DNA of 64,000 nt, taken from Magnolia sinica (Eukaryota > Streptophyta > Magnoliopsida > Magnoliales > Magnoliaceae). The notes beneath the pieces are model-generated. The model made no database searches and was not told the origin of the DNA. It worked only from the letters and a program-made list of their open reading frames with translations. The DNA is taken from positions 83,418,862 through 83,482,861 of the forward strand of contig NC_080584.1 of NCBI RefSeq assembly GCF_029962835.1, in the 5' to 3' direction. The translations under genes were made by a program, and so were the position numbers. Shown in pieces: positions 1-64,000 of this stretch (positions are counted from its first letter, which is position 1; each line of letters starts with the position of its first letter).

Positions 1-27
1 CCATTGCCCTTGGGGTATCGATGTTTT

Positions 28-458
28 GAGCCTCACCATGATATATCTGTTATATTCAAACCATCCATCCATTTGAAGAGATAATTTTAGGGCATGAGAT
101 AAAATATGAGGCTAATCCAATACTCAAGTGGACCATATCATAGAAGGCAGTGTGGATTGGATGCCTACCATTGAAATCTTCTTGGGGCTGCAGAAGTATT
201 GAATCAGGTATTTGCTTCTTTTTTTTTCCCCTTAATCAAGGTTTTTGTGATCTTTTGAACAAGTTGGATTGCAAATAAACATCATGGTGGACCCAAGGTT
301 TCAATGGTGGTTGGCATTATCCCCACTACTTTCAACGGTATATTCCACCTGAGCGTTGGACCTGCCCCCATTTTTTTGGTTCATGCCTTAAAATGATCTT
401 GTCAAATGGATGAACGGTTTAGATATAACATACACATCAAGCCCCATCAACTTGATGA
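28..458. mobile_element. Palindromic MULE-type MITE, degraded
   Basis: Both arms of the window's commonest repeat are recognisable: a left arm with the CCATCCATCC and TTTTAGGGCATGAG blocks, a centre with the AACATCATGGTGGACCC block, and a right arm with CTTAAAATGATCT and GGATGAACGG. The arms are reverse complements of each other but heavily diverged. No open frame of any substance. Ends are approximate. Confidence 0.65.
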
Positions 459-497
459 CGCCAAGCGTGGATTGTGTATTACCCGTGTCACGACCTA

Positions 498-930
498 GCT
501 TTGTGGGGCTCACCATGAGTATGTTTTTTTTATCCATGTCATTCGTACATTTTAAAAAATCATTTTAGGGCATGAGCTCAAAAATGAGGCAGATGAAATA
601 ATCTAGTGTACCACATCACAAGAAATAATAGGGATTAAATGCCTACCATTAAAAATAAAACATAATAAAATAATAAAAACCATTACTATGGTGGTAGCAA
701 GTAAAAAAGTGCAGCAGCCGTATACAAATACTCATCTCCCAATTTGGCTTCCCAACTTGGTTATGTTTATTTGAATATAATTTTGTCAGTATGTGTTATA
801 TCCACATAATTCATCCATTTTGCAAAATCATTTCACGGATTTTCCAAAATATGAGGAAGATTAAAAGCTTAAGTGAATCATATTACCATCATTCAATCCC
901 CATTGCTAGTTGTAGGGTGGTCCAATTCTA
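498..930. mobile_element. Two left-arm fragments of the MULE-type MITE
   Basis: 498-665 starts with GTGGGGCTCACCATGAG and runs through the TTTTAGGGCATGAG and CCTACCATTAAAA blocks, then stops. 795-930 repeats a more decayed left arm (CCATTTTGCAAAATCATTT). No right arm follows either, so both are deletion remnants. Confidence 0.5.
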
Positions 931-1241
931 CTTTATCTGCTTGATTTTTTTCTCATTCCATAAAATAATTAGGCAAGATGAATGAATAGTGTGAATATAA
1001 TACATATACATAGTGGAGCCCACGAAACTATGCCACATAAATGCACATTGGCCCATCTACTATGCCATATAAATGCACATTGGTCCATCTATGTCTCCAG
1101 GTGACAGTGAAAGAATAAAGTAAGAATAAAATGATTTAATAAATTAATAATATTCAATTATAGGTAAGATGTAATGATGTGAGTTTTCCATTCCACTCCA
1201 CTACGGTAGTAGTCCATAAACCAAGTAGCTCAAGTCATATT

Positions 1242-1545
1242 TAGAGTTGTATACGAGCTAAACCGAATCGAGCTTGGTCACTAGCTGACCCCAATTCAAA
1301 CTCGGCTCGGCCCATTCCTGATTGGCTGGCTCAGCTCGATTCAATCAGCAGCTCGGGCTAGTTCAAGTCAAGTTTGGGTCAAGAATGAGCATGTGCGACA
1401 ATTTTTCAAATATATTGAGTGCACCTTTAATTTTTCACAGTATATAAAACAGTAGCAGCAATTTACAAGTATTTCATCAAATACGCAGTAGACAACATCA
1501 AAATCTAGATAAAGGGTATTAGTTTCTTATCCATACATTCCTGCT
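1242..1545. mobile_element. hAT-like GAGC-rich MITE, interrupted by an LTR
   Basis: Begins TAGAGTTGTATACGAGC, a variant of the TAGGGYTGTA-type end of the hAT-like elements at 14342, 48615 and 56052. It then shows the same CGAGCT/CAGCTCGG-rich sequence and, from 1400, the reverse complement of their middle segment (compare 14680-14760). It is cut at 1546 by the start of an LTR; the other end is not found after the downstream LTR. Confidence 0.6.
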
Positions 1546-3951
1546 TGTAACATCCTGGATTTTCACTGTTTTGGATTTTCAAAATTCCTTAAAAAAAATT
1601 TTAAAAAATTTAATTAACTTATAATATTACTTATTAGCCATTAGCACTCAATGTTAGTATACAGGGGTGGTACCAGAAAAGAACCGCACCAGTCCGATTA
1701 ATCAGCCGTAAGAAGCCAATAAATCCGCCCGATCACTTGAACATCAGATATAGTGTAACGTCCCACCCAACTAGAACAGTGTCCTGGAGCGTCCACGTAG
1801 GATTTGCCACAGGACCGTTCGTTTAAGCCATGCATAGTGAGGTATCACAAATAAATTAGACCAAGATTAACTCAATTGAATAGACCAGACGAGCCTTGAT
1901 AGAACCTGGTGCGGGCCTCCAAGCCAGATGGCCGTTTACACTTAGCGACAGCCCGTGCGGTCTACACTGCGACATGGGAAGGTCAGAAAATTATAAAAAT
2001 TTAAGGGAGCATAGATCTCACTGGGCTTGGGGACCATTGCGGACCATGAACCCCGTAGACACCCAGAAGTGGAATCTGGCACTTGCCAGATGCGCCCCAC
2101 CAATGCCAAAATTAGAATCTGACACGTGTAAATAAAATAAAATGTAAGACATTTCAGCTGTCAGATTTCTTCATAATTTACGATGAGGGTCTAATGTATT
2201 TTTCTACACCCGCCCACAAAAATCTGGGTTCCGATCGTGGCGCGGTGACCGTTGATCGCGAATCAGACCCGTGCGACCAAACCCCATATCTGCTCATTCC
2301 CAAATTTTACAAGGCCCTTCATCGGACCATGGAGTACCTATCCTATAAGTTTCATGGTCGGAGGGCCACCAAAACTGCCCCGGTTATCCAAATAAGCTCT
2401 AAACCGCTCGTTGGTGGACCACTAGTTCCAAAACTATAGAATAATGTCCGTCTCATTGGGCTTGACATCCATCGCGGGAATCGGACCTGGGTACGGTCCA
2501 GAATCGCTCAACTTGAGCTAAAGGACGAGTGCATGAGAAGTGCAAATACTTTAAAGAAATGAGCTGAAACTTAAGTGAATTGGGTCGTCCCCTCTTATGC
2601 AAAGTTGGGGATTTCAGACCGTCGGTTTATGACCAAACTTCACACGTGGAGTAAGGATATTTTCTTACTCATATCCATATAGTCGTGGCCCCGATCGACC
2701 ATCGGTGACCGTTGAAAAGACTTCTAATCGTATCTGTCGATCGGCGCATCCAAATGGCGGGCCGATCATGTCCATACGTAGATCATCATTAGAGCTAACT
2801 ATCCTACGGTCTAAATCAATGTGTACACCTCATAGTGGGCCCTAGAGCTTAGAAAGACCCTCCTATAGGTCTAATATAGTGAAAACTTAGCCTTTGGGGC
2901 CATTTATGCCAAATCTGGCATTATAAAAGTGCCTCACTTGGGCACCCCCTCTCCCCATACGATTTTGCCCTAGAGGAAAGGAAGAGAGAAGAGAGAAAAG
3001 GGAGAAAGAAGAAAGGAGGAAGAGAGGAAAAGAGTGAATGTGAGCAAGGTGGACCCTAGATTGAGGTGGGGCCCAAGGAAATCAAACCCCACAACTTTCT
3101 ACCTCGTCTCCAAGAAGAAACCCTCATCCGCGACTACCATTTCATTCCGTTAATCACCTAGGTAAGATCCATCACCCATTTTTCTTGAAAACCTTATGAT
3201 GAGGAGGGGTTTACATGGGATTCTAACATCCAATGCTTTGCTTTAGGGATTCCGGCCAATCGACCCAAAATCCACACTCCTAGGTCATTTCCAAGTCTTC
3301 AACGATCCATAGGTGCGGACTATTACTCTTAGGTGACCTAACACCAATTTTAATACGAGATTAATGATTTTGATTGCTTGGATGTTATATTTGAAAGCCT
3401 AGGGAAATCCTAGGAATTGTATGTTGGTTGGAATGGTATGGATTTATATGTTTGGCTCTCTCTCATGATGTCGTTTATGTTTCTCACATGATTTGATGTA
3501 TGGATGATCATATGCTCATGCCGTGTTGATTTTTATACGTTGGTTGCTTCATATTACGTATGATTTCATTACTCTTGTGTACATGATTTCTCAACATGGA
3601 GGAAGTGTTAACTTCCTCACCAAACCACACCACACACATACACTTTATTCATGATGTTAATAGTTTGCTTGTTAGAGAAATTTGAATTGTATGTTGAGCA
3701 ACATGAGAATATGGTGTTGAATATGCTTGATGTTACTTTGGTAGTTGGCATGCTATGAGTCCCTATTCCTACCCTTGGGTTGGTCAGGAACTTGAGGAGA
3801 GACGGTAGTCCCATCGGTAGGACTACGCTATGGTTGGACTTGTGGGTTTGGGCGGGTGTGATCGGGTGGCTGCAGTTCGACTACATGGGACCTTTGTGCC
3901 CGATGCCACTCGCCTCATGCTCGCCCGACTTAGGTGGTCTAACCTACTGTT
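1546..3951 (+). mobile_element. Long LTR copy 1, truncated at its 3' end
   Basis: Starts TGTAACATCCTGG and matches the LTRs at 5192 and 17165 along its length. It has a TATA box (2922-2928), a purine-rich leader, and an intron-like GT-AG segment at 3162-3246. Similarity stops near 3951, about 1.1 kb short of the LTR 3' end, so the palindrome and acidic frame of the other copies are missing. As a pair with the LTR at 5192 it would be the 5' LTR of one decayed element, Ty3/gypsy-like by its polypurine-tract context. Confidence 0.75.
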
Positions 3952-5191
3952 AGATTCCCAAGGCTACTTATCTTGTGGTACCTTTGGTTTCGATAACCTG
4001 TAGTGTTTCCAAACCATAACTCCCATGATGAGTACATGATGTGGGCGCCTCCTCTCATGAAATGAGATCGTCCTCTGCCCAAATATCATTCAAAATTTGT
4101 GACCAAGATATGGATACCCCCACTCATTAATACTTTCACCCTTTCAAAATCTCATAATGAGGAACCTAACTTGCTTATATCCAAATGATAAACCCTCTGC
4201 CTCGAGAAGTCCCTACAAAAAAAAACAAAAAACCAATCCCTATCTATAAATTGAGAGTTTGCTTCTCTTCATTGAACCTATGCCACCATTTGCTTAGAAG
4301 TGCCAAAATCCTTTCCTTCCAATTTCGATCCCAAATTCCTTTCCTCTTTGGTTTTCTATCATCAATGATTTATTGAGCGAATTGCATGAGTAGCTCATTC
4401 TATAATCCACAGGAAATGGAAGGATGGAAACCATAGAGAAATATCTGGACAGCGTAGGTAGGCTAGAGAAAATGTCATTGCATACAATGGTAATTCATAT
4501 AAAATTTTATGCCTATAGAAACTTTTTAGGGTAATCTTTAACCATAAGTATATTGAGAGATTTATTAACCCCCAATTTGAATATAAATCGAAATGAGGAT
4601 TCTCTTAAACCAAGACCTAAAGGACAACCTTATAAATAGGAGATTTAAAATTTCCAATAATGGTCATTCCCTAAACACTCATATTGATCAGACTATGGAA
4701 TTACGGAAGTATACACCTGCGAAGCATTCGCGGCTTGACTCAATTCTCAATCCTGGGTGACTACCAATGGACTCACTGCTTTGACCGAGCAGAAGACCAG
4801 GATCCACCAGGACGAAGAAGGGATACGATGAGCCTTCTACCTTGGTCAGGTAGATGATCGACGTATCGGGTTAAAGCCCACTACAACCGTCTTTCCGTGT
4901 TGGTCTAACATTGAAAATAAATATTTCACTTTAGATAGAGGGAAGCCATCACCATAAATCTAAATCTTTTAAAAAAAATAAATAGGTAAATAAATAAATT
5001 TTAGTAAACCATCAAGGTGAAAAAGTTTTAAGGGGGGTAGATTACAATGAGCTACGATAGCGTATTTATTATATACCCTAAAACGTATATAAACACGAAA
5101 CCAACAAAACTTAAGCAAACGAACTGATAATATCTTTATTTATTACCCTTAGGCAATTTCGGGGACGAAATTATTTTTAAGGGGGGTAGAT
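3952..5191 (+). mobile_element. Internal remnant of the long-LTR element with polypurine tract
   Basis: No reading frame longer than about 60 codons. The last 30 bases read GGGGACGAAATTATTTTTAAG, then a GGGGGG run and TAGAT, ending directly at the TG of the next LTR: the usual polypurine tract and pol-end context of Ty3/gypsy elements. A second copy of the tract lies at about 5022-5045. Most of gag-pol is deleted. Confidence 0.6.
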
Positions 5192-8100
5192 TGTAACATC
5201 CTGGATTTTCACTATTTTGAATTTTCAAGATTCCTTAAAAAAATTTTAAAAAAATTTAATTAACTTATAATATTACTTATTAACCATTAGCACCCAATGT
5301 TAGTATACAGGGGTGGTACCAGAAAAGAACCGCACCAGTCCGATTAATCAGCCGTAAGAAGCCAATGAATCCGCCCGATCACTTGAACATCAGGTATAGT
5401 GCAACGTCCCGCCCAACCAGAACAGTGTCCTGGGGCGTCCATGTAGGATTTACCACAGGACCGTTCATTTAAACCACTCATAGTGAGGTATCACAAATAA
5501 ATTAGACCAAGATTAACTCAATTGAATAAACCAGACGAGTCTTGATAAAACCTGGTGCGGGCTTCCAAGCCAGATGCTTTAAAACTTTTAGGCACGCGCG
5601 TAGCTATACGGACATGGGAAGGTCGAGAAAATTATAAAAATTCAAGGGAGCATAGATCTCACGGGCTTGGGGACCATCGCGACAATGGACGTGGACACGA
5701 AGTGGAATCGCACTTAAGATGCCCACTATGCCAAAATTAAACACGTGTAAATAAAATAAAATGTAAGACATTTCAGCCGTCAGATTTCTTCATAATTTAC
5801 GATGAGGGTCTAATGTATTTTTCTACACCCGCCCACAAAAATCTGGGTCCCGATCGTGGCGCGATGACCGTTGATCGCGAATCAGACCCGTGCGACCAAA
5901 CCCCATATCTGATCATTCCCAAATTTTACAAGGCTCTTCATCGGGCCATGGAGCACCTATCCTATAAGTTTCATGGTCGGAGGGCCACCAAAACTGCCCC
6001 GGTTATCCAAATAAGCTCTAGACCGCTCGTTGGTGGACTACTAGTTCCAAAACTATAGAATAATGTCCGTCTCATTGGGCTTGACGTCCATCGCGGGAAT
6101 CGGACCTGGGTACGGTCCAGAACCGCTCAACTTGAGCTAAAGGACGAGTGCATGAGAAGTGCAAATACCTTAAAGAAATGAGCTGAAACTTAAGTGAATT
6201 GGGTCGTCCCCTCTTATGCAAAGTTGAGGATTTCAGACCGTCGGTTTGCAACCAAACTTCACACGTGGAGTAAGGATATTTCCCTACTCATATCCGTATA
6301 GTCGTGGCCCCGATCGACCATCGGTGACCGTTGAAAAGACTTCTAATCGTATCTGTCGATCGGCACATCCAAATGACGGGCCGATCATGTCCATACGTAG
6401 ATCATCATTAGGGCTAACTATCCTACGGTCTAAATCAATGTGTACACCTCATAGTGGGCCCTAGAGCTTATAAAGACCCTCCTATAGGTCTAATATAGTG
6501 AAAACCTAGCCTTTGGGGCCATTTATGCCAAATCTGGCATTATAAAAGTGCCTCACTTGGGCACCCCCTCTCCCCATACGATTTTGCCCTAGAGGAAAGG
6601 AAGAGAGAAGAGAGAAAAGGGAGAAGAAGAAAGGAGGAAGAGAGGAAAAGAGTGAATGTGAGCAAGGTGGACCCTAGATCGAGGTGGGGCCCAAGGAAAT
6701 CAAACCCCACAACTTTTTACCTCGTCTCCAAGAAGAAACCCTCATCCGCGACCACCATTTCATTCCGTTGATCGCCTAGGTAAGATCCATCACCCATTTT
6801 TCTTGAAAACCTTATGATGAGGAGGGGTTTACATGGGATTCTAACATGCAATGCTTTGCTTTAGGGATTCCAGCCAATCGACCCAAAATCCACACTCCTA
6901 GGTCATTTCCAAGTCTTCAACGATCCATAGGTGCGGACTATTACTCTTAGGTGACCTAGCACCAATTTTAATACGAGATTAATGATTTTGATTGCTTGGA
7001 TGTTATATTTGAAAGCCTAGGAAAATCCTAGGAATTGTATGTTGGTTGGAATGGTATGGATTTATATGTTTGGCTCTCTCTCATGATGTCGTTTATGTTT
7101 CTCACATGATTTGATGTATGGATGATCATATGCTCATACCGTGTTGATTTTTATACGTTAATTGCTTCATATTACGTATGATTTCATTACTCTTGTGTAC
7201 ATGATTTCTCAACATGGAGGAAGTGTTAACTTCCTCACCAAACCATACCACACACATACACTTTATTCATGATGTTAATAGTTTGCTTGTTAGAGAAATT
7301 TGAATTGTATGTTGAGCAACATGAGAACATGGTGTTGAATATGCTTGATGTTACTTTGGTAGTTGGCATGCTATGAGTCTCTATTCCTACCCTTGGGTTG
7401 GTCAGGAACTTGAGGAGAGACGGTAGTCCCATCGGTAGGACTACGCTATGGTTGGACTTGTGAGTTTGGGGGGGTGTGATCGGGTGGCTGTAGTTCGACT
7501 ACATGGGACCTTTGTACTTGATGTCACTCGCCTCATGCTCGCCCGACTCAGGTGGTCTAGCCTACTATCTGACCAACCTTGATTGTTAACCCTGTTTGCT
7601 CACACTTGTATGGAACCTGAAACACCCTACAAAAAAGCACTTGGAGGGGCCCACTTGAAATTTGGTCCCACTCGTGAGCCGGCATGGTGATGGCCTGTCC
7701 GAGTCGGCCTTATCGTACCGCACTCCCCGTAGTGACCGAGCGATCCCTTTCTCATACATCCTCATGTGCTTTGAAGTCGAGGATGCGGAACTGTTCGGAT
7801 CACGGACCGTGGTGTCCACGCATTGGGGGGTCTTGGCCTCGCAACCCGTTTAGGGCATTGATACGTGGGGTGTACCAGATTCCCCAATCGGCTGGATGAA
7901 TGGACCTAACTAATCACACGGTTAACATGATCATTGCATCGTACTAGTTAGGGTGGCGACTCGGCAGTCGAGGTCGCATTGAGGGAGTGTTAGCATTGGC
8001 GATCGTTAGATGGTGTCGCACGAGGGAGCATTGTAGTGAGGGCATGTATCATATCATGCTGCATACATGCGCATTAATAAGATTACTTAGACGTATGTGA

Positions 8101-8515
8101 TTGTCTGCTTTTCATTAAAATTATATTACAATTGATGCCTGTGATAACTTGAGGTTAATAGCACCCACTGAGTTGATCACTCACTCCCACTCTGGGACGG
8201 TGTTTTAAAACACCAACCAGACCCGTTCATAGATGCAGGTGACTCAAGGCTTAAGGAGCCTGGTGAAGTGAGCTTCGAGGAGGAGGACGAGCTGTCCTAC
8301 TTCCAGTTGATGAGCGGTTCTCTACCAGCTTGAGAGGCGGAATTGGATCACTGAACAGGGGGCTTAGTCCTATTCTTTTGGTTTTGCTATTCTTTTGAGA
8401 CTTTGTTGTGTAGCGTCTTATGCGACCCATGTATTCTTTTGGACATGTGTATATATATATATATATTTGTATTCGGTCTCTTTCATTTCAGTGGATTTGT
8501 GTGGATGTACTTCAT
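5192..8515 (+). mobile_element. Long LTR copy 2, missing its last ~120 bp
   Basis: Co-linear with copy 1 and with the complete copy at 17165-21189. TATA box 6541-6547, intron-like segment 6780-6864, 16-bp palindrome 8199-8214, then the acidic reading frame 8172-8333. It ends at about 8515, where a MULE-MITE right arm begins, and lacks the CGGGAGTCGAG...GTTACA terminus seen in the other copies. No target duplication can be read. Confidence 0.75.
8172..8333 (+). other. Conserved 53-codon acidic open frame inside the long LTR
   Basis: Open from just after an in-frame TGA to TGA at 8331-8333. The frame reads through the 16-bp palindrome (residues GVLKHQPDP) into an acidic stretch ending in EEDELSYFQLM. 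No ATG opens it; a splice acceptor-like GATGCAG lies at 8232-8238. Three other LTR copies carry the same segment: 15339-15500 minus (intact, same length), 20712-20872 (one base lost) and 36635-36769 (early stop). I do not recognise the peptide. Confidence 0.45.
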
Positions 8516-8660
8516 ATTCCTGTGGTGTGGTCCACCTGAAAATTATATGTGCCAAATTTTTGAGGTCATGTCCTAAAATGATCTGGAAAAATGGATGGAT
8601 GGCGTGGATAAGGCACATACGTTATGGTGGGCCCACTTGGATGCATGCTGGGCTGATTCA
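8516..8660. mobile_element. Right-arm fragment of the MULE-type MITE
   Basis: Shows the TGTGGTGTGGTCCACCTG, CCTAAAATGATCTGG and GGATGGATGGCGTGGATA blocks and ends ATGGTGGGCCCAC. The left arm is absent; it abuts the broken end of the long LTR. Confidence 0.6.
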
Positions 8661-9780
8661 AGCTGTCTGTCCAATGGACCACGGCCACATGGTAGTTATC
8701 AATCACTTGATCAATCACCATGAATAGAAAAACATTCATCAATGGTTGGATTAAGATGTCCGATTAACACAATTTTTTTTTTTTATCAATGATACATCCG
8801 TTACAGACTTAACAGTTGGACGGTCTGGATCATCCAAAAATATATCCACGCGAGCCAGATCCAGTGATAGTAAGTTTGGGCGCATCTGATCCGCTCATAA
8901 GATGGCCCACCGTGCTAAAATGAATATAACCACACAATCAGGACAGTTGTCACAAATGGAGTCATCCAGATTTAGTTATGACTAAAAGAGGCTGATCTGA
9001 TCATCTGGTGATCCACACGTTTACATAGAATCTAGATCAACGGTCAGTTTTTCTTAGCCGTTCATCTATTTTGTACACGAATGGCCCACCTGATCATCAT
9101 GTAGGACTGCATTTTGAGATATGGCATCAACCCAGTGAAGGATCATCTTTAACGATCTTGATATTGACACGTGTGCCTACTTCCCACGTGGGATGCGAGT
9201 ACACATTTAAACAGTGCAGTCGGACGAAGTACACTCTGCAGTTCGCATTCAACCACCATTTATTCCTTTTCATCGTCGCTAGGAGGGAAGACCGGTCCGG
9301 TTGAGAGAGAAAAAACCCTTACTACTCGGACAGGTGTGATAGTCCATACGCATGCACTGGAAAATCTAAGACAGAGAAAATTATTAGGTCTAAACAAACC
9401 GTCAAAACGAGATTAGACTTATATAGATGATAAAAAAATATACACCATATCATCACCTTAACCATCCGATTGATGAATATTCATATGAAAGTCAAAATGA
9501 GAAGATTTCAACGGTCCAATTTCAAGAAATATGAATTCATCAATTTAAGGACAGGATTTTTTTTTTTAATTATAATTGTCATAGTATATACTATATGTAT
9601 TGGGTCATACAATTTTGACGGTTCAGATTGATTCATATTATGCGATGTATACATTTCTCAGTGCAAGGGTATAAACCACCATACCTGAAAGGATAGAATC
9701 AGGTAACTTCTTTCGTCCGTGGAAAAGAGACAGGAATCCTTTACAGCCCCTGTTTTAAGTAGCGTACAACACCCAACCCC
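8661..9780. other. Intergenic stretch without recognisable gene
   Basis: AT-rich, with short mixed frames only. Phrases such as GATCCACACG and CCACCTGATCATC recall the local repeats but do not form a clear element. A T run lies at 8772-8784 and another at about 9556-9566. Confidence 0.5.
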
Positions 9781-10199
9781 TGTGGGCCCCACCAGTTTGT
9801 ATATGTTAAATCCACTCCGTACATCATTTTCCATCCTCGAATTTATGACCTTCTCCTGCTCCACAAGTCAGGTGGGCTTCAATCCAGGCAACAAGGGTAT
9901 TGAATGCCAGCCATTGGTCTGTGTGTGGGGGGCTTTCAAGAAGCCTATATTTCATCAAAGCCGTTAATCAGGTGTAGCATACCAGGAAAAATTGAATTTA
10001 ATAAATTTATCCTGATCCAAAACTCATTTGAGCCACACCAGGTGAACATATGGGTTTTACAAGCTATTCGACATTGTTCCCATTTGTGTGGTCCATTAAA
10101 ATTTTATATTAGGCTAATAGTTTTTATGTACGGTTAAAGAAAGGATACTCACATGATGTACAGGGTGGATTTTCAGATACAAGTTGGTGGAGCCCACAC
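9781..10199. mobile_element. Palindromic MITE, divergent subfamily
   Basis: Left end TGTGGGCCCCACCAGTTTGT pairs with the reverse complement of the right end (TGTGGGCTCCACCAACTTGT), with further complementarity inward (AAATCCACTCCGTA against AAAATCCACCCTGTA). The central sequence differs from the main family (AGGTGGGCTTCAATCC block). No coding capacity. Confidence 0.6.
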
Positions 10200-10506
10200 A
10201 TCTTGCATCACAGACGAGTCGGGTCCACCAAAAGAAAAGAAAAGAAAAAACCATTTTTCTATATTTATGTACTTTTTTGGTAAAATCCAATTTTTATCTG
10301 AAGGAAATGTAATAAATTTCTGAGTTAATACATGAAAATAGAAATTTATGAGAAAAAAGATGCTGTCATGAAATTCAATTTTTTGCATTTTTCTGAAAAT
10401 ATTCAAAGCGTGTCTGCCGTTCCTTCACATGTACCATAAATGACTCTGAAAAAGACATGGACAACAGCTAACATGCGTGTCATAGGCGATCTAGCCAATC
10501 CTACGC

Positions 10507-11025
10507 GAGCGCGACTTGGTTGCCATCCTGGAGCCAGCCATGTGGGTGCGACCTTCACTGTAGGGACCACCTCAATATATGTACACTATATCCATTCTGT
10601 CCATATGTTTTTAAATATTATTTTAGGTATTGGTACAAAAAAGGATGAAGCTAGAAATTTCATGTGGACCACACCACAGGAAACAGTCAGTGGTCACTAA
10701 ACGCCCACCATTAAAAACCACTTAGGAGTCCACAGTAATCTTTTTTGACCATCCAACCTGTTGATAAGGTGACACAGACCTGGATTAAATCGTAAAACAA
10801 ATATCAGCTTGATCCAAAACTTTTGTGGCCCACCAGAGGTTTTTAATGGTCAATAATGATTGTTTCCTGTAGTGTGATCCACCTGAAATTCGTATCTTCG
10901 TCATTTTTTGGACCACTCACTAAAATAAGGGGGGGAAACATATGGACGGCATGGATATAGATATCATGCATCGAGGTATGTCTCAACCACATGGCTAGTT
11001 GGGGGGTGGCAGCCAAGACGCGCTC
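10507..11025. mobile_element. Complete palindromic MITE with 9-bp target duplication
   Basis: 519 bp. The ends GAGCGCGACTTGGTTGCC and GAGCGCGTCTTGGCTGCC (right end, reverse complement) begin inverted arms of roughly 200 bp each. It is flanked by atcctacgc (10498-10506) and atcccacgc (11026-11034), a 9-bp duplication with one mismatch. Long inverted arms plus 9-bp duplication is the Mutator (MULE) signature. This copy defines the class of the whole repeat family in the window. Confidence 0.8.
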
Positions 11026-11514
11026 ATCCCACGCAACTGTCTCATTGGGAAGAAGGATGACGTGGATAGATATTGACGTGGATACCTGATCGAGCCATCT
11101 TGAATGTCCATCAGGGTCAATGTACATCTTATGGGTTATCATGGAAAAATCACGGTTAAATCCTTTTCCCAAAGCCGTTCGTTTTTACAAGCAATGAATG
11201 GGACGGTTAAGATGACATGATGGAAATATATCTGGTTATTGATTATCAATATTTTTAATTAAATGATCTTGACCGTCCATTTGTTAGGTTGTTGGTTAGA
11301 TGGTTTTAAGGGCTCGATTGATGTGTTTTTTTCTCATGGTGGGCCATGAAAAGTATATTGGACATAATTGACGGTCAGATCTGTTGAAGGCGACTCCCTT
11401 ACATTTCTCCTCACCTGAAATAGCGATCGAGTAACGTATCATGCATGTATTTTTTTTCCGCGTACTACGAAACTAACCTTGGTTGGTGCAACGCAGAGTA
11501 CAGGAAAGGGTGGT

Positions 11515-11800
11515 AATTGGCCGTTAAAAACTTCCTGTGGGCCACAGAAGCTTTGGATCAAGATGATATTTATGTGGTATCTTCGTCTAGGTCTTTGTAA
11601 CCTTATCAACAGGTTGGATGACAAATAAACATTCCCTTGTAATCCATGAAGTTTTTAACAGTGGAGATTCAATCACAACTGTTTCATGTAATGTAGTCCA
11701 CCTGAGATTTGGGTCAGTTTCATTTTTGGGATCATGCACTAAAATGAGCTCCCAAAATGGTTGGACAGTGTGGATTAATCCACATACATCACTGTGAGTC
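11515..11800. mobile_element. MULE-type MITE lacking its left arm
   Basis: Starts inside the central part (GTTAAAAACTTCCTGTGGGCC), runs through the AACAGGTTGGATGACAAATAAACAT block and a complete right arm ending CATCACTGTGAGTCCCACAG. Confidence 0.6.
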
Positions 11801-12033
11801 CCACAGGGGTCCCAGATCTCTCACACGTGATGATGGCACGTGTGCTCCGGTCCATTACTTCTAATAAATGAACAGTGCAGCGTGGACATTTTGGCCATTG
11901 AACGGCGCCCATGCCGATACTCGCGATTACATCTGACTTTTGACTTGTACGGTCATTAATTGGGCAGCTTGCTCTTTTGACTATTGGCAAAGAGACAGGT
12001 ACGCTACTCGCTCGAGTGGGTGCGGGTACACGC

Positions 12034-12490
12034 GGATTAGGTGTTACTACCGTGGGACCCACCTTCACTTTTTTGTTTGTCCACGCCGTCCATCCGTTTT
12101 TACATCCCATTTTATGGTATTTTCTAAAAAATTAATGGGATTAAAATCTCAGGTGGACCACAACTAAAGAAACAATGTTAATTGAATGGTCACCATTAAA
12201 AAATTTCTAGGGCCCACGATAACATATATTTGCCATCCAACCTGTTGATGAGGTCAAAATATGTTTATAAGTGAAAATATAAGGATCAGATTGATTCAAA
12301 ACTTTCATGGCCTATAAAAAGTTCTTAATAGTCATTCGCCAGTGTTTTTAGAGGTATGGTCCAGTTGAGAGTTATATCAACTTATTTTTTAGTATCACAT
12401 TCTAAATTTAGCTGAAAAAATGGGTAGATGAAGTGGATGTATAAAATATTAATCAAGGTGGGCCCCATAAGAAGAAGATAACACCCACTA
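12034..12490. mobile_element. Palindromic MULE-type MITE
   Basis: Left end ATTAGGTGTTAC then CGTGGGACCCACC; right end GGTGGGCCCC...GATAACACCCACTA, its inverted partner. Inner blocks CCACGCCGTCCATCCG, AGGTGGACCACAA and CCATCCAACCTGTTGATGAGG are standard for the family. It abuts the next copy with no spacer. Confidence 0.65.
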
Positions 12491-13039
12491 AGGTCAGTAG
12501 CCAAATCACTACTGAAGTGACGTCACCAAGCTCTATGGACCCAACCATGATGCATGTGTTGTATCCATACCGTCCAACAATTTTTAGAGATGGTATTATG
12601 GCATTTCAAATAGAATGAGATAGATCTAAAGTTCAAGTGAACCTCACCATAGAAAATAGTGGGGACAGTGACATCCACTGTTCAAAACTTCTTAGGGGCC
12701 ACAGTAATTTCCGATGAAGTTTATATTTTTGTTTTCACTTCATCTATCTCTATGTTAACTTCCGAATAGGATAGATCTCAAAAATACATTACTGTGGGCC
12801 TTATAAATGTTTCAACGGTGGGTGTAACGGCTCCCACGGTTTCTGCAGTGGGTTCACTTGAAATTTAGATCTATCTCATTCTCTTTGTAACACTTGAAAG
12901 TTAGATGTATCTCATTCTCTTTGTAATGTCATAACACAATCTTTACAAATGGTTTGACGGTATGGATACAACACATGCATCATGGTGGGTCCACATAGCT
13001 TGGCCACATCACTTGAGTAGGGATCTGGCTACTGACCTT
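12490..13039. mobile_element. Palindromic MULE-type MITE with long terminal inverted repeats
   Basis: Left end AAGGTCAGTAGCCAAATCAC matches the reverse complement of the right end (AAGGTCAGTAGCCAGATCCC), and the match continues through CCAAGCT.TATGG and GATGCATGTGTTGTATCC. The right half contains a short internal duplication of the GATSTATCTCATTCTCTTTGT segment (about 12860-12925). Target duplication not resolved. Confidence 0.65.
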
Positions 13040-13054
13040 GTCAGTATCCAATCT

Positions 13055-13640
13055 GCGCCCTACCATAGGGATAACTTTGATTATGTTTTGTATATTCACG
13101 CGGTCCATCCATTTTTCCAGCTTATTTTAAGAGGTGATATAAAAAACCCTAACATATCAATATCTCAGTTCGACCACACTACAAAAAATAGAAAACAGTG
13201 GTGATTGAACACCCACCATTAAAAACTTCCTTAGGACCACCTTGAGGATATGTTGTATATCTACGCCTTTTCCATCCAATTTTAAGATGTGATATAAAAC
13301 TTTAAGGATATCAATATCTTAAGTGGACCACAACACCCCTACCATTAAAAACTTCCTTAGGCCCACTATAACAATATCATTAATATCTATTTTCCATCTA
13401 ACCCGTTGATAAGGTTAATCAGACCTGGTCTGAATGAAGGGAAAATACAAATATCAGATTGATCCAGAATTTTTGTGGCCTACATAAAGTTTTCAATAGC
13501 CATTCACCACTTTTTCCAGTGGTGTGATCTTCATGAAATTTGGGTCTGCCTTAAATTTTCTATAACGCCCTTGAATGATCTGAAAAAATGGATGAGCGGT
13601 ATGGATATACAGTATATTCATTAAGGTGGGCCCCACATTG
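13055..13640. mobile_element. MULE-type MITE with a duplicated left arm
   Basis: Two successive left arms (13075-13245 and 13246-13370), each ending CCATTAAAAACTTCCTTAGG, precede a single centre and a single right arm ending GGTGGGCCCCACA. The second arm is shorter. Confidence 0.6.
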
Positions 13641-13886
13641 AAAGGGAAGCTAATAGACTCCCTCAAGCATAGGCCAGACTGCTTTAGCGGCCATAGTTAT
13701 CCGAAAGTATGGACGGTTATAAATTATTGGCAAGTGATCCATTTCAACCCGTAACCGTATGACGAGGACCGGTCTGACTTTTGGACGAGAAAACAGAGGA
13801 AGTGGGGCCCACCTGATTAGCATCCTATATCATGCACTTAAGCTGGGAGGCGGCTCCGTGGATATCCGGGTATCCAACGGTGGTTC

Positions 13887-14317
13887 CCTGACTGTGGGGC
13901 CCACCTTAATGAATGTATCTTTTTTCAATTCCATTCATCCCTGAAAATGCCCGCCTTGATGCAGGTATCTTTTTCCAATTCCATTCATCCCTAAAAACGA
14001 AGCAGATTCAAATCTTAAGTGATACAACGATGATTGACTACCCACCATTCAAAACTTATTAAGGCCACCATAATATTTATTTGCTATCGAACATATTGAT
14101 AATATCACAATGACCTAAACGAAGGGACCACACGAATATCAGCTTGATAAAAAAAACTTTGGTGGCCCAAAAAGTTTCTAATGGCAGGTGATCAATCTTT
14201 ACTATTTCTTATTGCGTCCATGTGAGATTCAGATCTACTTCATGTTTCGGCGCATGCTCTAAGATGATCTAGAGAAATGGATGGACGGAGTGGACACCGT
14301 GGGCCCCACTGTCAGCA
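13887..14317. mobile_element. Palindromic MULE-type MITE with internal tandem duplication
   Basis: Ends CTGACTGTGGGGCCCACC and GTGGGCCCCACTGTCAG are inverted partners. In the left arm a segment of about 51 bp (CAATTCCATTCATCCCT) is repeated in tandem at 13910-14000. Confidence 0.65.
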
Positions 14318-14341
14318 CCTGCAATGTGTGGGGCTGAAAAT

Positions 14342-14937
14342 TAGGGGTGTACGCAAACCGAGCTAGCTCGGTCAACTTGCTTGACTTGGCTCAAAAAAGC
14401 TCATATCGACTCGATTCAAAGCTGAGTACGATCCCAAGTTGAGCTGGCTTTTAGAGCTCGAAAATGAGTTTGAGTTGGCCCCAATTCGACTCGACTCGAT
14501 TCAATATATACCTCGAACTCAACTCGACTCGGATAGACTTAAGTATTCTTTGATGTTGCTTACCAAGTGTTTGATGAAAAGACTCAACGAAGTATTAGTT
14601 GGTAGCAAGGAAGGTATGTTTCATCAAACAAGTTCTTTTTTTTCTTGATTTTGATGTTACTTATATGGTGTATGATTAAATACCTGTAAAATTGCTACTG
14701 ATGTTTTACATTCAGTGAGAATTTGAAGGTGCAGTGTATATATTTGTGAAAATGCTCCATAGGCAAACTCAGCTCGATCTTGGCTCAAATTGGCCCAAGC
14801 TATTGACTGAATTGAGCCAAACTGGCTAGCCAGGCTTGAGGACCTAGCCAAGTTGAGTTCGAGCTGAGGTCAACTAGTGGGTGAGCTGAATTGAGCTGAG
14901 GCCAGCTCGACTCACTTCGACTCGATGTACACCCCTA
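14342..14937. mobile_element. hAT-like MITE, GAGC-rich, 8-bp target duplication
   Basis: 596 bp. Ends TAGGGGTGTACGC and, inverted, TAGGGGTGTACATCG. Flanks ctgaaaat (14334-14341) and caaaaaat (14938-14945) agree at 6 of 8 positions. The subterminal thirds are rich in CGAGCT/AGCTCGA on opposite strands and so fold back; the middle is AT-rich. TAGGG ends and 8-bp duplications are typical of hAT elements. No transposase. Confidence 0.75.
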
Positions 14938-15338
14938 CAAAAAATGATGTATGTGTTTTTATCCATATTGTTTCTCCCTTTTGGTTGCTAATTTTAAGGC
15001 ACTAGCTAATAAATGAGGCTAACCCAAAGCTTAAGGTGCACCACTGTAACGCCCTGGAAATCGGGGGTTGCGCATATGCTCAACTCACGAGCTCCCGAGA
15101 GTCACCATTAACAGATTTTATTAATATGCGTTAAATTTGTTTAAATTGCGCAGCCTGAAATTTCTGAACATGAAACATAAATACGCCAGTCTGCTGAAAT
15201 GAAAGTGGTCTGTCATATATATACGGTCCAAAATATAAATGGGCCGCACAAGGCGTTGCCCAACCAAAACAACAAAAGAATATTATGTCCAAAAAGAATA
15301 AGGCTGAGCCCATTGCCCAGCCATTCAAATCCCGCCCC

Positions 15339-15500
15339 TCAAGTGGGCGGAGAACCCTCCATCAGCTGGAAGTATGATAGCTCGTCCTCCTCGTCCAAGC
15401 TCGCCTTGCCAGGCTCCTCCAGTCCCGAGTCACCTACATCTATGAATGGGTCTGGTTGGTGTTTTAAAACACCGTCCCAGAGTGGGAGTGAGTGATCAAC
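15339..15500 (-). other. Intact 53-codon acidic frame in the antisense LTR
   Basis: Same length as the frame at 8172-8333, bounded by an in-frame TAA upstream and TGA at its end, with no indels between the two. The copies differ in 18 codons, 8 of them synonymous. Codons 37-47 (EEDELSYFQLM) differ only synonymously. No ATG at the start; an acceptor-like AG precedes GTGACTCGGG. Confidence 0.45.
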
Positions 15501-17164
15501 TTAGTGGGTGCTATTAACCTTAAGTTATCACAGACATCAATTATAATATGATCTTAATGAAAAGCAGACAATCACATACGTCTAAGTATTCTTATTAATG
15601 CGCATGTATGCAGTATGACATGATGCATGCCCTCATCACAACGCTCCCTCGAGTGACACCATCTAATGATCGCAAATGTCAACACTCCCTCAGTGCGACC
15701 TCGACTGCCGAGTCGCCACCCTAACTAGTGATATGCAATGCGATCGTGTTAGCCGAGTTATTAGTTAGGTCCATTCATCCAGCCGATTGGGGAATCTGGT
15801 ACACCCCGCGTATTAATGCCCTAATCTGGGTGCCAGGCCAAGACCCCCCAATGCGTGAGACCAAGGCCTCGCGGTTCATGATCCCGTCAGGTTCCTCATC
15901 CCCGACTTCAAGCACATGAGGAGTGCCAAGAGAAAGGGATCGCTCGCGGTCACTACGGGGAAGAGCTGTACCCCAGCGTAGGCCTACAGCTCGGACACAG
16001 TGTCCCATTCCACCATGCCCGGCTCACGAGGCTATGGACTAATTCTAAGTGGGTTATTGATGAGCTACAATAGTTGTAGGGTGTCCCAGGTTCCATACAA
16101 GTGTGAGCAAACAGGTTTAACAATCAAGGTTGGTCAGACAGTAGGCTAGACCGCACGAGTCTAGGCAAGTGCATGGCGGAACGACATCGGGTGCAAGCAA
16201 CCTATGTAGTCTAACTACTGTCGCCCACATGCACTCGTCCAAATCCATGGGTTTAGCCTCAAGGCGGTCCTACCAACGGGACCGCCTTAACTCTCCTTGT
16301 TTTCTTGACCAACCCTAGGGTTTGGACGGTGGTCCACAACATGTCAACGGACATGGTTATAAACTAGCAAAATCATCATCATGTTCTCACACCTCAACAT
16401 ATAATTCAGATTCTCCTAATAAGCAAGCTAACACAATTTATGAGCAATGGTGCATGTGTGTTGTGTGTGTTGGTGAGGAAGTTGCTCACTTCCTACAACT
16501 CATGGAAACAAATTACACAGGAATTAATAAGGCACGCATGCTATAAGGCATCATCATATGAGCAAATCCAACAAGACATCAACAAGTGATCATCAAATTT
16601 GCACCAGGTCATGTAAGAAGCAAGAACAACATCATGTGAGGAAATCAAATAAAACATACAATTCCATACCACTCTAAATAAATATAAATTCCTAGGTTTT
16701 CTCTATATTCTCTAAATGCATCAACCAAGCAATCAAAATCATTAAACTCATAATGAAATTGGTGTTAGACCACCTAGGAGTAATAGTCCGCACCTACGGT
16801 TCGTTGGAGATTCGGAAAACGCCCTACGAAAGAGGGCTTTCGGGACGATCGGCCGGAATCCCTAAAACAAGCTCTTGTATGTTAGAATTCCAAGCCAATC
16901 CCATCTTACTACATGGATTTCAAGAAGAATTGGTGAATACCTTACCTAGGCAACCCACGGGCGGTTGTTGAAGTCAAGGAGGAGAGTTTCTCCTTGTAAG
17001 AGAGGTAGGAAGTCGGAAGGGTTGACTTTCTTGGGCCCCACTTCGATCTAGGGTCCACCTTGAATCTCCCTCCCTTTCTCTCTTTCTTCCCTTCACTCTC
17101 CTTTACTCTCTTTCTCCCTTGGTGGTTGTAGGAATTGAGAGAGTGTTATGGGAGCTAGGGTTTA

Positions 17165-20100
17165 TGTAACATCCTGAATTTTCACTATTTTAGATTTCCA
17201 AAATTCCTTTAATTTTTTTTAATTTAATTAACTTATAATAATACTTATTAACCATTAGCACTCAATGTTAGTGTATGTAGGGGTGGTACCAGTAAAGAAC
17301 CACACCAATCCGATTAATTAGCTATAGAAAGCCAATGAATCCGCCCGATCACTTGAACATCAGGTATAGTGTAACGTCCCGCCCAGCCAGAACAGTGTCC
17401 TGGGGCGTCCACATAGGATTTGCCACAAGACCGTTCGTTTAAGCTACTCTTAGTGAGATATCACAAATAAATTAGACCAAGATTTGCCCAAATGATAAGG
17501 CCAGACGGGTCCTGATAGAACCTGGTGCGGGCCTCCAAGCCAGATGGCTGTTTACACCTAGCGACAGCCCATATGGGCTACATCGTGACACAGGAAGGTC
17601 AGAAAATTCTAAAAATAAAGGGAACCATAAATCTCACTGGGCTTGTGGACCATCGCGGACCATGGACCCAACGGACACCCAGAAGTGGGATCTAGCACTG
17701 ACTGAATGCACCCCATCAATGCTAGGACGAAAATCTGGCGCTTGCAAATGAAACCAAGATACCAGGCTATCCAACCATCGGATCTCTTCCACATTCATGG
17801 TAGAGGTCTAATGAATTTTCCTACACCTGTCCACCAACTCTGGGACCTGATCATGGAACGGTGACCGTCGATCACAAATTGGACCCGTACGACCAAACCC
17901 CAGATCCGACCGTCCCCAAATTTTGCATGGCTCTTCATCGGGCTATGAAGCATCTATCCTAGAAATTTCATAGACAGAGGGCCAACAGAACCACTCCAAT
18001 CACCAGAATGGACCCCTCAGGACCGTTTAAAGATCAGAACCGTTGACTCAAACCCCACAACCGTCCATCCGTTTGTTCCTAAATTTTATATGACCCCTCA
18101 TTGGGCCATAAGGCATCTACACACCAAATTTGGTGGACAAGGGGGTGCTGGGTCCGCCCCAAAGCCAATAAGAAATCCTAGGGGGGGCCATTGTGAGAAT
18201 TCATTGAAACTTAAGGCCAGGGAGCCCAAATCTAACCGACCATTTGCTAACTAATCAAGACAATCATAACTAAATTAAAGATCTAACCGGGGCAGAGTCA
18301 GATAAGGCCCGGATCTTGAATAATAGACTAAATCAACCCCATTACTCTTTTAGTCTAAAACCGACGGTTTAGAGTGATCATGACCAAATATTTACTTTCA
18401 CTAGTTATAAATAGGCCACCTTATAAATATAGTTAATCCAAACCCTGATCATTACCCACGAAAAATCTCAATACCTAATTCATTCCAAAAATGTCCTGAT
18501 TTTCCGAACAAGCTCTAGACCGCTCGTTGGTGGGCCATTAGTTTCAAAATTATAGAGTAATGTTCGTCTTACTGGGCTCGACATCCATCGCGGGAGTCAG
18601 ACTTGGGTAGTGTCTAGAACCGCTCAACTTAAGCCGAAGGACGAGTGCATGAGGAGCGCAAATACCTTAAGGAAAGGAACTGGAACTTAAGTGAATTCAG
18701 TCATCAACTCTTATGCAAAGTTGAGGATTTCGGACCGTCGGTTTGCAACCAAACTTTACACGTGGAGTAAGGATATTTCCTTGCTCATATCCGTATAGTC
18801 GTGGCCCCGATCGACCATTGGTGACCATTGAACAGATTTCTAATCATATCTATCGATCGGCGCATCCAAATGGCGGGCCGATTATATTCATACGTAGATC
18901 ATCATTAGGGCTAACTATCCTACGGTGTATATCAATATGTATACCCCATAGTGGGCCCTAGATCTTGAAAAGACCCTCCCATAGGTCTAGTATAGTAAAA
19001 ACCCAATACTTAGGGCCATTTCCACCAAATCTGGTATTATAAAAGGGCCTCATTTGGGCACCCTCTCTCCCCATACGATTTTGCCCTAGAGAAGGAAAGA
19101 GAGAAGAGAGAAAAAGGAAAAGAGAAAGAGGAGAAAGGAGGAGAAAGAGAGAGGAAGAAGAGAGTGAATGAGGGTGTTGTTGATGGTGGGGCCCAATGAA
19201 GCTCAACCTTGTACCTCCCTACCTCTTCTTCAAGGAAGAACCCTCCACCACAATCACACACTCACTCCGTTGATCGTGTAGGTAAAAGTCCTCATCCCTT
19301 TTCTTGAAAACCTCGAGTTGAGGAAGGATTTGTTGGAAACTCTAACATGTGAATGGTTGCTTTAGGGATTCCGGCCGTTCAACCCCAAAAATCCCCGCTC
19401 CTAGGTCGTTCCCAAGCCTCCAACGAATTCAAAGGTGCAGACTATTACTCTTAGGTGACCTAGCACCAATTTTAATACGAGATTAATGATTTTGATTGGT
19501 TGGATGTTATATTTGAAAGCTTAGGGAAATCCTAGGAATTGTATGTTGGTTGGAATTGTATGGATTTATATGTTTGGCTCTCTCTCTCATGATGTCGTTT
19601 ATGTTTCTCACATGATTTGATGTATGGATGATCATATGCTCATGCCGTGTTGATTTTTATACGTTGTTTGCTTCATATTACGTATGATTTCATTATTCTT
19701 GTGTACATGATTTCTCAACATGGAGGAAGTTTTAACTTCCTCACCAACCCACACCACACACATACACTTTATTCATAATGTTAATAGTTTGCTTGTTAGA
19801 GAAATTTGAATTGTATGTTGAGCAATATGAGAACATGGTGTTGAATATGCTTGATGTTACTTTGGTAGTTGGCATGCTATGAGCCCCTATTCCTATCCTT
19901 GGGTTGGTCAGGAATTTGAGAAGTGACGGTAGTCCCATCGGTTGGACTATGCTATGGCTAGACCCATGCATTTGGGCAGATGTGGGCGGGTGGCTGTAGC
20001 TCGACTACATGGGTCCTTTGTGCCCGATGTCACTCGCCTCATGCTCGCCCGACTCAGGTGGTCTAGCCTACTGCCTGACCAACCTTGATTGTTAACCCTG

Positions 20101-21189
20101 TTTGCTCACACTTGTATGGAACCTGGAACACCCTACAACCATTGTAGCTCATCAATAACCCACTTGAAATTTGGTCCACAGCCTCGTGAGCCGGGCATGG
20201 TGGAATGAGACACTATGTCCGAGCTGTCGGCCTATACTGGGGTACCGCGCCTCCCCGTAGTGACCGCGAGCGCTCCCTTTTCTCATGGCACTCCTCATGT
20301 GCTTGAAGTCGGGGATGAGGAACCCGACGGGATCACGGACCGCGAGGTCTCGGCCTCACGCATTGGGGGGTCTTGGCCTCGCAACTCGTTTAGGGCATTG
20401 ATATGTGGGGTGTACCAGATTCCCAAATCTGTTGGATGAATGGACCTAACTAATCACACGGCTAACACGATCATTGCATCACACTAGTTAGGGTGGCGAC
20501 TCGGCAGTCGAGGTCGCACTGAGGGAGTGTTGGCATTGGCGATCGTTAGATGTTGTCGCACGAGGGAGCGTTGTGGTGAGGGTATGCATCATGTCATGTT
20601 GCATACATACGCATTAATAAGACTACTTAGACATATGTGATTGTTTGCTTTTCATTAAGATCATATTAAAATTGATGCCTGTGATAACTTGAGATTAATA
20701 ACACCCAATGAGTTGATCACTCACTCCCACTCTGGGACGGTGTTTTAAAACACCAACCAGACCCGTTTATATATGCAGGTGGCTCAGGCTTGAGGAACCT
20801 GGTGAGGCGAGCTTTGAGGAGGAGGACGAGCTGTCCTACTTCCAGTTGATGGACGGTTCTCTGCCAGCTTGAGAGGCGAAATTGGATCGCTGAGCAGGGG
20901 GGCTCAGTTTTATTCCTTTTTGGACTTAATATTCTTTTGCGATTTTGTTGGGTAGCATCTTATGCGACCCATATATTCTTTTGGACATGTATATATATAT
21001 ATATATTTATATTTATATTTGTATTCAGTCTCTTCCATTTCAGTGGACTTGTGTGGATGTACTTCATGTTCCAGGAAATTTCAGGCTGCGCATTTAGATT
21101 GGATCGCATATTAATGAAATTTTGCTATAAGTGACCTGGGAACTCGGGAGTCGAGTATATGCACGACCTCCGAATTTCAGGGTGTTACA
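17165..21189 (+). mobile_element. Sense solo LTR (long LTR copy 4), complete
   Basis: 4,025 bp from TGTAACATCCTG to CAGGGTGTTACA, flanked by perfect gttta duplications (17160-17164, 21190-21194). It has no gag-pol and sits wholly inside the antisense LTR. TATA box 19038-19044, purine-rich leader 19090-19165, GT-AG segment 19282-19365, palindrome 20739-20754. The acidic frame (20712-20872) lost one base. Compared with copies 1 and 2 it has an extra ~0.5 kb near 18030-18480. Confidence 0.88.
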
Positions 21190-22251
21190 GTTTATTCCCT
21201 AGACTTGGGCCATTTGGCCTTAAGTTTCCTCAAATTCCCAAAATATCCTACTAGGACTCACTTTTAGGGTTAGTGTGGCCCTAATACTCCTTTGGACACC
21301 AAATTTGGTGGGTAAGCGCCCTGTGGCCCGATTAGGGCCCGTGTAAAATTTGGGAACAAATAGATAGACGGTTGCGGGGTTTGAGTCAACGGTTCTGATC
21401 TTTAAACTGCCTTAAGGGGTCCATTCTGGTGATTGGAGTGGTTCTGGTGGCTCTCTGGCTATGAAATTTCTAGGATAGATGCTTCATGGCCCGATGAAGG
21501 GCCATGCAAAATTTGGGTACGATCGGGTTTGGGGTTTGGTCGTACGGGTCCAATTTGTGATCGATGGTCACCGTTCCACGATCGGGTCCTAGAGTTGGTG
21601 GACCGGTGTAGGAAAGTCCATTAGACCTCCACCGTAAATATGGAAGAGATCCGATGGTTGGATAGCCTGGTATCTCGGTTTCAATTGCAAGCGCCAAATT
21701 TCGATCCCAGCATTGGTGGGGTGCATTTAGTCAGTGCCAGATCCCACTTCTGGGTGTCCACTGGGTCCGCGGTCCGCGGTGGTCCATAAACCCAGTGAGA
21801 TATATGGTTCTCTAAATTTTTAGATTTTTCTGACCTTCCCGCGTCGCGGTATAGCCCGTACGGGCTGTTGCTCAGTGTAAATGGTCATCCGGCTTGGCGG
21901 CCCGCACTTGGTCTTGTCATGGCCTGTCTGGTTTATTCAAATGGGCTAATTAACTTATGGTACCCCCACCGCGTATGTTTTAAATGATCGGTCCTGCGGA
22001 AAATCCTACGTGGACGCCCCAGGACACTGTACTGGTTGGACGGGTTGGTACAACCACACCGCATGAAAAGTAATGGTACCCACTGTCACAAAAATCATCG
22101 AATCTATTTATAAGTTACACAAACCTAAATGAAGGGAAAACACAAGTATCATAAGGATTCAGAACTTTGGCCACTCAAAGAAGTTTTCTACCATAACATT
22201 CAATTCTCTCTATTTTATGTGGTGTGATCCACTTGAGCTTTGGATCTAGGA

Positions 22252-23540
22252 TGTGACTTTGGTGGATCTCCAAATCTACAAGGTGGGTAGATTCATGAAT
22301 ATGAGGGTGGGCATTTGACAATTCATTTTAGGGCATAATGTAAAACATGAAGTAGATCCAAATTTCAGGTGCATCACACCACATTAAAAGTGGCTCTTGA
22401 CCATTAAAAACTTCTTGTGAATTATAAAAGTGTTGGATGGGGTGGATTGGGTACCACCCCTGTAGTACCTAGCTAGAGATGAATGATCTTGTTAGGGGTC
22501 TATGGGGCCCGCCATGATGTCTGTGTTTTATCCACACTGCCTATCTAATTTTATATGTCATTTTAGGGCATAAGCCCAAGGCAAGTCTAGGGCACGGGTG
22601 GACCACATCATAGGAAGTTGTGGTGATAGTGACACTCACCATTGAAACTTTACTAAGGCTTGCTACAATTTTTATTTGCCATCCAATTTGTTCATAGGGT
22701 CGCACAAACCTGGATGAAAGGAAAACGTAAATATTAGCTTAATCTAAAACTTTGGTGGCCCCAAGGCATTTTTAATGGTAGGCATTCAATCCCTATTACT
22801 TTCTATGGTGTGGTCCACTGGAGCCTTAGATCTACCTCCTTTTTGGGATCATGCCTTAAAATGATATGTAAAAATGGATAGATGGCGCAGATAAAATACA
22901 TACATTGCAGTGGACCCCACAGAGCCATGATAGGATCGTTCATCTTTAGCTAGGTCATTGTGAAAGTGATACCAATTCTCATGCTTTTGATGGAGTTGAT
23001 ATTTGTGTGGTCCTTTCATCTAGGTCTTTGTGACCTTATCAACATTTTGTATGGTAAATAAACATTGTGGTGGACCCTAAGAAGGTTTTAACGGTGGATA
23101 TTCAATCGCTACTATTTTCTCTTTTGTTGTCCACATGAGATTTACATTTACTTCCATTTTGAATCATGTCCTAAAATAAGCCGTCAAAACATGTGGACAA
23201 TATGCATGTATGGATGTAAGGCACATTCATGACAATGAGCCCCATAGTCAGGGATACACCCAGGTGGACCCAGGGATCTTCTTCTTTTTTTCTTTTTCTT
23301 TTTTTTGGACTCATTCTCTGAAATGAACAGGCGTACGGATGGTGTGGCTCTAAAATGAGCCATCATATGGATGGGGTAGATAAATCGCTTGCATCGTAGT
23401 ACTTCAAACCTCCTTCATTAATGCACACAGGGCACACACCTCAAATCCAACTCCTAGTGGGGTAAAATAAAAATTATTATACCGTCCAAATTCAATAAAA
23501 CACCATTCATTGATCTGAGATCAATGTCACTGAAGTATTA
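22252..23540. repeat. Segment repeated at 24322-24865, with nested MITE
   Basis: Begins GGATGTGACTTTGGTGGATC and ends with a block containing GTGGGGTAAAATAAAAATTA and ACACCATTCATTGATCTGA. Both border blocks recur in the same order and orientation at 24322 and 24763. Each copy holds a MULE-type MITE between the borders; in this copy the MITE (22290-22436 plus 22980-23265) is split by another MITE, and an extra T-rich piece (23280-23400) is present. Confidence 0.55.
22477..22955. mobile_element. Palindromic MULE-type MITE nested in a relative
   Basis: Inverted ends ACCTAGCTAGAGATGAATGATC and ACCTAGCTAAAGATGAACGATC (right end, reverse complement), partly extended by GGTACCACC-like sequence outside. 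The surrounding sequence (GAATTATAAAAGT to the left, TTTTGATGGAGTTGATATTTG to the right) joins into the centre of another copy, so this copy landed in that one. Confidence 0.6.
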
Positions 23541-23680
23541 ATAGATGGCAGAGAGTCATTTTCATTTTCAGAAAAATGAAAAAGTAGTTAGAAGGTTAAA
23601 AAAAAAAGTTTAGAAAGGACTAGCTAACACCACAGCCACTTCATACTGCGGGACCATTAGGACAAATTCCCTTAGATTTA

Positions 23681-24318
23681 CGAAGCTGTCTGCCACCATT
23701 GATTTGAGGGGATTTTATATCCCTTGTCTATTTGGCACCATAAAGCAATTAGGGATTATAAATCCACTTGAAGGGAGAGTTTGAAATCCAAGGTGGAAGC
23801 TAGGATTACATTTTAAAATTCTCCCAGTCGCATGTGTAATATGTGTATCATTAGGTTACTAATTTATTAGGCACGTAGCCCATTGATGATATCCCCAGGA
23901 CAAACAGATTATCAATTGCATCACTAAAATTACTTCAATTGGATGATTTATAGATCCTAAACATGGCCTATGTAAATGAATAATTAAAAATCATTGGTCA
24001 GCTACTTGAATATGATCCTATACTTGTGGCCTATCTAAGACTTGGACTTTCATCATTTTTGCCCAAAGTATATATTTCAATGGCTTATTACAATTATTGT
24101 GCCAAATATTACATAAGTACACTAATTAGTGATATTAAAATTGATTTAGTAATTAAATTCAAACCCTTCATAAGTATATCATGCATAGCTGCTTTTGAAT
24201 TATAAGAGATTTTGAATCCATGGAGCCAAATACTACATGAGGAATCTAAATCCAAGGTATTTTAAATTCAAGAGATTTTTAATCTGGAATATTTCAAATT
24301 TACGGTGCCAAATGATGC
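23681..24318. mobile_element. Harbinger/Tourist-like MITE, decayed
   Basis: Co-linear with the better copy at 29191-29840: shared blocks include CATTTTTGCCCAAAGTATATAT-like text, TGATTTAGTAATTAAATTCAAA and CATGCATAG. Right end GGTGCCAAATGATGC; left end GAAGCTGTCTGCCACC, diverged. The flanks TTA and TAA are compatible with a 3-bp TWA target. Confidence 0.55.
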
Positions 24319-24321
24319 TAA

Positions 24322-24865
24322 GGATGTGACTTCGGTGGATCTCGAATACACTAAGGTAAGTAGGTCCCTAATTGTGGGGCCCACAATGATGTACGTGCCT
24401 TAAATCCATGTCGTCCATCTATTTTGACAGCTCATTTTAAGGCATGATAAAAATTAAAAAAATATCTAAAAAAATAAAAAAAGAAGAAAATCCAAATTGT
24501 AGGTGGACCACACAGCAAAAATAGTGGTTATTGGACATTAAAAACTTCACGTAAAGCTTTGGATCGAGCTAATATTTGTGTGGTCCTTTCATCTAAGTCT
24601 TTATGACCTTAACTTATCTTGGATGGCAAATAAACATTAATTGAAGTGGTCCCCAACAAAATTTTAATGGTGATATTCTCACCACTGTTTCCTCTTGTGT
24701 TGTCCACGTGAGATTTACATTTAAATCATGCTCTAAAATGAGCTGTCAAAACATGTACACGCACCTCAAAATCCCAACACCTAGCGGGGTAAAATAAAAA
24801 TTATTATACGGTCCAAATTCAACGAAACACCATTCATTGATCTGATATCAGTGTTATCTAAGCAT
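24322..24865. repeat. Second copy of the repeated MITE-plus-flank segment
   Basis: Border GGATGTGACTTCGGTGGATC at 24322, a MULE-type MITE from GTGGGGCCCACAATGATG (24376) to about 24758, then the CGGGGTAAAATAAAAATTAT block. It lacks the nested MITE and T-rich piece of the first copy. The left arm contains an A-rich expansion at 24448-24488. Confidence 0.55.
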
Positions 24866-25194
24866 TGGGATATGATCTATCTATCATCAGTACAACTACT
24901 TGAACGGTTCAGATTTGAAGTCCGTATCATTTATTAAGTGTACAGTAAAAGGAGGGGTCAGCTTTATGCTTTATTATTCTTCCCTATTCAGTCGGAAAGC
25001 ATATGGTATCACAACAGCTCTCCATATTCCAAAGCTGGGGACATTGCACTTTGGATGAAGAGTCATATTTCAATATTTCAATGATCCAGACCGTTTAACT
25101 GATGGGCCTCACTTTGTAGGCGAAGACCCAAAAATTTTCAAAGGGTTGAAATGCTTGGACCCGGAAACGGATTGAGTGGAGACCCGAATACCAC

Positions 25195-25612
25195 TCATAT
25201 GACTCTGACCGACCGTGATGTATGTGTGTATTATCCACGCCGTCCATCCGTTTTGCAAGATAATTTTGGGGTATGAGCCCAAAATTGATGCATATCCAAT
25301 GCTCAAGTGGACCACACCGAGGAACACCCACCGTTGAAACCTTTCTAGGGCCCAACTTTTATGTATTTGTAAGGTCAGGCAGTCTGGATGAAGGGAAAAT
25401 ACAAATATAAGCATGATCCAAAAACTTCTGTGGCCCAGGAAGTTTTCAACGGTAAGCATTCAATCTCTCTATTTCCTACCGTGTAGTCCATTGGAGCTTT
25501 AGATATTATTCCAATTTTGGCTCATACTGTAAAATGATATGGAAAAACAGATGGACGGTGTGGATAAAACAAATACGCTTCATGGTAGGCCCCACAGATT
25601 CCGGTCACCAGG
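25195..25612. mobile_element. Palindromic MULE-type MITE
   Basis: Complete order of family blocks: GATGTATGTGTGTATTATCC, CAAGTGGACCACACC, CTTTCTAGGGCCCA, GTGGCCCAGGAAGTTTTCAAC, GATGGACGGTGTGGATAAAA, ending TAGGCCCCACAG. The open frames of 86-116 codons on its minus strand follow from the palindrome and are not genes. Confidence 0.65.
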
Positions 25613-25672
25613 GATGTAGGTGATGTCGGGTCACCACTCAATCCCGCTTCCTCCGATCCGACGGGACGCGGT

Positions 25673-26176
25673 TTGGCTACTGACGCTGCCACCATACAGG
25701 TGGCTAGTGGTCGGTGCTATGTGGACCCACCATGACGTATGTGTTTCATCAACGCCGTCCATCCATTTTTTAACGGTAAATTTAAGGCTTGATCTCAAAA
25801 ATGAGGTAGATATAAATCTCATGTGGACCACATCATGGGAAAGCAATAGTGATTTAATATCCACCATTAAAAACATCCTAGGCCCCACTGTAATGGTTAT
25901 TTGACATTCAACCAGTTGATTAGATCATACAGACTTCGGGAAAAAAAAATATCATCTTGATCTAAAACTTTTGTGGCCCCCAAGAAGTTTTTAATGGTGA
26001 GCGTTCAATCAACATTGTGTGGTCCACTTGAGATTTTGATCAACCTCATTTTTGGTCTCATACCATAAAATGATCTGGAAGAATGAGTGGACGGCATGGA
26101 TGAAACACATACATCATGGTGGGGCCCACAGAGCACCGACCACTAGCCAATGGCTAGTGGCAGGGTGAGTAGCCAA
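25673..26176. mobile_element. Complete palindromic MULE-type MITE
   Basis: About 504 bp. Ends TTGGCTACTGACGCTGCCAC and, inverted, TTGGCTACTCACCCTGCCAC, followed on both sides by GGCTAGTGGTCGGTGCT. One of the best preserved copies. A 9-bp duplication is not evident. Confidence 0.7.
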
Positions 26177-26613
26177 GACCACTCACTAAGTGGGCCAGTG
26201 TAGTAAGCAACTGGACGGCCCCACGCTTTCCTGACCGTCCATCTATCTACCCCATCTGTTTTCCTAGCAGTATGATCACCAACACGGAGGGCCCCACCTG
26301 ATGAACGGCTTGGATTTGGCAACGAGTGTGCCACGGTGGCACTTCCACTCTCTTGTGTTCTTCTTCTTTCCATCGTTAAAATTATAAGATTTGTTTCAGA
26401 AATTACTCATATAGTCTCCATATTTTAGAAAAATTACAAAAACAAGCTTCATATATGCGATTTTTTTCTCAGGCTATAAAAATCTTTAAAAACTACACCG
26501 ACACGATTCTCCCCCAAAGACACACGAAACCCGAAACTCTCAACCCCTACGAAATTTACAGTAAGAATATAAAAATAAAAAACCGATACGAAACGAAATG
26601 TAACGGATCTCCT

Positions 26614-26820
26614 TCATCTATAGGATTTGAGAACAGCACCGCAGAAAGTGCAGATGATGGCTCGCCAAGATCGCCAGTAGAACGGAACGTAACAGAACCG
26701 GGTCGCCGTCTTCATGTCGGCGACGCTCGCCCCGCCGCCGCACCTGGAGCAGATCCCGGCTGCCGGCTTGCTGCTCCTTACCATCCGCTTCTGGTCCACG
26801 AGAAAGCAGAAGAAAACCAT
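26614..26820 (-). CDS. Small conserved plant zinc-ribbon-like protein
   Basis: A 68-residue single-exon gene from ATG at 26820 to TGA at 26614-26616. It begins MVFFCFLVDQKR and has a CSRCGGG pair near residues 24-27 and a CTFCG pair near residues 57-60: two CxxC knuckles about 30 residues apart, as in a four-cysteine zinc ribbon. Basic and aromatic residues lie between them (FYWRSWRAIICTF). I recognise it as a short protein conserved across land plants; no biochemical role is established that I can cite. A TATAAA-type box about 100 bp upstream and GC-rich, codon-biased sequence support a live gene. The 156- and 75-codon frames overlapping it are shadows. Confidence 0.8.
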   Translation of the reverse strand: MVFFCFLVDQKRMVRSSKPAAGICSRCGGGASVADMKTATRFCYVPFYWRSWRAIICTFCGAVLKSYR

Positions 26821-26917
26821 CGCGTTTTGGTAGCGTATCGGGCACGAGTTTTCGGTTGTCGCGTTTCGTGTTTCGGTGTCAGTCGCTGGCTCGAGCGGGG
26901 GTTGGAGGGTAGATGGG

Positions 26918-26927
26918 GTTTATAAAG
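26918..26927 (-). promoter_or_regulatory. TATA box of the zinc-ribbon gene
   Basis: CTTTATAAAC on the minus strand, about 100 bp upstream of the ATG at 26820, which leaves room for a short 5' leader. The motif is nearly palindromic, so direction comes from the gene, not the box. Confidence 0.55.
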
Positions 26928-27118
26928 ATGGGGTGGAGTTAAAGATCGAGCAGGTTTGAAGGAGATATGGGATTGGAGATTGGATGGATGCCACGTGGCA
27001 AGCAAAGGGCGTGGAGAGTAGCTCGATCTTTAATCACGCTGTTTTCGTCGGGGACCTGCTCTGGGGTTTCACGACCGCCGTGTGGTTTTATTGCGGACTT
27101 ATACCACCCACCAACGCG

Positions 27119-27572
27119 GTTGGAAAAGGTCTGTGGGCCCCACCAAGATGTATTTATTTAAATCCACGCCGTCCATTCATTTTTTCAGCTAATTTTAGGG
27201 TATGAACCCAAAAATGAGGTAGTTTTAAATCTTGTGTGAACAACACTACAGGAAACAGTTAGAATTGAACGCCTACCGTTGAAATATTAAGGGGTGACAC
27301 AGAAGTTTTGGATCAAGCTTATTTTTGTGTTTTTCCTTCATTCAGATTTATGTGACTTTATAAACAGGTTGGATGGAAAATAAATATTTTGGTGGGCCCC
27401 AGGAATTTTTAACTGGTAACCATTCAGTCCCTACTCTTTGATTTGGTGTGGTCCAATTGAGATTTGGTTCCATCTTATTCTTGGTCTCCTGGTATAGAAT
27501 GAGCTGGAAAAATAAATGGACGGTGTGGATAAAAGAAATACATCATGGTGGGACTCATATAGCTTTTCCAAC
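27119..27572. mobile_element. Palindromic MULE-type MITE
   Basis: Ends GTTGGAAAAGGTCTGTGGGC and, inverted, GTTGGAAAAGCTATATGAGT. All inner family blocks are present. It lies about 300 bp upstream of the zinc-ribbon gene's ATG. Confidence 0.65.
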
Positions 27573-27931
27573 ACTTAGATGGTGGGGTTTTCGTTTCGTT
27601 GTATTGCCACCAATGACGTACGGTTGGTCTACTAGATACGGTACAGTACAATTCAGAGTACTGATATACCGTAGAATCATCTCTTTAAACTACGCCTGTC
27701 AGGATGAACGATTGATCTGAGCTGTTCGTGTAGTCGAAACTATTGTACTGAACAAATGAATCGAATATACATCTTAGAAAAAAGTTTAACGGTTTAAATT
27801 CAATGCTATGATTGTCTAATGAGGGTGAGGTCTCAAATATGGTACACCCATGATATGGCAGACTCGATGGACGGTAGGGATATGCATATGGATCGGGGTC
27901 CTGTGCAACACCTGTTGTAAAGATGGCAGGC

Positions 27932-27934
<3 letters not shown>

Positions 27935-27974
<40 letters not shown>
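27935..27974. repeat. (AG)n microsatellite
   Basis: Uninterrupted AG repeat of about 20 units. Confidence 0.95.
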
Positions 27975-27975
<1 letters not shown>

Positions 27976-28034
27976 CCATCATGATGCATGTGTGACATCC
28001 ACTCCGTCCATCATTTGATCCACATCCCTAGTGG

Positions 28035-28463
28035 AAGGCACTGTAGGGCCGACCTTGATATATGAATTTTACATCTACACCATCCATCAGTTTTTCCAGC
28101 TCATTTTGGGGCATGAGCCAAAAAATGAAGCAGATCCAAAGCACAACTGGACCACACCACATCACCCACCGTTGAGAAGTGCCTATAATGATGTTTATTT
28201 TCCATTCAACCTATTGATAAGGACAAGCAGATCTAAAAGAAAGGACAAAAAAAATAATAATATCAACTTGATTTAAAACTTTTGTGGGCCTAAAGAAGCT
28301 TTTAATTGTGGACGTTCAATCACCACTATTTCTTATGGTGTGGTCCACCTGAGCTTTGAATCTATTTTATTTTTGGGCCCATTCCCTAAAATGAGCTTTC
28401 AAAACAGATGGACCAATTAGATATAAAATAAAATCATCATGGTGGGCCCCACAGAGCACCAGT
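28035..28463. mobile_element. Palindromic MULE-type MITE
   Basis: Left end GGCACTGTAGGGCCGACC, right end GGTGGGCCCCACAGAGCACC. Blocks TTTTTCCAGCTCATTTTGGG, CTGGACCACACCAC and ATGGTGTGGTCCACCTGAGC are typical. Confidence 0.65.
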
Positions 28464-28888
28464 GTAACCATCCGTACTCAGCCGCATATGTATTAATCTC
28501 AAACGTTCAAATAGTGGGCCCTGAGATGATTTTAAATGATCTGATTCCTTTGGAATGGTCTGATCAAACTTTAATGTGGAAACAGGGCGCCTTAAAACGG
28601 GCCAAGATTGTCATTCAGGGCTATCTGCGCTGTGCAGGAGTATACTGTTCATACTCATACAGCGTACCGTACGGCTTCTTCATTTACTTCGGACAGTATC
28701 GTGATCCGAAAAATACGCTTATTTATTAGGGCTGTTTGGATTAGCAGTCACAGCTGTAATGTGAAGGAAAAGTACAAACTTTTTTACGTGTCTTTTTAAG
28801 ATAACAGCGGCATTTGATGGCGATGCCCAAAAATGGTTCATATATACCTCAGACTCATTAACTTTTGTACTGGTGCAAAATTTGTTTA

Positions 28889-29187
28889 GGGCTTGTTTGG
28901 TTTTTCAATTTAAATGGTAAATTATTGTAAATGGGTAATGATTATTTACTCTTCTAATATTACATTTGACTGCAATAATATTTTGCTATATCCTTGATTT
29001 CACGAAGAAATAATAGTAAAAATAATTGTTTTATAATATAAAAATGTAATGATTATAATTTACTTTGTAAGTATATTTGACTCCCGATTGACAAGTTATA
29101 ATTCATGTTCAAACAAAACACTTGAAAATGATGATGATGGCTTATTTACTTTGCATTTCATAGGAATTTGGAAAACCAAACATGCCC
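28889..29187. mobile_element. Tourist/Harbinger MITE with TTA target duplication
   Basis: 299 bp. Ends GGGCTTGTTTGGTTTTTCAA and, inverted, GGGCATGTTTGGTTTTCCAA. Flanked by TTA at 28886-28888 and 29188-29190. AT-rich interior without coding capacity. GGG-TGTTTGG ends with a TTA duplication are diagnostic of PIF/Harbinger MITEs. Confidence 0.8.
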
Positions 29188-29190
29188 TTA

Positions 29191-29840
29191 GGGGTCATTT
29201 GGCACCTTAGATTGGAGGGGATTTAAGGGGGTTTCAAATCCCGTGGTTGTTTGGCAGCATAAAGTAAATGGGGGTTTCAAATTCCCTGGTTGTTTAGTAG
29301 AAAGTAACTAGGGGTTTTAAATCCAGCGGGTTTCAAATCCCCTCTTTGAGGGGGTTTGCAATCCATAGTGAGAGCTTGGATTACACCTAAAATCATTTCA
29401 CTAGTTGCAGGTGTAACATGTGTCATTATACACTATCATTCTATTGGCCACATGGCTCACTAATGATGATCAGCACCGTCCAAACATTGTCCATGTAAAT
29501 CAACAATTAAAAATCGTTGGTTAATCACTCAGACATGATATTGTGCTTGCGGTCCATCTGAACTTGGAATTTCATCATTTTCAGGCAAAGCATATATTTC
29601 AGTGGGCTTATCACAACCATTGTGTCAAAAATTACATATCTCACTAATTAGATATATTAAAGTTGATTTAGTAATTAAATTCAAACCCCTATAAATATAC
29701 CATGCATAGGTACTTTTGAATTAAAGTTGTTTCACACTCCAGGGTGCCAAACACACTAGGAGGATTGCAAATCTAGGGCATTTCAAATCCTGGGGGTTCC
29801 GAATTCAGGGGGTTCCAAATCCACGCTTCCAAATAAGGCC
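29191..29840. mobile_element. Harbinger-like MITE adjoining the previous one
   Basis: 650 bp. Ends GGGGTCATTTGGCACC and, inverted, GGCCTTATTTGGAAGC. Flanked by TTA at 29188-29190 and 29841-29843. A diverged copy is at 23681-24318. The left part has repeated GGGTTTCAAATCCC-like words. Confidence 0.7.
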
Positions 29841-29844
29841 TTAA

Positions 29845-32800
29845 TATATTTACATAGAGACATAATTCCCGAAGTCTAAGTCACATTCATACATATCATC
29901 CATGCAGTCAGTTATTAATAATTGAGTTAGGCATCCATACATTCTGATTCTTATTCAATTAAATAACAAGTAATCAATCCAACAATTAATAAAATCATGT
30001 TTAAGGCATTTTAATTAACCAAATAAAATTTTAATAATATCAAATGAAAAAACTGAAAATAATGATTATGGTTTGTCTAAAGCAATTAATTCTTCCTTTA
30101 ATAGATAAGGCCATGTGCCCTGTGGGTCCTTCTTTAGCTCAATCACGTCCTCTTGTTTGTAAGCTAAGGGTTCAACCTCGGTTACATGTATACAAATTTT
30201 CATCAATAAAGGGTAAGCTTGCTAGGCTTAGTGAGAGTTCCCGACATAATTCATCGTTGCAAATTAAAATAGAGCAACAAACAACCATATAACAATATAA
30301 ATGCAGAATGTAGACATCGTGCAAATGCATAAATGTGTAAATGCGTCAAGTGGAAAACCGTCCACTTGCTTGAGTTGGAAACCGTTAATCAGCATCTGCC
30401 CTTTGGCATACTTCTATCATTTGGTAGGCATAGAAAAGACCCACATATACTCATTGAGTACTCTTCCACTAGTATAGTGGGCATCCGGTAACAATTCTAC
30501 CAGATATACCATCCAAGGAGACTCCTCAGGAATTCAACCACATATTATGCATGTAAGAAATGAATGCACAATTATAGCAACGAAGTGGTAAAATGCGGAT
30601 TGTATAAATCACTCTAATTCTCATATTAGAATCAACACCAATTATGTGACCCAAAAACATTAGTACCACAAACTAATTCATGATTTACACAATATAGCAG
30701 ATCAATCATGAGTTACATCAACACAACAATAAGATTATGAACCCAAGTATCGTTACATCTGTATTAACACAACAATCAAATTATGAATCCAATCAAATCA
30801 AGTAGAAAACATGACAACAACATCATAATAAGGATACAAACATATCAAACAACCAAACCACTTTAATTTTAATGGAGGGAAAACCTGTTGAGATCACTCA
30901 CCTGATTTTGGAGAAAATGATTTCATAGAATGTGCATATTAGATCAAATTAGAACTCCCTAATAATCATAAAAATAAAATAAAGTACTAAATATACTAAT
31001 CAACATGGTGGGGCCCACATTTGATTGACCAAATTTTCACAATGGGGTCCATAAGAAGGATCACTTGCTATCAACTTAAATTCCTTCGAACCCAACCCTT
31101 ATTATGGGGTTTACATTCACCACTACTAATGTAAGGCCCACTTGTTCACATCAAAGTAGTTAACCACTTATGAGCAACCCCTAAATGGTCCAATATCACA
31201 GGTATTATAAGTTTACCAATCCAATTATCAAAATTCCGAAGTTAACAGATTTGTCCAGGTGACTGTCGATCAAATCGATTGGACTTTCGATTGATCGACT
31301 CCGACTGAGGGTCAATCGATCAAATCAACTACCTTTTGATCGAATCGATAAAATCAAGAATTTACGGCTTTTGTCTTTGAACTATTTTCGACACATTCGA
31401 TCGAATCTAAGGAATTTCAAATTGATTAGTTTTGGATATATTTAATTGGATAATTGGATATCCATATATTTTAATGATTTATGATCCTCTTAAGCTTGAT
31501 TAATGAATCTAAACCAATAATTGATTCTCTCTTGCTCAATTACAAGGGGTGACCGGTGATTAACTTGATCTAAATCATCCATAGATTATTTTATTAAAAA
31601 CTACATAACTTTAATAAACAACCTTGTTTGATCAACACGTCCCACTAAATGGTCGAATCGATCATCAAACCCTGGACATCAGCATAGTCTGATACCCAGA
31701 ATTTAATAAATGGTTTAGATCATATCGGATCTACCATGTGGTGCTCTGATATAATAAATCTTTACATGATTCATTGTTTAAGATTATATCAGATCGATGT
31801 GGCCTATTTAATGGTCTTATCTATATGAAATTTAGGGTTCTAATAGATTTAGATATTAGGAATATATTGATCAGTGTAGATCTAATTAGACATCTCAAAT
31901 TTAACTAGTACAATTCTCTACGCCAAGTCGCTAAACACTTGCACAAAGAATTATACCTTTCCAATTTCAAACCCACACACGTTAATACCTAGTTTGTCTA
32001 ATTAATCATAATTGTTTAGTATAATAACCCGATGGAAATATTATACATTACCCACAATTAAGAGGAAGAAATAATTATATCTCAATCGATCCATACGACC
32101 CATCATATGATTAGATGGTCCCGATCCTTGAGATATAACCATATTTTTTTATCAAAAAATTGATAGACCACATGAATTGATTTATCCATGTCCAATTTAT
32201 AAGAGAACTTCCTACGCCAAGTGCCGAGGACCTTTGTGTAGGAAATTCAATTTCTCCACGATAATTTGTAGACTCCACACCTTATGTTAATAAGTTGATT
32301 GAGTTTTAACAGATGGATGGACAACTGAACCCCAATCCTAAACCCCAACCCTAAATGCTTAAACCCAAGGAACCCCAATCCTAAACCCTAAACTCAGCCC
32401 ATTAAACCCAGTCAACCCAGTTAGCATAATCATGAACTCTAAAGCCTTGAGTCAACTCGATGAGTCAACTCTCTCGGTCAACTCATTGAGCCAACTCACC
32501 CGGTCGGCCTACCTAACCCCACAACCTAGTTAACTCTCCTAATTAAGCCCAAAACCAAGCTCAATCGGAGAATTGGTCAAAACCTCAAAGCAACAATCCT
32601 TACAATAGAGCCTCCACATACTTAGAGAATGCTATCGGCTAAAGTAGGGAATCCAAGTGGAGACCAACGATAGTTAGGTTACCACCGACCATGTGGCATT
32701 TTTCCTCTTTGGGGCAGCATCCCTCAAGCATGTGAAACTCATGGTTTTTGAACTTCAAGTGTACAATTGAATGCATTTACTCCGATACCTATCTCCTCAC

Positions 32801-33006
32801 TCAAAACTACCATTTTACCACAGCATCCAACCGATGAGACGATGCTATGTAGCAATCTCCAATCATAACCCTTCAGATACTTTTTGCTCCTAGAATCATC
32901 AGGAATTACCAGAAAATTGGGTTGAGAGACTATAAATAGCCTCATTCCCTTCTCATTTTAAGCACTTAGGGTTATCAAGAAGAAATCCAAGAAACATCCC
33001 TTCACC

Positions 33007-33044
<38 letters not shown>

Positions 33045-33400
33045 TAACCCTAATCTAACATAGCCTAACCAGAGTCCAAGCTTCCTGAACTACCTAAGTT
33101 CAAATCTGAGTCATTCAATCTAGCCTTGCGACACTACCGTTTATCTAGCCGTTTAAGCTTCTATCAGTTTCATCAAATCATCGCATTAACATCGTGCAAT
33201 ATTTATTCCATTCTTAACCCCCTACTCCTCATATACATTAGCATCATAGTGCATTTTCATCATCAGAAACCTTAGCCAGCTGGCCGACTAATATAATTGC
33301 GACAGATCCACTAGAAACATTAGCCAGTTGGCTATTATTTTATCATAAACATCCATATAGCATCATAAGCATCCCATACATATACCTTGCACTTGATCGT
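29845..33400. other. Gene-free stretch with a possible LTR promoter
   Basis: No frame with protein-like composition. A GTCGATC/GATCGAATCGAT-rich patch lies at 31260-31420. Degenerate AACCCTAAACCCC-like words lie at 32330-32430. An ACTATAAATAGCC box at 32929-32941 is followed by an AGCACTTAGGGTT leader and a GA microsatellite (33010-33042), resembling an LTR or gene promoter reading rightward, but no coding region follows before the next LTR. Confidence 0.4.
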
Positions 33401-34540
33401 TTCGAACGTATACTCTGCAATTTGTCTATATAGTCGAAACCTGCCCATCATAAATTCAAATCAATCAATCACTAGTATCATTGCATCGCATTACATTTTC
33501 TAAATGTAATAACTATGGTTATTTTTCAGGAATGTAACATCATGTCCAACTAGAATAGTGTCCTGAGGTGTCCACGTAGGATTTACCGTAGGACCATTCG
33601 CTAAACCGCTCGTGTGTTAGGTACCGGCAACAAATTAACCTAGATTAGCCCATTAAGGTGGACCAGTCTGGTTGGGTCCAAGTTAAGTGCGGGCTGTCAA
33701 GCCAGATAACTTGTTTACAGTTGACAACAGCTTGTGCGGGTCGTGCAGCGGCCTAGGAAGGTCAAAAAAATGTATAAATTGGGAAAACCACAGACCTCAC
33801 TGGGATTATGGTCCATCGTGGACCACTGAGTTAGTAGATGCCTAAAAATTAATTATCCACGCCGTCCCAATGGCATTTGCCAAGCGCAACTCACCCCAGC
33901 TTTGACCCAAAGGCTAGAACTTAAATCTGACACTTTTAAATGAAACTGAGATATTAGGATTTGCAGCCGTTTCGAACGTATACTCTGCAATTTGTCTATA
34001 TAGTCAAAACCTGCCCATCATAAATTCGAATCAATCAATCACTAGTATCATTGCATTACATTACATTTTCTAAACGTAATAACTACGGTTATTCTTCAGG
34101 AATGTAATATCATGTCTAACCAGAATAGTGTCCTGAGGCGTCCACGTAGGATTTGCCGCATGACCATTTGCTAAACCGCTCGTGTGTGGAGTACAACCAA
34201 CAAATTAACCTAGATTAGCCCATTAAGGTAGACCAGTCTGGTTGGGTCTGAGTCAATTGCGGGCCGTCAAGCCAGATAACCTATTTGTACTTGACAACAG
34301 CTTGTGCGGTCCGTGTAGTGGCCTAGGAAGGTCAGAAAAATGTATAAATTGGGGAAACCGCAGACCTCACTGGGCTTGTGGTCCATCATGGCCACTGACT
34401 TAGTAGATGTCTAAAAATTAATTATACACGCTGTCCCAGCGGCACTTGCCAAGCCCAACTCACCCCAGCTTTGACCCAAAGGCTAGAACTTAAATCTGGT
34501 ACTTTTAAATGAAACTGAGATATTAGGATTTATAGCCGTC
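33401..34540. repeat. 570-bp direct tandem duplication across an LTR start
   Basis: Unit 1 (33401-33970) and unit 2 (33971-about 34540) both start TTCGAACGTATACTCTGCAA. Each contains genomic flank, then the LTR start TGTAAYATCATGTC (33533 and 34103), then about 430 bp of LTR. The duplication therefore arose after the LTR inserted. Confidence 0.8.
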
Positions 34541-37092
34541 GGATCTCTTTTACATTTATGGTGAGGGCTTAAAGTATTTTTCTATGCCCGTCCACAAAAT
34601 CTGGAATCTGATCGTGTGACGGTGACCATTGATCGCAAATCAGCCTCGTACGGTAAAACCCCACATCTGTTTACCTTCAAATTTTGTACGACCCTTCATC
34701 GGGCCATGAAGCACCTCTCCTATAAATTTCATAGACAGGGGGCCATCAGAACCGCCCCAACAGCTAGAATGGCCCTCACAGGATCATTTATAGATCGAAA
34801 TCGTACGATAAAACCCCACATCCGTTCACTCCCAAAATTTGCACAACCCCATATCGGGTCATGAGACACCTACACACCTAATTTGGTGGCTAGAGGGGTG
34901 ACAGAACTACACTAAAGCCAAAAAGTGGCCCCCACAGGGCCATTGAGGAAAATTGTTGAAACTTAAGGCCAATGGGCCCAAACCTAGAAAATAAAGCCCT
35001 AAGGCTCTTTCTCTCGTACTCCCACCACAAATCCAACAACAAAAGAGAGAGAGGAGAGCCTTAAGAGGGAAGAGAGAGAGAAATTTGTGAGAGAAGAAGG
35101 GAGAGAGGTGGATCATCGTTCAAGTTGAGGCCCAAGGGAATCTGAGTCTTGCAACTCCTCCCCTCTCCCTTAAGGAAATCCTTCACCTATAACCGAAAAA
35201 ATCCTCTCCGCCGATTGGGTAGGTAAATCTCTCATTCTTTTGGAAAACCCTTATATTGAGAAGGGATTTGTATGAAATTCTAACATGTAAATGCTTTGCC
35301 TCAGGATTCCAGCCAATCGACCCCAAATTCGACACTCCTAAGTCGTTTATCAAGATTTCAAAGATCCGTAGGTGCAGACTATTACTCTTAGGTGGTCTAG
35401 CACCAATTTTAGTATGAATTGAATGATTATGAATGTGTGGGTGATGTATTTGGATAATCTAGAGAAAATCTAGGGAAGACCTCACCTTTGACCCTCTCAA
35501 TCAATATGGAATGGTTATGGAATGTTTGTTGTTTCTCACATGATTGGGTATGAATTTAATGATTGTATGTTCATGTCTTGTTCGATTCTTGTACGATGTT
35601 TCCTTATAACATGTATGATGCATTAACCCTTGTGCATTTTGTAATATGAGATATATGAAATTCTTGGCTTCCTCACTAACCCACACAACACACATGCACA
35701 TTTATTTAGTAATATTGTTAGTAGTTTACATTTATAGTAAATTCTGAATTTATATGTTTAATGCATGATTTCACGACATCACTTGTATAAGATGATATTT
35801 CCTAACTTGTTGAAGTGCTATTGAATACCATCAAATCCCTACGTTGGTCCGGAAACTGAGGTGAGAGAAGGTGGTCCCGTTGGTAGGACTATCCCAAGGC
35901 TGGATCAACGGATTTTGGCGGATGCGAATAGGCGACAGTAGTTGGACTACATGGGTCACTTGTACTCGATGTCGTCCGTCATGTACTCGCTTAAACTCGT
36001 ACGGTTTGGTCCACTTAATAACCAACTATGTTTGTTAACCCTGTCTACTCATGCCTGTATGGAACCTGGAACACCCTTCAACCATTGAAGCCCATTGATA
36101 ACCATTTGAAACCGATCTACTAACTCGAAAGCCGGGCATGGTGGAATGAGACATTGTGTCCTAGCTGTCGGCCTACGCTGAGGTGACAAGCCTCCCCGTA
36201 GTGACCGCGAGTGATCCCTCTCCTCAACACTCCTCATGTGCTCAAAGTCGAGGATGGGGAACCCAATGGGATCAAGGATCCCGGGGTCCTGGCCTCGCAC
36301 GTTGATGGGCTTTGGCCTCGCAACCAGTTGAGGGCATTGATCAGGGGGTGTACTAGTTTTTCTAATCTACTGGATGAATGGAATTAATTAAGAATTTGAT
36401 TAACACTCTCATGATCGCATCGCACTAGTAGGGTTGATAACTCGACAGTTGAGGTCGCAATGAGGGAGTGTTGGTCATACGTGATCGTTAGACGGAGTCG
36501 CTCGCGAGAGTGTTATTGCAAGGTCATACATATGCATTAACAAGACTAGTTAGAGATCTGTAAATGTATGTCTTTCATTAAATTCATAATATAATTGATA
36601 TTTGTTGTAACTTAAGATCAATAGCACCCACTGAGTTGATCACTCACTCCCACTCTGGGATGGTGTTTTAAAACACCAACCAGACTCTTCAGTAGCTATA
36701 GGTGGTGCTGAGTTTGAGGAGTCGAGCGACGCTGGCATTGACGAGGAGGATGAGATGTCCTACTTTTAGCTGGTGGGCGGCTCGCCATAGTTTTGGCAGC
36801 CTATTTTGGATCGTTGAGTGGTGGACTCAGCGCAACATTCTTTTGGACTTATCATTTTTTTGTATTTTTTTCGGGCAATGCCTTGTGCGACCCATTCATA
36901 TTTTTGGACATATATAGATATATTTTACGACTTCTATTACAATAGACTAGTTGTGTTTGTGATTCATGTTTCAAGTAATTCCATACTGCTCATTAATCAG
37001 GATTAAACACAGAATAATAAAATTGGTTATAAGTGATACCCGGGAACTCGGGAGTCGAGCGTATGCACGAACCCTAATTTTCAGGGCGTTAC
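33533..37092 (+). mobile_element. Long LTR copy 5 (5' LTR with adjoining primer-binding site)
   Basis: Starts TGTAACATCATGTCC and ends CAGGGCGTTACA. Without the 570-bp duplication it is about 2.99 kb, matching the antisense solo LTR. It has an intron-like segment 35223-35304, the palindrome 36662-36677 and an acidic frame 36635-36769 that meets an early TAG within the conserved SYF segment. Unlike the solo copies it is followed by a primer-binding site. Confidence 0.8.
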
Positions 37093-37095
37093 AAG

Positions 37096-37107
37096 TTGGT
37101 ATCAGAG
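37096..37107 (+). other. Primer-binding site, tRNA-Met type
   Basis: TGGTATCAGAGC, the standard plant retrotransposon primer site complementary to initiator-type tRNA-Met, three bases after the LTR terminus at 37092. Confidence 0.85.
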
Positions 37108-37580
37108 CAATGGTTTGGAATTAATTGAGGCATAGACCATGAACTCACTAACGCGTCCGCTGACTTGAGAGGAAACACAATAGCAATACTGAAATGATAG
37201 GAAATGCAACAGAGACTTAGAATGCTAGGAACTATCCCAGGCCCTGAACCGACAATTTTGAACGGAAGGTAAGACTTCTAAGGGGTTAGGATTAAGAAGC
37301 GAAGGAGAGTAGTGATGTTAGGAAATAGATCCGAGAGACTTACAGTACCGTGGTCCGATGGTAAGAACGAACCAGAATTGAATTATTAGACAGTCGAAAC
37401 CATCGTCCAAGTCCAAAATGAGCCAATACCGGGCTGAACTTGATAGTTCCGACCCATTCAGGGACAAAGGATTAGGAGTGAACGAAAATATACCGAAAAT
37501 AGTGAAATGTAGATAAAATGGGTTTTGACCACTAACTAGGGAGAATATCGTAAAACAATTAGGCTCATTGCGTAGAGCAG
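37108..37580 (+). mobile_element. Untranslated leader of the long-LTR element
   Basis: Purine-rich sequence following the primer-binding site, with no open frame long enough for gag. The element is broken off before any recognisable gag-pol, and no matching 3' LTR is in the window. Confidence 0.5.
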
Positions 37581-37599
37581 CTTCTCCTACCCCAAAATC

Positions 37600-38450
37600 A
37601 TATATGGCACGCCCCGGGGAGCCTTACCGGCGCCCATGAAACCTCAGATGAAATGGACCCCGCTCGGAGTATAGAGGGTCAACGGGACCCTGCCCGCACG
37701 ACCTTGCCCGATCGCCCAACCCTGCCTGCGCTACCCCGCCTGACCGCCTGACCCCGCCCAACCTTCTAGCAGCTCGGCGGGACCTCGCCCGATCGGCGTG
37801 GCCCCCGCCCAAGATCGAAATTGGGTGGTCCCCTCTTCTTGCTTTGCAAACACGTGTGGGGCCCACTCTCCTTGCTACTTTGGACTATTTATAGTCCATT
37901 AAACCCATTTCCACTACTCTCATTGCACTCCACCCCTTCTAAAACCCTTAGAAAGTCTCTCCCTTCCCCATTCTCTAACCTAAATCTCAAATCTACCATC
38001 TTCTTCTTCACATTACCCATCTCCCTAACCCATCTCATTCCATCTTTCTCCAAAACCCTTCTTGACACCTCATTTTCTAATCCTCCTTCATTTCCCATTT
38101 CTTCACACCCATTCTCAAAGTCTTTCCTTCAACTAACCCACCTCTTCTTCCTCATCTCCAATCTAAACCCATCCATCAACATTCACATCCAAAACATCCA
38201 CATCCAACCCATTTTCCCAAAAACCATCCTTAACAACTTTTCTCAAATACATTTTCAAACCCATTTCCAAATTTCTTTTTCCAAACCCATCCCTAGACCC
38301 ATTCTCAAGCCATTCTCAAAACCCTTCCTAGGATCTTTCCTCCAAGGATCCACTTAAATTTCCCACTCACCATCCATCCTAGCCGAGGGATATGGCATTC
38401 TTGGCAACCGTTGCCTCTTTCTTCTCCCTTCCGGTGATCCTTTCCCTTAT
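37600..38450. other. GC-rich block, TATA box and strand-asymmetric C-rich tract
   Basis: 37610-37815 is GC- and CpG-rich with repeated GCCCGAYCG/CTGCCCGC words. A CTATTTATAG box is at 37885-37894. From about 37960 to 38360 the plus strand is nearly free of G (words CCCATTTYC, CCAAACCCAT). This keeps a 178-codon frame (37821-38357) open, but its protein is low-complexity Ser/Pro/Leu/Phe and most likely spurious. The arrangement resembles an LTR promoter and leader; class unknown. Confidence 0.4.
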
Positions 38451-38454
38451 GGGG

Positions 38455-39060
38455 AAGAAAAGACCAACTCCTTTCATTGAAAATACCATTGAAAACGTTC
38501 TAAGCTCCTTTCATTTTCAATTATAATCCCGTATTACAAAGGCTTATATAGACTTTCGCACAAAATTAGAAACAAAAATTCGCATTTATACATTCCGCTC
38601 GGTCACACTTTTGATTGACCAAGACATCAACAGAGTCTCTCGGTCAATTGAAACAGATCTCAGTTGACTGGGAACATCACAATGCACTTCAGTCAACCCG
38701 AGAATTCCTTGGTCGACCGAATAACATTGCACTAGATTAAATGTACTCTATTAACAATCTTTATCGTGTCTTTAATCATCCAGCTCCATTATTCTAAGTT
38801 GCTATCACCATCTCTACTCTTCTTCATAGTAGTATCATCATCGTCACTTCTCTTGTACACTTCATCTTTATCCCTTATTTGACTAGCCTAAAAAAATCAA
38901 GTAAAACCCGAACTTCTCTGTAAGAACCACCTTCGTAAGCATGCTAACTATTTTTTTACTAGGGTGAATCTTCTTAAGAGTAACACTACATTCCTCTATC
39001 ATCTGCTAGATAAAATGATGACGAACATCAATGTGTTTAGTTCAAAAATAGTACACCAAG
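38455..39060 (-). mobile_element. Ty1/copia remnant: pol C-terminus and LTR piece
   Basis: On the minus strand, 39060-38900 encodes a decayed end of a copia polyprotein (HHFI, MIEE, VTLKKIHPS, MLTKVV motifs, typical of the segment just after RNase H). Below it is LTR-like sequence with a GTCTATATAAGCC box at about 38545-38557. The rest of the element is missing. Confidence 0.55.
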
Positions 39061-39085
39061 TTCTTCATCAAATTACTACTATTAG

Positions 39086-39086
<1 letters not shown>

Positions 39087-39116
<30 letters not shown>
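39087..39116. repeat. (ATT)n microsatellite
   Basis: Ten ATT-type units. Confidence 0.9.
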
Positions 39117-39199
39117 GACTCATCTTTTTCATATAAATTTGAGCTATCTGATTAAACTATGAAGTAGGTTAGGTGGTGACCCAACATTACCAAGTACTT

Positions 39200-39350
39200 G
39201 GTATTGGGTGTTGTGAGGCCCACCATATTGTATGTGTTTTATATCCACATAGCCCATCCATTTTGCTAGGTCATTTTAAAGTATGGGCCAAATAATGAAC
39301 TAGATCCAAAGTTTAAGTGGACCATACCATAGCAAGCAGTGGGGATAATT
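39200..39350. mobile_element. Left-arm fragment of the MULE-type MITE
   Basis: GTGAGGCCCACCATATTGTATGTG through AAGTGGACCATACCATAG, then unrelated AT-rich sequence. From 39350 to 40470 I see no gene. Confidence 0.6.
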
Positions 39351-40480
39351 GCATCCGTATGATACATAATTACCATGTAATCCATGTGATTTGAAATCAT
39401 CATGTGTTGCCAGCCTATAATTGGAATCATTGGAATTCATGCGAATGCGTTTGGCTGCCTGTATTTAGAATGCAATGGTAAATAGGTATAGAGATGACTG
39501 AGACTTATGAATTAATGGTAATTTGAATCCATGTGAAATAAAATCATATGATTTTTCATCTATTTCAAAAAATGATCTTTGTATTTGCTGAGAATTGAAT
39601 TCCAATTCACATCAATATACATTCTCCCAATTTCATGGATTGCATGGATCGCTCTGTTGAACCCCTCAAATGAGTGGCCTTTCATTGAATCACGAAATAT
39701 TAGAGAAACCTATTATTATAATCATTCTTTCGTGACATATCTGATAGTGGGATCCACAAAATGAACAGTTTAATTTGAGTTGCACATATGTGACTTACAA
39801 TAATTTCTGAATGCATGCATATGACCCATCACATTCATTCAAGAGCATCTCCCTCTCTCTCATACACGCTTGCCATTTAATTCCATGGTCCATACAAACC
39901 ACATCTAAGGGTTTTAAGACTTGTATGAGTCCGAACCAACTCGTCCGAGTCGACTCAGTTTCCGTAAGCAGATCAAGTTCTACACCACAAGTCACACTAA
40001 CGATTCACCCACCACGAGTCAGGAATCAACTCAACACCCCCAACTAAGCTAAGTCGGGACTCAACTCAACCCCACAACTAGGCCGAGTCAGGACTCGACT
40101 CAACCCTAGATGACTCGGTCCGACAAGTCTTTTCACCCTTTAATCAAATCTATTACTTACATTCCTAGCATACCTACACAATATATTTACACTAAAACAT
40201 TGAAATCATAAATTGCACCGGTCCACTTCACATAGGAACAACCTCTCTTACAAGCAGTTGTCATGTCAGGCTCAGATCACATGGTCCATGGGCCATGTCC
40301 ATGTGGACCCCACAAAAGAAAAGGGATGAATGCTGCTGTCCTCTTGAATCTGGCATTGACAATAATATCTTTTTGATCTCACATGTGCCTTGGCCACCTC
40401 ATTAATTGCACCTATTTCAATTCTCATATTCCTATGGTGAGTGTACAACCATTATTCCTTCCTTCCAAAGTAAGGAAATG

Positions 40481-41462
40481 TGATGCCAGTAATCTACATT
40501 GAAAAATATCTATCTACGGACCGCTCCAACAATTTCTATCCATTATATATTTTTCATAGAAATTGTGCGAATTATATATAAAAATATCCAATGGTATTCT
40601 GACATGAATTTATACAAGTAAGCTGTCCATGGGCTGGGCTGGTCTATTGGGCTTTTGGGCTTAGCCCACTTTAGGTAGGCTTGAGGTGGAATATTAATAC
40701 CGAGAGCTAGGGTTAGGCCTAAAATTTAAGCTTGTGTAATATATAGACCGGACTCGGGCTTCTTTAAGAACCCATCAGCTTAGATAGAGCCTCGTCTACG
40801 GAGGTTCATTAAATGTGAGGCCAGTAACCTACATTGAAAAATATCTATGGACCGCTCCGGCAATTTCTATCCATTATATATTTTTCATAGAAATTGTGCG
40901 ACTTATATATAATAATACCTAATGGTATTCTGACATGAATTTATACAAGTGAGCTGTCCATGGGTTGGGCTGGTCTATTGGGCTTTTGGGCTTAGCCCAC
41001 TTTAGGTAAGCATGAGGTGGAATATTAATACCAAGAGCTAGGGTTAAGCCTAAAATTTAAGCTTGTTTAATATATAGACTGGACTCGGGCTTCTTTAAGA
41101 ACCCGTCAGCTTGGATATAGCCTCGTCTATAGAGGTTCATTAAATGTGAGGCCAGTAACCTACATTGAAAAATATTTATCTATGGACCGCTCCGGCAAAT
41201 TCTATCCATTATATATTTTTCATAGAAATTGTGGGGCTTATATATAAAAATACCTAATGGTATTCTGACATGAATTTATACAAGTGAGTTGTCCATGGTC
41301 TGGGCTGGTCCATTGGGCTTTGGTGCTTAGCCCACTTTATGTAGGCTTGAGGTGGAATATTAATACCAAGAGCTAGGGTTAAGCCTAAAATTTAAGCTTG
41401 TTTAATATATAGACTAGACTCGGGCTTCTTTAAGAGCCTGTCAGCTCGGATAGAGCCTCGTT
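40481..41462. repeat. Three-unit tandem repeat, period about 333 bp
   Basis: Units start at 40481, 40816 and 41147 (spacings 335 and 331) with TGATGCCAGTAATCTACATT or the variant TGAGGCCAGTAACCTACATT. Each has the GGACCGCTCC, TTTTCATAGAAATTGTG and TTGGGCTTTKG/GGCTTAGCCCAC blocks. Units 2 and 3 differ from unit 1 by scattered substitutions. No coding. Confidence 0.85.
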
Positions 41463-41860
41463 TTCCCATCCTATTCAGGATTTCATGGATGTTTTTGTCA
41501 TATATCATGAACGATGGGTCATATTTAATGAATAATCGAGATGTTACACAAAAGTGCGTGGCTGAGCCTGGGCTCGAGCCATGCACTATCATCAAGGATT
41601 AGTTTGAGCTTGTTTAGTTCGGGTTGTCATGGTCTCGGGCCTATGTTTTACTTTATAGGCCGGGCTGGACAAACATTGACCTGGTCAATCCCAGCCTGCT
41701 GACATCCCTAACCTTATCAGGCAATAGAGATTTTTGTAAGTCATGTGAATTTTTCTAAAGGTAAAAATATATTGATCCTTGTATGCACTTATTCTTTTAA
41801 ATAGAAGAAAAGAAAAATATTTGGATGCATTGATAAATAAGGAGATGGTAGTAGGTCTAT

Positions 41861-42305
41861 CTGTGTGGGCCCCACCGTGATGTGTGTCGAACATCAACAC
41901 CGTGCATTTGATGGGTCCCGTTTATTTTATGAGATATCCCAAAAATCAGCCGTACACATGGAATTCAGGTGTGTCGTACCATCTAAAATCATGTGAAGAC
42001 ATGCTTAAAACTTATAAAAGTACTTGGTGGGGCCCACCTTAGTTTTGAATGCGGCTTTGGTCTAACCCCTCATCCAAGTGGGACACACACAATGGATGGT
42101 TTAGATTTGTGAACCACATCTCGATGGGCCCAATAAATGATTATGAATGTTTTAGTGGGAGGGTAACCCCTCTCAACTGTTGTATGTGGTGTAGCCCATC
42201 TAAGCCATAGATTGACTTGATTTTTAAGCCTGTGGCTCACCATGGAATGGTGCATCTGACTTACGGGGTTGATGTTCGACACACATTATGGTGGGGCCCA
42301 CACAG
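41861..42305. mobile_element. Palindromic MITE, second subfamily
   Basis: Ends CTGTGTGGGCCCCACCGTGA and, inverted, CTGTGTGGGCCCCACCATAA, continuing inward through GTGTGTCGAACATCAAC. The middle (AAGTACTTGGTGGGGCCCAC, GGTCTAACCCCTC) differs from the main family. Confidence 0.7.
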
Positions 42306-42309
42306 CTCA

Positions 42310-43930
42310 ACCTCATGGGAAGTTCCCATTAGGTTGACCTCATAGTACCATTTCCCGTTTAAGTAAATAAAAATGCATACGTTTTGTTTATTGGCAGGAC
42401 ACAATATTTTTATTTATTTTTTATACATAATAAGTATCCATTTATTGTCTCAATAACAAATGATACATTGTATGGGTTGAAGCATTTCATTTCAGCTGAT
42501 ATTTTTAAATAATGCCCAAAAAATCAATTACCAAGATTAGAAGACCCCAACCATCCATGATATTTGGCATTTTTTTATTTTTCTACTAATGTTTAATGTG
42601 AATGTTCTTTATTTTTTTAATTATTATTATTATTATTATTATTTAAATTTTCCCTTTCAACCATCTATTTTCAATCTTTGGATTGTCTTGTTTGGGATTT
42701 CTTTTGGGGCATAGTCCGTTTGTGGTGGGGCCCATCTAGTCCTATTGTTGAAATGTGTGATCTCACTAGGTTGTATGCCATGATCATTTTATTTAGAAAC
42801 CTATGAAATATCAAAATATCAATGCCATTTTCAAAAGACAATGTATTTAGATTAAATCATGAAACTTGCATGTTTGATGAGTGAAACTATTATTTCATGA
42901 AAATAATAAAACATGGCTCTTTGGAGAAGATGAGATTAACTTCTACATTAGTGTTAAACCTAGGCTTACAAAGATACATGATTATTAAGAAGGAAAAAAG
43001 ACTAAACTATCCCTACATGATGAAAGTCCGCTTGGATGGGTGGACCTAGGTTTTGATAGTCTATACGATATTGGGACTTTCGCAAAAAGTCAAAAATGGA
43101 TGATGAATGCTCAGAGGCCCACCTAACCAATACAAGAGTAGAGATGATCTTATCACCCCTTCTATCATTAAAATGGCATCAGATTACGATTAATGGCTTA
43201 GTTTGTCCATTGGGTTGGCCGAATTGACAAACTGTACTTTCCTCCCTCTTCTCTATGAGAACTCACAAATTTAGGCTACTTGAGATGTATTGAATAAGGA
43301 CTGCTTTCCTTTTTACAAGAGAAGGGTTGAGATAATTTCAATAATGTAGGGGCTATCGCATGTCATACAATTTCTCCCTCTTCTCAATAATATTTAGAAA
43401 ATGAATTTTAATTTCAAATTTCAAATTTAATTTCTAACCTCAAAGAGAATAGAAAAGAGAGGAATAAGAGGAAACACATGTGGCCTCATGGACCCATATT
43501 CATCATCTCTCACTCAATTACGTTGTGGGATGGGTAAATTATAAAATATCCATCTGGCTTATTTCATAATGAAAAAATAATAATAATTTATGATTGAAGG
43601 AATTAGAAGTGTGAGACCAAGTGGATTATTATTATTTTCTCACAAGTGTTTTGAGTACTAAGTGACCGCCTAACTAGCATTCAACAACCGAAGTTTTGCA
43701 ATCAAACCATCAACATGCACATTTTGACAAATACAATTCCTACTCTAATTTTAAAAGGTTGAACTTTTTACTAATACGAGAGGAGATTGATTTGGATTAG
43801 AACTAAAGCCATAATACATGATCACCCAACTCTACAATCCTGTTGTAACAAGCCCTAATTCAACTACAATTTCTTATGACCAAAATATAGATTTAGCCAC
43901 CCTATAAGGCATTAATATCCTATGGTATGA
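42310..43930. other. AT-rich gene-free stretch
   Basis: Only short frames. Contains an (ATT)n tract at about 42620-42645 and a lone GTGGGGCCCATC at 42725. No element ends recognised. Confidence 0.5.
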
Positions 43931-43936
43931 TCTTAA

Positions 43937-44395
43937 CTAAAATTTCAAAGGGACTTGACTACCAAGCGTCAATCCTCTAACTCCGAAAGGAACAATGCCC
44001 ATATAATGTAGCAACATATAGTGAGATCTTTTGCACCAACATTCGGGATTCGATTGGTTCATTTTTCGTAGGAAAGATATTTTGCCATGATCTTGAAAAC
44101 TCTTAGCAATTTGAGGTTTGATACTTGCATTGTCCTTCCTTGATCTGTAGTGAGGTTGGATAGTTTCTTGCTGGAGTTGAAGAACATCTGAAATACTTTT
44201 AAGCAAGACAAATGGAGTTGTTTGTATGCTTTGGGCATGTCTCAAAACTCATCCATTAGAGCAAGTTTGAGAAATTCTTTCTTCTTCATATTGAGTATCT
44301 TTCTAATGCACGCAATTGAGTCTCGGATATTTGCTTCTGGGTTCTCCTTCAAGCATAGCAGTATAATATTCATCTTCCCATTTGCTTTTTCCTTC
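43937..44395 (-). pseudogene. Terpene-synthase-like C-terminal fragment, broken
   Basis: The minus strand from 44395 to about 44155 reads GKMN, LKENPEANIRDSIACIRK, KKKEFLKLALMDEF, a stop, then DMPKAYKQLHLSCLKVFQMF. The motif series is what I know from the C-terminal exon of TPS-e/f diterpene/linalool-type synthases. A premature stop replaces a Ser between DEF and DMPK, and the frame is lost after about 44155. The downstream frame 43937-44245 may hold the shifted 3' end of the same exon. No metal-binding DDxxD exon is nearby. Homology is recalled, not searched. Confidence 0.5.
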
Positions 44396-45924
44396 TGAAA
44401 GTGAGATTGGACATGAGAATTTCATAATGATTGATAGAAACACAAGTAAGTTGAAATTTTAAGTAATCTAATTGTCACGCCCCAAACTCGGAAACCGGGC
44501 TCACAAAATTCCCGATCGCCGAATCCGGCGCTGACAGCCTCCGTAGAACCCCATTCTCGACTCCCAACGCCCATTCGCCAGGTTCCGATCCTGGGATGCT
44601 ACAAGGAGGATTTTGTACATCAGTTTGATTCGTAATAAGCATAACCAAAGGCATAACCCACAAACAACAACCAAAAACTCCATCACATTTCCACTATAAT
44701 CAAAAACTTTACAAGTACAATGAGCATAAGGGAAATACAATGAAGATGAACAAAACTCCAAAAATGATCTGCCACGCGCCTAAGCCTCAGCGGTGCTGCG
44801 ATCCAACGTCACCTGCACGCAACAGTCGTGCATAAGCTTATAGAAAGCTTAGAGGGTGGTGAAAGTGTATGCTCAAGGTGGTAATGTAGCTATGCAGTAT
44901 CAGAGTAATGCGGAACATGCTGATGAATGCTAAGAATCCCACAAGCCATACCAAGGCCATGCGGTGCAAAGAATGATATCGGCCATACCAAGGCCATGCA
45001 ACACGAAATGCAAGTCAAGCATACAAATCCTCATCTAAGTCCACATGTCAATACGGCTCAAATCTGGAATATCACCGGGGTCTAGTACACTCCAAGCCAG
45101 ATTGCAGCCCCATCGCGCTCAATAAGGTGAGTGGAAAAGACCTCACTATCCGCCTGCCAATATCGGGCTCGGCTCGTCAATAGCGGACCCATTCCTCGAG
45201 CTGGTCGAACTCAGTCTAGCTTCCCTACTCTCGGGCGGGTAAGGCCGCACCCCCTTCCAACCGACCACGACACAGTGGAAAGCGCAACCGTCTGGTAATC
45301 GGCACTCAGCGCTCATGCATCCACTCGGTCTAGACGTTGGAGCAACCTCCTGGTACCATAAGGGTTTAGGGACTTTCACCCAGGGATATCTATCGCACCC
45401 CATGTAGAACAGTATTTTCGGTATCTAATCTTGCCAACCACGATACGTCTGTGGAGGCTACGGCCCTGATGTCGCTAGGGCATACAGTAACCATATCACA
45501 TAATGCGAATGCATGAATCACACTATCCAGTCATGCAGCAATCCTGCGCGTATCGTGCGCTCATGTAGGGCAGCACCCCTTGTACGGGAGCCCCTAAACC
45601 ATTTGCCCGAAGGCATATGCTATGATCAGGCATTTCTCTCATATCAAGCATACGTATGATGCATATGATTATGAATCATGGAATTAAACATGTTATATGG
45701 GATGGATGATAATCATAACAAGGATGGGCCTAAACGGCCTACACATCAGACGTACGAGCCTAACAATGGCCCTAGGGAGAGTCATAATGCGGACATTTAA
45801 CCACACTATACTTGCAATGTGGACGTCAAACCACCATTGCTCCCAAGGCACGACTGTCATAAATATCATTATATGATTCATGTTGGGACTGCACATTGCA
45901 ATGAACCTTAGGTATATCTCATTG

Positions 45925-46275
45925 GGCCTTCAATACATCAAATGGGCCGTATCATATGGGCCTATATTCATTAAGTGGGCCACATCAATGGGCCCCACCA
46001 ATGGGCCTTATGTACATTGCAATGGGCTATAACCCGTGGGCCTTAGAATGCATCCAATGGGCCTACTCACATGGGCCTTATGTATATCAAATGGGCCTCG
46101 CCAATCGGGCCCCCATATGTACATCAAATGGGCCTAAACCCATAGGCCCCAAAACATTTTTTTTAATGGGCCATAACCCATGGGCCCCTAATACATCAAT
46201 GGGCCTCGACCCATGGGCTTCACATGCATATCAAAGTGGGCCTCAATCACAGGCCACAAGCAAACCGAGGTGGGC
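45925..46275. repeat. Irregular tandem array of CAATGGGCC words
   Basis: About fifteen near-copies of AATGGGCCT/CATGGGCC spaced 15-35 bp apart, many beside TACATCAA. The array keeps a plus-strand 128-codon frame open (956-type repeats of MGL and PWA residues) that is a by-product of the repeat. Confidence 0.7.
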
Positions 46276-46295
46276 CTCCCACCAATATTATATTA

Positions 46296-46450
46296 AATAT
46301 GATATAATATATAATATATATATACACAATATATATACATAATACATATGATATTATATATAATATAATATTATATTATATATATATGTATATATATATA
46401 TATACACACACGCACACACCACACACGCGCACACACACATGCACGCACCC
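46296..46450. repeat. AT then CA microsatellite cluster
   Basis: TATA-rich tract to about 46402, then CACACACGCACACACC-type repeat to about 46450, inside the solo LTR. Confidence 0.9.
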
Positions 46451-46539
46451 ACCCACACATGCACCCACACACATCACAGTGGGCTCCACCGTCCGGCTGG
46501 ACGGTGGCTTTAAAACACACACACCACTGTGGGCTCCAT

Positions 46540-47200
46540 GTGGGGCCCGCCATAATGTTTATGTTCCATCCAACCCGTTGGTAAGGCCACGTGGGCCTGG
46601 ATGAAGGGTGAAAATAAATTTCACCCTGATCCAAAACTTTTGTGGGCCCAAAAAGGTTTTCAAAGGTAGAGGCTCAATCCCACTGTTTCCCACGGTGTGG
46701 GCCACCTGAGTCTTGGATCAGTCTGATTTTTGGAGTGGGCCCATCTCAGGGGGTGGCCCACCCTATGAACGGATTAGATGGGAGAGAAACATTAAGGTGG
46801 GGCCCACGGCTGCAGCCGTGGGTGACTGTGCGTCCGCCCGGACGCTGGCATGCGCTGGCAGCGCTGCTGCGCCTGACACAGCAGCAGCAGCTGCTAAGAC
46901 CTTATTATTATTTTTTTTCTTTATTTCAGTTTTCCTGCGGTTTTCGCGGGTGGGGTCCACTCCATCCAATGGGCCTTCATGGACCCAGACAAGCAAAACA
47001 AGCCCAATATTGGACATATTTCGCCGTATAGACAGTCAGGGAAGGTTTCAATGGTGAAAACCATCATTTGATATGGTGTGGCCCGCCAGAACCTCGGATT
47101 GACTTTATTTTTCGGTTCAACGCATGAAAGGGGGTTGACAAGGGAATGGACGGCGTGGATTGAATACATGCATCAAGGTGGGGCCTACATGAATGGACCA
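46540..47200. mobile_element. MITE-like palindrome and fragment inside the solo LTR
   Basis: 46540-46812: TGGGGCCCGCCATAATGTTT at the left, AACATTAAGGTGGGGCCCAC at the right, with the CCATCCAACCCGTTGGTAAG and GATCCAAAACTTTTGTGGGC blocks between. 46955-47200: a second partial copy ending GGACGGCGTGGATTGAATAC, ATGCATCAAGGTGGGGCC. They separate conserved LTR segments, so they are insertions or captured sequence. Confidence 0.5.
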
Positions 47201-49161
47201 CCCCACTTGGAGACAAGCTAACATATATATATATATTTCATCCAGTGACGTCCAGCGTCCCTGGACGTTGCACACGCATGGAAGCCTTGCTCAAGTGGGC
47301 CACCTCATGGTGAGTGGTGTGTGTACAACACCTAAAAGGTGAGCCCCACTTCTAGATATTTTGGATAGAAATACATACTTCATAGTGGGGTCCATTCAAG
47401 TGGGCCACACAACCTCATTATCACAAAAAGAAAAAAATAAATAAATAAAATAAAAGGAAGAGAGATAGAGAGTGAGACCGTGTGATGGAGGGACCCCGGC
47501 ACTATGGGCCCTCCCTTGCACTAAATCATACATCAAGTGGGTCCCGTTACATGTGGGCCCATGGAATTGAAATCCAACGGTGGAGATCCCTTCTCCACTA
47601 AAATAAACGGTCTAGATGACCCTAAGCATGCAAGGAAATAAACATCATGATGGGGTCCATGGAGAATGGCCCCATCATGGAATGATCATGATGATCCAAG
47701 TGGGCCATCGGCCACATTTTAGGGTCCACAGTGAGATCCAAACCATTGATCGGTTGGCCTCACTTGGCCCATCTTAAAAATATCAAAATCTACCCTATCA
47801 AAACACCCACCACTTGATCTTCTTGCTCCCTTGGCTTCCTTAGCTCCTTGTGCTTCTCTTTGATGGAGGAAGATGGGAAATGGATGGTTGAGATGAGAGA
47901 TGAAGGGGTGGGAAAGGTGGGCCTCACAAATGAAATTTTCTCACCATGGGAGGACCATACGTATGAATTTTGCTATGGGAGAGTATGGAATGAGAGAGAG
48001 ACTTGTAAGGGAGAGAGAGAGAGAGAGAGATGGAGTGATGGAGTGATGGGGGATGGTTTGGGTTGAAAAATTGCAAAAAGGGGTATGGTTGATGTTGAAA
48101 ATGGGAAAAAGAGGAGTGGTGAGGTGGAAAGAGGGTAGACTTTTGAAAAAGGTGGAGATGGGTTGTTGTACTTAAGGTATGGGATGCTTTAATGGTTGAT
48201 TGATGGGACTAATTATAGAGATTCCCTCGAAATCCGCAACGCGCGGTGTTTCTTCGGAATAAACGCTGATCAGCATCTTCTTGCCTGGGTATCGGTTCGG
48301 TGCGCAAGTCACGGCGTTGGAACCGCGGCGACGACGCGGTTGCTATGATATAACTTTCGGACCAAGCCGACGTCGGTGCGCGGGACCTGGCTTAGGATCG
48401 TGCGCAAACACCGAATACGGTGCGAAGGTTGCCGAAATTTGACCGGAAAGACCGCGGAAGCCTACGGAACGGTACGGTCTAGGATACGGGGCTTACACTA
48501 ATCTCGTGAATTAGTTACCACACACACACACACACATATATCACATGTGCCACATGTGCCATATATATCTTTTACTTATAATAAGTTCGATAAAAATGCT
48601 TGTTTACTTGGTAGTAGGGCTGTACATCGAGCCGAGTCGAGTCGAGGTGGGTCAAGCTTGTCTTGGTTCGTCTATGCTCTCCTCAAGTTCGATCTCGAGC
48701 TTACCATTGGAGCTTGACTTGTTTGCCAAATCTTTCAAGGTGAGCCAGTGGATTGAGTCGATGCGAGCTTACCTCGAGTCGAGTCTGCTCCCAACCTGAC
48801 CCAATCCAGCACCCAACTGGCACCTGACTTAACCCAACCCAACTGACCCAACCCCCAAATCAAATATTCAAATAATAATAATATATAGCCATAGAGGGTA
48901 TCTTGTTGTTTGTGCTGAGAGAGAGAAAGAGAGAAAGAGAGAGAGAGAGGAGCTCAAGTGTGACAAGTTAGGTAAAGAAGCAACGGATGGGTATGATATG
49001 ATTTAAGTTTTAAATTTTTTAATTTTTAAATATAATATAATATAATATATATTCGAGTCGAGTTGAGCTCGAGCCGAGCCGGGTTCGAGGCGAGTCAAGT
49101 TAAGCTCTAATATATTCAAACTTGGCTTGTTTTCAAAACAAGCTGGGTCATATGAAGCTTG

Positions 49162-49904
49162 TGTTGGGAGCCGTTACACAAAACCTTAAGATCTAACCTC
49201 CCAAAAATACCAGAATTATGGGATAATAATACAATGAAATAAATTAAAGCACAAACCACGACACAAGAGATTTTTACGTGAAAAACCCTCAAAGAGGTAA
49301 AAATCATGAGACCTCATCCATAGCAATAATTCACTATGAAATAGAACGTTACAATCGATCACAAGCACACACCGCTTGGATCAAACCTTCTTCACTCACG
49401 CATGAGTAGATGAACAATAAGAGAATAAAAGAAAAATAGAGAGATCTTACCGATCACGAGAATGTAGAAGCGCTGAGATGTCGAGTGCACAGTAGATCAC
49501 CTATACGAGCAGAACCTCTCTTCCACAAACTTTCTCTCTCTCTTTCTCTCTTTCGCTCACCCTTTGATAGCCCTAAACCCTTTAGCAAACTATTGGAAAG
49601 CTTTAGAAAACTCTCTTATATTACCTAGAAAAGCATTAGGAACTCCTATTTATAGTTTAGGCAACTCTCTTTCGCACCTCTTGCGAAACCGCCTCAAATT
49701 TACGCACTCCGCACAAAATCCGGACATGAATTTGCGTAACCTCGACTGATCAAGCAGAGTCCTCGACTGATCGAGCACCTTCCTCGAATGGTCGAGCACC
49801 TTGGAATTTTCAAACCAAAAACTCGCTGGACTTTGAGTCAAGTGCCACTCGACTAGTCGAGTACCATCCTCGACCGGTCGAGCCATGAGGAGGAAATCTC
49901 ATCA
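49162..49904 (-). repeat. 3' LTR of the copia element
   Basis: On the minus strand starts TGATGAGATTTCCTCC and ends GGCTCCCAACA. A CTATAAATAG box lies at about 49647-49656. Ends CTCGACYGGTCGAG-rich at its 5' side. It aligns along most of its length with 53923-54636, with substitutions roughly every ten bases. Confidence 0.8.
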
Positions 49905-49918
49905 AATCTCCCCCTTTC
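49905..49918 (-). other. Polypurine tract of the copia element
   Basis: AAAGGGGGAGATT on the minus strand, directly before the 3' LTR, preceded by a GAGTCGG context: the expected start site for plus-strand DNA synthesis. Confidence 0.7.
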
Positions 49919-50051
49919 CGACTCAGGAGAAATTTGTCATCTTTAAGCCAGCTAGGTTTTTACAAATCTCAAACTTACCCTTAAGCAATGCCTTGGTCAT
50001 CATGTTTGACCCGTTATCGTCCATGTGGACCTTCTCAAGCTGTAACACCTA

Positions 50052-50566
50052 TTATTCCAAAGTATCCCTAATCCAGTGATACTGAATCTCTATGTGCTTC
50101 GACTTGGAGTGCTGACTTCGATTCTTGCTCAAGTGCATAGTACTTTGACTATCGCAATAGACCACGTGTTGCTCCTGCTTCAGGCTAAGTTCCTGTAGGA
50201 ACCTCTTCATCCAAAGCATCTCTTTACATGCCTCTGTTACTGCAATGTACTCGGCTTCCATCGTCGACAATGCTACCACCTTCTGTAGCTTGCTTTGCCA
50301 AGAGACTGCTCCCCCTGCAAACGTGAATATGAACCATAACATAGGCTTAACTTGAATATGTTACCTGCCATACCTGCATCTGTGTAGCCCTCTAACACAA
50401 GTTTTCTGTCACCATAGCATAGGCTTAACTTGGATGAGCCTCTTAGATACTGCAGTATCCATTTTACCGCTGCCCAATGCTCTTTGCCAGGATTGACAAG
50501 ATACCAACTGACAACACCAACCGCATATGCTATATCTAGACGCGTACACACCATAGCATACATCAA
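50052..50566 (-). pseudogene. copia RNase H region
   Basis: Two overlapping frames (50273-50566 and 50052-50342) give RVT_2-end and RNase H motifs in order: ARLDIAYAVG-like, WAAVKWILQYLRG, then KVVALSTMEAEYIA, EACKEMLWMKRF and YCDSQS. The frame changes between them within a short duplicated FKLSLCYG segment (about 50345-50430), so the region is broken. Confidence 0.8.
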
Positions 50567-50569
50567 ACT

Positions 50570-51697
50570 TCATACTACTGACGCGTAGGGTATCTTCTGC
50601 ATCTCATCCACCTCTACCTTCATCTTGGGACACTGCCTGTTGCTCAATCTGAAGTGACCATCCAGTGGAGTACTGACCGGCTTCGCTGCATTCATATTGA
50701 ACTGCTGTAGGACTTTCTCAATATACCGCTCTTGTAACAGCCAAAACTTCTTGCTGCTTCTGTCACGGGTTATCTCCATTCCTATGCTTTGTTTAGCCGG
50801 GCCCAAGTCTTTCATCGCAAATGACTTGCCCAACTCCTGTTTCAGCCTTTCAATCTTCTTGACGTCTTTTCCCATGATGAGCATGTCATCAACGTATAAT
50901 AGCAGAACTAAGAAATCACCATCTGACAACTTGCGTGGAAACACACAGTGGTCCGACTCTGTTCTGTCATATCCATGCTTTAACATGAACGAGTTGAATT
51001 TTTTGTACCATTGCCTTGGAGATTGTTTCGGCTCATATAAGCTCTTCCTTAGCCTACATATCATATGCTCTTTGTCCTTGACTTCAAACCCCTCTGGTCG
51101 GTGCATGTAGATCTCTTCGTCTAGGTTACCATGAAGAAAGATAGTTTTAACTTCTAACTACTCTATCTCCAAATCTATGCTAGCCACCAACCCAAGCAAC
51201 ACCCTTATGGATGTCATCTTCACCACTGGTGAGAATATCTCCTCGAAGTCTATATATTTCCTCTGATCAAACCCTTTCACCACAAGTTTGGCCTTGAACC
51301 TTGCTTGTGAGTTCTTTTGCTCTATCTTCTTTCTGAACACCCACTTGTTGCTTAGAGCTTTCTTACTCTTAGGCAATTTCATCATATCATAGGTGTGGTT
51401 CTTATGCAAGGATTTCATCTCCTCTTGCATAGCTTTCAACCACTCCCCCTTATACTCATCGGCTAGAGCCTCAGAATAGTCTTCTGGATCTCCCCCATCA
51501 GTGAGCATAATGTACTCATACGGCGAGTACCTCTTAGACGGCTGTCTGTCCCTAGATGACCTCCTCACCTGTGGCTTAATAGGTGGATCAAGTGGGGGCT
51601 GCTCTCCCGGTCCATCTTCTGTAGGAACTCCCTCGTCCTCTACACCTTGTTGTACTCCCCCGTCATCAGGCACCACGGGAGGAGTAACCGGATCCAT
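50570..51697 (-). pseudogene. copia reverse transcriptase region
   Basis: 51158-51697 carries a Pro/Glu-rich linker (PPVVPDDGG), SSRDRQPSKRYSPYEYI and the RVT_2 start (WLKAMQEEMKSLHKN, NKWVFRKK). 50570-51106 carries SLYEPKQSPRQWYKKF, the catalytic LLLYVDDMLI and MEITRDRSSKKFWLLQ. A break at 51107-51157 separates the two frames; expected residues between are partly present in another frame. Confidence 0.85.
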
Positions 51698-51958
51698 ATC
51701 CTCTAGCTATCTTGAACTAAGCTACGTCTTTTCTAGCTTACAAATGTCTTCAATACATTAGTCTTCAAAGAAAACTACATCTATGCTCCTGACGAGCTTC
51801 TTCTTAATCAGATCCCACAATCTGTAGCTGAACTTTTCATCCCCATACCCCAAGAACACACATTGCCTGATCTTCATATCGAGCTTGGACCTCTCGTCCT
51901 TTGGTACATGAATGGATACCCAATATCCAAACACCCTAAGATGACTGTACGATGGATC

Positions 51959-52534
51959 TTATCCAATCCACACCTTCTCGGGTACTTCTCCATTCAACGG
52001 GGCTGATAGAGACCTGTTTATCAAATATACTGCCGTGTGTACTCCCCATAACGTCTTGGGCAACTTCGCATGGGATAACATGCATCTAATTCTCTCTACA
52101 ATGGTGTGATTCATTCGCTCAGCTACACTATTATGCTGGGAGGTCTTAGAAACAGTCTGTTCATGCCGTATACCTAGGTACTCACAATACTCATGAAAGT
52201 CACCGATGTATTTACCACCATTGTCAATGTGGATGCAATTCAATGATCTACCTGTCTCTCTCTCGATCTTAGCATGAAAAATTTTAAACACACCAAAGAC
52301 CTCGTCCGTAGATTTCAAAGCATAAACCCAAACCCTCCTAGATGCATCATCTATAAAAGTGACAAAATACAATGCCCCACCCAAGGTTTTTGTCCTCATA
52401 AGACCACAAACATCAGAATAAACCAAATCTAATGCATGCACTTTATTAACATCATAAGCAGATTTAACAAATGAAACTCTATGTTGTTTTCCTGATAAAC
52501 AATCAATATAGGTTTTGAGAGATATACCTATCAC
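51959..52534 (-). pseudogene. copia integrase core
   Basis: 191-codon open segment. CLSGKQHR precedes the rve core: first Asp in YSDVCG, second in IHIDNGGKYIG, Glu in HNSVAERMN, so the D,D,E triad is visible. FVTFIDDASRRVWVY and LWGVHTAVYLINRS are typical copia core motifs. The upstream zinc-finger part is out of frame. Confidence 0.85.
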
Positions 52535-52969
52535 GTCTGGAAGGAGTCACTTCTTTACTAGTACTGAAGCCCTTTTTCACTCATGTGGCCTAAGTGCCTA
52601 TGCCATATGTTAATAGCTAAATCTTCCGCTGCGTTCAACCCACCCTTGCATACAATGACACTTACCTTGTAAAGGATGCAACACTTCTTTCTTCTGGCCG
52701 TGATCAATGAACCTTTGATGAGCTTCCAGCGCCCACCAAAAAATCAACTTTCATAGTCATCATCATCCAACCTTTCCGTTGACATCAAGTTGAGACGAAG
52801 GTCTGGAATGTGCCTCATATCCCTGAGAACCAATGTGCAGCCCACATCGGTCTTCACACAAATATCACAGACCCTTACGATCTTCGATATGCCAAAATTT
52901 CTCATCTTCACGGTCCCAAAGTCACTTGACTTGTAGCTTGTGAAAAAATCCCTTCATGGAGTCGCATGA

Positions 52970-53846
52970 AACGAGGCTCCCGAGTCTATCACTCAGTCAG
53001 TGTCCTGACTCATAGCCGTGAGATAAATATCATGATCTGCTGAAAGAATAACTATAATGTCGTCATCTGAAGCGACCGCAGTGGAATCTGATTCATCTTC
53101 TTTCTCCTTTCTTTTTCCTTTCTTATCATTCTTCTTCTTATGACATTCATGCTTGTAATGGCCCTTCTTGCCACATTTTCAGCATTCAATATCTTTCCTG
53201 GTACTCGACTTGCCTCTTGATTTATTTCGGGCCTTCCCGCCCTTTCTGTTATTTTCTCTCCCCCGTTCTTATGTCACAAGGGCCTCTTGCTGAGTAAACC
53301 CATGAGACTTCCTCCTTGTCTCCTCATTGAAGAGACAACTAGTTACTTGTTCCATGGACACCTTTCCGTCTGGCACGGAATTACTCAGAGACACCACCTC
53401 TCCCAATTATCAGGCAATGAGCTAAGTAATAACAAAGCCTGTAATTCATCGTCCAAGACCATCCTCATAGCGAATAGCTGGTTCAATATATTGCTGACTT
53501 CATTAATATACTTAGTCACAGAACCATCATCTTTGAACTTGAGATTCACAAGTCGTCTTATCAGAAAAATTTTATTACCGGCTGTTTTCCTCTCATACAG
53601 CCCTTGCAGTTTCAGTCATAGGCTAGCGGCTGAGGTCTCCGTAGACACATGGTGGAATACGGAATCGTCCAGCCATTATCTAATAAACCCCACCGCTTTC
53701 CGATCCAACTTCTTCCAATCATCATTTGACATATCCTTTGACTTTGCTAATATGCCTTGAATTGGAGAATATAAGTCCTTGCAATAAAGCAAGTCATCCA
53801 TCTTAGCCTTCCATATGGTCCAGTTAGAACCATTGAGACTGATCAT
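52970..53846 (-). pseudogene. copia gag and protease region
   Basis: ATG at 53844-53846 starts SLNGSNWTIWKAKMDDLLY, a TNT1-type gag opening, followed by LKLQGLYERKT and NEVSNILNQLFAM segments with several stops. The CCHC knuckle (CGKKGHYKHEC) at about 53150-53185 has a stop at 53179-53181 where the second residue after the first Cys should be. The protease motif DSGAS is at 52975-52986, followed by a stop after HATP. Confidence 0.75.
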
Positions 53847-53906
53847 CCTTAATGAGCCACCTTCTATAATTCAGAACCGATCCCACTTCGTTCAACCAAC
53901 CTGAAC

Positions 53907-53918
53907 GCTTTAATACCA
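53907..53918 (-). other. Primer-binding site of the copia element
   Basis: TGGTATTAAAGC on the minus strand, a two-mismatch form of TGGTATCAGAGC, four bases from the LTR end at 53923. Confidence 0.75.
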
Positions 53919-53922
53919 CTTT

Positions 53923-54660
53923 TGTTGGGAGCTGTTGCACAAAACCTTAGGATCCAGCCTCCCAAAAATATTAGAATTATGGGATAATAATACAATGAAG
54001 TAAATCAAAGAACAAACTACACGACATAAGAGATTTTGACATGAAAAACCTTCAAAGAGGTAAAAACCATGGGACCTCGTCCAGAGCAACAATCCACGAT
54101 GAAGTAGAACATTACAACTGATCACGAGCACACACCGCTTGGATCAAACCTTCTTCACTCACGCAAGAGTAGATGAACAATAAGAGAATAAAAGAAAAAT
54201 GGAGAGATCTCACCGATCACGAGGACGTAGAAGCGCTGAGATGTCGAGTGCATAGTAGATCACCTCTACGAGCAGAACCTCCCTTCCACAAGCTTTCTCT
54301 CTCTCTTTCTCTTACCCTTTGATAGCCCTAAACCTTTTAGTAAACCCTTGCAAAGCTTTAGGAAACTCTCTTACATTATCTCGAAAAGCCCTAGGAACCA
54401 TTATTTATAATTTAGACAACTTCCTTTCGCACCTCTTGCGAAACCGCCTCAAATTTACGCATTCCGCACAACATTCAGATATGAATTTGCATAACCTCAA
54501 TTGGTCGAGCAGAGTCCTCGACCAAAAGCTCGCTTGACTTTGGGTCGAGCACTTTGGAATTTCCAAACCAAAAGCTCACTGAACTTTGAGTCGAGCGCCA
54601 CTTGACTGGTCGAGCACTACCCTCGACCGGTCAAGCAAAGTGGCTCGCCTCGAGTCATCA
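53923..54660 (-). repeat. 5' LTR of the copia element
   Basis: Plus-strand start TGTTGGGAGCTGTTGCAC matches the left LTR start TGTTGGGAGCCGTTACAC. The match is good to about 54636 (CTCGACCGGTC) and then fades; the GAGTCATCA at 54652-54660 may be the terminus. Confidence 0.75.
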
Positions 54661-54879
54661 TTTGAGTCAAGTCAAGTCGAACTAGATTGAGCCAAGCTGA
54701 GCTAGCTTTTCGAACTAGTTTGGCTCGTATACAACCCTACCTGGTAACTTTGTATGTCATTCAATTGTCGTTTTATAAGCATGAGTAGTTTTGTAATTCG
54801 TCTATGGATAGTGCAATTTGCATTCTACTCCATTTACCTTCCTTTAGCCATGACACAAATGTTTCATACCACTTCCACA

Positions 54880-55266
54880 CACTATAAGAATATGGGGCTT
54901 TATCGGCGGCCAAAAACGCCCGTAAAAGTTCAAAAAACTGCTGGTAATTCTTTTACTGGTGGTCGTATATCCGCCGATAAAAGGGGGTGTCGCTGTATCT
55001 TTTACCGACGCTTTTGATGGCCGCTGCTATAACGAAGACTTTTACTGGTGATTATTATTTTTTACCGCGCTTCTGCTAGCGGCGGGTAAAGCCAGAAGAA
55101 GCACTGGTAAAAATTATAAAAGTATGGATAAAAACTGTAAAAATTGCCGATAAAAATGCGGGCGGTGGCTTATTCATACACTGGCAGCCATGTAAAAATG
55201 CCGCTGATTCACATAAACACTGACGGTTTTGTTTTGACCGCTGTAATACATGTATTTCTTGTACTG
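54880..55266. mobile_element. CACTA (En/Spm-type) non-autonomous element
   Basis: 387 bp from CACTATAAGAATATGGGG to TTTCTTGTACTG (inverted CAGTACAAGAAA). Flanked by aca on both sides (54877-54879, 55267-55269), the 3-bp duplication expected of CACTA elements. The interior is full of ACCGNCGC and its inverse, the usual subterminal repeats. No transposase. Confidence 0.8.
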
Positions 55267-55545
55267 ACATGAAAAAACAAAAGAAAAAAAAGAGGGAAAG
55301 AGAAAAAGAGAAAAAGTTAGCCTTGTTCTTAGCACTTTCAAAGAGCTCTCCCAAAGCGCACCTCACACGCAGAGGATTGCTCACCTACGCACCTTCTCAT
55401 GTGAGAGCACAGAATCTGAACGGTTCACGTGATATGGCACCCCTTGAAACCTCGCTGGCCCAATTTCCAGCCAAATCCCAAACTTTAGTGGGCCATAGCA
55501 AAGAGAAATGCAAGTCAAGGGAGGAAACTCAAAAAACCAGGGTTG

Positions 55546-56051
55546 CCTACGGACGCTGACAGTAGCCAGGTGGTCTGTGGCCCCCACATCATGATGTATG
55601 TGTTTCATCCATTCCATCCATCTAGTTTTCCATATCAGATCATTTTACGGAATGATCTAAAAAATGAAACACGCAGATCTCAAGTGGACCACACTATAAC
55701 AAAACAGTGGTGATTGGACGCCTACCCTTAAAAAACGTTCTAGGCCCACTGTAATGTTTATTTTCCATCCAACCTGTTGATCATATCACAAAGACCTGGA
55801 CGAAGGGAAAATACAAATATCAGCTTCATCCAAAACTTTTGTGGCCACCAAAAGTTTTTAATGGTGGACGTTCAATCACCACTGTTTACTGTGGTTTGGT
55901 TGCGTATATGATTTTTATCTGCATCATGTTTTGGCTCATGCCATAAAATGATATGTAAATATGGATGAACAGTATGGATAAAACACATACAATATTGTAG
56001 GGCCCATGGAGCACCATCCAATAGCTACTGGCTACGCACAACGTCTGTAGG
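55546..56051. mobile_element. Complete palindromic MULE-type MITE
   Basis: Ends CCTACGGACGCTGAC and, inverted, CCTACAGACGTTGTG, both followed by GTAGCCA. All family blocks present in order. A hAT MITE has inserted at its right end. Confidence 0.7.
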
Positions 56052-56666
56052 TAGGGGTTTATACGAACCGAGCTAGCTCAGTTAGCTTGCTCGACTCGAC
56101 TCGAAAAAGCCCGATTCAACTCGGTTCAAAGCTAAGTTCGAGCCAAGTTGAGCTGATTTTTTGAGCTCGAAAATGAGTTCGAACCGAGTTCGAGCAAGCC
56201 CCAGCTCGGCTTGACTCGGATCAAATCTAGCTCGAAGCGAACTCGGATCAAACAAGTTCGGTGACCCAGTTACTTTGCCATTGATGTTGCTCACCGAGTG
56301 TTTGATAAAATGACTTAATGAGGTGGTAGGTATGTACATGAAACAAATATCATTTTTTCTTAATTTTTCTTAGTTTTTATGTTGCTTAGAAGGTGTTTGA
56401 TAAAATATTTGTAAAACCATTGCTTGTATTCCACATACGAAAGGATTTTGAAGGTGTGGTCCATGTATTTGTGAAAATGACTCAACGGCGAACTCGGCTA
56501 GATCTTGGCTCGAACTCAGCCCAAGCTGGCCCGAGCTACTGACCGAAATGAGCCGAGCTTAGGCTCAAGGTCCAAGCCAAGCCACGTTCGAGCTAAGGTT
56601 AGCTAGTGGCCCAGCCGAGCCAAGGTGAGGCCAGCTTGACTCGAATCGACTTGATGTACACCCCTA
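56052..56666. mobile_element. hAT-like GAGC-rich MITE with 8-bp target duplication
   Basis: 615 bp. Ends TAGGGGTTTATACGAACC and, inverted, TAGGGGTGTACATCAAG. Flanks tctgtagg (56044-56051) and tcagtagg (56667-56674) agree at 7 of 8. The middle (TTGATAAAATATTTGTAAAA, TTTGAAGGTGTGG) matches the element at 14342. Confidence 0.8.
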
Positions 56667-56788
56667 TCAGTAGGCTTGGCAATAGGTGGCCTAGGCTCTG
56701 ATTATGAATTAATTAGGTGGAGCCCACCATACCAGACCTATTAAAAATGTTGATATTGCTTGGCCCATGGCTGGGAGCTGATTAGGTG

Positions 56789-57228
56789 CGACCCTTGATT
56801 GTGGGTCCACTTTGATGTATTTGACTACATCCGTCCATCTGTTTTAAAAGCTTATTTTAGGGTATGATCCAGTAAATGAAACAGATTCAAATCCTAGATG
56901 GACCATAGTATAGGAAACAATGGTGATTGACCATTAAAAACTTCTCGTGAACTAAAAAAATCTTTGGACCAAGATGATATTTGTGTGGTCTCTTCATCCA
57001 TGTGTTTGTGAATTTATCAACAGGTTGGATGGAAAATAAACAATATGGTGGAATCTAAGAAGTTTTTAATGGTGAGGATTCAATCATTGACTGTTTCTCG
57101 TGGTGTGGTCCACCTAAGATTTGAGTCAGCTTCATTTTTGTTATCATGCCCTAGAATGAGCTGTCAAAATGGTTGGACGGTGTGGATTTAAGGCACATAC
57201 ATCACTGTAAGCTCCACAGTCAGGGGTC
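56789..57228. mobile_element. Palindromic MULE-type MITE upstream of the PPR gene
   Basis: Left end GACCCTTGATTGTGGGTCC, right end inverted GACCCCTGACTGTGGAGCTT. Complete block order. It stops about 450 bp before the PPR start codon, so it lies in or beside that gene's promoter. Confidence 0.65.
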
Positions 57229-57637
57229 CCCTCCCACCCACCTCAGTGGATCCGGGGTCTCACCTAATCCGCTCCCTCCATTGGCCAGCCCTGATATTGA
57301 AAGGGCCATTCCCCTCTCGTTGTATATGCATCATTCATTTGGGATGACGTGGAATGGGTGTTTAGATCTGAGACGTTCATCATGTGGGCCCCGGGAATCT
57401 ATTAGGCTGGGTATATACACGTGGACATTGGTTATTCATTTCTTAGCCGTCCACTTCCCTGTGCACGTGCGACCCTCAGCATGACTTTCTGGGAAAGTAA
57501 ATACATCATCTGATGAACGGCCAGGATCTCACACGCGTGTGGGTGATTAATACCTCACGATGAGTTGCAACCTTCAAATTCCTCCTCTTTTCAAAGAGAT
57601 GGTGGTTCCGTTAACAGCCGTTAGTTTTTGTTTTTTA

Positions 57638-57640
<3 letters not shown>

Positions 57641-57673
<33 letters not shown>
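57641..57673. repeat. (TC)n tract in the PPR 5' leader
   Basis: Uninterrupted TC repeat ending two bases before the ATG at 57676. CT-rich tracts at this position are common in plant 5' leaders. Confidence 0.85.
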
Positions 57674-57675
<2 letters not shown>

Positions 57676-59652
57676 ATGTATACGAAGCTCCTCTCCAAAC
57701 GCCATTTTACCTCTATTCTCCATCCCAATCTCAAAGAATCGGAAAACCCATCTTCCCAATCCATAATCATTCATCTCTGCAAATCCAATTCCCTCTCTCA
57801 AGCTATTCGTCTCCTCAATTCAACTGATCCAATCCAAATCTCAGCAAAACCCATCATCTACGCCTCTCTACTACAAACATCCACAAAATCCCTCTCGTTT
57901 ATCTCTGGCCTCCAAATCCACTCTTGCGTAATCAAATCCGGTCTCGACTCCGACCGCTTTGTTGGCAACAGCCTCCTATCCTTGTACTTCAAGCTTTCCT
58001 CTGATTTCTCGGACACCCGTCGTGTCTTCGACGGTCTTCTCATCAAAGACGTTGTGACTTGGACTTCGATGGTATCAGGATACGTTCGTTCTGGGGAACC
58101 TGAAAAGTCTCTCAAACTGTTTTGCGAAATGTCAGATTTCGGAGTTGAGCCAAACGCGTTCACTCTATCTGCCTCAATCAAAGCGTGTTCTGAGGTTCGA
58201 GATGTGAGGCTTGGGATGGGATTCCATGGGAAGGTATTGGGTCGTGGGTTCGATTCCAATTGTGTGATTGCCAGTTCTTTGATAGATATGTATGGGAGGA
58301 ATCTATGTTTAGAAGACGCACGGAGGGTGTTTGATGAAATGGTTGAACTGGATGCAATTAGTTGGACTTCACTTATTTCGGTGTTTACAAGGAATGATCG
58401 GTTTGAGGAAGCACTGGGTTTGTTTTACTTAATGCAGAGGAATTATGGATTAGTTTCTGATGGTTTTACGTTCGGGACCATTCTGACTGCTTGTGGTAAT
58501 TTGGGGCGGTTGAAACAGGGGAAAGAAGTGCATGCTAAGGTTGTTACGGCTGGAATTTGCAGTAATGTCGTTGTTGAGAGCAGCCTTGTTGACATGTATG
58601 GGAAATGCAAATCAGTTGAAGATTCTCGTCAGGTCTTTGATCGGATGACCATGAAGAATTCGGTTTCATGGTGTGCATTGCTTGGTGGGTACTGTCAAAA
58701 TGGTAATTATGAATCCGTTCTTGGGCTCTTTAGGGAGATGAAGAAAGAGGGAGATCATTACAGCTTCGGCACGGTACTTCGTGCTTGTGCCGGTCTAGCA
58801 GCCATGAGACTAGGGAAAGAGGTTCACTGCCACTATCTAAGGACCGGGGGATGGAGGGATGTGATTGTGGAATCGGCTCTCATTGATCTTTATGCAAAGA
58901 GCGGTTATATCGATCATGCTTACCGAGTTTTTACTAAGATTCCTGTTAGGAATTTGATTACTTGGAATTCGATGATTTGTGGCTTTGCTCAGAATGGTAG
59001 AGGAGAGGAAGCTCTTAGGATGTTTGATGGGATGATTAAGGAAGGGATTAGACCTGATTATATTAGTTTTATCGGTGTTCTTTTCGCTTGTAGCCATTCG
59101 GGTTTTGTTGACAGAGGGCGAGGGTATTTTATATCAATGAAGGAAGATTACAGTATTAAAGCCGGGATCGAGCATTACAATTGCATGGTTGATCTTCTTG
59201 GCCGAGCAGGGCTACTCGAAGAAGCGGAAGATTTGATAGGGAAGGCAGAAGATTTTGGGGATGATTCATCTCTTTGGGCAGCTCTTCTCGGTGCGTGCAC
59301 AGCACATTCAAACATGGGTGTAGCCGAGCGCGTGGCGAAGAAGATGATGGAACTGGAGCCAGATTACCATTTGAGCTACGTCCTTCTTGGCAATGTATAT
59401 AAGGCAGCTGGTCAGTGGGGTGATGCTCTGAAGATAAGAAAGCTGATGGAAAATAGAGGGATAAAGAAAACGCCAGGGAAGAGCTGGATTGAAGTTAAAA
59501 GCAATGTCGGTTCTTTTCTACATCCTACTAATTTGGTTCCATTAAAGGAAGAGAGTCCCTTAGATATCAAGGGTTTGAATTCAAGGGTGAGGAGAGATGG
59601 ATGTGGACCAGATGTAGTCCATGAAACTGATAAGCGAGCTATAGGCGACTAA
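57676..59652 (+). CDS. PLS-class PPR protein with E domain, At1g03540-like
   Basis: Intronless, 658 residues from ATG 57676 to TAA. The upstream extension of the frame into the TC repeat starts at TTG and is not used. The N-terminus (MYTKLLSKRHFTS) is basic, Ser/Thr-rich and lacks acidic residues for about 18 positions, as in a mitochondrial presequence. From about residue 60 to 530 there are alternating P, L and S repeats, with signatures such as VTWTSMVSGYV, GNSLLSLY, LIDMYGRN, VSWCALLGGYCQNG and ITWNSMICGFAQNG. From about 532 an E motif follows (LWAALLGACTAHSNM, MMELEPDYHLSYVLLGNVY, IRKLMENRGIKKTPGKSWIEV). There is no DYW domain; a tail of about 50 residues follows. Overall sequence order matches Arabidopsis At1g03540 as I remember it. 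PLS-E proteins bind organellar RNA and usually specify C-to-U editing sites. Confidence 0.93.
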   Translation: MYTKLLSKRHFTSILHPNLKESENPSSQSIIIHLCKSNSLSQAIRLLNSTDPIQISAKPIIYASLLQTSTKSLSFISGLQIHSCVIKSGLDSDRFVGNSLLSLYFKLSSDFSDTRRVFDGLLIKDVVTWTSMVSGYVRSGEPEKSLKLFCEMSDFGVEPNAFTLSASIKACSEVRDVRLGMGFHGKVLGRGFDSNCVIASSLIDMYGRNLCLEDARRVFDEMVELDAISWTSLISVFTRNDRFEEALGLFYLMQRNYGLVSDGFTFGTILTACGNLGRLKQGKEVHAKVVTAGICSNVVVESSLVDMYGKCKSVEDSRQVFDRMTMKNSVSWCALLGGYCQNGNYESVLGLFREMKKEGDHYSFGTVLRACAGLAAMRLGKEVHCHYLRTGGWRDVIVESALIDLYAKSGYIDHAYRVFTKIPVRNLITWNSMICGFAQNGRGEEALRMFDGMIKEGIRPDYISFIGVLFACSHSGFVDRGRGYFISMKEDYSIKAGIEHYNCMVDLLGRAGLLEEAEDLIGKAEDFGDDSSLWAALLGACTAHSNMGVAERVAKKMMELEPDYHLSYVLLGNVYKAAGQWGDALKIRKLMENRGIKKTPGKSWIEVKSNVGSFLHPTNLVPLKEESPLDIKGLNSRVRRDGCGPDVVHETDKRAIGD

Positions 59653-59769
59653 CAGTGTGATCTCGGGCAAGGATAGGAAGGTTTGGAGATGGGTGGCTAA
59701 CAAGATTTTCACTTTGAATTCTGTGTTTAGGCAATTTGAGCGAATGGCGGGCATTTGTATCCTTTAGCA

Positions 59770-59951
59770 AAAACTTATGGGCAAATGGTCTTCACTGTAG
59801 ATTTGCTCCCTATAGGTGAGGGTTCGATTCCCCTCCTTGGCTTTACCCGATACACGTGGTTGTGGGTGATTGCGTGTATCCGTAGGGATTAGTCTCACTT
59901 CAAAAATGAGGTGGGGACACCCTGTGTCTTCAAAAAAAAAAAAAAAAAAAA
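59770..59951 (+). mobile_element. tRNA-derived SINE, Au-like
   Basis: An A-box-like TGGGCAAATGG (59778-59788) and a perfect B box GGTTCGATTCC (59821-59831) give the internal Pol III promoter. The body has the CGTGTATCCGTAGGGATTAG, TCTCAC and GTGGGGACACCCTGTGT text I associate with Au SINEs. It ends in 20 A's (59932-59951). It starts about 120 bp after the PPR stop codon, so may lie in that gene's 3' region. Confidence 0.75.
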
Positions 59952-60619
59952 CCTCCTAGGATGCAAGCTTTTGCAAGAGTCACTACAGAAAACAAGATCT
60001 TTAAATGAGTCTCTTTTCCAGGTTACTGCAAGCTGGATGGCTCGGGCCTTTCCGTCCTAGGAGTTGTAGCATTTTCTGGAAAATGCTTCCTCAACGCAAA
60101 TATGTGGAGGCTTTGGAGAGAGGAATTTCAGGATCTTTGAAGGCAAAGTGGTGCTGGATAATGCTTAAAGGGCTCAATTTCTTCAATGCCAGTTGGGTAG
60201 GCTCATCATCAGCCTGAGTTCAGGTTGATTTCTATGGTGTTTTTATACAGCAGCTCAGTAGAATTCGTAGGGAGAGTGGATACTGTCATTTTGTATTCAA
60301 GTTCTGAAGAGTTGTGGACTCGTATGGCTTTTTGAAGACCAACCCAAATTGTATGTCAAGATGAAAATAAACTAGATTATCCTTATTTGAAGAATCATAT
60401 CAGATGATAGAGCTTTTTCTAATGGTAATCACAAGTTGAGCATTTACTAAAGCTCGCCATGCTCATCTTCATGTAGAATTTTTCGACCCCCTTTGGACGG
60501 GATTGAGCTGGGTGGAAGTTGATGCAGATTTGTTTTGAGGCAACTTGGCTTGTTTTGGGAAATTTGAGCCTTGCATCAAGTGGGACCCAAATGCAAATTC
60601 ACCCAAAAATCAAGCCTAT
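59952..60619. other. PPR downstream region without clear gene
   Basis: A 70-codon frame at 60005-60217 has no recognisable protein character. AATAAA lies at 60366-60371 and could serve the PPR transcript, but this is only a motif match. Confidence 0.35.
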
Positions 60620-61151
60620 TGATGCAAGACAACTAACCACTTTATCTAAAAGCTCGAACTGACAAAGCATAGCGAATCAATCCCTTTTATCTCATAGCCC
60701 AACCCCACATCCCATGAGTTAGGTCCTCGGCTGAACCCCCTTGTGGGCCCTACATCACATGGGTTCTGCCTCACACGCGTGGGGCTCGCCTCACACGCGT
60801 GGGCTTGCCCCAAGCTTTCCCCTACATCTCACAGGCTACCCTAGTTAGAGCTCGGAGTAAAAATGCCCCTGCATTAATCATACCACTTTGATGCAAGACA
60901 ACTAACCACTTGCTCTAAAAGCTCGAATTGATAGAGCATGGCGAATCAATCCCTTTATCTCACAGCTCAAGCCCCACATCCCATGAGTTAGGTTCTCAAC
61001 CGAACCCCCCTCGTGGGCCCTACATCACATGGGTTCAACCTCAAATGAGTCACCCGCCTCACAAGGGTGAGGCTCGCCGGCCACCTATCTCGAGTGTACC
61101 CCTACATCCCACAAGCTACCCACTTGAGGCCTGTGTGAAAATGCTCCTACA
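60620..61151 (-). mobile_element. Two small LTRs in tandem separated by 15 bp
   Basis: LTRs at 60889-61151 (263 bp) and 60620-60873 (254 bp), both reading minus. Each starts TGYAGGRGCATTTT and ends GTTGTCTTGCATCA. The 15-bp spacer reads AAGTGGTAT plus six bases on the minus strand, i.e. the start of the AAGTGGTATCAGAGC primer site found after the related LTR at 61557. The internal region is otherwise gone. Class unknown; LTR size fits a TRIM or a small copia element. Confidence 0.7.
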
Positions 61152-61159
61152 TTACCTCT

Positions 61160-61330
61160 CCACTCAAATAAACTGTGCGCACAAATATCATCCACCCATC
61201 CAAACCGTTTCATCTGGTGTGGCCTACCTGAGTTTTGCTTCTACCTAATTTTTGCACTTTGCACTCCTGTCCTACTGTGATCTTGGAAAACTGATGAACT
61301 GAGTGTGTTGAGGGCATCACTGTGGGACCC
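61160..61330. mobile_element. Right-arm fragment of the MULE-type MITE
   Basis: Blocks TCATCTGGTGTGGCCTACCT, GATCTTGGAAAACTGATGAA and GGCATCACTGTGGGACCCA in family order; heavily diverged. Confidence 0.45.
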
Positions 61331-61388
61331 AAATAGCTTCTAAGAATAGGAATTTCTCGTGACCACTCAGTTTTCTTATAGCGGTTTC

Positions 61389-61502
61389 ACTTGCAACAGA
61401 GATTTCCTTCTCTGCTGCAGCCTGGTTCACGCCGGACTCACCTTTTGCAACAGAGATTTCCTTCTCTGCTGCAGCCTGGTTCATGCCCGACTCACCTTTC
61501 AC
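61389..61502 (-). repeat. 54-bp tandem duplication keeping an 18-residue frame
   Basis: Two units of 54 bp with CAACAGAGATTTCCTTCTCT at their core. On the minus strand the frame stays open through both (KGESGMNQAAAEKEISVA, then KGESGVNQAAAEKEISVA) and on to RKLSGHEKF. There is no ATG upstream in frame except inside the first unit. Each unit also carries AAAGGTGAGT, a strong 5' splice-site match. I cannot assign it to a gene. Confidence 0.45.
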
Positions 61503-61556
61503 AATTGAACTTAAGAATCTATATAGAACACAAAGGGTAACGATGGCAGTAGGTAA

Positions 61557-61822
61557 TGTGAGGACATTTTCACACTAGGCTCACGTGGGGTGGCCTTTGG
61601 AATCCGGAGGCACACTCGAAGTAAGCAGCCCCTATGAGGCAAGTGGCTTGTGTAAGGTGAGACCCATGTACAATGGGGCCAACGAGTAAAGTTCGGACAA
61701 GGACCTAACGCATGTGATGCAGGGCCTAGACTGTGAAATACGCATGTGATGCGGGGCCTAGACTATGAAATAAAAGGAATCGATTCAAGCTTTTAGAATA
61801 AGTGGTTAGTTGTCCTGCATCA
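61557..61822 (+). mobile_element. Small LTR with primer-binding site, plus orientation
   Basis: 266 bp from TGTGAGGACATTTTCACAC to GTTGTCCTGCATCA; relative of the tandem LTRs at 60620-61151 but inverted. Followed by AAG and TGGTATCAGAGC (61826-61837). The sequence after that has no gag-pol and no second LTR before the SCAMP 3' end. Confidence 0.75.
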
Positions 61823-61825
61823 AAG

Positions 61826-61837
61826 TGGTATCAGAGC
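61826..61837 (+). other. Primer-binding site, tRNA-Met type
   Basis: Perfect TGGTATCAGAGC, four bases after the CA end of the small LTR. Confidence 0.85.
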
Positions 61838-62509
61838 AGGGGCACACTCGGCAGTACACTTGGGCAGTTGATAAGTAGTATTCAACAGAGTACAGTTTTG
61901 CGAATTGACATCTGCACCCACTCTAGTTGAGAGCATGCACTCCTTTTTTCAACTCTACTTGAGCAATATATATAACATCCGTCTAAATATCATCGTACGC
62001 ATTTGAAATGTCGGTAGGCGGAGCAGCCTAACGCATACCCATACCCGTGCCACAAACCAGAGTGACCTGCGATCAGGGTACGTTGGTCCATCCACACTGG
62101 ACACATCAGATCAACAGTCTGGATGACCTACATACTTGACCTGAAGATCATACAATTCCTCCTTTTCTGTTATTGTACACCAGTGAGTGTTTAAGATTTC
62201 TGCACCCAAACAAAATCACTTGAAACCAGAATGCATTTAGAGATGAGCACTTCCAAAAGAAAGCTATAAAACCAATTCAAGCCAAATAAAAGAAGCTGTA
62301 CCCAATCTACTTTACAAAAGATTACAAATCTCTACCCGTTTCTCTACTTGCACACCCTAGCATGGCAAAAGCAGTGATATCACAGAAACCACAAAGATAC
62401 AGAACATGTGTAGCCTAATTAATAAAATCTCTATCGGCTCCCATCGAGGGGTATTTTGGTATTTTCATCTGGCAGCAGTAAGGTCGACATCTGAAGTTCC
62501 AGAACTAGA

Positions 62510-62637
62510 TCAAAAGGCTGCCCTCATGGCACCGCGGGCAGCCTCACGCTTCATCTCAGCAGCCTTGCCGCTCCCTCGGAAGTACATGTAAACTTGCTGC
62601 ATATGGGAGGTGGAAAATGGAAGTGAGAAGGTGAAAT

Positions 62638-62684
<47 letters not shown>

Positions 62685-64000
62685 CTTTCAGTAGGGAGTA
62701 TGCTAGGATAGAACCTGAATAACCCAGATGCTGAGCAACGATTCAAGGCAGAAGAATCCAAAGCCAATGAAGTAAAAGATCTGTAAGCAAAGAGATCGTC
62801 AGTCACTCGGCTACAGTAGGGGGTTAGAAGCCATCTGAATCCCTCTCTACCTGCCACCTACCAATGTAGCGTGTGCATTTGATCCTTGCCAGTCATCAAA
62901 AGGGCCCACTTGGGTGACGCATCAGCTGAAAATCAGGCTGGTCTGGTTTCAGGTGGGCCAACAATGTGCATTGAATTTCACTGTTCATTTTCATAAATAA
63001 TGCGCCGCCTAATGACCTGACAGTAGGGCTGCAACTTGGGCTCAAGTCAACCTGAGCACGTTTCACCTGACCCAAGTTCAGAGTGGGACTCGTTGAGTTG
63101 GCAAGGTCCTCGGATCAGGTTTGGGTTGGAAAACACCAACCCGACTCAAAATCAGGTCAGGTTGGGAACAATCACATGCATTTGGCTCGGGTTGGGATGA
63201 GCATAAAGGATTTTATTTTATTTTATTTTTTTTCCTTTTTCGGGCGTGGTTTGGGCACCTCAAGTTGGAATTCCAGTTGGATTGGGTCCTCTTGAGATCA
63301 GGTTGGGCTCTTGCACCCCTACCTGAAAGGCCTGATTTTTTGCCAAGGCAAATGAACTATGGGAACCACCAGATGAATGGCTCGGATTCCGCACAACATG
63401 CCCCATAGATAAATGTGAGAGTAGGATTTGAGGCCACACAAGTGAATAACCGATGGATGTCTCTGATAAGGGTCAAGTGCCCAAGCCTTGGCAACAAGCT
63501 GAAGGCACAAACTCGACCCATAGAAAAAAAGGATCTTGGCTGTAAACAAACAATTTTGTAAAGCATCAACTTACCCCAACCAAAACGTGGTCACCGACGA
63601 GATCTACTGCTGGCAAGATACCTCTGTTCCAAGGAAATATAGATAATGGGAATCATTAATGGCACTTGGGAAAGGTAACATAGAGCTTCATGATTGTCAA
63701 AGTTCGCTGACATGGACTGAGTTTTGATGTAAAATGTACAATATAGTTTTATATTTTTATCCATGCATAAAATGGTTTTAGTAAACCAATAAATATATGA
63801 TTTTCAGTCCGACTAGATACAGTCATCTTCATATTTATGATGAGATTGGTGAAAACCAAATCAAGATATGCGCAGTGTCATCAAAATATACAAGGGAACT
63901 TACGTCAAAGACTTCCCTTTGAAAATAATAGGAGGAGCCACCGCAGCAAAGATGCAGAAACCAATATGGAGCTGTTGGGAAGATAATGAAGCAGATGTGA
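62510..64000 (-). CDS. Secretory carrier membrane protein (SCAMP), 3' exons
   Basis: The last four coding exons on the minus strand are 63904-63971, 63575-63623, 62715-62780 and 62510-62596; the gene continues past the window edge. All junctions are GT-AG, and phases fit: the first listed exon ends in two bases of a codon, the second starts with one. They encode [56 protein letters not shown] and [20 protein letters not shown], ending RGAMRAAF. This is the third and fourth membrane spans and cytosolic tail of plant SCAMPs, four-span proteins of the trans-Golgi network/early endosome, plasma membrane and cell plate. The 3' UTR probably runs to about 62250. The 115-codon frame across 62510-62857 is exon plus intron. 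Confidence 0.9.
62639..62683. repeat. (TA)n microsatellite in SCAMP last intron
   Basis: About 22 TA units within the intron 62597-62714. Confidence 0.95.
63024..63321. mobile_element. hAT-like MITE in a SCAMP intron
   Basis: 298 bp. Ends TAGGGCTGCAACTTGGG and, inverted, TAGGGGTGCAAGAGCCC. Flanks cctgacag (63016-63023) and cctgaaag (63322-63329) agree at 7 of 8. Interior rich in GGTTGGG/CAACCCGAC, a sister composition to the GAGC-rich hAT elements. Lies in intron 62781-63574. Confidence 0.8.

Follow-up and report, generated by a model that had tools for sequence, protein, structure and literature searches.

LTRs are usually regarded as non-coding. Lentiviral nef, MMTV sag and foamy virus bet are protein-coding sequences carried by the 3' LTR, in its U3 region. 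Among retrotransposons, the plant copia element BARE1 and Drosophila copia make spliced short-GAG subgenomic mRNAs that terminate shortly past the junction, as described in excerpts of PMC3735527, and EVADE, also a plant copia element, produces a spliced short-GAG subgenomic RNA, as described in excerpts of PMC12786077. The introns in these accounts lie in the internal region of the element (104 nt in BARE1). The same excerpts of PMC12786077 state that plant LTR elements are generally without introns, with few exceptions, a rule that counts against the splicing reading developed here.

We analyzed a 64-kb window of the Magnolia sinica genome (by "window" we mean the whole stretch of DNA, 64,000 nucleotides) and found that one of its LTR families carries a short acidic frame, here called E3. 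Our data suggest that E3 is probably a genuine 3'-terminal coding exon in R of a Ty3/gypsy LTR, joined in the 3' LTR, by splicing, to sequence of the internal region. The element resembles BARE1, EVADE and copia, as excerpted, in being an LTR element for which we infer a spliced subgenomic mRNA, and differs from them in that its acceptor exon is inside the LTR. With nef, sag and bet it shares a coding sequence within the LTR; whereas those genes lie in U3, E3 is a single short terminal exon downstream of the TATA box and expected start (~1.7 kb downstream of the TATA), and would be present at both RNA ends. A scan of the + strand of U3, detailed below, found no coding stretch of the nef or sag type.

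The element may be a Tekay/Del chromovirus, and we know of no coding exon in Tekay/Del LTRs. Literature searches by title and abstract returned no description of plant LTRs with an exon that codes for protein. The Tekay/Del chromoviruses in excerpts of PMC6317226 have the features seen here: Ty3/gypsy organization, long LTRs of the form TGTAAC...GTTACA, an iMet-type primer binding site (PBS), a polypurine tract (PPT) and protease before RT. In the excerpted portion of that survey of plant LTR elements, extra ORFs were counted from 250 codons up only, so that it would have been unable to see E3. In sunflower seedlings, moreover, the elements found expressed did not include Tekay, according to excerpts of PMC7730604, and transcripts may therefore prove elusive.

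A Ty3/gypsy family with long LTRs

The window contains five pieces of one LTR family. LTR copy A (5192..8520, + strand) is the 3' LTR of a deleted element, since a PPT (AAGGGGGGTAGAT) precedes it, and its own end is truncated. A further truncated LTR, A2 (1546..3948, +), is 97% identical to A across 1568 bases. Copy B (15045..22052, - strand) is split, into 15045-17164 and a second part from 21190 to ~22052, by copy C (17165..21189, +), a solo LTR bounded by the 5-bp target-site duplication (TSD) GTTTA at 17160-17164 and 21190-21194; a solo LTR thus sits in a same-family LTR, in opposite orientation. Copy D (34103..37093, +) is a 5' LTR, followed at 37097 by a PBS (TGGTATCAGAGC). The LTR ends, TGTAAC...GTTACA, and the TSD of copy C give the TG...CA termini and short duplication of an LTR retrotransposon. 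A PBS with at most one mismatch follows D, where it is of iMet type, and seven other loci, and a PPT precedes A and locus L025. Before the 3' LTR, both A (window 5029-5192) and L025 have two PPT-like copies ~150 nt apart.

We identified gag-pol sequence behind one family member. The sole gag-pol locus read, L060, is decayed and begins 2.2 kb behind the PBS of the LTR at locus L004, with ~1 kb between L004 and L060 unread. It gives Pfam matches to reverse transcriptase (RVT_1, 1.3e-34) and protease (1.4e-6), with protease before RT, and has a gag-like sequence recognized by eye, without a Pfam match; the order gag, aspartic protease, RT is that of Ty3/gypsy elements. Because these sequences lie behind L004, the LTR family includes, or once included, members with pol. 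With PBS, PPT and TSD, and with protease and RT after one copy, the element belongs to the Ty3/gypsy retrotransposons. A search for Ty3/gypsy pol motifs in an earlier set of loci found none, its matches being the window's copia pieces and chance. Genome-wide, the junction of LTR end and PBS occurs at 3513 places, some of which may be from other families, versus 6827 places for a palindrome of the LTR described below, so many of the family's LTRs are probably solo, 3' or truncated copies.

Two loci contain PPR gene fragments on the - strand, at L025:8471-8719 (Pfam PPR_2, 6.7e-8) and L042:6963-7157 (9.9e-11). These are different pieces, upstream of the family's conserved 3' internal segment, and host-gene capture by non-autonomous members is a possible origin. 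Elsewhere in the window, we noted by eye a decayed copia-type pol in several frames, with integrase and an RT bearing YVDD (50570-52546, -), and a 675-codon open frame resembling a PPR protein gene (57625-59652, +). A local tandem-like duplication lies at 40476-41461, in pieces of ~190-530 bases at 91-93% identity.

Codon-level selection in the acidic frame

A preliminary description of this DNA had reported an acidic 53-codon frame inside the LTRs and proposed that it encodes a peptide reached by splicing. We found the frame open to its TGA, without indels, at 8172-8333 (+) in A and 15339-15500 (-) in B, and the two copies differ, as reported, in 18 codons, eight of them synonymously, with only synonymous differences in codons 37-47. 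Also as reported, the copy at 20712-20872 is one base short and that at 36635-36769 has a TAG at codon 45. NG86 dN/dS for codons 23-53 is 0.21-0.31 across the six pairs of window copies. On their own, these four copies are a weak case for coding; among ungapped windows matched in size, in any frame and on either strand, pN/pS is equally low in 8% for A-B, 8% for B-D and 15% for A-D, a background that includes exon-overlapping windows and in which pairs with C are unscored owing to its gap. The best-conserved block among the four is not the acidic part, which is 70-79% identical and similar to the remainder, but 8180-8219 (mean identity 99%), which contains most of a perfect 16-nt palindrome and its left flank.

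This palindrome, GGTGTTTTAAAACACC (8199..8214, +; also at 15458-15473, 20739-20754 and 36662-36677), gave us a larger sample. We searched for it in the 1.84-Gb genome containing the window and found 6827 exact places, compared with 2 for the reversed control. The 54 LTR copies analyzed are the first 50 places listed, all on contig C1, and the four window copies; they represent the start of one contig and the window, out of more than 6800 places. The 50 were chosen by the palindrome, which lies 24 nt upstream of the exon, so that the choice was independent of the exon itself, and because the palindrome was the selection criterion, they are uninformative on its conservation. With the palindrome left free and both flanks matched, C1 has 27 places below 14.5 Mb, and 19 of these carry it exactly (hand comparison). 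A 32-copy alignment was made from the 38 copies with long upstream sequence, minus six of low mutual similarity. Locus L001, which is the window, and L002-L008, chosen by similarity to A, stand outside the 54- and 32-copy analyses; L002, L004, L005 and L006 are among the 26 copies used for stops and phase in the first exon E1 (below), and L002-L007 with A form a seven-copy singleton count. The codon model had a single w (dN/dS), a FastTree tree and F3x4, with stop and gapped codons treated as missing.

Codon maximum likelihood on 8241-8330 in the 54 copies gave w 0.36 in the described frame (2ΔlnL 89 versus w = 1; 0.36-0.37 over the exon), whereas the two alternative frames gave w 1.00 and 1.72. 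Six flanking windows gave w 0.52-1.14 in the same copies, the lowest with 181 stops and 2ΔlnL 5.0. In the 32-copy alignment, 8247-8321 gave w 0.15 (2ΔlnL 141.6) with four stops in 32 x 25 codons, and the highest 2ΔlnL off E3 was 26.5, among 381 + strand windows from 6520 to the LTR end. Eighty neutral simulations gave w 0.66-1.47 and a maximum 2ΔlnL of 8.4; none of the 80 reached w <=0.148. The reverse frame over E3 scores too (w 0.28, 2ΔlnL 52.9), but with 31 stops.

In ten-codon windows the signal starts at ~8244-8253 and lasts until shortly before the stop, its core being 8271-8300 (w 0.09), and windows up to 8264 have dN/dS 0.69-1.17 in the 54 copies, save 8181-8210 (0.33, 2ΔlnL 9.4, 10 stops). 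Of all + strand windows, the one at 8241 itself has the lowest pooled pN/pS, 0.55, with a single reverse window reaching 0.54, at 8145. Diversity at the three codon positions is 0.37/0.34/0.52 in 8241-8333, 0.27/0.32/0.31 upstream and 0.39/0.45/0.41 downstream. Transversions alone give 0.13/0.12/0.28 over 8250-8321 (permutation p 0.00005), which means that the periodicity is not a product of C-to-T decay.

Judged from these substitution patterns, only the final 31 codons of the 53 are coding. Codons 1-22, which the preliminary description had counted in, are noncoding; ten-codon windows from 8172, 8181 and 8190 onward each hold 9-10 stops in the 54 copies. The proposal of an LTR-encoded peptide reached by splicing is supported with regard to protein-level selection and an acceptor-like site at the edge, and unsupported with regard to all 53 codons being coding. 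Redrawn from the acceptor to the TGA, E3 occupies 8239..8333 (+) in A, where it is acidic and ends in ...EEDELSYFQLMSGSLPA and the stop, and 15339..15433 (-) in B, where it is intact; a 1-nt deletion has cost copy C its frame (20779..20872, +), and copy D has a premature TAG at 36767-36769 (36702..36790, +).

A frame of 26-31 codons is kept in 33 of the 54 copies, including copies from subfamilies only 25-46% identical to A over the exon. The contrary outcome set beforehand, dN/dS near 1 with most frames lost, was absent. The remaining 21 copies have early stops, frameshifts or, in one (L018), an in-frame deletion only. The translations pass from an acidic stretch through [LF]-S-Y-[FL]-Q-L to a GGS-like end and the stop, and their length differences are whole codons. 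A two-ratio fit gave w 0.30 on terminal and 0.51 on internal branches (2ΔlnL 14.6), opposite to the expectation for neutral evolution after insertion; we propose that sparse sampling explains the low terminal value, the long terminal branches containing much source-lineage evolution. In the seven A-like copies, singletons (3 N/2 S) and shared differences (5 N/2 S) are too few for use.

E3 therefore shows what is expected of a protein-coding exon, a dN/dS below 1 that is specific to one frame and terminated by a stop. By a high standard of sequence evidence, 8241-8333 is very probably coding, and its codon substitutions show the element preserving the amino acids of E3 while diversifying. No Pfam family was above cut-off for E3 from four copies, a PDB profile search returned no chain, and pattern scans of viral and GTDB contigs gave no match.

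The acceptor-like site and the putative intron

The preliminary description had singled out the AG before GTGACTC as a place for splice junctions to end. We found there a splice-acceptor-like site, TGCAG/GT (8234..8240, +; the slash marks the putative junction), at the edge of the selected stretch. Where the base is present, TGYAG/GT is kept at T in 53/53 copies, at the pyrimidine in 53/53, at A in 52/52 and at G in 51/53, with AG in 50 of the 54 copies. The motif matches what we take to be the plant acceptor consensus. In copy A, two more AGs lie at most 20 nt upstream.

Upstream of the acceptor is a conserved non-coding block (8165..8222, +) made up of CTCAC, the palindrome and AACCAGAC; outside the palindrome used for selection it has low diversity in the 54 copies, and it has stops in frame. 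We read this block as a candidate branch-point/3' splice-site module, with CTCAC possibly the branch site, and a pyrimidine-rich stretch also lies upstream of E3. RNA folding of the acceptor block was no better than that of shuffles (z -0.40). Sirevirus LTRs, as described in excerpts of PMC2829016, likewise have a conserved palindrome amid diverged LTR sequence; unlike the one AT-rich palindrome by an acceptor-like site found here, theirs are repeated boxes upstream of the TATA, mostly with a CGG-CCG core.

The putative intron (6782..8238, +) runs from a donor, TAG/GTAAG, at 6782 to the acceptor at 8238. Its T content is 30.0-31.4%, versus 16.5-27.4% in the flanks, and it is T-richer than both flanks in all four window copies. 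Of 38 copies, 22 have an AG/GTAAR donor ~1.46 kb upstream, positioned at -1418 to -1506 relative to the palindrome and set in differing flanks. A TATAAAA box (6541..6547, +) stands upstream of the putative first exon, E1, and among the 16 copies having a donor and enough sequence, 12 have such a box 218-257 nt ahead of the donor. The locus thus combines a conserved acceptor at the exon edge with an upstream donor, as a spliced exon does. Splicing at 8238/8239, and with it an intron within the LTR ending at the acidic exon, are well supported as predictions from these features, and codons 1-22 are then the 3' end of the putative intron.

Partner exon, alternatives and implications

We searched for the exon that would supply the N-terminal part of the protein. 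E1 (6570..6781, +; its start estimated from the TATA box) is a purine-rich leader with no coding selection in any + strand frame (w about 1) and no conserved ATG, and E3 itself has no conserved start codon. In copy C coordinates, the U3 scan (+ strand, 20 sequences, 355 of 429 windows with enough data) found no coding stretch, with a maximum 2ΔlnL of 8.8, and 744 windows covering both strands of the E1-to-E3 interval reached 28.8 at most, in a reverse frame with 38 stops. The LTR windows scanned gave no further coding stretch, and the N-terminal part of the protein probably lies elsewhere. Since E1, U3 and the putative intron show no coding exon, and there is no conserved ATG, this part probably comes from the internal region. 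Two candidates within the LTR were rejected. A stretch with few stops at 20270-20355 of copy C gave at best w 0.40 and 2ΔlnL 25.0, which is background level, with no good donor seen; a possible middle exon, E2 (66-72 nt, TTTAG/GGATTCC...AG/GTGC), varies in length out of phase and has in-frame stops in several copies.

In the internal region, the eight PBS-bearing copies have homologous leader sequence in common, up to ~1.7 kb. These leaders held no convincing coding stretch (best 2ΔlnL 18.5; 664 of 840 windows with enough data). For a gag donor joined in phase to E3, no partner exon was identified in the one decayed gag locus read, L060. That locus has before gag an acidic coiled-coil-like ORF with RIEENQA repeats (L060:230-610), for which a genome listing gave 41 matches and 231 first-look candidates, and the piece tested had no Pfam match. 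We rejected this ORF as the partner, as its own stop ends it (by eye).

We considered whether E1 might be spliced to E3 inside the LTR, giving a ~70-residue protein with a variable or non-AUG start in E1. The donor, acceptor and TATA box are all kept, an ATG that is in frame with E3 and open to the donor occurs in three of 16 copies, and stops in E1's last 15 codons occur in 3/24 copies in the phase that continues into E3 versus 19/24 and 12/24 in the others. This contrast in openness is overstated, however, because the other-phase stops are often at inherited sites (the TAG at the donor, the TGA in GTTGATC). Five of the 16 copies have no ATG in E1's last 215 nt, and the w of about 1 in E1 extends to its anchored last 16 codons (0.97, 16 copies). 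We therefore regard joining of E1 to E3 as unlikely. Selection on RNA or DNA is quite improbable: E3 would be a purine-rich splicing enhancer or other cis element, codon-like by coincidence. The sequence just after the acceptor, GAGGAGGAGGACGAG, does resemble what we take to be a purine-rich exonic enhancer, and conservation of the upstream block is clear at the nucleotide level, but the constraint on E3 tracks codon positions even with transversions alone, is frame-specific and stops at the stop codon, and it includes TCN-TAY-TTY-CAR-YTN, which is not purine-rich.

A neutral LTR sequence that is open by chance would fit the 8-15% of windows with equally low pN/pS in the four window copies, and the 21 of 54 copies that fail to keep the frame, one of them by its in-frame deletion only; the tests on the larger copy sample contradict it, and we find this explanation hardly credible. 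That an ancestral element captured the exon from a host gene is a proposal about origin, and is compatible with a terminal coding exon. The PPR fragments inside L025 and L042 indicate that host-gene pieces can enter the family, but E3 resembles no Pfam family or PDB chain in the searches above, and subfamilies that have diverged strongly carry it at the same position, which would date any capture far back; we think such an origin very improbable.

Under the explanation we favor, a 3'-terminal coding exon in R, the intron would end at 8238 and E3 would supply an acidic C-terminal tail to an N-terminal part encoded outside the LTR and joined in phase 1. The likeliest route would be splicing of an internal-region ORF (gag or an ORF before gag) into the acceptor of the 3' LTR, and the product would be a short accessory or Gag-type protein that ends in the E3 tail and uses the LTR poly(A) site. 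In the 5' LTR, splicing to this acceptor would excise the greater part of the long leader. Such an intron would be part of R, so that reverse transcription requires unspliced full-length RNA to persist. As to the role of the tail, our guesses are a nuclear factor, Gag assembly or an activation domain.

More tentatively, and as a possibility that we hold to be short of probable, a whole plant Ty3/gypsy lineage may carry this R-region exon in both LTRs, with splicing from an internal ORF into the 3' LTR giving an acidic-tailed accessory protein, and with thousands of solo LTRs scattering acceptor and exon through the genome, available for splicing from host genes upstream. E3 predicts a specific splice junction that can be checked in long-read RNA data. 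LTRs are annotated and masked as non-coding, and E3 would mean that part of the plant Ty3/gypsy protein repertoire has been overlooked. Solo LTRs would gain a means of adding exons to host transcripts and, if the reading is true, the family would hold a plant equivalent of the accessory genes that retroviruses carry in their LTRs.
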